Assembly (NCBI GenBank): GCA_947561715.1
Contig: OX387201.1
Coordinates: 2,064,001 to 2,128,000 of the forward strand
Origin: Ascidia mentula
Lineage: Eukaryota > Chordata > Ascidiacea > Phlebobranchia > Ascidiidae
Direction of reading: 5' to 3'
Length of the DNA stretch: 64,000 bases
Shown: in pieces, positions 1-64,000 of the stretch
Numbering within the stretch: the first letter of the stretch is position 1
Layout of the letters: every line of letters starts with the position of its first letter
Program-made: the position numbers and the translations under genes
The notes under the pieces: model-generated
Databases searched by the model: none
What the model was told of the DNA's origin: nothing
Seen by the model: only the letters and a program-made list of their open reading frames with translations

Positions 1-128
1 TAGTAAACTATTTTCGTAGAATTGTATAATTAGTGTAGTAGCATTAACCGCAATGCTTCACAAAGTCGTAATTCGTTTCATATTCGTGGATAATTTTTCA
101 AGTTATTTCAACATTGATTTCTCAACAG

Positions 129-3100
129 TACATGAAGCCATTGAAAGCGACCATCGGCACCTCGCAACCTGTCATGTCAGCTCAGGACTTCGACACGGTG
201 TTCTTCCGCGTTCCGGAACTCCACTCTTTGCACGCCACCTTTTACCAGAAACTCAAACCTAAACTGGAAGTGTGGAGTGCGGATACGACCGTTGGCGACC
301 AGTTCAAAAAGCTGGTGAGTTGACGACGTGTACAGGCATGGCATACGCACAGCCCTGTCACTCTGCTGCTGCAAGGGAAATTAACTTTGTTCCGGCTTTT
401 GTTACCGTAACCGCAAGTGACCTTTTGGTTCCCGTGAAGCGAATTATGCATTTTTTATTTTTCGAGAAAAAAAAATTCTCTTTTACGCTTCAGCGCACGC
501 TTCCTGCGATCACTGGAGTCATAAATTTTGAAACTTTTTAGCTCAAAAGTTTGTTTGATGTAAAACTGAACCAGTCGTTCCACTTCCCGGTAAAATTTCT
601 TCAGCAAATTTTCAAATTTTTTCCGTAAAACAAAATCACGATGTGAAACCGAACGTCAGGACAACTTTCACCAATGCTTTACAAATAATTCAACACGACG
701 ACCTATGTTTCTACTCGTGACGCGATTATGATTAGTTACATCGCACGTTGTTACTGGTTACGCCAACGCGGTGTGACGTCACGAGTGAGATGTTTGACGG
801 AAACAAGCGAACTTGTTCATTCCACCTTCCGTGTTAAACGTATAATAACGACAGGACGCGCGGCGTTTAAACCACCATCCACCTCTCACTGTTGGGACAG
901 TGGGTAGCCGCATTTCACAGCCACCGCATTCACTGACGTGGTGTATGATGCGTACAGTGTGTGTTGATGATATATATTGACGTGACTGAGCCTTTGTGTA
1001 TTGCAAGTTATTAGTATTGGCGACTCGTGCTTTTGCTTTGTGTTACATGAAATCCCCAAGGGTCGCTCGTCTCTTATTTCAAGGCATCATTGTATGTTTA
1101 CAATGCAATCAAGAATTTTAATTGACACAATTTTGTTCAATGCACCAAGGTCTGTCAAATATATTTGTTCGATAAAATTGCAACCATATAGAATTGCATT
1201 TACAGTTGCAGATTAATAACAGTATACCAAATGCATTGTTATGCTACAGTAAAAAACCTGCAGTAATATTAAACTGTTTCTATTTCTGAAGGAAAAAATT
1301 GGTAGCAAATGTAATTAAAATTATGTGACGTTTAACTCCGGACAAATCATCAAGCATCAGCAGTCACAGACCTTAATGAATCATTATTTTTATTAGCTGT
1401 CAAAACTGAGCTTGTACGGAGATTATTTAAACAACTACAAACGAGCCCAGCATACAGTGGAGAAATGTGCAAAGGAGAACGCACAGTTTGCACAGATCAT
1501 CGAGGTATGTCACCGCTTTCTCATTCGTGTACAATCGTTAAAAGTGTAACTAAATCACAACACCCAAAAGCATTACAATAAAAAGCGACGAAACAAGCGT
1601 TTTAACTTTTTTTGAAACAAATTATTGTTGTTTGAACAAATTAATTAATTTACTGTTTTGCGGTTATTTTTTCACGTGTTTAATGTCTTGTACGTTTTAT
1701 AGCGAATGAAAGTTCAGTCAAGAGGTTCCAAAGACTCGGAATCCATCAGTTTAATTGGTGAGTATCTCTCGGCCGATAGTTTTGTCCGTGATTTAACGGC
1801 CGTTTTGCAGTATTTCCAATAATTAGGCCTACGAGTCCGGCAACAACATGTAAAATAAACTACCCGAAAAGCAGGTCGATTAATTTAAAAAAAAGGTATT
1901 GTTTCCTTACATGAGAACATCTTTCACGCTTATGTTTGTCGCAACCGTAGAGTTGTTTAAACCGTACTGTGGTATACGCGTGTTAGGCTGATGTAGGTTT
2001 GTGTGGAACCGGTTACTTTTCTCCGTTGTAAACATACCTAACACTCATCCGTTTATTTGCAGAGGTATTGTACAAACCTGTGGAGAGAGTGATGAGAACG
2101 ACCTTAGTGTTACAGGATCTCCTTAAGCACACACCGCACCGCCACCCCGACTACCACGTGCTTAGACAGGTAAGTTTAAGTTGTAAATACGACTTTGGGT
2201 CCAATCCAGTTATTTTGAAACGAGTGCCCGTTTTTATGCAACCAGGTTCACGTATTATTATTAATGTCGAACTGTCATTTTTCGACCTAATGAGTTGTTG
2301 CCATTTGCTGGAAAAGAAATGTTTTATTTTAATTCGGCTTGCATCAAGATAATGTCATGAGAGTATATTAACCAAAAGCTTCAAGAAGAAAACAGCATAA
2401 TTTTATCGTCGCCAATTATGCGAAATTGCGTGGTTCATAATGTTCAAAACAAATCCAACATTTTTCTGATTTCTGCAGGTGTTGAAGCAAGCTCAGGGAT
2501 TCTTGGAGAGGATTAATTCTACATCCTCATCTTCGTACAAACCACGTCGTGTTCCATCATCAGCTGCCGCTGCTGCGAGGAGTGCAGATCGTGAACTGGT
2601 CAAGGACGGGTTTCTGGTCGAGGTGAGGATTTGTGTTTTAGTTGGAATCAGAAAGCAAATATTGCGCTGCTATTGCTGCCAGGCATACGTAGGGCAATTC
2701 TCAGAATAGCTGACCTTCTGGTAGAAATTAACGCTTTGTGTAAGATGAATTTGGTTAATTATTGCCTACTATTATGTGCGTTTCTTCCAGAGTCATTCGA
2801 TCTAATAGTGAAAATAAAAGCCCTGATATAAAATCCCACTTGATAATGGCTTGTGTTGAGATACTAGGAATACGCAATCGTTGATTCGAATTTATCTTGC
2901 TTCACATGTTTAGTTAAGCTAAAACGACTTTATATTGTCAGGTTGCGAGCGACGGAAGCCGAAAACTACGTCATTGTTTCTTGTACAATGACCTTCTTCT
3001 CTGCACCAAACTTAAAAGCGCTGCGGGGTAAGTTGTCTTCTTTGAACTGTTCTGATCATTCTAAATCCTTTCTCTTCATATTATTTGGATCCAGGCAACA

Positions 3101-6100
3101 TTTTTTGGGCATTGTAGCTGATTTGCATTCAACCTTTGCAATTGTTGAAAATCCTGTTTGTATTCACGTAAAACGCATTTCTTTGTACAATCCACTTCGG
3201 TCATCACAACCGACCTCACACTGTTTTATCCTTCACAGAGTTTTCCACAGTAAGGATTCGTATGAGTGCAAGTGGTACATCCCACTAGCTGACCTATCAT
3301 TCCATCCAAAGGAAGATTCTGAAGGTAGACGGTCCTAAATTCTGCGATTTAGTATATAGGCTCCATAGAAAATGTGAAAGTTTTATTCGGCTTTCTCAAA
3401 CGACAAATGTAAACAACACCGTCAGTGTCTTAATCAAATACAATCAGTTTATGGATTCTTCCATTGCAAAACGCGGCGCTCTTAATGCCACACCCCCATA
3501 ACGCCCCTTATCCTCCAGCAATTCCGGATGTCCCCTCCACCAGCGAGGAGGAGTTACGTGAGATGAGCAACCGAGCTCAACAAACCAAGAGAGATATTGC
3601 CAGGGAGCGCAAGAGGAATAAGAGAGAACACAGGGGATCTCCCGTCCGCAGTCGACAAGAAGAGAGGTTGAGAAAAAAGCTCGGCGAGCTGGAGGGCCGG
3701 ATTATTCTCGCTGCTCCCGATCTGCCGCTCCGGATCTACCACATGCAGGGCAAAGTAAGACATTTTGTGAAAAAACAACCTGTTATTATTGACGAATACT
3801 AAAAAAATATAGAAATCATACTACGAAGACTGCGTCATAAATCTTTACCATAGAAATCCTAAATTTCACCGCAAAAGAGAATCTACATTTTGATTATTGT
3901 CTGAGTCCGTGTATGACACTATTACATACATTTCACAAAAACAGTCTTTGTACATTCGCTTTGTGTGAAATAATCAAGGTTTGTTTGTTCATTTTTCCTC
4001 ACTAACTGTCCTTTGTTTTTATTTTGTTCCCCATCAATCACAGGAACGCAACAAGGTACGATTATTCTCGCCTGGTGCCGATTATTTTTCTCGGTGTTTC
4101 CCTGCATGGTTTTCTACTAACGCCCCCCGCCTTGCTTGCAACGACAATTTCGGGCGCAGTTTTTTATTGCGAAACACTGCCGCAGTGTTTCCTGAGAAAA
4201 ATTTTTTCTTGACGGAGATGTTAAATCGTGAAGTTTACTTTGGATTTAACATACACACGCTAAGCTAACAAGGTTTACATGTTATTTGTAAAAGAACAGC
4301 GTAACTGGCGACACAGCCCAGTTACTGTGCCGCTTTGATATGCACTAAACAATTTGCGCTTAAAGCCGAGTCTTTATCCAACACTTTTGCGACTGAACAA
4401 AGTGACTCGCCTTGTTCGAGGTGGCATCAGCTTGCATACAAATAACACGTATGCATTTGTATGTTGTATACTAACGCGATTGTCCGTCTATTGGTGATGT
4501 TTAAATCATCGCATGACTTTAAACAGTTATGTTTGAATGGGGTCCTGCTTGTCTGTTGTCTGTGTGTTGTTGATGTTTTTTTTGCAAACATTTTGTGAAG
4601 CAACCTTTACTAAATATTGTTGTTGCAACCTAAGGCTGTGTACGATTAGATTTCATATTTTCTTGCAACTAAAACTTTTTGCAATTAAAAATAACGTTAC
4701 CATTTCGCATATAACTTAAGGGCTACAATAGAGAAATGGGTGTTTTAATTCAAATAACCTTCAAAGTTATTGATGGGCGCATGATGCTTTATAACAACTA
4801 TAAAGTATATATTTTTTTAATTTGTACGATTTTAACACTTAACTTTGTCAACGCAGAGTTACATGCTCCTCATGTCGTCGGATTACGAACGTGTGGAATG
4901 GACGGAGGCCATCATGAAGCAACAGGAGACTTGTTTCAAGAGTTTCTCACTTACATCGTTGGAAGTCAACGCTCTTCTGTCCGCCTGTGTTCGCCTACGC
5001 AAGGTAACAAGTTCTAATGAACATTTACGCCGTAACTTTCCTTTTCATATGAAACGTACTTTGTTGCTTCTTCCTGCACGTTTTTTTGAATCTGTTTATT
5101 CGATCCCAAAATATTTTAAAGCACCTTCTCGTTGTTTCGAAGAAATCTATCTTTTCTGACATGATTTATTTGCAATTGTTTCCACTTAGAAGAGATGACA
5201 AACGTTTTAATTTTTACAATTTTCCTACTGAAAATTATACATTATGAATACATAAAACAACATATTACAGTTAAGCCGCTATATGACGAGACTGTGTTGA
5301 TTGTTGTGTATTGTGTGGTTCCAAATTACAACAGTGTTTCCAAAAATATTTTTGTATGCAGATGAACAACGTCGGTTCGATGATGATTAAGGAGGACGAA
5401 GATCTTTTATCGGGATATCTGAACGTTACGATCCATTCAGGACAAGGATTCCTGCGAGCCTGCAGTACGTTCCTACCATCAGTAACACTCAAATAAAGCA
5501 AAACAATGGGTTTTAAGTGAGCGGGCCACTGTTTCGACCTATTAGGATCATATTATTGAATCCATTGGTTATATAAAACAATGGGTGTCTGTTTTAAAGA
5601 AAAAGAGGCTAGGCCGCAAAATCTTTTGAAATATAGCACCTTGGCATTAAATACACTTTAAAATAGACTGATCTTCTGGCATAAAATTAACGTAATGTAT
5701 TCTTCCGACATTTCGTCTGCCATATAGCAAGACTTCATCCAGGCAGTATGGCTGACGAAATGTCGGAAGAATACATTACGTTCATTATATGCGAGAAGAT
5801 CAGTCTATTTTAAATTGTAATATGTCTGGCCGTAATAGTAATCAGTAAATACACTTGTTGTTTTCATTCTCCGATCAAATGGTTGTGCGGTGAGTATCGG
5901 CAACTTTGACCAATTCTAGTTGACCCCAGTTTACCCAACCGTCAACATTAGCTGTTGCCTTATTCATGTTTATGTCGCACAGATCCGTACTGCACTCTGG
6001 AGGTCGATTCCTTCGGTCAGTTCCAAACCAAAGCGAAAACCCGCCCGTGTCGCGATACCGACCAACCAGTATGGGACGAAGAGTTTGAAATCGATCTCGA

Positions 6101-9100
6101 CGGCGCTCAGACTCTTCGAATCCTTTGTTACGACAGAGCACGTGACGCGTCGGCTGGGGCCGGATATGACGACGATGTGTTGATCGCCAAAGGGAAAGTT
6201 GGGGTGAGGCACATTTTCTGTTTCGAATCTATTTAAAAAGGACTGGTTAAAATGTAGACCCTACCTCTATAATTTCAATTTAAACTCATACAAGAAATGA
6301 ATTTACTGTATGTACTCTGCTATATGACACAATATGTATATACGATTCCTATCCATGTATTTCGTAGTTTTCTGATTTCGTTAATGCGGAGAGCACGCTA
6401 AACCGACATTATGCGATCACAGATTAAATTTCTCTGGCAATTAGACTGAGTTTTTTTGCTTTCCAGTTGATGCAGGAATCGTTACGCGCACGCGGAGAAT
6501 GGAAGGAGGAATGCGTTCTCATGAACGAAATCTCCATTCGTGTTTCGGTCAAGTTTATCCCACGGGAACACAGCTTACAACGACTTCCATCCAAGAAGGC
6601 TAACGGAACATTCGGCGTCAAAATCGACGTCGTAGCAAAGTAAGTAGTAATTTGAGAATATTTCGTTAGAAAGCTAAGAACGAAACAGATTTTAACAGCT
6701 GCAGGACTGGTGTACACACAGGTTTTCACCTGTAAGGTCTCATCAGTGCAGCTGTTGACTGTGGCGCTGTGCTAACTTTTACGCTTGCTGGAACAGATTT
6801 TATTTCGTTACATGGTTCGTACGACATTTTAAAACAGGCATTGCTAGTGTCTGCGAGACTGTAGCAGTTCAAACTTATTTCAGTTGTAAGCTGTTAAGAA
6901 TGTCCATCTCACCGTAGGGAACTTATAACCTTTAAACCATGTGAGCTATTGTCTTTGGTCAGAAAACATAGCGCCACAGAAACAATACCCGTGATTAAAT
7001 TCGCCTTCAACAACTTTGTTTGCCAGGCGGGAAAGCTCGGGAATCCCCGGAATCGTGAAGAAGTGCATCGCCGAAGTTGAAAGAAGAGGAATGAACGAAG
7101 TTGGAATTTACAGGGTATCTGGGGTAGCTTCGGAGATACAAGCACTTAAAGCTTCTTTCGACACAAGTAAGCAAATAAAACTATTAGAGAATTTACAGCC
7201 GTGGGGAAACGCTTTAAGGTGCATGAAAACATTACACGATATCATGGTTTGTATGCAGTCAGGCGCCGTTAATCCGGACTACTTTGTTTGGTCACAATTT
7301 AGCGGGTAATCCGGATTAGCCGGGGTAGCTTTGTATCTGGTTTAATGGATTGAAAAAATAAGTGTTGAAATACACGCCGTTTCTTTTGTGGCCGATGTTC
7401 AGGGCTAGGATTAACGAGATGTGATTGTATTATAACCACTATACAGTGTATTTGTGTCGTTAGGTCAAACACTCTAGTTATGCAGTGTAATTTAAATTGA
7501 TTTGTGGTTTCGTCGCAGATCGGAAGGACGTCACCATGTTACTGGGGGAGGTTGACATCAATGCGGTCGCCGGTGTTCTGAAACTATATTTCCGGGAACT
7601 CCCCGAACCACTTTACACCGATGCCAGATACAAGTAAGTGCTTATAGCTCAACATTACGATTTCAATTATTTTACTGTATATTTACTACATTTTATCCAT
7701 ATAGTTTAAAAGCTAGATCAGTACTACAGTCGCCAGCTGCACTTTTAAAACCGTACAGGACAACACTCTGTGCACTACTGCCTGCAGCATAATAGTCTTT
7801 TAACTATGATAAGCTAAATGCTCCAATTTCCATGCACAAAACGGAATTTATTTTATGCGCAAAAGAGCCATAATAATCAATGAGAGCTGCAGACAGGGTG
7901 TATACACGCACTGTTTCGACCTGTAAGGTCTCATCAGTGCAGCTGTTGATGTGGCACTGTGCTAGCTTTCACACTAGCAGGCACACAAGTTTCCACTTTG
8001 TGGTACCTTTCGGTCAATCGTCGATATGTTGGGTACCAATATGTTGGGAATTTATTTCCCCACTAAATTTTACTTGTGAAGCAAAATGTATGTTACGGGG
8101 TCAACGCAACTGAATAGCCGTTGTTTTTGAGCTCGTGGAAAGTATGTGACTTACCGTCTCTTTTCTTTCCCTACAGCGCATTCGTGGAGGCATCGGCACT
8201 GACTGACCCGGAGACCAAGGACAGAACAATTGTTCGTCTTCTCTACGATCTTCCCACGGCTAATTACAAGACTCTCCACTTTTTGCGCGAACATCTTGTC
8301 AAGTATGTTTTCGTTGCTCATTTTCTCACTGAAATGCAAAAGTTACTTAAAAACGTTCTGGCCGTTTAATGTAATTGTATATTGTGGGTGGGGTAAAGAA
8401 AATAACAAATCGAGGTTCGTTTGAAGCAGAAAACAATGATACTGTCGCGTTTACACCCGGTTTGCACATTTTCCCCCCAAAATGACCATGCTTGCCTTGG
8501 CAGTACGACAGCAGATCAGTAGAATATTCGATGAAAAATTTTGTGATGCTCTTGCATTGTTTATAATAACATGGTAAATCTGGTTTCAACATTCCATCTG
8601 CTTCCAGGGTGGCAAAGAACGAAATCGTGAACAAAATGAACCTCCATAATCTTGCAACTGTGTTCGGTCCAACCCTGTTACGTCCAGCTGAAGATAAAAC
8701 CGCCTCGTTGATGAGTCCCACCGCCGGAATGCTCAATGCCCTGCGATTGGACGTACATTATCAGGTAATATCGGACGTTTATAATATTTTGTTGAGGCGG
8801 CCTTCAACGCTTGTTGATAGGAAATTGTGGTAACTTCCTGTACATCAAACTAAAATACGTTTTTGCTACTTTTATGCTCAGGATTCGTTTTTATTGAAAT
8901 ATATTTTTAAGACCTTGACTGAAGGTTACAAAATGAAATAGTTGACGATGGTTGCATATGTCGCTGCATTTAAAAGACTGCTTGTATATATTCGTACTTG
9001 TGTAGTCGGCAGATATTCAAAAGACTGTGCTCCATGTAAAAAAAAACATATTATTTACGTCACAAAGTCGTTACGTCACCACAACCCTGTTTCATTTTTT

Positions 9101-9510
9101 ACCAGATGGACGTGCTCTTAAACTGTCTGGAGATGGACAACCTCCCCAGCTATGAGGCAATGAAATCTGGCGGAGTTACGCAATCCAAACGCCCCTTGTC
9201 ACAGAGCAGCGAAAACCTCTTGTCCCAATCCCAAACCGAATCCAGCTCCGAAAAAAGCAAAGGTTCTCTCGTGCGTTCAGCTACTGTCGATAGCACGGGT
9301 TCATCAATATCAGCCAGGACAGTGGTCCCCGCACCCAGCAACGTTCAACGCTACCATCCCTACGAAGAAATCACAATTGGTCAGTTCAAGCAACAGCAGT
9401 CGGTGAAGCCGCCAGTCGGCCGCAAGCCCAGTTCTGGCCCAAAGCCGAAACCGGCGCCAAGGAAGTCTTCACTTATGAGGCAGAGTCAACCTGTAGTCAC
9501 CGATCTGTGA
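129..9510 (+). CDS. ABR: BCR/ABR-type RhoGEF-RhoGAP protein, 3' part (5' end outside window)
   Basis: The product is a dual Rho-family regulator: a DH-PH module for GDP/GTP exchange, a C2 domain, and a RhoGAP domain acting on Rac/Cdc42. I read 17 exons: 129-314, 1397-1504, 1703-1757, 2063-2169, 2479-2622, 2942-3027, 3251-3324, 3519-3754, 4857-5003, 5362-5464, 5983-6203, 6467-6639, 7027-7166, 7519-7633, 8177-8302, 8608-8764 and 9106-9510. All phases join, giving 860 residues in the window. By residue, DH lies at about 1-175 ([34 protein letters not shown]), PH at about 185-360 ([18 protein letters not shown]), C2 at about 395-500 ([23 protein letters not shown]) and RhoGAP at about 548-745. 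The arginine finger is present in EVGIYRVSG (about R576), as are [10 protein letters not shown] and [13 protein letters not shown]. The protein ends in VTDL, a class I PDZ ligand like the C-terminus of vertebrate BCR. The Ser/Thr kinase or other N-terminal part that separates BCR from ABR is not in view, so the symbol means the family. Confidence 0.95.
5657..5814. repeat. Foldback (long inverted-repeat) element in a BCR/ABR intron
   Basis: The arms at 5657-5724 and 5747-5814 are each 68 bp. They are reverse complements with about four mismatches and enclose a 22-bp spacer. Each arm contains the palindromic partner of ACGTAATGTATTCTTCCGAC. The structure is that of a small non-autonomous foldback or MITE insertion and would form a near-perfect RNA hairpin in the pre-mRNA intron. 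No coding capacity and no clear target-site duplication were identified. Confidence 0.85.
6694..6792. repeat. Dispersed short repeat, copy 1 (core AAGGTCTCATCAGTGCAGCT)
   Basis: This intronic stretch shares the core ACCTGTAAGGTCTCATCAG, followed by GTGCAGCTGTTGA, with 7884-7980. A related core, GGTCCATCAGTGCAGCT, occurs at 54375-54443. Similarity extends over about 95 bp between copies 1 and 2. It is likely a MITE or SINE-like family; I cannot name it. Confidence 0.7.
7256..7325. repeat. Possible pogo/Tigger-like terminal inverted repeat pair
   Basis: CAGTCAGGCGCCGTTAATCC at 7256-7275 is followed after a short spacer by the inverted core TAATCCGGATTAGCC (about 7307-7321). The shared TAATCCGGA core and CAGTCAG start resemble pogo-group transposon ends and match the style of the element at 46353-46501. 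It is very short and may be a remnant. Confidence 0.4.
7884..7980. repeat. Dispersed short repeat, copy 2
   Basis: This lies in the BCR/ABR intron between exons ending 7633 and starting 8177. It carries CACTGTTTCGACCTGTAAGG and continues into CATCAGTGCAGCTG, closely matching 6694-6792. It begins in AGCTGCAGAC and has CAGCTG again internally, so its ends are partly palindromic. Confidence 0.7.
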
Positions 9511-10590
9511 TATTCCGTTGCCGCAGGTCAGCAACATATTGCGAATGTTGTTTTAGGGAGTTTCTGCAATTAGTCGGGGAAACTCGAACTCATTTGACCC
9601 CGTTTTAAAGGTGTCGCAGTCCGAAATTGTTAGAAAAGGACGCGGCGGACTCGGTGTTGTGTTCTTCAAAACAAAATCAAATTCGCCGACAATTTTTTAT
9701 TTCAACCTCTTCGAAAATTGTCGGGTCTCGTAAAATTTTACCGAATGTAAATTTTCTTATGCGTTCATGCACTTATCGCGAATGTCAAGCGTGGCAACAA
9801 AATGACCACATCATCGCAAAATATAAATCGCCAAATTCCACGTTGGTAGAACCATTATCAGAGCAACCTATTCGGTCAGTCAAATGACCCCTGTATATCC
9901 TGGATCCACCACCAGTTGTTCATCATCATTTACGCTAACAGAATATTAGTGCAAGTATGTGGTCGTGTTACTCCCACCGTGCTTTTTCATTCATAATTTA
10001 TTTCCAGTCGTGATAGCGAATGTGACCAATTTTAAGCAAATCGTAGTGAGGGATCAGAAAAATACAATTTTCATCATTTTCCGTGCTGAAAATCATTCGT
10101 TTGCGTTGATGCACGATTAAGGAATCTCACGCTGCCCTTTTGTATATGCAGTTGAACGCGTTATTTTACGATTTCCGTTTTTACAACTTGATCAATTCTC
10201 GAACGTTTTTATTTCTGCCCTCACTGTACCTTTTATTACGTCATAAAGAAACCCGTGTTCGGACACGAAGTATGTGGGTTGCACAAGGGACAGGATGTTG
10301 CCGCAAGTGCAATAAATCAACTGCCCCATAAAACGGTTTCAAATCCTAAACCTGCCTGCCCGTTTCCTTCGGCCGCATGGAAAAATCAACTTGGATTTAC
10401 TCGAACTGTTCCCTTCATTTGATGTGACTTCTTTCACATGTATTGTTGTGGTACGCTGAAGCGTTGATTTCTGTAGATATTTTCACCGTAGTTCGCTTTG
10501 TTTTTTGATGTTAATTTTCTGTTTCGTCGTACGCTGTATTCCCTTATCTATTCCTTTATTGCTGTAATAAATTAATCCTTCTCATTATGT
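9511..10590 (+). other. Probable 3' UTR of the BCR/ABR gene
   Basis: This non-coding stretch follows the stop codon. It holds AATAAA at 10311-10316 and again at 10566-10571, either of which could set the 3' end. No other gene is seen here. Confidence 0.5.
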
Positions 10591-10692
10591 TGATTTCCTA
10601 ATTTAAAATCCAGTTTCCCCAGAAGCACATAATCATGAACACTCAAACATGTATAAACAGGGTTAACTGGCATTTTTTCCATGACTACATAC

Positions 10693-10773
10693 CTGGCGGT
10701 ATTTTTTTCACTTCTGCATACCACATAAGTTTTGATGTTTGGCATTCACAAAATTCTAAAACCATTTTTAATA
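10693..10773 (-). other. Isolated exon-like segment with consensus splice sites
   Basis: On the minus strand an 81-nt segment is bounded by a good acceptor (TTTCTGTTTGCAG) and a good donor (CCAG/GTATGT). One frame is open. It lies downstream of the C3orf38-related exons at 11200-11732 but shows no clear similarity to the family's last exon. It may be a terminal exon of that decayed copy or chance. Confidence 0.2.
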
Positions 10774-11199
10774 CTGCAAACAGAAACAAACGATTGCAAG
10801 GTGTGATTGTATCAATGTTAAAACAGTAGAATAACCAGAACACTACGCATAAAAAATACAAGCATTCTAACTTGCACAGGAGCAGCCAAAAATATTAAAC
10901 AGGTTAAAAACTATTATTTTAACACGAATGGATTCACTTATTTTTGTCAAACAAGAGAATCCAGATCTATATGGATGCAAATGTTAATATGAAAGCCAAT
11001 GTCTTGTATCGCAACCATACAAAATTTCATTTTCACATGTTATGCTGCATTCAAACCATTGTTAAATAAGACTTTATTGTGTTATGTTTTACTCTAGACA
11101 AAACAAGGAAAAAATGGTCCAACTAATCAGTATTAAACAGGAAGCTTACTAGACCATTTAAGTGCAATCAGTGTCATAAAGTTCTACATTAGGTGGTGA

Positions 11200-11732
11200 T
11201 TAGATAATTGTGATTACTCTTTCCATTTTCTTCCAAACCTCTAAAACCTCATTTACAAGGGATCTTTTTTCCATATTTGGATCAACAGGATTTTTCTAAA
11301 TATAAGGAAATTAATAAAAATAAGGAAAGTGATTAGTGTTTTATTGTATTTAATAAGTGTAATACATATATGTGCCAGAAAAATGTTAAGCTTTGCCTTT
11401 GTGTGTAAATAAATCATCAAAAAATCCCGCTGAATTTTTTTGCGAAGCAGCAGTTCTTCACCAGAGTTTGAATAGTTAATGATGTTCTTTTTGGCATCTG
11501 TAACATACGAAAATTAATTTTACTTGGTATTATTTATATTTTACTGCAAGAACAAGTAGTTTGCTACTGAACTATGTTATGTAAGCACTGTATATTGCAA
11601 ACGATGTTTACCTTGAGGGCTTGAGCTGTAAAGAGGAACTTTTGTTACTGTGTTGCTTAATGATATAAGTTGTTCTTCCGTAAGGTACCCCAAAATAATT
11701 TCACACTCTCTTTTTGCGATGCCAGTCAGCAT
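11200..11732 (-). pseudogene. C3orf38-like paralogue, exons 1-3 only
   Basis: Three exons parallel the intact gene at 13944-15354: 11612-11732 (121 nt), 11397-11497 (101 nt) and 11200-11295. The first two have exactly the same lengths and phases as their counterparts. Recognisable residues include LTEEQLISLSNTVTK in exon 1, YSNSGEELLLRKKIQR in exon 2 and KNPVDPNMEKRSLV in exon 3. Exon 3 reaches an in-frame stop, giving a 105-residue product, and no homologous last exon lies downstream. The exon 2 donor appears to be GC rather than GT. It is probably a truncated paralogue; it could still be transcribed because its splice sites are largely kept. Confidence 0.6.
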
Positions 11733-12374
11733 TTTTATTTGATATTATAAAACCACTTCTACAAACTAAAACTACTGCAACGAATCATATATCAAGCATA
11801 AGTTGCAGACTGTCACATTTTTTAAACAAGCCTTTTAACATAAACTACTGCCTTATTGTCATTATGTTCTAAGATACAATCGTTACAGGTGAATACAGAA
11901 CTAATACATTGTTTTCTATTTACCTGTTATCTTTTGCTTTGACATTGTGTTTAAAACTGACTTTTTTTTGTTACCTTTCGCGGCGAGCGCAGAGCGTTGA
12001 AAAATGTGGGGGTTATGGTTAATATTCTTCAAATTTGAGAGGGCGCGCGTTTTTTCTCGCGAAAACAAAGAATATCTACCCTTAAGGATTTCAGCGGGAA
12101 TCGATGTTTACTTATGGTTATGACATAGCAAACATATCATATTCATATTCGAAAATTAATGCAAAATTTTTTTTGATTTTTCTTTCGTTGGAAAGTTCAG
12201 CCTGTGATCTATCTTTGTGTGAAAAAAGTAAGTCGCTACCTCGTAAGGCGGCCGAGTCACGCGCGTTCAAATTTTGTTAACTGGCGATTTTTTTTTTGTC
12301 AACTAACATCCCTCTGGTCTCACTTAAATAGATGTGTGTTTTTGTATCAAACTTGTTTCTTGTACACTAAAAAC

Positions 12375-12881
12375 TCAAGATAGAGACAAAAAATAAAAAA
12401 CAATCACAAAAAGAAAGCAAAATTTAAACAGTGGTGGTGCACAAAACTGTAAATGCATTGTCATTTTAAGATCACAAAATTCACCAATCCAGCTTTGACT
12501 TATGGTTTGTCTCAAATGAAAAGTTTGTGTTAATGTACCAATAACCTTGCTTGAATCAAAAACAAGATACTCCTTGATAATACCACTGACTTTTAACACA
12601 ACCAACTCCCCAAATTGTAATAGCGTGCAAACTTCAATTATGACAAAATAATACTTTTGTATGTGTGGCATATAAAAAAATTCGTTATACACATTTTCTG
12701 CCCTTTTAAATTCTTTTGAGCTTTCAAAATCAGAAACAAAAAGTCTGCAGTCCAAGTCAAAATAATAGGATCCCATTTTTGATTTTGTGTCTATGGTCAT
12801 GTTGTTGACCAGGTTGTAAAACTTGCCAAGAAACTCCATTCCCAGCAGTTTCCTGTTTAATTCACAATAAATGACTTGCAC
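12375..12881 (-). pseudogene. C3orf38-like paralogue, last-exon fragment
   Basis: The open frame matches exon 4 of the intact gene at 13944-14411. Compare FLGKFYNLVNNMTID with FIGMFYDLVNNMAID, and VIGTLTQTFHLRQTISQSW with VIGSFEQTFHLKQTTIQSW. The similarity starts about 19 residues into the intact exon. It continues past the family's C-terminus into a hydrophobic tail (about 20 residues, FKFCFLFVIVFYFLSLS) that looks like read-through into flanking DNA. The upstream acceptor-like site is out of phase with a normal exon 3. No exons 1-3 were found between it and the intact gene, so it is most likely a decayed exon left by an old tandem duplication. Confidence 0.65.
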
Positions 12882-13943
12882 TTCACGTCACAGATCTGAG
12901 CACTTAACTGCTGTCTTATTTACACGTATCTTTTGTCCATAACACTGATACTTCCTTACAAACCAACACTTGTTCATGATACAATCCCAAACATTGCGAG
13001 GTGAGAAAAACAAACAAAGCTCACAAACAAACTCGTATGTCTGCAACTGAGCACTTATATTTTCCATACGCTAGATATAGGCAATGCCATACTGTCTTCA
13101 AAGTTGAACAGTATTGTTAATGTTTATGAAGTCTTATAATATATCGATATTTTTTTTTAACAAAGCAAAGATAAAAAACAACAACAAACACAAAATAATG
13201 ATTCAATTCATTGAAGCGAGAAAATTACTGCCAGTTGTCAACATAATTGCATTGTGGGATACAAAAGTACAATTGGTGAAAAGCAACTTCACACAGAAAA
13301 AAAAGCACAAAAATAGAATCAAAAGAAAATAAAACAAAACAAAATGGTGGTTAATCAGTAACCAAGCAACGTATGTACATGTGTTTGCCACACATTGTCT
13401 ATGTACATATGTTAAGCACACAGCATATATGTCACACAAAAACAATTTATGGAACTTCAATTAAAACAACAAAATAAATGTTGTCAACTAGCTTAAAACT
13501 TCCTGTTATCCAACCACCTTAAATGTTGTACCATACTTTTAATGGGATTTGAAAGTCAAGTACGGTGCAAAATAAAAGATATTTAAACAAGGGGCTTGCT
13601 TTTTTGTAAAATAGTTTTTACTTTGAAAGTCACATCAACACTTAAGAAAGACTATTTATTATCATTGATATATCATCTATCTGCAAATAGGTGTTTTATA
13701 TGCATACTGTAAACCAAAAAATATATCAAGAACATGGCTTCTCTTTTCAGTGTTCAGTAACAGTGACTTGAATAAACACACTCACTTACAAAAAACACTC
13801 ACTTTTGAAATTATTACATCTAAACATATAATATCATGTCTGAAGAAAAATAGATATAACAAATTATAGCTTTTAAAATACAATGTTTAACCAATGCCAG
13901 TGCATACATAACCTACATAATTAATTGAAGTTAATGGGACAGT

Positions 13944-15354
13944 TTAGTCTGATCTTAACGTCATGCTAAGATCGCAAAACCCAATAACCCAGCTTTGAAT
14001 TGTGGTTTGTTTCAAATGAAAAGTTTGCTCAAATGAACCAATTACCTCACTCAAATCTGAGAAATGCAGCTTGCTTACATCTCCAGTCACATCCAACTTT
14101 ACCAAACCACCAGATGGTGATGCGTTGCAATCGCTCATGACAAAGTAAAGCTTTTGCATGCGCGACAAATTGTAGAACTTTTTCCAGACGTTTTCTGCAC
14201 CTTCAATGGTTTCAACATTTGGAAGATCATCACCAACCTTAACGGAGAGTAAAAGACTGCAATCATGGTCAAAATAATTGGATCCCTGATTTGGTTCCAT
14301 GTTATCTATGGCCATGTTGTTGACCAGGTCATAAAACATGCCAATAAACTCCTCTGCCAGTTGGTCTGAATCTTCTTGACTTAAACTTGTTGATGAAGTG
14401 CTGGCACTTTCCTGTTATAGCATAAAAATGTTATGATGTTGAAGAGAAAAGCCAAAGCTATTTGCTGTTAATCATGTTAAGTAAATGTTTCAAAACTATA
14501 CTTGGTTCATCATCAGTACTACTACAGCTGGTACAACTGAAGTTATCAACTCCAAAGTTATTAACTCCACGTATTTTGCACCCAATGTTATGATGCATTA
14601 CAAGAAATCGGTGACTGAAATATTATGACTGGGTACATTTTTTTGTTTGACTAAACTCAAAAATCCTAAACAATATTTATTCCAATTAACTTCAAATTTG
14701 AAGCAACAATTACCATTGCAGCATGTTGCAAAGGATCAGAGACTTCAGGAGCTGTTTTTCCTCCAAGTATATTCCAATAGTTAAGTGTTGTTTGAATTAA
14801 TGCATCTTTTTCACTTTTGGGGTTAACAGGGACACCCTGAAATGGTTTGAAAGCAGATGAATGTGGATAATGCAAATGAAATAGTACTTAGGTGATATTT
14901 ATATGATGGGCTCATGTACTTACCACTTTGTGTAAATACTGAAACAAATAATTCCTTTTCATTTTCTTCCTCGACAAAAGCTCTTGACCAGAGGTTGAAT
15001 ACTGGAGTATTGCTGAAATGGATTCTGTGCAAAGAACAACAATTAGCATGACACTGCGGTAAAGCAATTCATACATTTAATTAGACCCAAAACTGTTTGA
15101 TGCACATTTAATTCAAAGTTACAACATTTTTAAACGTGGATAAGCTAAGTACAGAAATTTGGTATGTCACAACTATTAGTTGCAATTAAATAAACCTTAA
15201 ATTTACAGCAAGACAAACAATTCAGGTATTTGCCTTCCACACTTTCAGTTGCAATTAGGTTTTTTGTAACAGTGTCTTTTAATGACTTTAGAGCTTCAGG
15301 TGAAAGTTGTCTCAACAGGTTTTGAGCCTGCTCATATTCTATTCCAACAAGCAT
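13944..15354 (-). CDS. C3orf38: C3orf38-like protein (DUF4518 family), four exons
   Basis: Exons on the minus strand are 15234-15354, 14924-15024, 14714-14836 and 13944-14411 (stop), giving 270 residues against about 329 in human. The call rests on ordered similarity to C3orf38 as I remember it: LSPEALKSLKDTVTKNLI, ILQYSTSGQELLSRKKMKR, VNPKSEKDALIQTTLNYW, QLAEEFIGMFYDLVNN and FEQTFHLKQTTIQSWVIGF. The family has no well-established biochemical role, although a link to apoptosis has been proposed. Intron 1 appears to use a GC donor (GAAG/GCAAAT), the only site that keeps phase 1 and aligns with the paralogue at 11612. The start ATG is the first in frame. A TTTATT (AATAAA on the minus strand) lies near 13653. 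The 5' end faces TTC4 across about 980 bp. Confidence 0.75.
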
Positions 15355-16334
15355 TTTGTTGTGGTTTATGTAACTGTTAAAAAAAATAAAAAAAAACAGT
15401 TTTATCCTTTTTTCATAAAAAGTATTAGACAAGGGTAATAAAAATGAAGAAGGTATAAACCTACTTATATAATTATAACATTAAATTAAATTAAAACGAT
15501 AATCATGCTTCTTGCATAAGTAAAAACATATGGAAGCAAAGCAATTAATGTTTTTTATATATTTATTATTTTCAAATAATGACAACCTTATTAAATTCGA
15601 GATTTTGATTTGATTTTAAACACAGAAGTTGGCACTAACTAAATAACATGCTTCACCACAAAACACTCAATACGATTTCGTTTGTTTGGTATTGTGCGAG
15701 ATGTGCTTTTCCATTTCGGGAATTTCCCATTATTATTTTCGCAATTTTTGGATTAAAAATTCTTTGCAAGCAATTTTAAACAAGACGTTCCGTTTGAGAC
15801 TTGTTTTATATTTTGATCTAACAGTTTTTTTGTTAGAAATGTCATGTAAAATTCAAATCAAGTTTGTTAATTTAAAGGGATTTGGAAATAATAACCGAAT
15901 GCATCAGAAGCGTTTATGTTATTCCATTATAAATTTTGATGGCTATTTAATTATTAGATCCAAAATACAACAATAGTTAAGATTCGCTGCTTCTCATTTT
16001 AAAACTGAGTATTTTTAGTATTAATTAAGTGCTTGTAACTTCTAACGTAACCACAGAAAGACAAGCTTGTGGCTGCAGCATGAGCGCACGCTAAAAAGTC
16101 CAGTGTACAATTGCTAGGCAGTAACGTTAGTTGTTTTCACAGTTGTTTAAAACGCGGTACGAATCCCTTTTTTCTTCCAGTACAGGTTTGTAAGTCCTAG
16201 TCCATTATCTTTGATTGTATTATTTATAATTGGCGTTTATGTGTTTTTTAAAGTATTTTTTTCTGAAGTTTCTGTAAGTGTCCGTTAGGGTGTTTAAATT
16301 TTAGACTGTATTTTTGGGATTATTTGTTGTTGCT
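15355..16334. promoter_or_regulatory. Shared intergenic region between divergent C3orf38-like and TTC4 genes
   Basis: About 980 bp separates two divergently transcribed ATGs. It is AT-rich and I see no conserved coding frame. It must hold both promoters and 5' UTRs, but I cannot place a TATA box or initiator confidently. Confidence 0.5.
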
Positions 16335-17537
16335 ATGGAGGGCAAACCAAAGATGTCTGATGCCGAAAGGCATAAACTGGTCGAAAAACTTAACCGTGAG
16401 ACTGATGAATACATACAAGAGGCAATAGAAAGAAACAAAGACTATAAATATGAGGATGGTTTTACATCAGAGAATATAGATGAGATTTTGGCAACTCACC
16501 CAGCTTTTATGACCGAGCAACCAACCCAAGAGCAAATTGACAGAAGCCCGATGCTGCAGGCTCTGCAAGCAATTCAGTATGACGATGAAGAGGACACTTT
16601 GGAAGAAAAAGCCACTGCACTAAAAAAAGATGGAAATTTTCAGTTTAAATGTAAAAAATATCGCTTTGCTAGCAAAGCATATACAGAGGCACTCCGTATG
16701 AAGTTTGAGGATAACGATCTGAGAGCTGCTCTATTTTTCAACAGGTCAGCAGCAAATTACAACTTGCAGAATTTCAGGTCCTCACTGCTCGATGCAAGCG
16801 CGGCAGTAAAACTAAATCCAGAATACATCAAGGCTTTGTTAAAATGTGCCCAGAGCTGCAAAGCTCTCAAAAGATACCAAGACGCGATGGATTGGTGCAG
16901 GGTTTTACTAAGCTTGGATGAGGACCACAATCAGGCAGAAGACATTTTTTCAGAATGCAAAACTTTACTTCAAACCCAACAGAGGGATGCAAGGAAGAAA
17001 CAAAGGCTAGCTATGAAGGAGCGTGAGAGACAGAACAGATTGTTGCATGCGATTGCGGAAAGAGGAATCAATCTTGCTTTACCAAAACGACATCCAGACG
17101 ACAGTTCTGATGACGAAGACAGTGAGAGCAAGTTAAAACTCAGTGCTCTCGAAACACATGACATTTCAAACTCTGCTGTACATTTGGATGAGAAAGGGTG
17201 TTTGGTGTGGCCTGTACTCTTTGTGTACCCAGAGCACAAAACAACAGACATTATTCAAGAGTTCCATGAATCATCCAGTTTCAGAGACCATCTAAATGTG
17301 GTGTTTGAACAGCCACCTGACTGGGATGAAAAAGGTTTTTATAAATCAGAGTGTTTGGAGGTATTTTATGAGAACAAGGAAACTGAAAAGCTTCACAAAG
17401 TTGACTTGGACAATTCACTTTTTTCGGTTTTGAAAGAAGACAGCATGGTTGTGCAAGCTGGAACACCAAACTTTTTAATATTGTCACATAAATCACCATT
17501 TTACAATCATTTCATATCGCGACATGGGTTAAATTAA
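16335..17537 (+). CDS. TTC4: Tetratricopeptide repeat protein 4 (HSP90/HSP70 co-chaperone), intronless
   Basis: This is a 400-residue single-exon protein, close to human TTC4 (387 aa) and yeast Cns1. The N-terminal region has HPAFMTEQP near residues 55-65. The TPR domain runs from about residue 87 to 205 (EKATALKKDGNFQFKCKKYR, ALFFNRSAANYNLQNFRSSL, KLNPEYIKALLKCAQSCKAL). Next come a Lys/Arg-rich helix (about 215-240) and a C-terminal region characteristic of the family (LVWPVLFVYPEHKTTDIIQE; LEVFYENKETEKLHKVDL). TTC4 binds HSP90 and HSP70 through the TPR clamp. The first true ATG of the frame is at 16335; MSDAERHKL seven codons later is an alternative start. The absence of introns contrasts with vertebrate TTC4 and could reflect intron loss or an old retrocopy that replaced the parent. 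Confidence 0.93.
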   Translation: MEGKPKMSDAERHKLVEKLNRETDEYIQEAIERNKDYKYEDGFTSENIDEILATHPAFMTEQPTQEQIDRSPMLQALQAIQYDDEEDTLEEKATALKKDGNFQFKCKKYRFASKAYTEALRMKFEDNDLRAALFFNRSAANYNLQNFRSSLLDASAAVKLNPEYIKALLKCAQSCKALKRYQDAMDWCRVLLSLDEDHNQAEDIFSECKTLLQTQQRDARKKQRLAMKERERQNRLLHAIAERGINLALPKRHPDDSSDDEDSESKLKLSALETHDISNSAVHLDEKGCLVWPVLFVYPEHKTTDIIQEFHESSSFRDHLNVVFEQPPDWDEKGFYKSECLEVFYENKETEKLHKVDLDNSLFSVLKEDSMVVQAGTPNFLILSHKSPFYNHFISRHGLN

Positions 17538-17776
17538 GATGTCAATCAATATGTTATAGTATTGCAATTAGCTTTTAGGTTGTTATTAGATTTGGCTAAA
17601 CTTTTTTTTGAAAAGAACTGCATTTTATTGTAATCTGTTCACCATAATGGAGCTTGGGCCTAAATTTTACCTAAATTTGAGTATTACATTTTTAAAATTT
17701 AAGCCAATTGCGATGGTTTAACCAAACAAGAAGTTTCAATTTTGTGAAGATAAATCCAAAGTAACAATAGAAAACA

Positions 17777-19248
17777 ATGGATGAACTGTCTTGTCCAAGA
17801 TGTCGTATGACGAAGTACAGGAATCCAGCATTGCAGTTAATGATAAACATTTGCGGTCATCCACTGTGTAGGTCTTGTGTGGATGTTGTGTACGCTCGAG
17901 AATCTGCACCGTGCCCGGAATGTGGCAGGACTCTACGAAAAAGTGGATTTAGAACACAAGTATTTGAAGACACAAGTACGTGTTTAGTTTGCTGCTTGAA
18001 TGCTGTTCTTTCTACGTGTTGAAGAGAATAACTGGCACATGGCATGTCACATTACATGTAAGAGATGTGCAAGAAAAAGGCAACATGTACATAAATTGGG
18101 TGATGCAGTATTTCAACATTGATAGCATGATTTTATAGACAAGAATTCTTTCAACTTATGATGTAGGTGTGGATTTTACATGTAGAAATATAAAGTTGAG
18201 CATAATACGGCAACTGCATACATTGAACATTTTGTATAGCAACTGCATACATTAAACCAAAAAAACTGTTTTACAGGAGTTGATAAAGAAGTTGACATAC
18301 GAAAAAGTGTCCTGAAAACTTACAACAAACTTGAAAATGATTTTGCCACCCTTCGTGAGTATAACGACTACTTGGAAGAGGTTGAAGAGATTATCTGGAA
18401 CTTGGAAAGTGGCATTAATGAGAGAGAGACACGAGAAAAAATGGCCGAGTATAAGTGAGCCATATTTTTTTTAACCCACATCATTTGTTTAGTCTGTTTT
18501 GTCTTTACTGTTTGGCGTAATCAGCAGGAAAAGTAAAAATTCTTACTTAAAACATCAATATGAAAACAGGATTTCCAGCCACGGTTGTTTAATATTCTAC
18601 ATTTACCATATTTGCTTTTGTAATATATCCATCGCTGAATTGTCGGTATTTCAACATCCATGCTTTTCTTCGCTAACTAGAATGGAAAATGAAGCCCAGA
18701 TTCGTCGAAATCAAGTGCGGCTCAATCAAGAACGTGCCTACTTCAAAGACACATTAGCACGCGAAGAGAAAGAGAAGGAGGCACGTGCGATGATGAGGAA
18801 TAAACTTGACCAAGAAGCAGATGAAGCGAGACGGAAAATGGAAGAGGAGTTCTTACAAGAGCTCAAGTCGAACTCACACTTGACGGCCGAGGAACTCTTG
18901 GCGCGTCGGCGAAAATTCGAGTCTGAAAACCTGGCGAAAACGGCCGCCGGTGATCGGATGTCAATTGATTTTGGTGTAAACACGGAGCCTGCAGACAGAA
19001 CCACGGTGGACTCAGGCGCCGAAGCGGCTCCGAGTGAGTATGTGTACAATGAAGAAACGATGGACATCGTAGGCCCCGATATACCGGAAACACGTGACTT
19101 ATGTGAGAACGGTTACTTGCGTCACGTCCGGGAGGCGACGCAGAGGGACATTGGAGGTGGATACAGCAGTCTTATATCTTGCCAGAGGGCGCTGTGCGAC
19201 GCTTTTGGGGGTCTTTTTGCAACTCCTTCATCTACGGCAACTGGTTAG
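17777..19248 (+). CDS. MNAT1: CDK-activating kinase assembly factor MAT1
   Basis: Exons are 17777-17975, 18277-18454 and 18681-19248, giving 314 residues (human 309). The N-terminal C3HC4 RING is clear: [20 protein letters not shown], then CGHPLCRSC and [13 protein letters not shown]. The central coiled-coil region follows (LREYNDFLEEVEEI is the human form; here [14 protein letters not shown]). The C-terminal CDK7/cyclin H-binding part ends [23 protein letters not shown]1 stabilises CDK7-cyclin H and anchors CAK to TFIIH. The gene starts 240 bp after the TTC4 stop on the same strand, close enough for a shared transcript, although I see no strong acceptor just upstream of the ATG. Confidence 0.95.
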
Positions 19249-19469
19249 GCGAACGGGGAATGGGATCGAGTGATTGTGCAGTTTTTTTCTATTTATTTAA
19301 AAGCGTTTTCGATATTTTGTTGCGAATAGAAAATCACTTACGTACGCACACGGTTGTCGAATGTTTGGTTTTTTTTATCGAGCTAGTTGAGAAAACTCAT
19401 TATGTAGAGTAGAGGACACGTTCAGACCATAACAACATCCACCAAACACACATGGAGTTTTTCTAGTTA

Positions 19470-19475
19470 AATAAA
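19470..19475 (+). terminator. Polyadenylation signal AATAAA for MNAT1
   Basis: A canonical AATAAA lies 222 bp after the MNAT1 stop, giving a short 3' UTR typical of compact genes. Confidence 0.6.
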
Positions 19476-20160
19476 CCAATGTAATGTAACGTAGAGCTGA
19501 AGCATTGACTGATATTAAGGGCTGAAACCCAGCGAAAATTTAACTGCGCATATTGTGGTAAACAGGGCCATTCTTTGGGGTTATTGCATCTGATTACGGC
19601 ACAATCCCCAAACGACGGATTTCAGTCACGACCTTGCTTCGCTAACAACGGTTTTATTGTAAGTGTGCATGGGTCCAAGTTTGTCTAGCCGAAAATTATG
19701 TTCCACTACTTAACTAAGGTTGCCTTATCTGCTGGTCATAGCACAATCCCTGACCGATGGCAGTCATCTTAACTAATTTTTAAACCCGGAATTTTATGAC
19801 CTATGATCCTTTGGTTATGAGTTGGCGATGATCTTTTTCGGAGTCGTAACTGCACAATATCACGCGAATTTCATGGTCATCGTCGCCAACTGCTGATACA
19901 TATTTATATAATATGTGTAACTTGACCTTGAACATTCAAATCCCGGAAATGCTAGGAGAAATCCTTTCGCATGGCAAATCCAGTCATTAACCAGCATGTG
20001 ACAAAAAAACATGAGATTTTTCAATCAATATTACATGATATAATGTACATTGCCAAATATTCCAACAGTACACATTGGAGCCAGAATTCAGTTAGTAAAA
20101 TATCTAAGTTTGACTTTTTACAAAATCAAAATTCCTTTTGACACGCACGATTAATAATCA

Positions 20161-20269
20161 TGACGTCACGTCCAATCAGCGTTCGCTCGAAATCTCGTGG
20201 AATTCTCGAACGAAGCCATTTGAAGGTTAGGTTGGTAGCGAGAGGACGCGGAGAGCTGTGTGGCAAAAG
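20161..20269 (+). promoter_or_regulatory. CRE/CCAAT promoter-like region with putative first exon
   Basis: The octamer TGACGTCA (20161-20168) is followed at once by a CCAAT box (20172-20176). About 70 bp later a GC-rich segment ends in a strong donor, GCAAAAG/GTGAGC (20269/20270). This is the layout of a housekeeping-type plus-strand promoter and untranslated first exon. No ATG lies in the segment. Confidence 0.45.
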
Positions 20270-20444
20270 GTGAGCATCAAATTTTCACGTAATTCACTAA
20301 GCTCATGTAAAAGAATTGTTTGCGTATGATATTTTACCTTTATAATTTATAAGGTCCTTGGTTTGTGTTTATCCCAATAGCGAAGTGAATAAGCCCAATA
20401 AACAACATGTGAAATGAATTGTTATTTGACATATTTTTTGTCAG

Positions 20445-22019
20445 GTCTCTGTCAGATCGAAGCAGGAATTTTCCACAATTTCTGGACAGACCTCAGATAA
20501 TCCCCCACACACGAGGATATATTCTACCAACTAGGTAATTTGTCAAAAATAGTGAACACTTTTTGCAATTTACATATTTTGTTAGTTTTATGGCCTTTGT
20601 TTTTCACATGGGTAGTCAACGACACATTGTAAGGCACAGTGCAATATTAAACACAATCAAAAAGTTTGGTTGCTCAACAGAGCGTCCGAGAGCGCATTGC
20701 TTGTCAATCAGCGCTTTTTGTGTCGTAACAATCAGCGCTCCTGCGGCAGCCTGCAGAATTGTTCAGCCACGTGTTTGTTTCAGTTAATTGGCGCTTTTTC
20801 ATGTTTGGTTCACGGCGAAGCAATTTGTAACAGAATGTTTTTCTGCTGCAGGCCTTCGGTTTCATCGCACCTCGGAAAACGAAACAACCCTGGAACTTTA
20901 CGTCGAGAAAACGCATTCGGACATTTGACGTTTTGACATTCATTGTCAATGCTGCGCTTTGCGTTCTCATGCGGTTGCACTATGAAAGGTTTACGCAGTT
21001 TAGTTTATGCAAAAAGATACTCCGTTGTTAGTGTCGAAACGGTAGTTGTAGTTGTAGATGTTGGTTGGATGCATATAATATGTTTAAAAGTCAGTGCACG
21101 GGCTTTTAAACATATATTTGCTGTTGGTCCCAAACCATGCCAGGATACCACAAGGTTAACGTGATTGGTTCGAAAGGCAGTTTTAAAGCAGATATTACAG
21201 CCTTTGATACCTATGGTTAGTTTATTGTTTACAGCATACAAAGCGAGTATTTCGCAGGGTAAAAGTATTTAGCGGGTTTACATAAATGTAGCAGCACAGG
21301 GAGTACATCTGCAACCGCATATTTGTTTTGCTTCTTTTTTGCACTTTGTAAACGCGCGCTACGGAACGGACTATTGCGCAACATATAATGACGTCGCAAT
21401 GAAATGAACGATGAACCAAGCGACGACGTCACGAACAATATTACGTCTGGTCAAGAGATAATTCCTGAAAAATGCAAGAAGCGTCCATTGCTGTGACGTC
21501 GTCACCAAGCTGACGTAAGAAGTCTCGAGTAAAGAAGAGAAGCAAGAATGTGGATGGAACTGACGAGCGTCATCAAGTGGTGCAAGGTAAGTTGGTAATT
21601 TACAAAAAGTTCACTGAAATTTAAACAGGACAACTGCTCTTCTGATATAAATTAACGTACGAAGGAAAAAAAACATGGGAGAAATAAAGTACGTTGATTT
21701 GTGGCAACAGAGCAGCCTTATTGAAACTGTAGTATGTTTGCTGGGCACAATTTACTGAAATATATCTCCGTGTTTTTCCTTAACGGACGAAATGATAGGC
21801 ATTTTATGTAGGAATTTCGTTAGTCCTCGAACATAGCAAATCCAATAAGATTTTTTTAACGCCATCGCTACACGTATTGTGATGATTTTCGAGATATCTT
21901 TTACATATTTTGAGATTAGTTGTTTACACCTATTTTTTTGCAGAATCGTCTCGTGGAGGTCAAGAGGAAATCTTCCCATCTAACCTTCCTTCAACATCCA
22001 ACCTCCTCAACTTCAATTA
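20445..22019 (+). ncRNA. Candidate spliced transcript of unknown coding status
   Basis: Segments with consensus splice sites follow the promoter-like region. One is 20445-20534 (acceptor TTTTTTGTCAG, donor CTAG/GTAATT). Another is a segment ending at 21586 (TGCAAG/GTAAGT). The third starts at 21944 (acceptor TTTTTTTGCAG) and runs to an in-frame stop at 22017-22019. Individual segments have open frames, but I could not join all of them in phase or find a start codon, and no protein family was recognised. It may be a non-coding RNA or host gene, or a fast-evolving protein with missed exons. Confidence 0.3.
21078..21115. repeat. Perfect 13-bp inverted repeat (hairpin)
   Basis: ATATGTTTAAAAG at 21078-21090 and its exact reverse complement at 21103-21115 enclose a 12-nt loop. 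The stem is AT-rich. It is too short for a typical microRNA precursor, and its function is unknown. Confidence 0.5.
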
Positions 22020-25000
22020 ATCTCCAGTCTGTTACTAGGAGTCGGTCGTGTGATTCACCCGGGGTGGCAAAATCTAGGCCTAACTTAGGCTAACTCGCAT
22101 AGGGTGAGTGACCTGCTCTCCCCCAATTTTCCCCGGGTCTCAAAAAACTGTTCTCCTCCCCCACGAAAGGCCTTCACACAATAATTGGGCGGCGGAGCGG
22201 GTCCAAGTCGCTAGGAGTGCCACCATTCAGTTATTGCCCTAGGTTTACAACTACGATGGCACTCTTTAATTAAGGGTAGCGTAGATAAAGTAGGTTATAT
22301 TTTGGGTTCGCGCGCCTCTAGGGACCTTAGTTTATTTCGATCTCTGTAGCTAAGTGTGGCGCGTTGTTAAATGGCCTTAGTTTTAAATGTAGGTGGCGCT
22401 TAGAACCACTTGGCACGGCCTTCCACCGCATTGCACTGGCCGCGGTGCAGGCTGACCAAGTAGGGACACCCGCTACTCCGACTGCATGAAATGCCATTAA
22501 CGTTGTTGCAACGGCGTCCAGTTTTGGCACGTAGTGTAGAAGGGGCCGGCATAGCATTGCTCCCGAACGGTTGGCGAGCCACCATTTTAGGACGCAATTT
22601 CCATTCGATAAAGTTGTTATTCCACCACCACAGCGTTGTCAATCTTTGCGTTGGGAGGGGGGTCTCGATGGGCAAGGGGCAGTGACTTTGGGTGCTTTTC
22701 AGTTATACGCTTTTAAAAGTCGCTGTCCCTTTTAAAACTTTTATATTGCGCCTATGCTAAACGTAAAAACAGGGAGCGGTGTTTGAGCGTTCGGGTTTTG
22801 GCCAGATCATTTTACCGGAGGCATGTACATGTGGGAAGCGACTTTGCATAAAAGGGTTAAGGGTGTAAAGTACTTGTTAAATTTTAATTATGAAAGTGAT
22901 TCCGCGAATTTTAATGTGTGTACATGTCCTTCTTGATCTGGTCATGCCCTTATTTGTTTTTTGCCCCTCACTAATTTTTAGCTTAACTTAATTTAGTTTT
23001 AATCAATCTTCGATTTTCGGCTTTGTCGCCTTGGGGGAATCACCACTGAACAACTGGGCGGGCGATGTTCTGTAAGAACTCCGTTTGTCCAAGTATTCTG
23101 TGGTTAAAAACACACCGACTCACTTTTTACTTTGTTATTAGGCCTAAGTGACACTAGATCAGTCAGTTCGAGGAAAGATTCTATTACTATTGTTCACTTC
23201 GCGCGCAGGGACGGCGGCGGTTCCACTGATATTTATGTTACAGAAGCCGTTTTCCACCAATCAGAAGACTGGATTTCGTCTCTTAATATTTTCCCGAAAA
23301 TGATGTAAATCTTGTCCACGAACAACCTTTCATAATTTGTCGACAAATAACAACAAGAACATCGTATTTAAAAAACTCTGAATGTAATACGTGATTATTT
23401 AATAATCTGACCACAAGACCGCGCTTTTTATCTTTGAATAATGCATGTGATCGTGTTTACGTGTCTTTGTCGCTTTCCCCTCCAAAACAAATTACTGATA
23501 TATCATTTCTATCCTTTTCACTTCCATGAATATTCAGACCAGTTCTTGGGGGTGTTGTACCTTACTAGATCAGCCGACCAGAGTGAATATTTTATTGTGT
23601 TGCTTCGGTTCTGAAACTGCACGCGTTCGCTAACATTGTGGACCGCCGTCGTCAGTTTTTACGAGACCCTTACAAAAGTATAGTTAGTAAATGCAGGCTG
23701 GCAGGTGTCAGGAGGAGGTTGTTTACGTGTTGGTGTAAAAATGTTGGCTACATGTTGGTGTATTTTTCTTGCATATGTTACCTATTCATTGTAGTTCATT
23801 TATTTTAACGGAATCTTTGTTTTGCAGAAACAAATTCATGCTGATTATTCCATTGTGACGTTACTGACGTTTGATGTTCTCCAACCAATGACGCCCAATC
23901 CGGGCCAGTCTGTTTTCCTCGTTTCGGTCGTGGTTCTGCGCCGAACGAGGGTCTCTCTACTGACTTAGATGAGACCCACCGCGAGGGTTGGTACCTTGAC
24001 GTGGTGCGGTGGCTTTTAAACCAAGTCCAACTCCGCAGAACCAAATTATGAATAAATTCTTCTGGAAGATTGCTTTATGAACTTGAACGTAAACCTACCG
24101 TTAGATGGGGGTGGTGATTCGTACAGATTTTGTTGGGCACAAGTAAGGTTTTGAAGACTTTGGGTGCATGGAGGTTCACAGTCAAAACAGATAAAATGCA
24201 AACGTCACAAACTGAAGGACTAAACACCTCGATTCCTAAACCGTTAAAAGATCTTTTGCAGCCCTAAAACCATCGCCCTTTTAGAAAGCCACAATAGTCG
24301 CCGATGCAAGAATACTTCAGAATTAACGGATTTTTACCGAAACTTACACGTTTGCTGTTCGGCAAAATCGGCAGTACTGACCACTCCCGTATTCCTGTGG
24401 CTGTTCTGTCTCTAGATATACACATAAATTATTAAAAATTATTAAACGTGCCGTATCAGTCTTGAAATGTCTACAAACTTAATTCTCAATTCTCTTGATT
24501 TGGCACTCTTCTAAGCACACTAGCTTTCGCGAGTGCCTCTCGCTTCATCCTGCGATATATAAATCTGTTGACGCCTTTAAGGTGGGAATTTATTTGTGCA
24601 AATCTCACGGCGTTCGGGTTTGGTACAAATTTCGTCAAACGATTTTACCGAAATGCAACTGCAAAGGTACACCAAGTTTGTTTCTTAATCATTCAACATT
24701 GTTCGTGCTTAGCTGTAGGCAGGGCTATTGCTAAGGCATGTGCCTCCACCAAGAAGTATAAAACGTATCGATTTGCAGCAAACATTGTTTTCACAAAAGG
24801 TTCGAATGGGGATTTCACAAAACTTCTGAAATACTGATGACTTGGTGCGTATGGGGAAGTGTGCTTTCTTTATATCGGCCGGATTTTATCAGGTACCTGG
24901 GGGTGGTAATACCTCTCAGAAAGTACAACCAGAGGAGTTTTCTAAATTTTTCCCCCCTAAAATAACAACATGTTATACACCGCGACCCAGGCACAAACCC

Positions 25001-25930
25001 AGTGGGTGGAAATTTGTTATGCGCGTGGAAAACTTGGTGCGGATAAGTGAGGTTGACAATCGCCTGAGTCTTTTAAGTTTAACAATATTTAATATTTGGT
25101 TACTGTCACTGTTTTTGAAAGTTTGGAATCACTTCGTGTAGTTTGCCTTCTATAGGATGTAACGAAATATGCCGAAACGTTAAAACTTGAAACAGAACAG
25201 CCGACTTACATTAATAAACATTCAATTCGTTTGGTCGCATTGTACGGATGAAACTTTCGTGCCACAAAAAACTTCTTGGACGAAAAGCCAACAATCTCAT
25301 TCTACAACAGTTGACCTACACATTGCCTGTATATTGCCGGTCACCATCCCGAAAAGGTGCACTCCTAAGATCAATCGAGTTTTAGTTACACTTAAATGGG
25401 CCTTAACGTGGAAAAGAGTTAAATGACACCCTACAGAGCACTGCAGGAACACAAAATCTTGCACTGACAGAAGCAAAGGGTTATGCGACTCTCGGTACTA
25501 ACGACCAGGTTACAATGGGAATTCATCTATGAAAATCTACCCCAAGCTACAATGGAGACCTAATAGGTCAAAAATAATTAAGAGAATGCAAATTAATCAA
25601 GTCGGGGATATGTGTCTGCTGCAATTATGGCATCGAATCGTTGTTGTATTTATTTACTGAGTGTCCAGTAGTGGTAAAATAAGACTGAGTGAAGATCAGC
25701 GGATAGAGTAGTGCCAAACATCTGGTTCACTTTTCACACCTTACTTAATGTTGATATTGTGCATGAGAGTTTTCTTGAAAAGTGCTCTGCTTTGTGCCAG
25801 ACAAACTATACACAGATGCAAATATGCCAATAGGCGGCCAACCGCAACGGACTTTCTGCTTGCATAATAATTGACAAGAACCAATGAAATGATTATTGCT
25901 GGTTAAAAAACACCAAATATAAATGCTCGC
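22020..25930. other. Long stretch without a recognisable gene
   Basis: The open frames here are short and none shows a domain I recognise. The segment from about 22040 to 23100 is locally GC-rich, with short inverted similarity near its ends (GTGATTCACCCGGGG near 22049; GGGGGAATCACC near 23034), so it may be a mobile-element remnant. From 23.8 to 24.0 kb there is another GC-rich patch. The rest, up to the satellite, appears non-coding. Confidence 0.5.
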
Positions 25931-28900
25931 AAGTGTCTGAAATGCCGGTTAAAACCGGTTTGGAGGTTCGAGAGGCTGCTGAAACCGGCCCCAACCGGAT
26001 TTAAACTGGAATATTCCGCCGATTTCCGCCCACAAGTGGACATTTTTGTAATGGACGAAATCCGGAAAAACCGAAAGGGGTTAGCCTTGGTGTTTTTTCG
26101 AAAATCGAACGAAAGTTTAATGTCTCGAATTCCGGTTTAAACCGGTTTGGAGGTTCGAGAGGCTGCTGAAACCGGCCCCAACCGGTTTTGAACTGGAATA
26201 TTCCGGCGATTTCCGCCCACAAGTGGACATTTTTGTATCGGACGAAATCCGGAAAAACGGAAAGGGTAGCCTTGGTGTTTTTTCGAAAATCGAACGAAAG
26301 TTTAATGTCTCGAATTCCGGTTTAAACCGGTTTGGAGGTTCGAGAGGCTGCTGAAACCGGCCCCAACCGGTTTTAAACTGGAATATTTCGGCGATTTCCG
26401 CCCACAAGTGGACATTTTTGTATCGGACGAAATCCGGAAAAACGGAAAGGGGTTAGCCTTGGTGTTTTTTCGAAAATCGAACGAAAGTTTAATGTCTCGA
26501 ATTCCGGTTTAAACCGGTTTGGAGGTTCGAGAGGCTGCTGAAACCGGCCCCAACCGGTTTTAAACTGGAATATTCCGGCGATTTCCGCCCACAAGTGGAC
26601 ATTTTTGTATCGGACGAAATCCGGAAAAACGGAAAGGGGTTAGCCTTGGTGTTTTTTCGAAAATTGAACGAAAGTTTAATGTCACGAATTCCGGTTTGAA
26701 CCGGTTTGGAGGTTCGAGAGGCTGCTGAAACCGGCCCCAACCGGTTTTAAACTGGAATATTCCGGCGATTTCCACCCACAAGTGGACATTTTTGTATCGG
26801 ACGAAATCCGGAAAAACGGAAAGGGGTTAGCCTTGGTGTTTTTTCGAAAATCGGACGAAAGTTTAATGTCTCGAATTCCGGTTTAAACCGGTTTGGAGGT
26901 TCGAGAGGCTGCTGAAACCGGCCCCAACCGGTTTTAAACTGGAATATTCCGGCGATTTCCGCCCACAAGTGGACATTTTTGTATCGGACGAAATCCGGAA
27001 AAACGGAAAGGGGTTAGCCTTGGTGTTTTTTCGAAAATCGAACGAAAGTTTAATGTCACGAATTCCGGTTTAAACCGGTTTGGAGGTTCGAGAGGCTGCT
27101 GAAACCGGCCCCAACCGGTTTTAAACTGGAATATTCCGGCGATTTCCGCCCACAAGTGGACATTTTTGTATCGGACGAAATCCGGAAAAACGGAAAGGGT
27201 AGCCTTGGTGTTTTTTCGAAAATCGAACGAAAGTTTAATGTCTCGAATTTCGGTTTAAACCGGTTTGGAGGTTCGAGAGGCTGCTGAAACCGGCCCCAAC
27301 CGGTTTTAAACTGGAATATTCCGGCGATTTCCGCCCACAAGTGGACATTTTTGTATCGGACGAAATCCGGAAAAACGGAAAGGGTAGCCTTGGTGTTTTT
27401 TCGAAAATCGAACGAAAGTTTAATGTCACGAATTCCGGTTTAAACCGGTTTGGAGGTTCGAGAGGCTGCTGAAACCGGCCCCAACCGATTTTGAACTGGA
27501 ATATTCAGGCGATTTCCGCCCACAAGTGGGCATTTTTGTATCAGACGAAATCCGGAAAAACGGAAAGGGGTTAGCCTTGGTGTTTTTTCGAAAATCGAAC
27601 GAAAGTTTAATGTCACGAATTCCGGTTTAAACCGGTTTGGAGGTTCGAGAGGCTGCTGAAACCGGCCCCAACCGGTTTTAAACTGGAATATTCCGGCGAT
27701 TTCCGCCCACAAGTGGACATTTTTGTATCGGACGAAATCCGGAAAAACCGAAAGGGGTTAGCCTTGGTGTTTTTTCGAAAATCGAACGAAAGTTTAATGT
27801 CTCGAATTCCGGTTTAAACCGGTTTGGAGGTTCGAGAGGCTGCTGAAACCGGCACCAACCGGTTTTGAACTGGAATATTCCGGCGATTTCCGCCCACAAG
27901 TGGGCATTTTTGTATCGTACGAAATCCGGAAAAACGGAAAGGGGTTAGCCTTGGTGTTTTTTCGAAAATCGAACGAAAGTTTAATGTCTCGAATTCCGGT
28001 TTAAACCGGTTTGGAGGTTCGAGAGGCTGCTGAAACCGGCCCCAACCGGTTTTAAACTGGAATATTCCGGCGATTTCCACCCACAAGTGGACATTTTTGT
28101 ATCGGACGAAATCCGGAAAAACGGAAAGGGGTTAGCCTTGGTGTTTTTTCGAAAATCGAACGAAAGTTTAATGTCACGAATTCCGGTTTAAACCGGTTTG
28201 GAGGTTCGAGAGGCTGCTGAAACCGGCCCCAACCGGTTTTAAACTGGAATATTCCGGCGATTTCCGCCCACAAGTGGACATTTTTGTATCGGACGAAATC
28301 CGGAAAAACGGAAAGGGGTTAGCCTTGGTGTTTTTTCGAAAATCGAACGAAAGTTTAATGTCTCGAATTCCGGTTTAAACCGGTTTGGAGGTTCGAGAGG
28401 CTGCTGAAACCGGCCCCAACCGGTTTTGAACTGGAATATTCCGGCGATTTCCGCCCACAAGTGGACATTTTTGTATCGGACGAAATCCGGAAAAACGGAA
28501 AGGGTAGCCTTGGTGTTTTTTCGAAAATCGAACGAAAGTTTAATGTCTCGAATTCCGGTTTAAACCGGTTTGGAGGTTCGAGAGGCTGCTGAAACCGGCC
28601 CCAACCGGTTTTAAACTGGAATATTTCGGCGATTTCCGCCCACAAGTGGACATTTTTGTATCGGACGAAATCCGGAAAAACGGAAAGGGGTTAGCCTTGG
28701 TGTTTTTTCGAAAATCGAACGAAAGTTTAATGTCTCGAATTCCGGTTTAAACCGGTTTGGAGGTTCGAGAGGCTGCTGAAACCGGCCCCAACCGGTTTTA
28801 AACTGGAATATTCCGGCGATTTCCGCCCACAAGTGGACATTTTTGTATCGGACGAAATCCGGAAAAACGGAAAGGGGTTAGCCTTGGTGTTTTTTCGAAA

Positions 28901-31900
28901 ATTGAACGAAAGTTTAATGTCACGAATTCCGGTTTGAACCGGTTTGGAGGTTCGAGAGGCTGCTGAAACCGGCCCCAACCGGTTTTAAACTGGAATATTC
29001 CGGCGATTTCCACCCACAAGTGGACATTTTTGTATCGGACGAAATCCGGAAAAACGGAAAGGGGTTAGCCTTGGTGTTTTTTCGAAAATCGGACGAAAGT
29101 TTAATGTCTCGAATTCCGGTTTAAACCGGTTTGGAGGTTCGAGAGGCTGCTGAAACCGGCCCCAACCGGTTTTAAACTGGAATATTCCGGCGATTTCCGC
29201 CCACAAGTGGACATTTTTGTATCGGACGAAATCCGGAAAAACGGAAAGGGGTTAGCCTTGGTGTTTTTTCGAAAATCGAACGAAAGTTTAATGTCACGAA
29301 TTCCGGTTTAAACCGGTTTGGAGGTTCGAGAGGCTGCTGAAACCGGCCCCAACCGGTTTTAAACTGGAATATTCCGGCGATTTCCGCCCACAAGTGGACA
29401 TTTTTGTATCGGACGAAATCCGGAAAAACGGAAAGGGTAGCCTTGGTGTTTTTTCGAAAATCGAACGAAAGTTTAATGTCTCGAATTCCGGTTTAAACCG
29501 GTTTGGAGGTTCGAGAGGCTGCTGAAACCGGCCCCAACCGGTTTTAAACTGGAATATTCCGGCGATTTCCGCCCACAAGTGGACATTTTTGTATCGGACG
29601 AAATCCGGAAAAACGGAAAGGGTAGCCTTGGTGTTTTTTCGAAAATCGAACGAAAGTTTAATGTCACGAATTCCGGTTTAAACCGGTTTGGAGGTTCGAG
29701 AGGCTGCTGAAACCGGCCCCAACCGGTTTTGAACTGGAATATTCCGGCGATTTCCGCCCACAAGTGGACATTTTTGTATCGGACGAAATCCGGAAAAACG
29801 GAAAGGGTAGCCTTGGTGTTTTTTCGAAAATCGAACGAAAGTTTAATGTCTCGAATTCCGGTTTAAACCGGTTTGGAGGTTCGAGAGGCTGCTGAAACCG
29901 GCCCCAACCGGTTTTAAACTGGAATATTCCGGCGATTTCCGCCCACAAGTGGACATTTTTGTATCGGACGAAATCCGGAAAAACGGAAAGGGTAGCCTTG
30001 GTGTTTTTTCGAAAATCGAACGAAAGTTTAATGTCTCGAATTCCGGTTTAAACCGGTTTGGAGGTTCGAGAGGCTGCTGAAACCGGCCCCAACCGGTTTT
30101 GAACTGGAATATTCCGGCGATTTCCGCCCACAAGTGGACATTTTTGTATCGGACGAAATCCGGAAAAACGGAAAGGGGTTAGCCTTGGTGTTTTTTCGAA
30201 AATCGAACGAAAGTTTAATGTCTCGAATTCCGGTTTAAACCGGTTTGGAGGTTCGAGAGGCTGCTGAAACCGGCCCCAACCGGTTTTAAACTGGAATATT
30301 CCGGCGATTTCCGCCCACAAGTGGGCATTTTTGTATCGGACGAAATCCGGAAAAACGGAAAGGGGTTAGCCTTGGTGTTTTTTCGAAAATCGGACGAAAG
30401 TTTAATGTCTCGAATTCCGGTTTAAACCGGTTTGGAGGTTCGAGAGGCTGCTGAAACCGGCCCCAACCGGTTTTAAACTGGAATATTCCGGCGATTTCCG
30501 CCCACAAGTGGACATTTTTGTATCGGACGAAATCCGGAAAAACGGAAAGGGGTTACGAAATCCGGAAAAACCGAAAGGGGTTAGCCTTGGTGTTTTTTCG
30601 AAAATCGAACGAAAGTTTAATGTCTCGAATTCCGGTTTAAACCGGTTTGGAGGTTCGACAGGCTGCTGAAACCGGCCCCAACCGGTTTTGAACTGGAATA
30701 TTCAGGCGATTTCCGCCCACAAGTGGGCATTTTTGTATCGGACGAAATCCGGAAAAACGGAAAGGGGTTAGCCTTGGTGTTTTTTCGAAAATCGAACGAA
30801 AGTTTAATGTCACGAATTCCGGTTTAAACCGGTTTGGAGGTTCGAGAGGCTGCTGAAACCGGCCCCAACCGGTTTTAAACTGGAATATTCCGCCGATTTC
30901 CGCCCACAAGTGGACATTTTTGTATTGGACGAAATCCGGAAAAACGGAAAGGGGTTAGCCTTGGTGTTTTTTCGAAAATCGAACGAAAGTTTAATGTCTC
31001 GAATTCCGGTTTAAACCGGTTTGGAGGTTCGAGAGGCTGCTGAAACCGGCCCCAACCGGTTTTGAACTGGAATATTCCGGCGATTTCCGCCCACAAGTGG
31101 ACATTTTTGTATCGGACGAAATCCGGAAAAACGGAAAGGGGTTAGCCTTGGTGTTTTTTCGAAAATCGAACGAAAGTTTAATGTCTCGAATTCCGGTTTA
31201 AACCGGTTTGGAGGTTCGAGAGGCTGCTGAAACCGGCCCCAACCGGTTTTGAACTGGAATATTCCGGCGATTTCCGCCCACAAGTGGACATTTTTGTATC
31301 GGACGAAATCCGGAAAAACGGAAAGGGTAGCCTTGGTGTTTTTTCGAAAATCGAACGAAAGTTTAATGTCTCGAATTCCGGTTTAAACCGGTTTGGAGGT
31401 TCGAGAGGCTGCTGAAACCGGCCCCAACCGGTTTTAAACTGGAATATTTCGGCGATTTCCGCCCACAAGTGGACATTTTTGTATCGGACGAAATCCGGAA
31501 AAACGGAAAGGGGTTAGCCTTGGTGTTTTTTCGAAAATCGAACGAAAGTTTAATGTCTCGAATTCCGGTTTAAACCGGTTTGGAGGTTCGAGAGGCTGCT
31601 GAAACCGGCCCCAACCGGTTTTAAACTGGAATATTCCGGCGATTTCCGCCCACAAGTGGACATTTTTGTATCGGACGAAATCCGGAAAAACGTTGGTGTT
31701 TTTTCGAAAATTGAACGAAAGTTTAATGTCACGAATTCCGGTTTGAACCGGTTTGGAGGTTCGAGAGGCTGCTGAAACCGGCCCCAACCGGTTTTAAACT
31801 GGAATATTCCGGCGATTTCCACCCACAAGTGGACATTTTTGTATCGGACGAAATCCGGAAAAACGGAAAGGGGTTAGCCTTGGTGTTTTTTCGAAAATCG

Positions 31901-34900
31901 GACGAAAGTTTAATGTCTCGAATTCCGGTTTAAACCGGTTTGGAGGTTCGAGAGGCTGCTGAAACCGGCCCCAACCGGTTTTAAACTGGAATATTCCGGC
32001 GATTTCCGCCCACAAGTGGACATTTTTGTATCGGACGAAATCCGGAAAAACGGAAAGGGGTTAGCCTTGGTGTTTTTTCGAAAATCGAACGAAAGTTTAA
32101 TGTCACGAATTCCGGTTTAAACCGGTTTGGAGGTTCGAGAGGCTGCTGAAACCGGCCCCAACCGGTTTTAAACTGGAATATTCCGGCGATTTCCGCCCAC
32201 AAGTGGACATTTTTGTATCGGACGAAATCCGGAAAAACGGAAAGGGTAGCCTTGGTGTTTTTTCGAAAATCGAACGAAAGTTTAATGTCTCGAATTCCGG
32301 TTTAAACCGGTTTGGAGGTTCGAGAGGCTGCTGAAACCGGCCCCAACCGGTTTTAAACTGGAATATTCCGGCGATTTCCGCCCACAAGTGGACATTTTTG
32401 TATCGGACGAAATCCGGAAAAACGGAAAGGGTAGCCTTGGTGTTTTTTCGAAAATCGAACGAAAGTTTAATGTCACGAATTCCGGTTTAAACCGGTTTGG
32501 AGGTTCGAGAGGCTGCTGAAACCGGCCCCAACCGATTTTGAACTGGAATATTCAGGCGATTTCCGCCCACAAGTGGGCATTTTTGTATCAGACGAAATCC
32601 GGAAAAACGGAAAGGGGTTAGCCTTGGTGTTTTTTCGAAAATCGAACGAAAGTTTAATGTCACGAATTCCGGTTTAAACCGGTTTGGAGGTTCGAGAGGC
32701 TGCTGAAACCGGCCCCAACCGGTTTTAAACTGGAATATTCCGGCGATTTCCGCCCACAAGTGGACATTTTTGTATCGGACGAAATCCGGAAAAACCGAAA
32801 GGGGTTAGCCTTGGTGTTTTTTCGAAAACCGAACGAAAGTTTAATGTCTCGAATTCCGGTTTAAACCGGTTTGGAGGTTCGAGAGGCTGCTGAAACCGGC
32901 ACCAACCGGTTTTGAACTGGAATATTCCGGCGATTTCCGCCCACAAGTGGGCATTTTTGTATCGTACGAAATCCGGAAAAACGGAAAGGGGTTAGCCTTG
33001 GTGTTTTTTCGAAAATCGAACGAAAGTTTAATGTCTCGAATTCCGGTTTAAACCGGTTTGGAGGTTCGAGAGGCTGCTGAAACCGGCCCCAACCGGTTTT
33101 AAACTGGAATATTCCGGCGATTTCCACCCACAAGTGGACATTTTTGTATCGGACGAAATCCGGAAAAACGGAAAGGGGTTAGCCTTGGTGTTTTTTCGAA
33201 AATCGAACGAAAGTTTAATGTCACGAATTCCGGTTTAAACCGGTTTGGAGGTTCGAGAGGCTGCTGAAACCGGCCCCAACCGGTTTTAAACTGGAATATT
33301 CCGGCGATTTCCGCCCACAAGTGGACATTTTTGTATCGGACGAAATCCGGAAAAACGGAAAGGGGTTAGCCTTGGTGTTTTTTCGAAAATCGAACGAAAG
33401 TTTAATGTCTCGAATTCCGGTTTAAACCGGTTTGGAGGTTCGAGAGGCTGCTGAAACCGGCCCCAACCGGTTTTAAACTGGAATATTCCGGCGATTTCCG
33501 CCCACAAGTGGACATTTTTGTATCGGACGAAATCCGGAAAAACGGAAAGGGTAGCCTTGGTGTTTTTTCGAAAATCGAACGAAAGTTTAATGTCACGAAT
33601 TCCGGTTTAAACCGGTTTGGAGGTTCGAGAGGCTGCTGAAACCGGCCCCAACCGGTTTTAAACTGGAATATTCCGGCGATTTCCGCCCACAAGTGGACAT
33701 TTTTGTATCGGACGAAATCCGGAAAAACGGAAAGGGGTTACGAAATCCGGAAAAACCGAAAGGGGTTAGCCTTGGTGTTTTTTCGAAAATCGAACGAAAG
33801 TTTAATGTCTCGAATTCCGGTTTAAACCGGTTTGGAGGTTCGACAGGCTGCTGAAACCGGCCCCAACCGGTTTTGAACTGGAATATTCAGGCGATTTCCG
33901 CCCACAAGTGGGCATTTTTGTATCGGACGAAATCCGGAAAAACGGAAAGGGGTTAGCCTTGGTGTTTTTTCGAAAATCGAACGAAAGTTTAATGTCACGA
34001 ATTCCAGTTTAAACCGGTTTGGAGGTTCGAGAGGCTGCTGAAACCGGCCCCAACCGGTTTTAAACTGGAATATTCCGCCGATTTCCGCCCACAAGTGGAC
34101 ATTTTTGTATTGGACGAAATCCGGAAAAACGGAAAGGGGTTAGCCTTGGTGTTTTTTCGAAAATCGAACGAAAGTTTAATGTCTCGAATTCCGGTTTAAA
34201 CCGGTTTGGAGGTTCGAGAGGCTGCTGAAACCGGCCCCAACCGGTTTTGAACTGGAATATTCCGGCGATTTCCGCCCACAAGTGGACATTTTTGTATCGG
34301 ACGAAATCCGGAAAAACGGAAAGGGGTTAGCCTTGGTGTTTTTTCGAAAATCGAACGAAAGTTTAATGTCTCGAATTCCGGTTTAAACCGGTTTGGAGGT
34401 TCGAGAGGCTGCTGAAACCGGCCCCAACCGGTTTTAAACTGGAATATTCCGGCGATTTCCGCCCACAAGTGGGCATTTTTGTATCGGACGAAATCCGGAA
34501 AAACGGAAAGGGGTTAGCCTTGGTGTTTTTTCGAAAATCGAACGAAAGTTTAATGTCTCGAATTCCGGTTTAAACCGGTTTGGAGGTTCGAGAGGCTGCT
34601 GAAACCGGCCCCAACCGGATTTAAACTGGAATATTCCGCCGATTTCCGCCCACAAGTGGACATTTTTGTATTGGACGAAATCCGGAAAAACGGAAAGGGG
34701 TTACGAAATCCGGAAAAACCGAAAGGGGTTAGCCTTGGTGTTTTTTCGAAAATCGAACGAAAGTTTAATGTCTCGAATTCCGGTTTAAACCGGTTTGGAG
34801 GTTCGAGAGGCTGCTGAAACCGGCACCAACCGGTTTTGAACTGGAATATTCCGGCGATTTCCGCCCACAAGTGGACATTTTTGTATCGGACGAAATCCGG

Positions 34901-34963
34901 AAAAACGGAAAGGAGCCTTGGTGTTTTTTCGAAAATCGACCGAAGATTTAATGTCTCTAATTC
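25931..34963. repeat. Tandem satellite array, 187/185-bp monomer, about 48 copies
   Basis: A monomer of 187 bp, or 185 bp where GGAAAGGGTAGCC replaces GGAAAGGGGTTAGCC, repeats head to tail for about 9 kb. Each unit contains the palindrome CCGGTTTAAACCGG, then GGAGGTTCGAGAGGCTGCTG, CCCCAACCGGTTTTAAACTG and GGAATATTCCGGCG, and ends in CGAAAATCGAACGAAAG and AATGTCTCGAATT. Copies are nearly identical, with few variant positions. Variant units recur at fixed offsets, showing higher-order duplication. Three units (near 30540, 33736 and 34696) carry the same 28-bp internal duplication and are 215 bp long; one near 31690 lacks 14 bp. Both array edges are degenerate. Minus-strand open frames of 73-96 codons occur in every unit, but the period is not a multiple of three and they look incidental. 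Confidence 0.97.
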
Positions 34964-35369
34964 ATAAAATCATAAATTAAAGTATTCTTCTGTATTCTAT
35001 TTTTGAGCGACATCCCCTTGAACATTTTTTGCTTTTTGAGGTAACTTTTTTACAGCACCCAGCACCAAATGACTATACCTGATTAAGAAGGGCAAAAAAA
35101 ATGCACTAAAACTGCACTTAACATGCTTAAAATCGCCCCGGCAATAACATGGGCCTTCCCACTCATTCAACCATTAATTTGACCTCAATGGCGTAACTGA
35201 GTTTCCCTGTTACAGAGGATTACAAGGAGGGCATTCACCTCGGGTGAAACTTTTTTAATAGAAACACTGATATGCGGTCTTAAAAAAAACTAACATTGTT
35301 GAAGATAAAACAACTTTAAAAAGCGTTGCTGTTCGCCTGCCCTTTTGAAACGCAGACAGAGAAATAACA
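34964..35369. other. Spacer between satellite and RPUSD4 stop; no gene seen
   Basis: About 400 bp of AT-rich sequence contains the RPUSD4 3' UTR (minus strand). No canonical AATAAA was found close to the stop codon. Confidence 0.4.
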
Positions 35370-38300
35370 TCAATAAAACTTCTTGTATTTCACGTTGACC
35401 TGCGGACGAAAAACGAAAACGCAATCTTTTTCGCCATCTTCCCCCGACTCTCGTCTTTCTTCCGTACTTTCCACTGTCGGGTCGTGATAAAGGGGATTTC
35501 TGAAGTCCGCGGGAGGGGCTTCAAGGTCAGGGGGCGGAAGACGTTTAACATTCCACGGGGACGGAACGCCGGCTCGCAGACCGAAAAGTTTCATCGATCG
35601 TTCGAAGTGGGCGGGGACCCGCGATCCAACCACTAGGTGGCGCTTCCGTTGATCTTTAAACACGTCTGGAAAGAACGGAAATATTAAAAAAAAAATTTAT
35701 AAATTCACGAAAAGTTTTACAACTTTCTACAATTAAAACTTGGTTTGCCAAACAGGTGAATAAAAGGTCAAACATGCATTCCATTACATTCCACGGAACA
35801 CACGCTTACATGAGTAGAATTTAAAAACGATAGATTTTAATATATGTACTGGGACTATTACATTGAACGTGTCACCATCAGCATTGCGGCTGCTACCAAT
35901 CACAAGAAAACAAAATGAAGCCTTGTACAATGTTTGGGATATAGACGCTTAAACACAAGACGTGTGCTTTCATACCAGTTACACATTTGCTTTGCTGACC
36001 ATCTTTAATAACAAACTGTTTCAGGCGCCACTTTCGAAACAACATTTTTGTTGAACGATTGGTTCTGGTTATTTTACTTACAACACAACACAACGAGGGC
36101 AACGCATATTATACAGCAAAACTCCAAAAATGCAAATTTCACATGGGACAAAACCAAAGCATGAAGATACAATAAGATACAATGATTTTACAACAGCTTA
36201 AAAATAAACCTCACCAGGAATTAGGATCTGACTTTGGTGGAGGTGCATGGGTATGTGGCGGGTTTTGGTCGACGGCAGTTGAAGTCTTTTGAGCATTAGA
36301 GGGGAAAGTTTTTGTGGCGCCAGTGAGCCCAGTTCTGAGTACTTGTGGTCGCCAAGAATTGGGCAGCCCAAGCCATCAGCTGCATGGACTCTGATTTGAT
36401 GTTTGGCAGCTAAAAAATCAACATAAAATGTGAACTCTTACATTGTTGGCAATTATCACATCAAATTTTTCAAAATCACATAAGTCAGTTGTAGGATAAG
36501 TTTGCGTTGAAATAAAATCACTTTCCATGGCAACTACAAAACATAAATGACCACAAACACCCAAAAAACAATTATTTCAACACATAAATTGGGTAATAAT
36601 GATCCTAACAAATATTTTTTGACAAATATCAACAGTATCTATTTTTTTAGTCAAAGATTAATCACAGTGGAAATCAACCAATATACACACATTCTACTTC
36701 AACGTACTTGTTTCAGGTTCAAACTCAACCAAGGACACTTCTCCCTGATAATCGATCACTCTGTACTTTGTGATTGCTCTTTGGCCCCGCTGTATACTCT
36801 GAGGTGTTTCCTCACCCGTCATAGGGTCGTACCTTAATATGTGGCAAAGAACGTGAAACAATTGGGAATTACAAAATAATCAGCAGCTGAGTAAAATTTT
36901 GGCTAATTTTATTCAAATGAGAACAATTTACATAAAAAAAAATATTTGATGCCAAATATTGCAATGGTTTATTTAGTTACTACTTTTGTCAGGTCTGACA
37001 TGTTGTTGCATTAGCTGTGACATTTTTGAAAGGGAATTTCACCTTATCCAAAAAAATGCTACTAAAAAGGACTTGTTGTGGTTTCACAAACTTTAGGGGG
37101 CACAAAAGGTCCCGGTATAGCAACAAACTTATATACTTATAGCATTGTTTTGTCTAGAATGAAGTGGTTTCTGCCAGGACATGGTTCTTACCTGACGTTT
37201 GGTTTGGCAACCATTCGTGAAAATTTCTTCGAAGAGTTGCGGTCGGTAAAATGACCTTCTCCAATCGGAATGTCAATTATGCCCTCTTGTGGTTGTGGAA
37301 CACCAATGACAATTGCCCTAATTAAATTTGTATTCAGTTCCTGTTTAATATGATTCCAAAAATAGGTTTACGACAAGAAATACTTTAATAGAAGTACAAA
37401 AAAGTAATCAAAATCAAAGCAAAAGTAAATATAACCAACATACAAACTACTAAAACTGGCACAAATGTAAAAAAAACACTGTTTTCCGTTAAAAAAGTTA
37501 TACTTTCTTGAAAGAATGTTTGCAAAAAAATAACCTTCGACGTACCAAACTTTCTTGCAAATCAAGTGCATCCGAAACATCTTCTTAATGTGCTTTTCAA
37601 GTTCTGGATCTGCGCAACACACTATCACCCCGGTTGTGTTCTTGTCAAGTCGGTTGCAGAGTGCGAGAGGAATATTTGTACTGATCCCGTGCACCATCCT
37701 AGACACCATTGGAAGGACTCTTTTGATGTTTTTCTTCAGCCCATCTCCATCTAAACACAAACATTTTTGTTACAGTCAGAGATTACATATATATACATAA
37801 TACTGTGAAGCAAAATCAAACACATGTGAAAATTACATGTTTAGTCTTTACATTGACTGCATGTATGGTTGTAACCACTTGGTGAAAAAAATATGTTCGG
37901 CAAAAATAATATATGCAAATTTTAAGATAAAACCGCCAGTTGTATTTCACAAAAACATGTCAATTAATGTGAAAAAAATTGGTATTTAATAAAAAGGAGT
38001 CCATTATTACGATAACATTTAAAACAATAGGTATCAGAGCAAAACATTGTGGATGTATTGTACACAAAGCCTGTTGCACCTCCACCGCACCTGTATGAAC
38101 TGGTAAAAAGTGGAAGGATACAAAACCCACATAAGGCTTTTGTGCGACAGGATGCAATTTCCCAAAATAAGGCACCAGAATAACCTTACCATAGCAGCTT
38201 ACTGGAAGCTGCTCATCCTTCCTAATGTACTTATTTAACTTCAGACATAAAAAATGCCACGTCTACGTCTGTGAAAAGTAATGACAGCATGTACTTGGCC

Positions 38301-39436
38301 AGTACTAAGGGGGATGAGGAGGCAACTGTTTGGTTGGGTGAAGGGAATAAGTGCTGGTCATGTTTTGTAAAAGATTGCAAATTAAACCACTAAATCTTGG
38401 AATGACACAACAAACACCACTGACCACTGAGTATATGTAAATGATAGTAAATTTTTAGGAACATGTGTGCCTTGCAAATTGTACTGACCAAACTAAATAC
38501 TTGGTATAATTATATATACATTATATGTTTCCCATCAATAAATCCTGATTTTTTAATGACTTGCAGTGCATAATTATTCACCATATAAAATCAACATACA
38601 TCTATATTTCAACATACTTATTATCTTTGTAATATAATCACAAATGTTTTACCACGGCTTACCATGAATTGGCAGTCCATAGGGTTTGTTGAAAATAACC
38701 ATATTTTTGTCAGCGTAGACAACCCTGCGTCGAATATGCTTCGCTATTAACTCATCTTCTTCATATGTGTAATCTGGTACTTGGAAAGCTCGAATTGCTC
38801 TTTTTACTGGATCAAGTTCTGCCACTGCACTCTGCAATACAGGGCATTTAATACATATGCATGCTGAGTGTTTTAGTTTGGTCACTAATCAAAGGGATAT
38901 CATGTCTACTCCTTCAAGACAAGTTTTTCCAATAACATAATAATAAGCATTGCACACAAATTCATGTCACAAACCATGGCAAAGCTGGAAGCCTTAAAAA
39001 ATTTAATCATCACCTTATTCTTTCTCTTTTGTCGAAGTTGTTTCGCAATATCCATGCCAGTCACTAAGGAGCGCTCATTTCTGGCCACGCTATGGTCAGA
39101 TTTTTCAATTTTAAACTTGTCTTGGTCTTTGGAAATTGTTTTAACAACGTCTTGGGGTCGCCTGTTAGGTGGTTCTGCTGCAGAGTCAATGTCTTTTATC
39201 ATTTCGTCCCACGTTGGTGCACTTGGTTTTGTCGTGGCATGAGCACGAGTGCGCAAAGTTCGCTGCACAAACTTTGTAATGGGGTAAGGGATCTTTTCCT
39301 GGGTCTCAGTGTGTCTAAGTGCCTTGGAAGTTACTTGGTTCCTTTTGCAGGCAAAGTAACAAATTGCATTTTCTGTTGTGCAAGAGGATCTTGCTAAGGC
39401 AGAGACCCCACGAAATATTATGCTACTCTTTAGCAT
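35370..39436 (-). CDS. RPUSD4: Mitochondrial RNA pseudouridine synthase (RPUSD4, RluA family)
   Basis: Seven exons on the minus strand: 39014-39436, 38663-38831, 37546-37750, 37192-37317, 36708-36832, 36215-36409 and 35370-35665. They give 512 residues with consistent phases (human 377). The N-terminus (MLKSSIIFRGVSALARS) is basic and Ser-rich like a mitochondrial presequence. The RluA catalytic core is present: VVYADKNMVIFNKPYGLPIH, the catalytic aspartate in CNRLDKNTTGVIV, KKVWAIVIGVPQPQ, and the C-terminal TAKHQIRVHAADGLGCPILG with DHKYS. The usual HRLD reads NRLD here. RPUSD4 modifies 16S mt-rRNA and mt-tRNA in mitochondrial RNA granules. The extra length is in the N-terminal leader and a charged C-terminal tail. 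A splice acceptor (TTTTTTGTAG) abuts the ATG exactly, which suggests trans-splicing or an upstream non-coding exon. Confidence 0.92.
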
Positions 39437-39452
39437 CTACAAAAAATGCATG
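39437..39452 (-). promoter_or_regulatory. 3' splice acceptor directly on the RPUSD4 start codon
   Basis: On the minus strand the sequence GCATTTTTTGTAG is immediately followed by ATG. The pyrimidine tract and AG at zero distance from the start codon fit a spliced-leader acceptor, as described for tunicate trans-spliced messages. An ordinary intron in the 5' UTR is the alternative. Confidence 0.55.
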
Positions 39453-39657
39453 GTTACAAAACGAACATTATTCCTGGGCAGATTTAAGGTCAGCAAATCA
39501 TTTACAATAACATTTAAACATGGTAAACAAGTTATGCACGGCATTAAAATAGGTTTGATGTGCAAAAGTGTTGATTGTATTCGAATTGTTTAAGATAATA
39601 TTTGGCTTTGGAAGAAGAAGATTACAAGAATAGAATGCAAGGCAGTTGGTTGTAATG

Positions 39658-39663
39658 TTTATT
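39658..39663 (-). terminator. Polyadenylation signal AATAAA for POLE3
   Basis: TTTATT on the plus strand lies 40 bp after the POLE3 stop and leaves about 200 bp to the RPUSD4 start. Confidence 0.55.
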
Positions 39664-39702
39664 GCCTTTCAGTTGTTTGTGAAATTATCAACAGGAAGGT
39701 AT

Positions 39703-40155
39703 TTACTCGTCCACTGTAATGCTATCATTAACAGAAGTGTCATTGTCTTCAACATTTTTCATTTCAACATCATCGCCGTCAGTTTTGTTCGGTGAGACAT
39801 TGTTTGGGGAGTTGGCGTTTGCCTCTTTCGCTTTTTTCCGTTTTTCAGAGGCCACCTTTTTGCCCTTTTGTTCTTTTTTAAAGTTTTCCACCTGGTCTTT
39901 GAGTATGGGAATAAAACTCTCAAACTCCATATCTTCGAGGGCTGCAAATACGTCAACATCCTTGAGAGTTTTACGTTTTTGCTGCATGGCGAAGTTGTTG
40001 GCGCAGGAGGTGCAGTACAGGACAAAAACACTGGCAGCTTTTGAGATGGCCGCCCTTGATTCTTTGGACATAATTACGCCTTCAGGCAGTGCCTCTTTGA
40101 TGATTCTAGTTATCACGGAAGTGGGCAGGTTCAAATCTTCAGGTTTTTCTGCCAT
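39703..40155 (-). CDS. POLE3: DNA polymerase epsilon subunit 3 / CHRAC histone-fold protein
   Basis: This 150-residue protein closely follows human POLE3 (147 aa): [60 protein letters not shown], then a Lys-rich segment ([20 protein letters not shown]) and an acidic tail. The histone fold pairs with POLE4 in polymerase epsilon and with CHRAC1 in the CHRAC/ISWI remodeller; both act in the nucleus. The ATG at 40155 gives the conserved MAE(K/R)PEDLNLP start; the frame stays open 19 codons upstream, but those residues are not conserved. An acceptor-like CTTTAG ends at 40202, so the 5' UTR may begin at 40201. No introns interrupt the coding region. Confidence 0.95.
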
Positions 40156-40201
40156 TTCACTATTTAAACTATTTTCTGCAGAAATGTTGATTAGAACTTT
40201 C

Positions 40202-40215
40202 CTAAAGAACATGAT
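40202..40215 (-). promoter_or_regulatory. Putative trans-splice acceptor upstream of POLE3
   Basis: On the minus strand GTTCTTTAG ends at 40202, 46 nt before the POLE3 ATG. It is about 75 nt downstream of the likely calumenin cleavage site, which is spacing expected of an operon. No donor for an ordinary intron is evident in the short upstream gap. Confidence 0.4.
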
Positions 40216-40290
40216 GATGTATGAATATATTTATTACAAATATGTGGAAATGTGTATGTGATAATAAATACAACAAACGTGAAACCATGG

Positions 40291-40296
40291 TTTATT
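40291..40296 (-). terminator. Polyadenylation signal AATAAA for the downstream calumenin gene
   Basis: A canonical signal on the minus strand lies about 390 nt after the stop at 40688 and only about 135 nt before the POLE3 ATG. Confidence 0.55.
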
Positions 40297-40687
40297 GTGA
40301 CTGCATGTCCGAGCCCATAATATTCTTGTCACACAATACTGAAAGAGAAGAAATGCCAACATTGTAGGACTGATATATTATTTGATACAACAGAACTTTT
40401 GCATGACAGACAAGGCAACACAAGATGGAAGAAAGGTCATGGCAAGGTAAAATAAATTTTGCTACCGTATTTTCTTTTGGCAAAAGCTTCATTTGGAAAA
40501 CATGAAAAACTGAAACAAGAATTTTAGTTCAAGGTAATGCTGATACGGTTCACAACAAAAAGAGTAAGAAATAAGGCAGTCAACAAAAAGAACAAAAGTA
40601 TTCTGTGTAAACTGCAATAGTGCTATTAACTGCTCGAAGTTGTAATCCCATATTATATAACAAATGAAGGGGGGCTCTTGTCCATAA

Positions 40688-41617
40688 TTAAAACTCGTCA
40701 TGCCTATTCAAAGCTTCACCCCAGTCGGTGGCTTGGGATCCAACGAACTTGTCGTGGTGATTAATAATCTCTTCTTTGGTGAGGACTCCATCTTTATCAT
40801 CGTCAGATTCATAAATAAGGTGCTTAGCTTCAGCCTCAGAGTGGTTGTAGTCTTCAGGCATGATCCACTGTTTCACCTCCTCCAGGTTAAGCTTGCCATC
40901 TTTGTCAGTATCTCTGAATTCGGCAAACTGCTGTCTCTCGGTTCCCACCCATTCTGGTTCTTCTCCATCGGCTGGGTTGAACATATCACCAATGTACTCT
41001 TGGAGGTCAACAAACCCATTCTTGTCTTTGTCGATGTCTTCCAGAGTTTCCTGGACAACGATGTCCCTCATGTGTTCGAACTCTTCAGGATGAAGAAAGG
41101 TGCGGAATTCTTCAACAGTGCATGCTTTGTCGCCGTCAGTGTCTGCTTTATTCCACCGCCTTTCATCCCTGTCCATCATCTGCTGGTAACTAAAACCATC
41201 AGCTTGTTCGGGAGCATCTTCCTCACTCAAAAATCCATAGGTGGCTTTTTTGTATTCGTCCCAATGAATTTTTCCATCTTTGTCAGCGTCGTGTGTGCCG
41301 AATTGTTTATCTGCATCTTCACGGATGTAGCGCTGTTGCGTAAAGACAATCCACTTCTGAAGTTCTTCTTCTGTGACTTTGCCATCCTTGTCCGCATCAA
41401 TTTTGTCGGCAATCACTCCAAGTCGTCTTTTGCTTTCCTCCGGTGACAACTCTTTAAATTTCTCCGCCTCCTCGACACCCAAAAAGGCTTCATTGTCATA
41501 TTCAGGTGAGCCTGGTGTTTTGTCGCTCAACTTATGGTCAAGGACACGATCCTTCTTGGCAACAGCTGCCATGGCAACCGAAGCAAAGAGACCTAATAGG
41601 GTCAGTTTCAAAATCAT
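40688..41617 (-). CDS. CALU: Calumenin (CREC family EF-hand protein), copy A, intronless
   Basis: This 309-residue protein starts with a signal peptide ([20 protein letters not shown]) and ends HDEF, the ER-retention signal of calumenin. Six EF-hand loops are visible: [36 protein letters not shown] (no Gly at position 6), [24 protein letters not shown] and [12 protein letters not shown]. Family signatures include [29 protein letters not shown] and [17 protein letters not shown] proteins are low-affinity calcium binders of the secretory pathway that act with chaperones and gamma-carboxylation. The human genes have several introns, whereas this one has none. It is a tandem paralogue of 42177-43106. 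Confidence 0.95.
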
Positions 41618-42176
41618 TCTATTTTAGTTTATGAACCAAAATACTCCTAAAATAAACTGATAAAAACAAAAAATAACGATGAATATTGGTTGGGAGAGTT
41701 GCACTAAACACTAAAACTATTACAAACTAATGGCAAAGCACTTGGCTACAATATAGCAGTGGACAAAAAGTTGCTTCATAACTAAAAAAAATTGCAATTA
41801 TCAACCCAATTTAAAGTTTGCTTCTGTAAAAGTTTAGTGGGTACAAAAAAACTGTGTATATGTCAGGTAGCAGGTTTGGTGTAGTTTGGTGAATAATACA
41901 GTGGAGCACCATAGGTCTCTATTGAATAAAATGTAAACATGATTTTTTTTTGGCATTAGAGCTAGCATTATGTAACAGTAGAACAGAACACTCGATAAAC
42001 ACAATATGCCAAAAAATGATTGCAAAAGACATTGAAGCTTACAGAGCACATATATGTTTTGTTCGAGCATACTAATACTGGAAGACCAATTGACAAAATT
42101 TGGGCTGATAAACTATTTTGACTTGCAGCGCTTTAGGACATTTTGTGCTCCACATTGCAACATCAGACAGAATTTT

Positions 42177-43106
42177 CTAAAATTCATCATGTCTAGCTAG
42201 TGCTTCCCCAAAGTCAGTGGCTTGGGAACCAACAAAAGTCTCATGGTGTGCCAAGATTTCGTCTTTATCTAATTCACCATCTTTATTTTCATCGGCTTCT
42301 GCGATCAGATGCTTCGCTTCAACATGAGCGTGATCCACGTGCGTCTCGGGTAAAATCCATAGTTTCACTTCCTTGAGGTCCAGCTTTCCATCTCCATTCA
42401 AGTCCCGTAATTCTTTGAAGTGCTTTTTTTCGGTTGCAACCCACTCAGGCTCCTCCCCTCCCTCTTCTGCATTGTACATGTCCCCTATGTACTCATTCAA
42501 GTCAATGTTGCCATCGTTGTCCTTGTCGATGTCCTCCAGTGTCTCCTGGACCACGATATCACCCATGTGCACAAATTCTTCAGGGTGAATGTAAAACGCA
42601 AATTCAGTCCTTGTCAGAGAATTGTCGCCGTTATCATCAGCAGCAGCCCAGCGACGTTGATCTCGTTCAATTAAATGCTTGTACTGATTATTACTGCCGT
42701 CCTCTGAATCTTCATCTTTAAGAAATCCATAACTCACAGTTTTATACTCATCCCACTCAATTAAGTCGTCTTTATTTTTATCGTATGTATTAAATTGTCT
42801 GTCAGAATCCTCTTTGGTGTATCGGTCATGGGTAAAAGTGATCCAGTCCTCCAGCTCCTCCTGAGTAATTTTGCTGTTTTTGTCTTTATCAATGTTGTCA
42901 GCAATGATCCCCAGTCTTCTTCTGCTTTCCTCAGGATCCAGATTTTTAAACTCCTCTGCCTTGTCTGAACCAAGAAATGCCTCATGGTCATAATCCGGAG
43001 ATCCTTTAGGCTCGTCGCTGAGTGCTTGGTCAATGACACGATCATCTGGCTGATTGGCACACACCAAACCGACCAACAAAATTACCACAATCAACTTTAA
43101 GGTCAT
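42177..43106 (-). CDS. CALU: Calumenin/reticulocalbin (CREC family EF-hand protein), copy B, intronless
   Basis: This 309-residue protein has a signal peptide (MTLKLIVVILLVGLVCANQ) and ends in HDEF. Six EF-hand positions are recognisable; the first two lack Gly at position 6 (DKDKNSKITQEE, DKNKDDLIEWDE) and the third is DDNGDNSLTRTE, so calcium affinity may differ from copy A. The later loops DKDNDGNIDLNE, DLNGDGKLDLKE and DENKDGELDKDE look functional. The ATG at 43106 gives the signal peptide; the frame stays open upstream without another ATG. A donor on the minus strand at 43798/43797 (GTGAAG/GTGAGC) may end a non-coding first exon. It lies about 560 bp upstream of copy A on the same strand, a tandem duplicate with clearly diverged sequence. 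Confidence 0.94.
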   Translation of the reverse strand: MTLKLIVVILLVGLVCANQPDDRVIDQALSDEPKGSPDYDHEAFLGSDKAEEFKNLDPEESRRRLGIIADNIDKDKNSKITQEELEDWITFTHDRYTKEDSDRQFNTYDKNKDDLIEWDEYKTVSYGFLKDEDSEDGSNNQYKHLIERDQRRWAAADDNGDNSLTRTEFAFYIHPEEFVHMGDIVVQETLEDIDKDNDGNIDLNEYIGDMYNAEEGGEEPEWVATEKKHFKELRDLNGDGKLDLKEVKLWILPETHVDHAHVEAKHLIAEADENKDGELDKDEILAHHETFVGSQATDFGEALARHDEF

Positions 43107-43797
43107 TTTGAAAATTATCAAACTAACCCTTCACAGAGGGTGCAAATAAACTTAGTAAACATTGTCAACACCAGAAGTTGCATGCCAAATCAAATCCAAA
43201 TGTTGCACAAGCCAATATAGGCAGTCTTTAAAACAGTAGTCCATTATACCCACATATTGTATGAATACCAGGGATATTTTGGGAACAAAACTAGACTCAA
43301 ATCCACAGAATTAATCGGTTTTGACATGAAAGTTATTATAGCCTATAAGTATAGGCTGTTCCAATGCATGCAAAATTTTACAGATTCCAGATTGGAAAGT
43401 TTATAATTTGTTTCTGCAGATGTTAATTGTGCAAACAATGCACAGATTAATGAAAGTTTTTTGCATGTTAATGCCTTATGGTTTTGATGGTAAAAGTATG
43501 TATTCTGGAACTGTGACATTTTTCCAATCAGGTACAAGACATGTCTCATTATTATTGGTTGTTATTGTATCCCATTTACTCAAAATCTTTCCCACACGAT
43601 CAAAATGACCATTTCATTTGTGTTGCAGAAGAATGTGACTTTTTCAAAACCACTGATTTTGCACAACAACCTCTTTAACTTAGTCACTATTTTTATGCTC
43701 TGAACCCTGACAAGACTAATAATAACCACTAACCAACTTTAACTATTTGCACATCGACATACAGTAGGTACTGTACAATATACCAACAAAAGCTCAC

Positions 43798-43900
43798 CTT
43801 CACGGAATCACGACATTTATAGCGAATAGCTACACGTCAGCAGAGATTGCATCGTTATCATCTCGGAAACCGACCGAGAACCGGCGAAGAAGGCGACTTG
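43798..43900 (-). promoter_or_regulatory. Putative 5' exon/promoter of calumenin copy B with a UPRE-like motif
   Basis: On the minus strand TGACGTGT (about 43830-43837) resembles the unfolded-protein-response element TGACGTGG/A. It lies just before a candidate non-coding exon ending GTGAAG/GTGAGC at 43798. An ER-stress element would suit a secretory-pathway calcium-binding protein. The exon is inferred from its donor alone. Confidence 0.3.
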
Positions 43901-44434
43901 CACAGACAGGAAATGGAAATCTCACAAAAGTACACATCACCAAAGTCAGAACCGCCACTTTCCCATGCCGCGAAATACCGACATCTAGTGATCGCGATTT
44001 GTCAAATCAACCGTAAATTTATTGTTTTTTTTATATGTTGGGAAAATATATTAGACACAAAACTACAAATTAAAAGTACCACAATTGAAACGATATGTTT
44101 GTAAGTCATGTTGACGTTGGTAATGTATTAACATTATCAAGTTAACTCAACAATAATAAACTTGAAGGGTTGTCGTATATTATTGTACGCTACAGGTAAG
44201 CTGTAATATAAAGGATCTGTCAAGGCAGTAGTTTGGACTGAAAAATACTAAATAGTATAAGAAACAATTAGGCCTACTGCCATTTCTTTTAAAAATTACG
44301 TTAAATCGTATATTCACAGTTTAAAGTACGTCGTGACCGTGGTATGACAAGCCAAGATAGGCTTCATCTTTCTATATACTAAACCTTACGTACAACACCA
44401 AATAAACGTCGCATCCAAACGAAACAACTAGATT
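43901..44434. other. Intergenic region; no gene seen
   Basis: This is the AT-rich interval between the divergently oriented calumenin copy B and the plus-strand small gene. No supported coding frame was found. Confidence 0.4.
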
Positions 44435-44857
44435 ATGAAGTGGCTAATTTCGTTTTACATAGCTATTTTAAGCGAGGAAGGGGACAACATTGGACAAACT
44501 CTTAACATTATCAGTGCGTACTGCAAACTGCTTGAAAGGTGGAAAATTTATTTAAACACAGAATGTTGCACTGAAAGCTTTGCGAATTCCTTCACCAAAA
44601 GACAGGCTATAAATATTGCGAACAATGACTTTAAATCCGTCGTCACCGGGAAGAAGTCACGTGCCTGGCTTGAAGAACAATCTGAAGTACCCAAAGTTCA
44701 CAATGAATTGGTCTCGAAAACGACCCAACGCCACCACTTGACATATGGCTGTGCTACGCTTCTCAACTTGTTTGCTCACTTCGCTGGAGAAGCTCTTGAA
44801 TTCGCCGTCCCTGGAATGACTAATGAGCATAGCTTGAACGGGGCAAGTGCATACTAA
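44435..44857 (+). CDS. Hypothetical 140-aa open frame with hydrophobic N-terminus
   Basis: The frame starts MKWLISFYIAILSEEGD, which could be a short signal peptide, and contains three cysteines in its N-terminal half (YCKLLERW, ECCTES). It ends 85 bp before the start of the small gene at 44942. I recognise no domain. It may be a real small gene, a 5' leader of the next gene, or chance; the length alone is not decisive in DNA of this composition. Confidence 0.25.
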   Translation: MKWLISFYIAILSEEGDNIGQTLNIISAYCKLLERWKIYLNTECCTESFANSFTKRQAINIANNDFKSVVTGKKSRAWLEEQSEVPKVHNELVSKTTQRHHLTYGCATLLNLFAHFAGEALEFAVPGMTNEHSLNGASAY

Positions 44858-44941
44858 ACACCAGCAGTTCAGTATATTAAAAACTGTGGCCGAAAAACCA
44901 ACTGTACATGCTGATTTGAAACGGAATACGTGCTCGGGAGA

Positions 44942-45656
44942 ATGGATGGTTGTGGCGAATACAGTTCCCTGCACGGAACTTGCTGCAGTAACCCTTCCAA
45001 GTGCGTACTTTTCAAAAATGACGATGAAGAATTGGAGGAACTGGAAGATGATGTGTTTAGCCTCGAAAGGCGAGAATCGTTAAACGTAAGTTAATGTATT
45101 ATATTCTACGTTTAAGGTTTTTATTTGATGCGGCAACGTTTTTTGGCTTAAGTGGACAATTCAAGATGATTTCGTTTTAAATACAGTGCAGGCTCATCGT
45201 TGTTTTGCCGATATATAGCATACTTTCAACCTTACTCTCACCACCTAAACACAACAGCAATGATTTAAAATAGATATTTTGGTCATTTCAAACAACCAAA
45301 GCAAATCACGTAAGCTATTCGCAAACATGCTTTAATATAAAATATTTACGGTCAAGTCGTTGCTAAAGTGTACCTCACATTACATTTTGAAGTGCGAATG
45401 CAAATATTCGAAGCTTATTCGAAACTTGCTGAAATAAAAGAACAACAAATAATTGCAGAACTTCAGTGTCGCGAGAACGTCCACGGTTCGGTCGTCAGGT
45501 TATGTGAGTGATCTTAGTCCCCCACCTGAAAGCAACAACAATCAACAACCTGTATTAGAAGTTAGCAAATCAAGATCTGACGTCATGACTCAAACAGACT
45601 TTCCAGTCGAAGAAACGTTGGAGACACAACAACCAGAAACACTAGCGGTATTGTGA
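44942..45656 (+). CDS. Small two-exon protein, acidic and Ser/Thr-rich, unknown family
   Basis: Exons 44942-45085 and 45459-45656 join in phase 0 with a strong donor (AAC/GTAAGT) and acceptor (AATAATTGCAG), giving 113 residues. The N-terminus is Cys-containing (MDGCGEYSSLHGTCCSNPSK), followed by an acidic stretch (DDEELEELEDDVFSLERRES). The second exon is Ser/Pro/Gln-rich (VRSSGYVSDLSPPPE; MTQTDFPVEETLETQQPE), consistent with a disordered regulatory protein. An in-frame stop at 44912-44914 makes 44942 the first possible start. A poly(A) signal with a GT-rich tail follows at 45710, supporting a genuine transcription unit. Confidence 0.55.
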
Positions 45657-45709
45657 GATCTAGAGTTTTTAAAGAGATTCCAATACACAAGTGAATGTAA
45701 ACAGACACG

Positions 45710-45715
45710 AATAAA
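45710..45715 (+). terminator. Polyadenylation signal AATAAA with GT-rich downstream element
   Basis: AATAAA lies 54 bp after the stop of the small two-exon gene and is followed by TTGTGTTTGTGTCGGTGG, a good downstream element. Confidence 0.6.
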
Positions 45716-45735
45716 TTGTGTTTGTGTCGGTGGTG

Positions 45736-46352
45736 CTTTGCTTATAGTTATGTGCTAGAAATGGCGCTTTATATATAAATCAATATGGATAGGGCTATTA
45801 TATGTAAACACGTTTAATCTCTTTTGAACGCGTAAATTTCTATGCGTGAAAACCTTGAATTTGAAACCGCTGTAACCAAACTCGACCACCAAGTTCGCCG
45901 GAGATGGTTGAGGCAAGGTTACAAAATTATCCCAACACAAAATAAAGCCTGAAGTAAGATCGACAACTTGAAACGCAACATTTCAGAACGTATAATAAGG
46001 TTCCACTCCTTCCCTCGCAGCTACCGACACCAGAACCAAGCGCGGTTTCACCGAGACGCGAAAACGTTTTCCGAAGTTTCTGTTGGCGCCATGATGGTTA
46101 CAGCGACGTCGCTTCACCACCAGCTCGACCTTGCAGCCCCAGTTCGGACGATCAGGACGAAGCTGGAATGCAATCAACAGGGGGTCAGGCATAAACTTCT
46201 AACGTATCTTATAACGAAGCACGTTCAAACACGTCCTCACTTAACCAAATTATACGCTGTTTGTTGCAGTTTTTTTACATTATGTATTAATTCAAAATAC
46301 ACCAATTTTTCACAGTTGCATTAACTTAGCCATAATTTAGTTATATTTAGTA
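45736..46352. other. Intergenic region; no supported gene
   Basis: Short opposing open frames occur around 45960-46320, but neither shows a domain or splice context. It probably includes the upstream control region of the gene starting at 46512. Confidence 0.35.
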
Positions 46353-46501
46353 CAGTCAGACCTCGTAAATCCGACAGAAGTCTTCCATGTATGCATTCCC
46401 ACGTATTTCACCCTTTATTTTATCGAATTCGTTAAACTAGATACAACAATAAACACATTATATGACTGAACCAAGTGGTCCGGATTAACAAGGCCTGACC
46501 G
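46353..46501. mobile_element. Non-autonomous pogo/Tigger-like MITE
   Basis: The left end CAGTCAGACCTCGTAAATCC (46353-46372) matches the reverse complement of the right end, CGGTCAGGCCTTGTTAATCC, with a few differences. The element is 149 bp with no coding capacity. The left end abuts TA, the expected pogo/mariner target. TIRs of the form CAGT-xxx-CCTCGTTAATCCGG are typical of the pogo group. It ends only 10 bp before the ATG of the next gene. Confidence 0.65.
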
Positions 46502-46511
46502 CGGTTTTGTT

Positions 46512-49500
46512 ATGGGACAAACATTGACCAACCTTTGGAAATATGATAAAAGTTTTGGATACGTTTCAGTTTCTCCGAGGGTCGGATACCAACATCAATC
46601 GTGTCAGATTTGCAAAACCCACTTTGAAAACCGACTTGATCTGAAAAGCAGGAAGGAATTGACGAGGATACAAAAGGTGAGAAAACGTGTGTCCGGGTTT
46701 GAATCCGCTAACCGGTGAAAGTTTGAAGTCCGTTTACCGCAAGATTCAGATTACATGTTTTATCTATTTACATATCAAGCTTTGTACCGAATTGTGTGGA
46801 TTAAACAATGCACAGTTTGCAAAATTGAGGCAAATCGGAAAACAAACTTTTTCGTTTTGAAGTAGAAATAACTTACAAAGTAAAATAAAATTGACACCAA
46901 ACTTGCTTTGTGCAAACAATCATAAATTAAAGTTTTATCGTACATTCGTTATACTTGTTTCCCAAAATGTTGTTTGACTGATATATTTGAAACTGTAGTG
47001 ATTTATTCTAAGCTTCAACCAATTTATCAGTTTCCACGAAGCGTTAACCATATAACATCACACAGAAACCGGCGGACCCTGCAGTTGCCAAGGTAACATC
47101 TTGTCCAATCAACTTGCTCGCCGACAAAATCTCGCGATGTTCGAGTCTTTGGATGGAAGACCGAACTTTTTACCTCGGGGTCGACGCAGTGAAAGTGGAA
47201 GAAAATTCCCGCGCTCGACGTCACTCTGCACGTCTGCCATCACGTCATTCGGGAAAGTCCCTGCGAAACTACAACAGCGTGCGTTGTTCTTATTTTACGA
47301 CGTATAAAACTCGGTGGCACCCCCTGCAGGATTACGAAGCCTTGTTGTACTTTTTCGAAATGTTATGTGATTTTGCAAAGTTTATTTCCAGAAGACCATA
47401 TTTTAATTATTCTATCGACCAACGTGATTAAATTGTATGTCGCTTCTATCCTGACCTAACGATATTCGCTTACAGTTGCAGCAGACACGATCTTGCTCTT
47501 TTTGCAACGATGACGAGATTGATGACGTCACCGAACGCAGCCAATCGGTCGCATGTGGACGTCACTCATTTTGGATCAGATCGCTTACTCTTCCACGAGG
47601 TGGCGATATAGAGTTTCTAGAAACTGCGGTTGAACGATTCGACAAGTTTTCGTTTTGTTGTGTTGTTTACAGGTAAGAAGTCCAGGCCAACGACAGCATG
47701 GGACGAACCACGTGGAGTGAAGGGAAGGAAAAATGTAAGCTAACAACTCTACTCTCACCTTGATTCCCAAGTTTGTTTTACACGCATTATTTGGTAATAT
47801 AAAGTGGTCCGAGGCCACGGTTATAATGGTGGAAAACAAGTTACACGCATTATCAAACAGGTTTTCTTCGACATGAACTGAAAGTATATGGTTATGTTGA
47901 AACAAGTGTTGGTGATTGAGGCCTGCAGAATCCGGGTGCGCACTAGTCAAGGTTAAGCCAAATATTAAACAGATCGGGGGTGGACATGGCTGACTGCTAT
48001 TTAATTCCGCCAGTTCAACTTTTTAGTTAGACAAACACGATAATTGTATTCCGTGAATATTTTTCTACTTTTATGATGCAAAGTAAAAAAAAAATACCGA
48101 CTTTCAGTGGATTCTGGTGCAGTGTGTTACAAAGCACAGTTTGAAGCCACTGTGTTCGGCCGAACCCGAACCAAAACTCTTCTACAGAGAAATCGGAGTG
48201 CAGGAGATGATTTTGTGTCCAGCGGAAAATCGCACAGTGGAAGTGATCGAAGATATTTGCTGCCAAGTAAGAAATCCCTCTACAAAAGTTTTTTGTAGCA
48301 TAATTACAACAAGCCTTTTCTTATTAAGAACCACAGTCATGACAGTTTGTACTTACTGACATTTGTTCGCCTGGTTTGCTTTACTCGGCATTTTTGGGGT
48401 TTATCGTGCGTTATTTTTCAAACCTAAACAACAAAAACATTAAACACCCACAATATTACGATCAATTATGTAAAAGTGCATTTTATCATTTCAGCATTTT
48501 ATCAAAATATCTCGAGGTGAAGCACTAGAGGGCAGCAGAACAATCGAACTTCTCTTTTCAGCCAAAGGACCGATGGTCCGCGACGATAAACATTTAACCG
48601 GTAGGTGGCGTTGGAGGGTAAATACCAATACGCTGGTAAATCGATGCTTGAGAAGACGTGACCTGTTAAAACAGTCAGGGACACTTAGACAAAACAAGCT
48701 AGGATGTCATGAATACAGGTGTATTGAATGGCTTAAAATAATTTAAATTTAACTGTTGCGTTTTTAAATAATGAACATAGGGCCAATTTCAACAAGTATA
48801 AAACCAATTTCAACAAGTATCGACTCTTACAATTACCACAATGGCACGTATGGCACGTGTCCAAGTAACACTTGTATAGACAGTCCAATTTAACACAAAC
48901 AGCTTTTCACGTGAACGTATAATGTTGAAACTGTATTCCAACCGTTTCGTCCGCAGGCAGAAGCATATTCTACTTTTGCTGCGACGAACCTATGGAGCGT
49001 CGTCATCTCTGTGACGCTTGCAAAGCCGCCAACGAGGCCCGGAACACCGTTCCACCCCCGCCAGTCTTCTCGGTATCTTCAGCTTTGCCAAGAGATCAAC
49101 AAAGTCGCCATCGCCGCCGCCGCAGCAGCAGCAGCAATACCAGCATCATCGGCGCTTCGCCGCTTCCATCAACGCTTGGTCCAGTGGTCCGTGTTCGCAG
49201 CAGCAGCAAATCGAAGGCCTCCGCCGGTCTAACCTCGCTATCAGCTTATCGCGCAGCCCCAGACCCCTATGCCTGTTCCACTAACGCTTTCGCTTCAGCT
49301 TCCGCAGAGCAATCGGTATATCTCGTAGCCGCTTATCATTGACATCCTACATGACACTGTTTTAATTATATTTTTATGGAATTTAGACCAATTTTCGAAT
49401 ATCACCAGCCGCCAAAACAAAATCACTTCATAAAACGCAAGTTTTACTTGCAACCATTTCTATACATGTACAGTAATTGACATGCTTTACGGAATCAAAT

Positions 49501-52500
49501 GGATTTCCGGCAATACTCAATGATTCATGTAGTTGGATCTGAATTCTGCGTTGGTGAAGTTTAGTTCATTTTACCAATCGGCATGTGCTGTAATTGTTTA
49601 ATCTTAAAGGCATGCTAATTCATGGCATAACTTCCATTTGGTAGCCGCATTGGTGCCGCTTTGGCCTTTTGCATATTGTTTGTTACCGAAAATTCTACTA
49701 TGTATCCTGCATGGACTGAAAAACGCGCGAACTGAAAAAAGTAGGGTTTAAATGGCATTGTTACGTCAAATGAAAAGAAATTCTAAACCAAATTAAATCA
49801 TCGCTTTTTGTTCAGTGAGTAAATTAGCACAGCATCGTTCAACATTCTACATTTCATACCTTCTTGAAGGCTGACTGTTTGGCGCCAAACCCAAACCCTG
49901 ACGTATTGCTTACGTCACGTCCATTGTGACCAAACAAGCGTCCAGCTGCGATAACGATCTTGCGATTTTCGGATATTTTCCAAACCAAAACTACAACATA
50001 AACCTCGCTCGAAGGCCACAAAAAATATTTATCAGGATTTCTACATACTCGATTTCAACACAAGGTTGTAATCACGGAGAATTGCGGTTTAATAAAATAG
50101 TGCGTTTCTTCAAAGCGCCGCTTATGACAACACGGGGATTGCGCCGCGGACAGAACTAACATTCGTTCCGGAAAACGGACAACTTTACAAAAGGCGATCT
50201 TATATGCTGGTGCGCTAAGTTCACAACCTCGGACCATTGAACGTGTGTTATTTTGGAATAGCGAACAATGTACTTGCGACCGTGGGAGGAATGGACGGTT
50301 TACACGTCTACAGCTAAAGTCAACATAGCGTTTCTGCCACTGTAGCATATGCCATATAGGAGGCTGGCTTTAGTACTGCAGGCAAGCTTAACATGCTGGC
50401 GACTAATTCTTTCGGTATTAACATTTAGCTGGATAACGCAGGCGTATTTTCGTTGACACTTTTAAATCCGTTGTAGTAAAAGCAATGTCGGCTTAGTTCG
50501 GACATTATTAATTGGAGCAGTGCTTTGCTTTGCGCTTAGTATGTATGAAGATTGCTAAGCAATGCCTTGCTTTAATGCTTGTGACTAATTTCAAAAGCGC
50601 ATGTTTGCAGGCGAAACCACCCGGATGTGACCGTCGACGGAAGGGCCATTTTTTTTTTTCCGCTACCAGCGTTTAGTTGTTAAAGATTTATTGCTACCCC
50701 TTGACTTAATAGTTTTTTGTTTAACAAAAGATAAATAAGGCGCTTACGCTGTCAAAAGATCAAGTGGTCGGTTGTTTTAAAATCAGACCAACCGTAGTAA
50801 CGATTTGCGCATTCTTCTGTTTCTTTTTATTAACAGTTTTTGGGCCTAAATACTTTTGCGCTCGCATTGTGGCATCTACCAAATTCAAATTACCAGTCAA
50901 AAACGATCAGTGAGCCGCTTACAGTGCGCACTGTTTTGACCTATCACGTCTAGCACAGATGGTGCGTTTTACGATGGTGTTGCCAGCGATACTGATACAT
51001 GATAAGTCGAGACGGTGTTCACTGTCCGTATCTTGAAATAAACAATCAAATTTAATGTTTTAGATGCTTTACCACTCCCTGGCATTTGGCACACACACTT
51101 TCGTAACGTGTTGATTGTAACATTCCAGGAAAAATCACCCTCGACAAAAGCGGACAAAACTAAAAGAGAAAAACGTAAAAAATCGGGAAAAATGCCCAAA
51201 GTGGATGAGGGGAAGGAAGAAGATTTGAAGAAATCTGTGACGTTTGCTGACAATGCGGATCAGAACAACTCAGAGCCACAGGTACGTGTGTTTATCTGGG
51301 TCTAGGGTTTAGTGTTAAACCCGCGCAAAGCTTACGCAATGAAATCCTTTTTACAGCTTAAAAGTATCAAATTTTTTTGTATAAGCTTCAATATGTGAAG
51401 GAATGTACAAACACACATGTGGGAATAAAACTAACAAAAATGTCATTAAACACGAGAAATTTCCGCAGATTGATCCGGCTGCTTTGAAAAGAAGGGCCTC
51501 CCTTCCTCCTCCACCTCCTAAACTCATTCCCAAGAAAGATGGAGTCGACAGATCAAAAAAACGCAGGTGTGATCTTCCATTTGTTTACCATTGTTACGAG
51601 TTTCAGCAAGGTTTCAGTCTAATGTGTTTCATTAAGTGTGGGAAGTCATATCGGACGACACGATAAGATATCGTTATCGCTTGATTTTAAAATGCTCCAA
51701 GTGGGACAATAAATAAAACCCACTGCTCAATATTTTTGCTAGTTTTTCGCCAGTGGACTGCAGCGATTTTAACCGTTTTTGTTTGCAGAGAAAGTATGCG
51801 AATGTCTTTTACTGAAATGCCGCCAACAATCCCTAACAAGGTAACGCAGATCAACCCAGACATTATTACGTCACTAACGCATTCTGTTTTCAGGAAAAAA
51901 CAGACGAAGCCCCTAAAAAGCCAAGTCCGGTACGAGGTTATAACCAACCTCAGTGGAATTCTATTCTTGTCACTGTTAATTTCAAAGGTGAACGATACAA
52001 ACAGGAGTTTCTTGAGTACAAGAACCTGCAGGTAATCGCTTGGAACACCAGACCCTTCTTGTGTCAACGTCTAAATAACTTGGCTCCATAGAGTTTGTAC
52101 TGGGCCTATAATCGGTTCTACTAAACACCAAGAACCGGAGATTTTAATATTGAACCTTTAGACAGTTTCAATTTTCAAGCCAATTATAAAGGCAGATAAA
52201 AAGAAACGTACGATTCTAATCAAGATCTACCTTATGTTTCCATGTACCGCGTGTCATTTGTATGTAGAATACTCTGCAAAATCGCAAAAAATTAGTGGGA
52301 GTTCTTTCAACGCGACTGCAATTGTCAAACAGGATCTGTACACGTGGCTGAGGCAGAAGTTTCTGGAAAAGGAAGTTCTGACTCCAGGAGCCGAACTAGT
52401 TCTTCACCATGACAACCTGAAGTTTCCTCTGAAAGCCAACACAGCGAACACACAGATATCAAACCTGCCGACCACAGAGTTCACATGTGATGAAATCAGC

Positions 52501-54158
52501 AAGGTATGGAAGCTTTTATCGCGAATTTCGCTATGTTTTTGGTCTTTGGTCTGCTAAAGTCAGTATTTCTTGCACCACTTGCTTAACTTGTCGATAAACA
52601 ACGGTTTTATGACAACACGTGATGGTCGCATGTATAACCAGAAAAGATCACTTTGTTTTCTTTAAATTTTTATTGTTAATGTCATCAAACTTGTTTAATC
52701 TGAAATAACACATTCAAACTCCTAAGCATTGCTTTAAAACTGCTTATATCAATAAAATGACAAAGTTTCGCATGTAAGCTGAACTTTTGCGATCAGGAAC
52801 AACAGGGAGGGAGTTTCGGAGAAGGGAGCAGCCGTTTCGACACCCGCTTTTCACTCCCCATCGACATGCGCAGTCTGGAAAAACTCACGCCCTCCCAGTA
52901 CCTGGCCAAGTTCTGCAAACTCCCGCCAACGTGGCGAGCTTTCTACAGAAATACTTTCACACAAAACGACAAAGACAGAGACGGGTGAGAGATGTTAGGT
53001 CAAGCGACATTGTAATTATCGCTGGATTGATATCGTGAAAAAGTCATGTTAAGTATTTCATCACTTTTTACAAAGATACTATTTAATAGTATGTAAGCAA
53101 TTGTACACAGAACAAGCGACAACAATTTTGTAACAAGAAAATGTAAAATTTCGACATCAAATAATTCTTTTGTCAGACCCCACGATGAGTTTAAATCTTG
53201 TGCACATAGAATCTGTTTTTAATTGTCTGTTGTTACATAATAATAAACCATTCTACTCACAGAAAACTCACATTCAAGGAGCTTGACCAAGCCATGGAGC
53301 ACCTCTTTGTCGAATTGGCTGTTCCTCTTCTAAACCGAGTCCTCTTCCTGATGGGGATCGATCCCAGATCTGCAAACCTCCCGGAAGATGAGGACAGAAT
53401 TATTCTGAACTCTTATTTCCGATCCAATCCGACGGATGTTGTGGAACAAGGGAGGAAGAGGAGTGTTCCTCCTTGGCAGAGTCATCTCACAGTGGACTCG
53501 GAGACGTTCATATCGATGTGTGCGTTGGGTAACAGGATTATCTGCAGGGAAAAAGAAATGTAAGTAATCACTAACTTTACTGGGTGGAAAAGAAGTTATC
53601 AGGTTTGCGCATAGATTGGTAGAGCTTGGAAAATATATCGTGGGCCCAGTGGGCTGAGGTCACAAGTCCTGGTCTTGTTGGAAGAAAGGTGCAACACTAG
53701 GGATAAGGCATGTTGTGCAAACCTGACAAACCATTTCACAATTCCTCACTATATTGCTACCTTGCCAGAGACAATTCGAATGGATATTTAATACTTCATA
53801 AATTTGTTTTCGTTATAGGCTAAGCAGTTTCAAAACCTGAATTTGCGTCGAACTGGAAATTAAATCCATTGATTTAAAATGACAAATGTATTGTACATGT
53901 ACGTAAAAATACTTAGAGCTGTCAAAGCCTGTTAGGTAAAAGTCATGAAATGTTGCGAACCAAATACGTTGAACTTGTTCTCATTGCCAGAAAATACCAA
54001 ACTATAATTTCCACAGAGACGGTTTTCCGGTGGATTCCATATCACAGCGTGGCACGGAACTCGAGGATGCGGATTTCTATAACATCGAGGGAAAGTTAAA
54101 GCCGTTTAATTTGAATCCTGCCACCCGAAAACTCCTTATTTACATCCGTAACAGATGA
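46512..54158 (+). CDS. Uncharacterised 15-exon protein with N-myristoylation motif, Cys clusters and one EF-hand
   Basis: Modelled exons: 46512-46676, 47066-47278, 47476-47599, 47673-47734, 48108-48266, 48495-48600, 48957-49315, 51129-51281, 51469-51566, 51789-51840, 51894-52031, 52333-52503, 52797-52984, 53263-53559 and 54017-54158, in phase, 808 residues. The protein begins MGQTLTN, an N-myristoylation consensus. Cys pairs occur at about 31-34 (CQIC), 132-135 (CSFC) and 285-303 (FCCDEPMERRHLCDAC), possibly zinc-binding. Residues 305-500 are Ser-, Lys- and Pro-rich (RRASLPPPPPK). Residues 519-577 (SILVTVNFKGERYKQEFLEY; GAELVLHHDNLKFPL) resemble a beta-grasp fold. A canonical EF-hand loop, DKDRDGKLTFKE (about 658-669), spans an intron. 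The C-terminal 140 residues look conserved but I do not recognise them. Exon 2's end is uncertain (a donor at 47092 would leave a 27-nt exon), as is the start of the exon at 52333. Confidence 0.65.
50911..50962. repeat. Partial copy of the dispersed short repeat
   Basis: GCGCACTGTTTTGACCTATC resembles the CACTGTTTCGACCT core of the repeats at 6694, 7884 and 54375. Only the core is recognisable. A similar fragment, GGCCACTGTTTCGACCTATT, is at 5524-5543. Confidence 0.35.
53605..53720 (+). repeat. Possible tRNA-derived SINE in the last intron but one region of the EF-hand gene
   Basis: TTGGTAGAGCTTGG (near 53617) resembles a pol III A box. GGTCACAAGTCCTGG (near 53656) resembles a B box about 40 bp later, the spacing found in tRNA genes. 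No cloverleaf or CCA-like end is evident, so a tRNA-derived short repeat is likelier than a functional tRNA. Confidence 0.3.
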
Positions 54159-54374
54159 GACAATTTTCTTTTGTCGCTAGACGGCACCAGAGATGCACAA
54201 AATATTTTCGTTTTTATGACATGTGCCCCGCGATTTTGGCATAACAAACATGACGTCCTTGTTCAATGGCTTGACACTGTCTTTGCAAAGTTATCGCATA
54301 TATAGAAACACTTTCATTCATTCAATTGGATGTTCTAAACAATACAAGTAATAGAGCAAATTGTGATTTGATTA

Positions 54375-54443
54375 AGTTGCAGAGAATGCCACTGTTTCGA
54401 CCGAATAAGGTCCATCAGTGCAGCTTGGTGGCGATTTAGCAGG
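54375..54443 (+). repeat. Dispersed short repeat, copy 3
   Basis: GCCACTGTTTCGACCGAATA, followed by AGGTCCATCAGTGCAGCT, matches the copies in the BCR/ABR introns at 6694 and 7884. It lies about 220 bp after the stop codon of the EF-hand gene. Confidence 0.65.
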
Positions 54444-57400
54444 CAAGTTCGTAACCAAACTTATAGGTAAAAACAGTGGCCCTGTCTGAAGCTCACTTAA
54501 TTCTAAACATAGTTTTTAGGAAGTCAACCTACAAAGAATATTACACATTGGACGTCTTCAAAGTCCGCTTAGAACTTGAAACAATAACCACAACAGTTCA
54601 GACTACGATATTATCAAATTTCAATAATCGTTCGTCAACTGGTAGTCGAAAGAGTAAGAAAAGTTAAATCACTTGGCTCCAAAGTCATAATTAACGTTCG
54701 CACGACGGTGATTTGCGAAGCAATCAATCCACATTCCACGAGCTTGTAGCTTTTATTTCTTCTGGACAAACCGCAGTTATGAGATCACAAAGAACCTGCG
54801 TCTGTTAATCACTAGATTACAACGCCAATTACTGCCTCACATTCCCATGGTTTAATTTGCTTCGTGACTTGACGAAAATTAACACAGCAGGCCTTCCCCA
54901 AAGATACACCCGGACTTAATTACGATAAGGTAGCTACCAAAAATAGCTTTAACAAGATTACATCAAGTAACTAAGTTTAGTATGATGTTGTTGTTCAACG
55001 TCAGCATCAGCTTTAATTTTCTATTCAAACACCTGTAATACTGAAGCTTGTTAGAAGCCCGTACTGCGCTTGACGTGCTACAACACAAGATTTGTACATG
55101 TAACATGTGTTTTCTTCATAAGGAAGCGCTTGGCTATGTGGACGAAGCTGGCATTAAAAATCACAAAATTGAGTTAGATTTAGCAACAAGCAAAAAGAGA
55201 AGTTTCACAACTGATTGGTTTTTTGAAACACTGGGAAGATCACGTTTTGTCGCTTGTCGGGCTGAAGTTCAAGTACGTTAATTGAGTTAATGACCGACCT
55301 TGTGATGGAACGTAAACCAGACAAACATGACTTTTTGCGACAAATTGCGTAATCGAGACACAGTGCTGGGACAATCAGTATATCATAGGACATACAAAAC
55401 CGGTTGAGCTGTTTTTTTCCATTTTTATAACTCAATACTCCTGCAAACAGGACTTATGTTATCGAGGAAAATACCGCAATTTGACCCAAATTCTTTTCAT
55501 TTTTAGGTACGTTATTACATGTATTGTGTTCAGCAAACCTGACCTTCCATAAAAGTTTCAAGTTGATTTTGCACGTCTAAAGTTAAGTTCAAGTTGCCCA
55601 TTACGCCGACAACAGACTCCTGTTCGGTATTATGGCAACATTGGCGAGGCAGGAAACGCAAATTGAATACAAAGTTCCGTGGTGTAACGGCCCATTAGCG
55701 AACTCTTATTCATTGTGAGTTTTGTTGTGTGTTCAATACAAGGTCTGGGCACGCGAAAGTCTAGTTTTAGGTTCAACAGTAAACTCAAAGGGCAAACAAT
55801 GGAAACATCATCTTGGTGTACCTTGAAAGGCAATGATTCATGGTGAAGTCTAGACAAACTAAATTTAAAATTAAGTTAATTGTTTCGTAAACTGATATGT
55901 TGCTATTGTCGGAAGACTGTAAACACATATTGCAACTGAAAAACCTCAAACCCCAAATAAAAAAAGGTTATTACTCCTAGTTATAAAAGATTCTACACTT
56001 TAGGAAAGCGAAAAGGCATTGTTTTTAAAACGCTAGGCTTACGTTAAGGCATAACAAGGCAAACGCGTAACGACTACGTTCATTTCAACAGAAAAGTATG
56101 TTTGCCTCTTTAACGATCTATTCTAGAACAGCACCGCACGTGTCTTTCTGTTTTTCAAAACAACTTCGCGAAAAACTTTACAAATAAGTACCCTCCTTCT
56201 CATCGGCACTTCCAAGCAGCCAATTAACTACACAGTGCAACCCCAAACGAAACCGGGAGTAAGGTAATTAAATGCCCTATATGGCAGTGAATGCGCGGTT
56301 GGCCCTCCGCGAAGACAAAATTGGGTTCGTATTTGATGCCTTGCGGGTAATTGGCCCCGATAATTACCTGTGGTTCTTGGTAAAAGTTCAAGACCACATG
56401 TAGTGGTTTTTGTTTTTCAATTTCACTCCGTGGTGTGTGCGCATTTATTTTCTACTTAGGGTCTTGAATAAACAGAAGTTAGGTCGGACATGTATAAATA
56501 TTTTATTATATTGTTGATTAAGTGAAAATTGAGCGTGAAAAAACGAACGCATCGGCCTTAATTTTGTTTTTGGGTTATTTGCAAGAAACTTCCCGAATCA
56601 TATATAAAGCTACAGCACATAGAGACATATCACTAAACAAAACTTTAAACCAGCGCCTGTCAGTTTCTGTGTATAATGCTGCATTGGTGATTGCACTGAA
56701 ACCCATCAGGAAAAAACAAATTAACTACAGGTTTACATTCGCCCGAAGCCAAGTCCCCGGATCAATTAGGGAAGTTCAGAGATTAACTGAACACTTCAGC
56801 TTATCTGTAACATGACCAAAAACCTACGTGAAACTAAAAGCACCCAGAAGGTCAAATTTTAAACTGAAATGAACCCGGGCCTTTGACTTGATGCGCAGAC
56901 TCGCTTAAACAGAGAACGCAGTTAGTTAAGCCCGTAATAAGCAGAGTCGACGACGAGACAGCTTTTGCTTCCGCGCAGCAACAATTATCCAAGCTTGGTT
57001 TTTGCAACTTGTTTGTCGTCAAACCCACGCCCGTGCGTCAACCCGTGACCACGCCTCAACCAATCACTGTCCAGTTCTCCAACTGCTGCATTAGAACTAA
57101 ACCGGGTTCAGTGTTAGGTTGATCCACTTACCGCTGTACAACCCTCAAATGACAGGGATTAAATCCCCCAAGTTGCACTTCCCCATATTAGGGGCCCAGA
57201 AAAGCCGCTCCGGATGGGATTAGAACCCTCAACCTTCAGGGTTTGCCAACAACAGGGTTTGGGAAGTTGTCAGTAAACACCAATTTTGTAATGACTCACT
57301 TTTTGCAGATTAGTGGTGTTGTAAACATGTTGAAAGCAAGTAAAATTGACGGAAACGAACATGCACCGAGAATGTACTTCAACTTATACGACATCAACCC

Positions 57401-57900
57401 ATTTTAAACCTTGATATTCAGTGTATTGTTATCACATATGCCAGCACTCTCAAAATTCAAACTCGAAGAACCATCACAACACCAGGTGGTTAAGTGTAAG
57501 CATGTGTGGAGTACAAACTTCGTCTGCAGCAAAAACAACAATCTTCAGTAATGATATTTCTTTTTAAAACACACAATAGGAACATTTACAAATTGTCCAC
57601 CAACAATTGAAAACCATGGCCATAGGGGATCAGTTTACGCATTATTAGGCTGCGGAGCTCAAACGAAGACCTAAAAAACAAGACATCATGTCTTCAAAGG
57701 CAATTGAACGACAAGTACAGAACACCACGATGTGGTTAAAACGACAGTATCGCGGTGGGGCCACCCATGTAGTCGTCGTGTGGCAGAATGTAGTGGTTAT
57801 ATATTTGTATTTGTTGTTGAGTCGCCGCGAGTCATGAGGTGAAGTGACGGTTTCGAGTGAAGGTTCGCGACCTGCGCACGAACACTACGCGCGAAGTTGT
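54444..57900. other. Unresolved region; no supported gene
   Basis: Open frames are short and unsupported by splice context or domains. A 7-bp hairpin (GGTAATT/AATTACC) lies at 56346-56368. A B-box-like GGTTCTAATCC occurs on the minus strand near 57218 without a matching A box. The segment is probably intergenic, with repeat remnants. Confidence 0.4.
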
Positions 57901-60900
57901 GACGTCATTAATCGCGTGGCTTCATAACGCGATCGCCAGATTTTTTCGTTGGCCAACACCAATTTAATTAGTAAAACTTGTATGCCGAAGAACACTTCTG
58001 TTTTTTTCACAGATGGCAGTGTTTGTTTAAAATGATAAGATGCAAAGAAATACAAGATCCATAACATACGGATGAATTGGGAACCTCTGCGCTCTGAATG
58101 TTCATGTTGCTTTTTAAAACGCAGAAACGTCCTCCTCCCATCGCTTCAAAAGATCACACCAGTGATTTTTACCAGCCGGCTCGCATGTGCATGGCAAAAA
58201 GTTGCCTTGTTCTCAATCTTGTTGTTATTTGACGTCATTTTGTTCAGGGGCAGCGGGAATGTGGCGGTTCGACTTCGAGGTCAAAGGTTAACAGCTCAGG
58301 GTAAAGTAGATGTCAAAAGTGCCCGTCGAGTCATCGGTGACAGCTTTGGCGTGGTTTCGTGTTGCTGCCGTATTATGGAATGCCTTTGTCCAAATTGCTT
58401 GGTAATGTGCCATCATGTTGTTGCACGTTTACGTGCAGGAGCTGTTGGACATTTTCAGGTTATTTTGTACAGATTTTTTGCATTTTTGTAATTAACCCAA
58501 GTGATAGAAATATCTGGCAAAAAAAACTCTGTTAATCTTAAACGATCTGCTTTTATTTTTGTGTTTCGTAACTAATTTGAAATATTTATTTATAGATATT
58601 TGTCTCTTGGATATGCGGAACGTACAGAGTCACGCCAAAACGTGAGGTGGTTTTTATGTTTCAGAACAACTTAAAATAAAATTTCCAGGATTGCCACAGA
58701 AAAAAACCTCGAGAATTTTCCCACATTGCCACAACAAATGCTGTTTCTAGCTTCAAGTGGATGAGTCGTTGTGTGGTTTCTGACGTCTAGTCGGGTTCTC
58801 GTGGAATGTTTCGAACAGATCCTCGTTGTTTTACTCTGCCACACGAGGTCGCAACCAAACTCTCACAATCCTTCCAATGCGCATGTACTTTTTACCAAGC
58901 AAGAGAAAAGGGAAATTTGGCTTATTTATGTGGATTTGACATGTTTTGATATGTGACATAGCGTTGTGTCACGCATGCACAATGAAAGCGAATCCCCAAT
59001 GGTCAAATACCCCGAAATAAAATATTACGTTTCGTATTTCAATCGCGGAAGTTTGAACCGAGGAAAGAGTAAAAAAATAAGCACTGATATATTTTTATAT
59101 AAGCGGGGGATTTCCCGAAAACGAGAGAAACAAAGGTGCAAAAATCGTTGGACAAATAACAATGGGTTTTTGACTTGGATAACCTGGATGTTTATTCTCA
59201 ATTTTACGCGCTGTGTTTACTATCAGCATCCATTTGCCTTTTTGCCGTTGATTCGCCCGAAGACCTTGGACCCACACCCATCTTTCTCTCCAGAAATGTT
59301 TACTCCGAATTTTTCGCATGTATTTTGTGTCAGCAATCCGCCTCTAAGGTTTCTCGCGAACCGAAGTCAGGCGTGGAAAAGAACAACTGATTTCTCTGTG
59401 GTTTCAGACGGGGTTCCTGGAGTTCCAAATTCTGTGGCTCGATGCCTCGACCACAGCCTGCGTCAAACGCATTCGGGTATTGGGATTTCGCTAACGCACC
59501 GTAACCATATCGAATCGCTGCCTCCGCACTAACTGGTAGGAGCAGGCTCGACCGTGTGGCCGGCGGTTGAGCGCCCTGAGTGTGAAGTGCTGCTTTGTGT
59601 TGGCACTAAAGCTGAACACCAGTGACTAACACGGAATAACAGCACGTGCTAAAGCAGATTTCCTTACCTCGCCGTGACAGCCAATGACGTACCAAGGACT
59701 GGGAAATGATATCCTTCACCTCATCACACCCAAAAACAACCTTTAATGGAGTGAAAACAAGTCGTCGCTCATTAATTAAAACCGCAGGGTGTGGGTAGAT
59801 TGTCAGGACTTCTGCGTACAAAATAAACCCATGTATATGCTGGCAAGTGAATATGAAGAAGAACTTACTGAGGCGATCAATCAATTCTTATCTGCATACT
59901 CAATGTCAAAGACGAGGACGAAGGAGGGCAAAGGAAGGTTCGCGGCGGTCGTTTTTGGCACATGTTGCACGTCACGTGGCCATAAGATGGATCTTTGTTT
60001 GTTGTCATTAGTTAGAGAGTTTGGTTTACGTGTTTCCAAAAAGTTCCCGCGAAATTTCTTTTATTCCATTCGAAGAAGGAGTAAAATGGTTTGTTACGTC
60101 ACAACACATTGCCACCTCTGGATGTTGTGAATAAATACTTCGGGCTCCCGACCTTCAGAAGGTCATAACACTAAAACCATAGAAGTAATAAGCGGGCAGG
60201 AAGGTTGGGCAACCTCGAACCATACATTCTCTTACCAATACAGCGTTCTAAAACAATGGAGTCACAAGAAAGTTCCCCTCCCGATCGCTACTAATAAGGC
60301 CAGAACAACGCCAAGAATGCCACCATTGCGTGTGGTTGGCAGAGCGCCTATTGATATTTTGTCACGCCAATTAGTGCGAAGTGCACGCGGGTCGAACACT
60401 CCGGTGTAGCAATAAACCGGATGCAACCGGCAAACTTGAAGGCGGTAATACTGCACGGGTGGGGGATTGCACTAAAATTGAAACACACTACGCCGTTTGT
60501 TATGGTTAGGAAATGCAAAAGTGTCAAACGCTCAATGGGGCAATTTATCCACAGCGGTGCAGCAGAACCACATTTTTTTCCGCAGAAGGAGGCAAACAGC
60601 AGTACAGCACCAAAGTGTAGTGCTTTCTCTTGGTATAGATGTTGGGCCAGGGGCAACTTTGAAAACAACACGACATGCGGAAGTAGGCACATGAAGACGT
60701 TTTGAATGCCGGGATAGGCTTAAGGTTTGAAAAGTTGATGTAAAATTCCGTTATGTACACAAATAATAACATAATAACAGTTATTTTGAAGTTGCTGACA
60801 AAAATACCAAACACGCCCTTAAAAACCAAAAAAAACAGCATTAATATTAAATGAAATTCAAGATCTAGTTCTGCGGCCGCGCTAAACAGAGCAACAGGAT

Positions 60901-60950
60901 GTCGTGACAGCGCCCAAGAGGAAGGGTGGTGCCGTCGCACGCATACCCCT
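57901..60950. other. Unresolved region with exon-like segments but no recognised protein
   Basis: The segment 58072-58491 has a 139-codon open frame rich in Cys, and several GT/AG pairs fit around 58248-58457. No family is recognised and alternative frames are equally open. A CRE-like TGACGTCA lies at 57901-57908. Further open frames at 58966-59532 and 59789-60130 lack support. This could be the start of a gene extending beyond the window. Confidence 0.3.
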
Positions 60951-60959
60951 GTAATCCAC

Positions 60960-61260
60960 GAATTAGCCACGGCACAAGTCAGTAGAGTGAAGCGACCCAC
61001 GATGAAAACATGGCGGCGGCATGCCAACAATGCCTGATCTCGAACATCTCAAACTATAGGGAGTGCATTGTTTGGCAAGACACGAAAAAACACGCAGCGG
61101 AATGGGGACTTTCGATTGAACGGGCGTGTGGCGGCCGCGCGACGGGTCAAGGGGCCCGCGTTGGGCCACGCAAAGATGCGGGGTCGCGCGCCGGGTTCCT
61201 CGCGTGCAAGAGAGTAATCTAAATGGATCAGTGTGATGCTAAGCGGGCATTGTTTGACAG
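60960..61260 (+). promoter_or_regulatory. GC-rich promoter-like island with a YY1-type motif
   Basis: AACATGGCGGCGGC near 61008-61021 resembles the YY1/initiator motif (AAxATGGCGGC) often found at start sites or start codons. CpG-rich sequence extends to about 61200. A 70-codon frame starts at this ATG (MAAACQQC) without family similarity. It suggests the 5' end of a plus-strand gene whose remaining exons I could not identify. Confidence 0.3.
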
Positions 61261-64000
61261 CGTGCGCGGAAATTTTAACATGTTTCGTTGCGCTTCTTGT
61301 TCCAACTCCGCCAAAAGCACATCCCGAAAGTTCCAAAAAAGGCAACAGCGTTCCCCAACGTTTAGCTTCAGCGATAGATCGATATTTGTCACGAGGTAGC
61401 TTCAATTTCTTCATATCTTCTCGGCCATAAATTGACAAAGCTCTCTTCTGAATGCATTGTTTTGATGACATGAAGCTGGGAAAAACGTGCGCGTTCGGAT
61501 TCAAGCCGGTGCAAGGATTAGGCAAGTGCGGTCGCCATTTCGCACCTTCGTGACCGCAAAGTTTACCTAAAGGCGATAACGCTCCTCCCAAACCGGCACA
61601 GATAAATCAGTTGGTCGATGTATCGTAATTCAACGCTCAGAACACACGGTATGGACGCGCGCGGGCATTCGCAAAAAATGACAAATTTCGAAACCTTGAA
61701 ACGTGGACTGATTTGCGAGCTGGCGGAACGTGCTTTTACGAGATTCGGGTTTCGCGAATCATCCACGGTGTCTATCGATCAGTTGAGATGTACCGCCATT
61801 TTTGGCAGGTAAAACGCCAGGATTTTGTCAACAGGTGCGCTGTTCATTTTGCCAAAAGGGAATTACTATTTTCGCCGATTTCGGGGAATCTTCTTTGAAA
61901 TCGAATACAACGCATCTGTACTTCATTAGATTTCTTCACCTTCAGGTCGTTATTCTCCATTTCCACAAAACTTTTCCAGTAGCTGTGGTGATTGATTGCT
62001 ATAATCACCCATGGATTCAAGGGGACCAGTTCAACTAGATTATACATACTAACACTGCCTGAAAGCGACATATTTTTGATTTATGATTTATGGGAAATAT
62101 TATACAGACCAGGAATCAGGCTGTTCTGCTTGGTGGTACAAAGGGATCTGTCTTTACGGGTCTTGTGAGTAATCTTGAAAATTTGTGATTTATCAAGATT
62201 GAAAGAAGTGTTTTGGGCGTTTACTCTCAAAAGTAATTTGTTCCACGCCAATGAATCTTAACTGGGCCTTCAGTTACACAGCAGTGTCTTTCTCTACATA
62301 ACGTTGAGTCGCAAGGTTCCATGCAGTTCTTTGTCATACCCACAGCATCAATCTTTACCAGCACTAACCAGTTCTCAATAAACTGATCCGAGTCTCCCAT
62401 TTATCAACCGATGCCGACCCAATGGAATGTTAGCTGATAACAGGAAGAATTGTGGTTAGCAGATAGTGATGTTCTGCACCTGGTGCTGTGGGAGTCTTAA
62501 ACGCATTGGAAATGAATGCAATTCATCACCAATTTTCGTTGTGTTTGGATCATAGGGGTGTAAGAATTGTGATACGGTTTGAATTGGAGCCGAGGTGAAG
62601 AACTTAGGACAAAGTGTGTTGATTTAAACCCCCTATTTCCTTCTATCAATCGAAAACAACCCAGGACATTAACAACGCAGAAAATATGTACACAATATAG
62701 CTCAGTTCATCCGGATTCTATTTGATCGACAAATTCATCCGGATTAGGCGAAGTTCTGGTTCAACCAAGTTCTACTGCACTTTCGTGTGCAGGAAGAGTG
62801 GCAGAGATGATACCAACGTAACCGCAATTTACAATGTTGAAATCCCATCAGATTGCCCTTTGAAAAACGAGAAGTTGGATCACCAAGAAACATTCCTTGT
62901 AACTTTTGCACCATCTGTTCTTGCAAAACCTTTATAAAAAGGGATAGAAAAATCCGCAACGAAATTAGAGACTAATTCGGATGCGTAAACACGAAGTCGA
63001 ACCTCACACGAACACAAAAATCCGAGTGACATAAGCCAGGAGTTTAGGTTTAAATGTCACACGAAATCCCGGTAATGTGGCGTACGCTCTCCAGGTCCAA
63101 TAACAGACGCCGTGCACGTTCTGAGCATCGGTGGCAGGTCGCTAAACGGCCATAAACCGCGCTCCAGATTTTTAGTATCGCTAAATGGTTTCCTGCCACT
63201 AAGCGCCCATTCAGCGCGAACGAACCCGAACTGTTGGCTTCTGGCAGTCTGGAGCAGTTTAAGAGTTCAGGGGAGACTTCATGCTGGCAAACGGAGAGCG
63301 CAAGGCGCATGCCGGAGCTAAGTCTCTAGATTAAGTCGTATTAGTTTATCTTTGAGCGACGTCGACAAGCCCGCAGCACTTGCGGCCGGACAAACCCGGG
63401 GACACGGGTTCGGATGGAATTTGAGTCCTCCTTGCGAGCAGATCCCACAAATCTATTTGTATTACCCTTATCCGGTTGTTTACCTACGCCACTGCCAATC
63501 CAGGGCCGAAGGATAAACACTGCTCCCAACAAACGGCATTTCGGGGCACAATTAGTGGAGCTTAGCGACCCTCTGGGGCACTAAAAGCACCTCAGAAGCC
63601 TCGCAAACGCAACACAGGCCGATCTGCGAGATACGGACAGTTACAAGACCCCAAAGCAATGTTAACAGGGGTCACATTCCTCGAATGACCGGCTGTTCGA
63701 CACACGAGGGTGGACTTTCATTAGCGAGTATCCACGGCCCTCCTGGCAGTTCGATACCCGCGGGTAACGCGAGACGCGGGATTTCGGCCCAGAGCGCGTC
63801 ACAAGAGATGCACGCTGGGATTGAAACCAAGTGGCCATGCGATATCGGCAGGGGGGATATGACGAAGATCCTTGTGCCGCTATGCGGTCGATTTTTGCTG
63901 TCGAGTTCGCGGTAAGTTGACACTAAAAAGCAGGAGATAATGCAGACGATATAAGAGGGCGGGGAGGGGCACTGAGAAGCGGAATGACCTGATCACGTGA
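61261..64000. other. Unresolved GC-richer terminal region
   Basis: Several exon-like segments have donors, for example a frame from 63685 ending at a GCG/GTAAGT donor (63911/63912), but no domain is recognisable. Pogo-like TAATCCGGA cores occur near 62700-62760 (ATTCATCCGGATT twice). Nothing here can be annotated with confidence. Confidence 0.35.

What the first reader, a model, noticed from the sequence alone, without database searches (positions are those of the whole stretch)
25931..34963. Nine-kilobase satellite with nucleosome-sized monomer and higher-order repeat structure
About 48 near-identical 187/185-bp units sit in a gene-bearing region. Diagnostic variant units recur at offsets of 2238 bp (unit ending 26407 to 28645), 2823 bp (28645 to 31468), 5047 bp (27440, 27678 and 27814 to 32487, 32725 and 32861) and 3185 bp (30637, 30875 and 31011 to 33822, 34060 and 34196). 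This shows block duplications of 12 to 27 units on top of monomer spread. 187 bp is close to a nucleosome repeat length, so the array could phase chromatin or be centromere-related.
Basis: partly seen in the sequence, partly recalled or inferred. Interest (0 to 1): 0.75.

Follow-up and report, generated by a model that had tools for sequence, protein, structure and literature searches.

The report
Sea squirt subterminal 187-bp satellite array
A 9-kilobase run of 48 near-identical 187-base repeats in a sea squirt chromosome is real and grew by copying blocks of its own units, but it belongs to a small satellite family that clusters on a few chromosomes and gives no sign of being a centromere.

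Summary
The array is real: 25931-34963, 48 units, mostly 187 bp (185, 173 and 215 also occur), about 98% alike. The four offsets are exact. The copied blocks are 4 to 13 units long; 12, 15, 17 and 27 units are the distances between copies. Runs of matching units far exceed shuffled orders. There is no regular higher-order period.

The genome matches the ascidian Ascidia mentula; the window is on chromosome 5. The family has about 900 near-exact units (about 0.09% of the genome). Of 788 exact core hits, 31 are on chromosomes 3, 5 and 6 and the rest on chromosomes 8, 9 or later small contigs. Arrays are homogeneous inside (96-99.7%) and 84-94% like each other. A block near the ends of chromosomes 3, 8 and 9 carries short remnants.

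Best reading: an ordinary gene-region, subterminal satellite that expands by unequal exchange and is homogenised array by array. A centromere role is not supported. Each unit carries about two copies of the Grainyhead-like site AACCGGTT (92 in the array, 1.2 expected); whether it is bound is open.

The parts
25931..34963 (+). Satellite array, 48 head-to-tail units, mostly 187 bp; the only array with exact core hits on chromosome 5
   Evidence: TRF; anchors; unit table; exact 42-mer and 22-mer hits on C69 all lie here
26115..28537 (+). Block of units 1-13, copied as units 28-40; units 1-7 are also copied as units 13-19
   Evidence: at distance 27, 13 of 13 unit pairs differ by at most one event
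31176..33584 (+). Second copy of that block (units 28-40), with private changes such as a 14-bp deletion in unit 30 and one base in unit 36
30400..31175 (+). Block of units 24-27, copied as units 41-44 (33585-34360); includes a 215-bp unit with a 28-bp internal duplication
   Evidence: 4 of 4 pairs differ by at most one event at distance 17
34964..35284 (+). Repeat element, 75% identical to part of a 1,885-bp tandem repeat on contig C74; the similarity starts exactly at the array's right edge
18493..19248 (+). MAT1 (CDK-activating kinase assembly factor) exon; nearest gene recognised to the left, pointing toward the array
   Evidence: Pfam PF25811 E 1.4e-19 and PF06391 E 1e-07
36198..39436 (-). 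Probable RNA pseudouridine synthase gene; nearest gene recognised to the right, pointing toward the array
   Evidence: PF00849 in ORF 37368-37769, E 1.8e-05, 25.5 bits against a cut-off of 26.8; ORFs 36198-36437 and 38649-38888 and 38906-39436 match no family and are joined to it by eye (ORF list)

Best explanation
This is one locus of a low-copy satellite DNA family of an ascidian (matching Ascidia mentula), in the gap between two genes that point toward it on chromosome 5. Shown: the array grew by duplication of units and of blocks of 4-13 units; units inside each array are homogenised (about 98% here) while arrays at different loci have diverged (84-94%); short remnants of the family lie in a block shared by the ends of chromosomes 3, 8 and 9. 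Inferred: the copying is by unequal crossing-over or replication slippage; exchange between chromosome ends, perhaps with reinsertion elsewhere, spread short seeds, some of which amplified in subterminal regions. The array most likely does nothing for the neighbouring genes or for chromosome segregation.
For: Block copies at four distances, far above shuffled orders. Within-array identity 0.957-0.997 and between-consensus identity 0.84-0.94 for 11 arrays, three of them read only in part. Edge units differ more from their array's consensus than interior ones (3.3 against 2.3 events; 19 and 212 units; Mann-Whitney p = 0.0075), as expected if edges exchange less. Other places of the family: chr8 at 0.57, 1.26, 1.66, 2.22 and 2.63 Mb, chr9 at 10.80, 12.23, 12.83, 13.25 and 14.38 Mb, a small one on chr6 at 18.95 Mb. 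A block shared by the starts of chr2, 3 and 8 and the end of chr9, with satellite remnants on chr3, 8 and 9. On chr8 at 1.26 Mb a segment with its array is itself duplicated: 1,557 bp after the two arrays are 99.9% identical.
Against: The shared end block was not found in the window or beside 11 other family loci, so how the family reached 2.09 Mb on chromosome 5 is not shown. The edge effect is modest. Columns invariant between arrays are clustered beyond chance (0 of 5000 permutations), which could reflect constraint. Only 178 of 788 exact 22-mer hits lie in sequence that I read, so the map of chr8, chr9 and small contigs is incomplete.
Confidence: 0.8

Rival explanations
1. Centromeric or pericentromeric satellite: the array marks a centromere or its flank, and its nucleosome-sized unit organises that chromatin.
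For: Nucleosome-sized unit; block duplications; weak 10-bp A/T rhythm (9 of 1000 shuffles); the places found on chr8 lie at 0.57-2.63 Mb of 19.7 and those on chr9 at 10.8-15.4 of 15.4 Mb, i.e. clustered.
Against: No exact 22-mer hit listed on chr1, 2, 4 and 7, one on chr3, two on chr6. Pieces seen run from 0.14 kb to at least 18.8 kb. A recognised gene exon lies 2.4 kb (by eye 1.2 kb) from the right edge and 6.7 kb from the left. The best CENP-B-like box, 7 of 9 fixed positions, is reached by 158 of 500 shuffles (box pattern recalled).
Confidence: 0.05
2. Binding platform for Grainyhead/CP2-type factors: each unit carries about two AACCGGTT palindromes; the arrays gather these factors as a sink or boundary and are kept for it.
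For: 92 perfect AACCGGTT in the array against 1.2 expected from its dinucleotides, 2 in the remaining 55 kb. One site is invariant in 11 of 11 array consensuses. AACCGGTT is the GRHL consensus, and a human chr7 region of 22-bp repeats dense in such sites shows GRHL2 signal (passages of preprint PMC13105062). That CP2 factors bind a like site is recalled; passages of PMC6213935 did not give a sequence.
Against: Counted by columns, the sites are not significantly less polymorphic within arrays than other columns (5.7% against 8.4%, p = 0.25), nor than other columns invariant between arrays (6.5%, p = 0.87). The second site is intact in 8 of 11 consensuses. Copying a founder unit 48 times multiplies any motif in it. 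No binding data.
Confidence: 0.08
3. Internal tandem repeat of a transposon: the arrays were carried to each place inside a mobile element.
For: Flanks of the chr8 1.26 and 2.63 Mb arrays share about 720 bp (77%), and the chr9 12.83 Mb flank shares part of it; pieces resemble a dispersed element on many chromosomes. The window array's right edge coincides with the start of a repeat. Five of eight arrays end at unit positions 146-155.
Against: That flank was shared by 3 of 8 loci compared, not by the window. The dispersed copies listed on chr1-7 have no exact 22-mer hit beside them. Several array edges run into decayed units with different flanks. The window's two 3-kb flanks share no repeat at E 0.1.
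Confidence: 0.06
4. Assembly artefact: the block duplications or the array's length come from misassembly.
For: The raw reads could not be examined.
Against: The matching assembly is from 74-fold HiFi reads with QV 64.9 (PMC11109543). Copied blocks carry private differences (units 7, 30, 36, 43). The same unit occurs at many other loci.
Confidence: 0.03

Closest known systems
Euchromatic arrays of the Drosophila 1.688 satellite family (PMC7642928; abstract start and passages seen)
   Same: Short arrays among genes of a unit of about 190 or 360 bp, diverged from each other, uneven over chromosomes, some telomeric or subtelomeric signals
   Different: No sequence relation was tested. The fly arrays are enriched on the X and have heterochromatic counterparts; here no sex chromosome is listed in the genome note and no large block of this family was seen
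Human alpha satellite with higher-order repeats (recalled)
   Same: Nucleosome-sized unit; exchange of multi-unit blocks
   Different: No regular multimer period, not on every chromosome, kilobases long, no CENP-B-like box above chance
Human subtelomeric duplicons (PMC2323237, search listing only)
   Same: A block shared between ends of non-homologous chromosomes (here chr2, 3, 8, 9)
   Different: Here copies of the block carry fragments of a satellite that also forms arrays megabases inward

Membership tests
Satellite DNA | Long head-to-tail array of one unit | tested here: met
   48 units
Satellite DNA | Concerted evolution: units more alike within than between arrays | tested here: met
   0.957-0.997 within, 0.84-0.94 between consensuses, 11 arrays
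Satellite DNA | Not protein-coding | tested here: met
   No stop-to-stop ORF of 140 aa or more lies in the array; 187 and 185 are not multiples of 3; no Rfam family in the window
Higher-order repeat satellite | A multi-unit block repeated at a constant period | tested here: not met
   Mean difference dips at distances 12, 15, 17 and 27 only, in nested irregular blocks (distances 1-39)
Centromeric satellite | Large blocks on all or most chromosomes | tested here: not met
   Exact 22-mer: none listed on chr1, 2, 4, 7; 1 on chr3; 2 on chr6; about 900 near-exact units in all. Satellite-based centromeres that differ between chromosomes are not excluded
Centromeric satellite | Bound by the centromeric histone | not testable with these tools
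   No chromatin data
Subterminal/subtelomeric repeat family | Copies near several chromosome ends within shared blocks | tested here: met
   Remnants in a block near the ends of chr3, 8 and 9; the window array itself lies 2.09 Mb from an end and shows no such block
Grainyhead/CP2 binding-site array | Excess of the consensus site, under constraint | tested here: inconclusive
   Large excess; constraint not significant when columns are counted

The most novel reading that the evidence does not exclude
The family is a natural high-density landing strip for Grainyhead/CP2 transcription factors: about two AACCGGTT palindromes per nucleosome-length unit, one of them kept through divergence of all 11 arrays compared, so that the window array presents some 90 regularly spaced sites beside genes and acts as a sink or chromatin boundary.
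Probability: 0.07. Interest if true: 0.6.

Novelty: new member of a known kind. Interest (0 to 1): 0.3.

Why it matters
My text searches showed no satellite study of this species and no tunicate satellitome paper, so it adds a family with its loci, units and history. The chromosome-end block carrying remnants of 0.75 to 1.75 units offers a way to test how satellite seeds move between chromosomes and why some amplify. If the AACCGGTT reading held, it would join satellite DNA to a defined transcription-factor family.

Tried and rejected

Centromere box: best CENP-B-core match 7 of 9 fixed positions; 158 of 500 shuffles do as well or better.

Constraint on AACCGGTT: counting cells gave p = 0.0007, but cells are copies of each other; counting columns gave p = 0.25, so I do not claim it. 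Columns invariant between arrays are less polymorphic within arrays (6.5% against 11.6%, p = 0.0002), but shared old variants could cause this without constraint.

Transposon carrier: examined, not supported in general. Structural-RNA nature of contigs C74 and C75: no Rfam hit in 3 kb of each.

The genome DNA search skips very common words and missed the largest arrays: a query from the chr9 10.8-Mb array did not return its own locus, and one from the chr8 1.66-Mb array likewise. Counts therefore rest on pattern searches, whose lists are cut at 100 places.

Full report
WHAT IS THERE. TRF places the array at 25934-34963, with rows at period 187 and, higher scoring, 374; it starts at 25931 if the first divergent unit is counted from the unit's own start. 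Anchors give 48 units; the 47 spacings are 187 (31), 185 (12), 215 (3) and 173 (1). The 185-bp units lack two bases; the 215-bp units carry a 28-bp internal tandem duplication. Mean pairwise substitution identity is 0.983; GC is 0.465.

BLOCK DUPLICATIONS. Comparing interior units: units 1-13 match units 28-40 (13 of 13 pairs with at most one difference), 1-7 match 13-19 (7 of 7), 13-19 match 28-34 (7 of 7) and 24-27 match 41-44 (4 of 4). Exact runs of >=2, >=3 and >=4 units: 6, 4 and 2; means over 5000 shuffles of unit order 0.8, 0.02 and 0.0006; shuffles reaching the observed counts 1, 0 and 0. The blocks are nested and irregular: repeated copying of blocks, not a higher-order repeat with a fixed period.

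WHICH ORGANISM. The window is C69:2064001-2128000 of a 195.8-Mb genome in 79 contigs. Its COX1 scores 826.7 bits against the best solved structure when read with the ascidian code (table 13) and 793.9 with table 5. Nine large contigs (27.92, 19.88, 23.17, 22.72, 22.34, 21.17, 19.87, 19.66, 15.45 Mb) and a mitochondrion of 19,461 bp match Ascidia mentula kaAscMent1.1: 9 chromosomes, mitochondrion 19.46 kb (PMC11109543, part 1 of 3 of the text read). The published totals, 197.0 Mb in 95 scaffolds, are slightly larger than the copy held here, and a few contigs here are some kilobases shorter. C69 is then chromosome 5, C72 chromosome 8, C73 chromosome 9, C52 chromosome 3, C70 chromosome 6, C2 chromosome 2.

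HOW COMMON AND WHERE. A 42-base core with up to 3 mismatches occurs 901 times (721 +, 180 -; control 0); times 187 bp this is about 168 kb, 0.09% of the genome. An exact 22-base core, invariant in 11 of 11 array consensuses, occurs 788 times (611 +, 177 -). Its list, cut at 100 and by its look ordered by contig, shows one hit on chromosome 3, 28 on chromosome 5 (all in this array), two on chromosome 6, none on contigs C1, C2, C67 and C71 (chromosomes 1, 2, 4, 7), and then chromosome 8. The other 757 are on chromosome 8 or on contigs after it (chromosome 9 and small ones). Of the 788, 178 are in sequence that I read. Arrays seen: chromosome 8 at 0.57, 1.26 (two), 1.66, 2.22 and 2.63 Mb; chromosome 9 at 10.80, 12.23, 12.83, 13.25 and 14.38 Mb; a small one on chromosome 6 at 18.95 Mb. 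A last pattern, typical of two chromosome 9 arrays, hit only those two (44 hits).

HOMOGENISATION. In 11 arrays (5 to 47 units each, three read in part) mean identity within is 0.957-0.997 and between consensuses 0.84-0.94. The window's consensus is 0.85-0.88 to the ten others: no close sibling. A tree of the 11 consensuses does not separate chromosome 8 from chromosome 9 arrays, and several nodes are weak. Units at array edges differ more from their array's consensus (3.3 against 2.3 events; 19 edge, 212 interior; p = 0.0075). On chromosome 8 at 1.26 Mb a segment with its array is duplicated (1,557 bp 99.9% identical).

CHROMOSOME ENDS. A search with 863 bp next to a fragment near the chromosome 9 end (40 of 316 candidates scored) shows two parts. 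From about base 443 the query is a dispersed repeat. Its first 413 bases match only near the starts of chromosomes 2, 3 and 8, besides chromosome 9 itself. The chromosome 3 and 8 copies carry about 1.75 units of the satellite (chromosome 8 also a further decayed piece), chromosome 9 about 0.75 unit; the chromosome 2 stretch that I read (6001-9500) shows none at E 1e-4. Aligned pieces of the block are 82-97% alike outside the satellite and the remnants are about 78-84% like the array consensuses. The remnants lie 8.0-8.4 kb from the start of the chromosome 3 contig, 8.5-9.1 kb from that of chromosome 8, and about 3 kb from the end of the chromosome 9 contig held here, or about 8 kb if chromosome 9 is 15,452,589 bp long as I infer from the paper's N90. 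So pieces of the family are shared between ends of different chromosomes. This does not show that they founded the window array: the block was found neither in the window nor beside 11 other family loci.

NEIGHBOURS. The array lies between a MAT1 exon at 18493-19248 (+) and a probable pseudouridine synthase gene at about 36198-39436 (-): PF00849 just under its cut-off in ORF 37368-37769; the outer ORFs match no family and are joined by eye. Of the ORFs between MAT1 and the array, six were tested and matched nothing. The right edge coincides with the start of similarity to a 1,885-bp repeat of contig C74.

WHAT THE UNIT CARRIES. Columns invariant between arrays (121 of 187) are clustered (0 of 5000 permutations). 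The runs of 10 or more are TGCTGAAACCGGC, AAACGGAAAGGGGTTAGCCTTGG and AACCGGTTTG. AACCGGTT occurs 92 times in the array (1.2 expected) and twice in the rest of the window. It equals the GRHL consensus (passages of the preprint PMC13105062). Against selection on it: constraint is not significant when columns are counted (p = 0.25), and the second site is lost in 3 of 11 consensuses. CpG observed/expected is 1.58 in the array, 0.95 and 0.68 in the 10-kb flanks, 0.96 in the rest of the window, which suggests that germline methylation has not eroded it (inference). A 10-bp A/T rhythm is reached by 9 of 1000 single-base shuffles, a lenient control.

HOW IT WORKS, AND HOW SURE. Shown: tandem growth in blocks, local homogenisation, divergence between loci, remnants shared between chromosome ends. 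Inferred: unequal crossing-over or slippage as the engine, chromosome-end exchange as one route of spread, no function. Against a centromere: few chromosomes, kilobase arrays, genes close by, no CENP-B-like box. Against an artefact: deep HiFi assembly, private differences between block copies, many other loci.

NOVELTY. The kind (short gene-region satellite arrays, diverged between loci) is known, for example from Drosophila 1.688 (PMC7642928, abstract start and passages). Searches: 'Ascidia mentula' + satellite, 2 papers, neither on satellite DNA by its listing; tunicate + satellitome, 0; Ciona + satellite DNA + centromer, 11 papers, 10 listed, none on tunicate satellites by listing; satellite + AACCGGTT, 0. 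A broader search listed an Oikopleura dioica assembly paper (PMC8008620) that mentions tandem repeats and centromeres; I did not read it. The main text of PMC4053949, on centromere tandem repeats of many species, names no tunicate. The library lacks most subscription papers.

Noticed in passing
L035 (C74:1-3000): Contig C74 (60 kb) begins with a 1,885-bp tandem repeat (bases 1-1115 and 1886-3000 identical); no Rfam match; 337 bp of it resemble window 34964-35284.
   Followed up: partly
window 12375-14414: Two ORFs in tandem on the - strand that look alike by eye; one matches PF15008 (DUF4518, E 1.2e-10), the other no family.
   Followed up: no
window 40688-43130: Two neighbouring long EF-hand ORFs on the - strand, calumenin/reticulocalbin-like by recall, next to a histone-fold ORF at 39703-40230 (POLE3-like by recall).
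   Followed up: no
window 23881-24065: 185 bp, 1.9 kb left of the array, 85% like a stretch 0.5 kb before the chromosome 9 end remnant (L091:3701-3876, same orientation); copy number not tested.
   Followed up: no
window 6697-8037: Short pieces 73-99% like sequences near the ends of chromosomes 4, 5 and 6 (L056, L050, L051) and beside two arrays (L011, L015); probably a dispersed small element.
   Followed up: no
L009:900-1625 (C72:1256399-1257124): Part of a dispersed element whose first about 131 bp recur as inverted pairs 1-3 kb apart on several chromosomes, like a DNA transposon with long inverted ends.
   Followed up: partly
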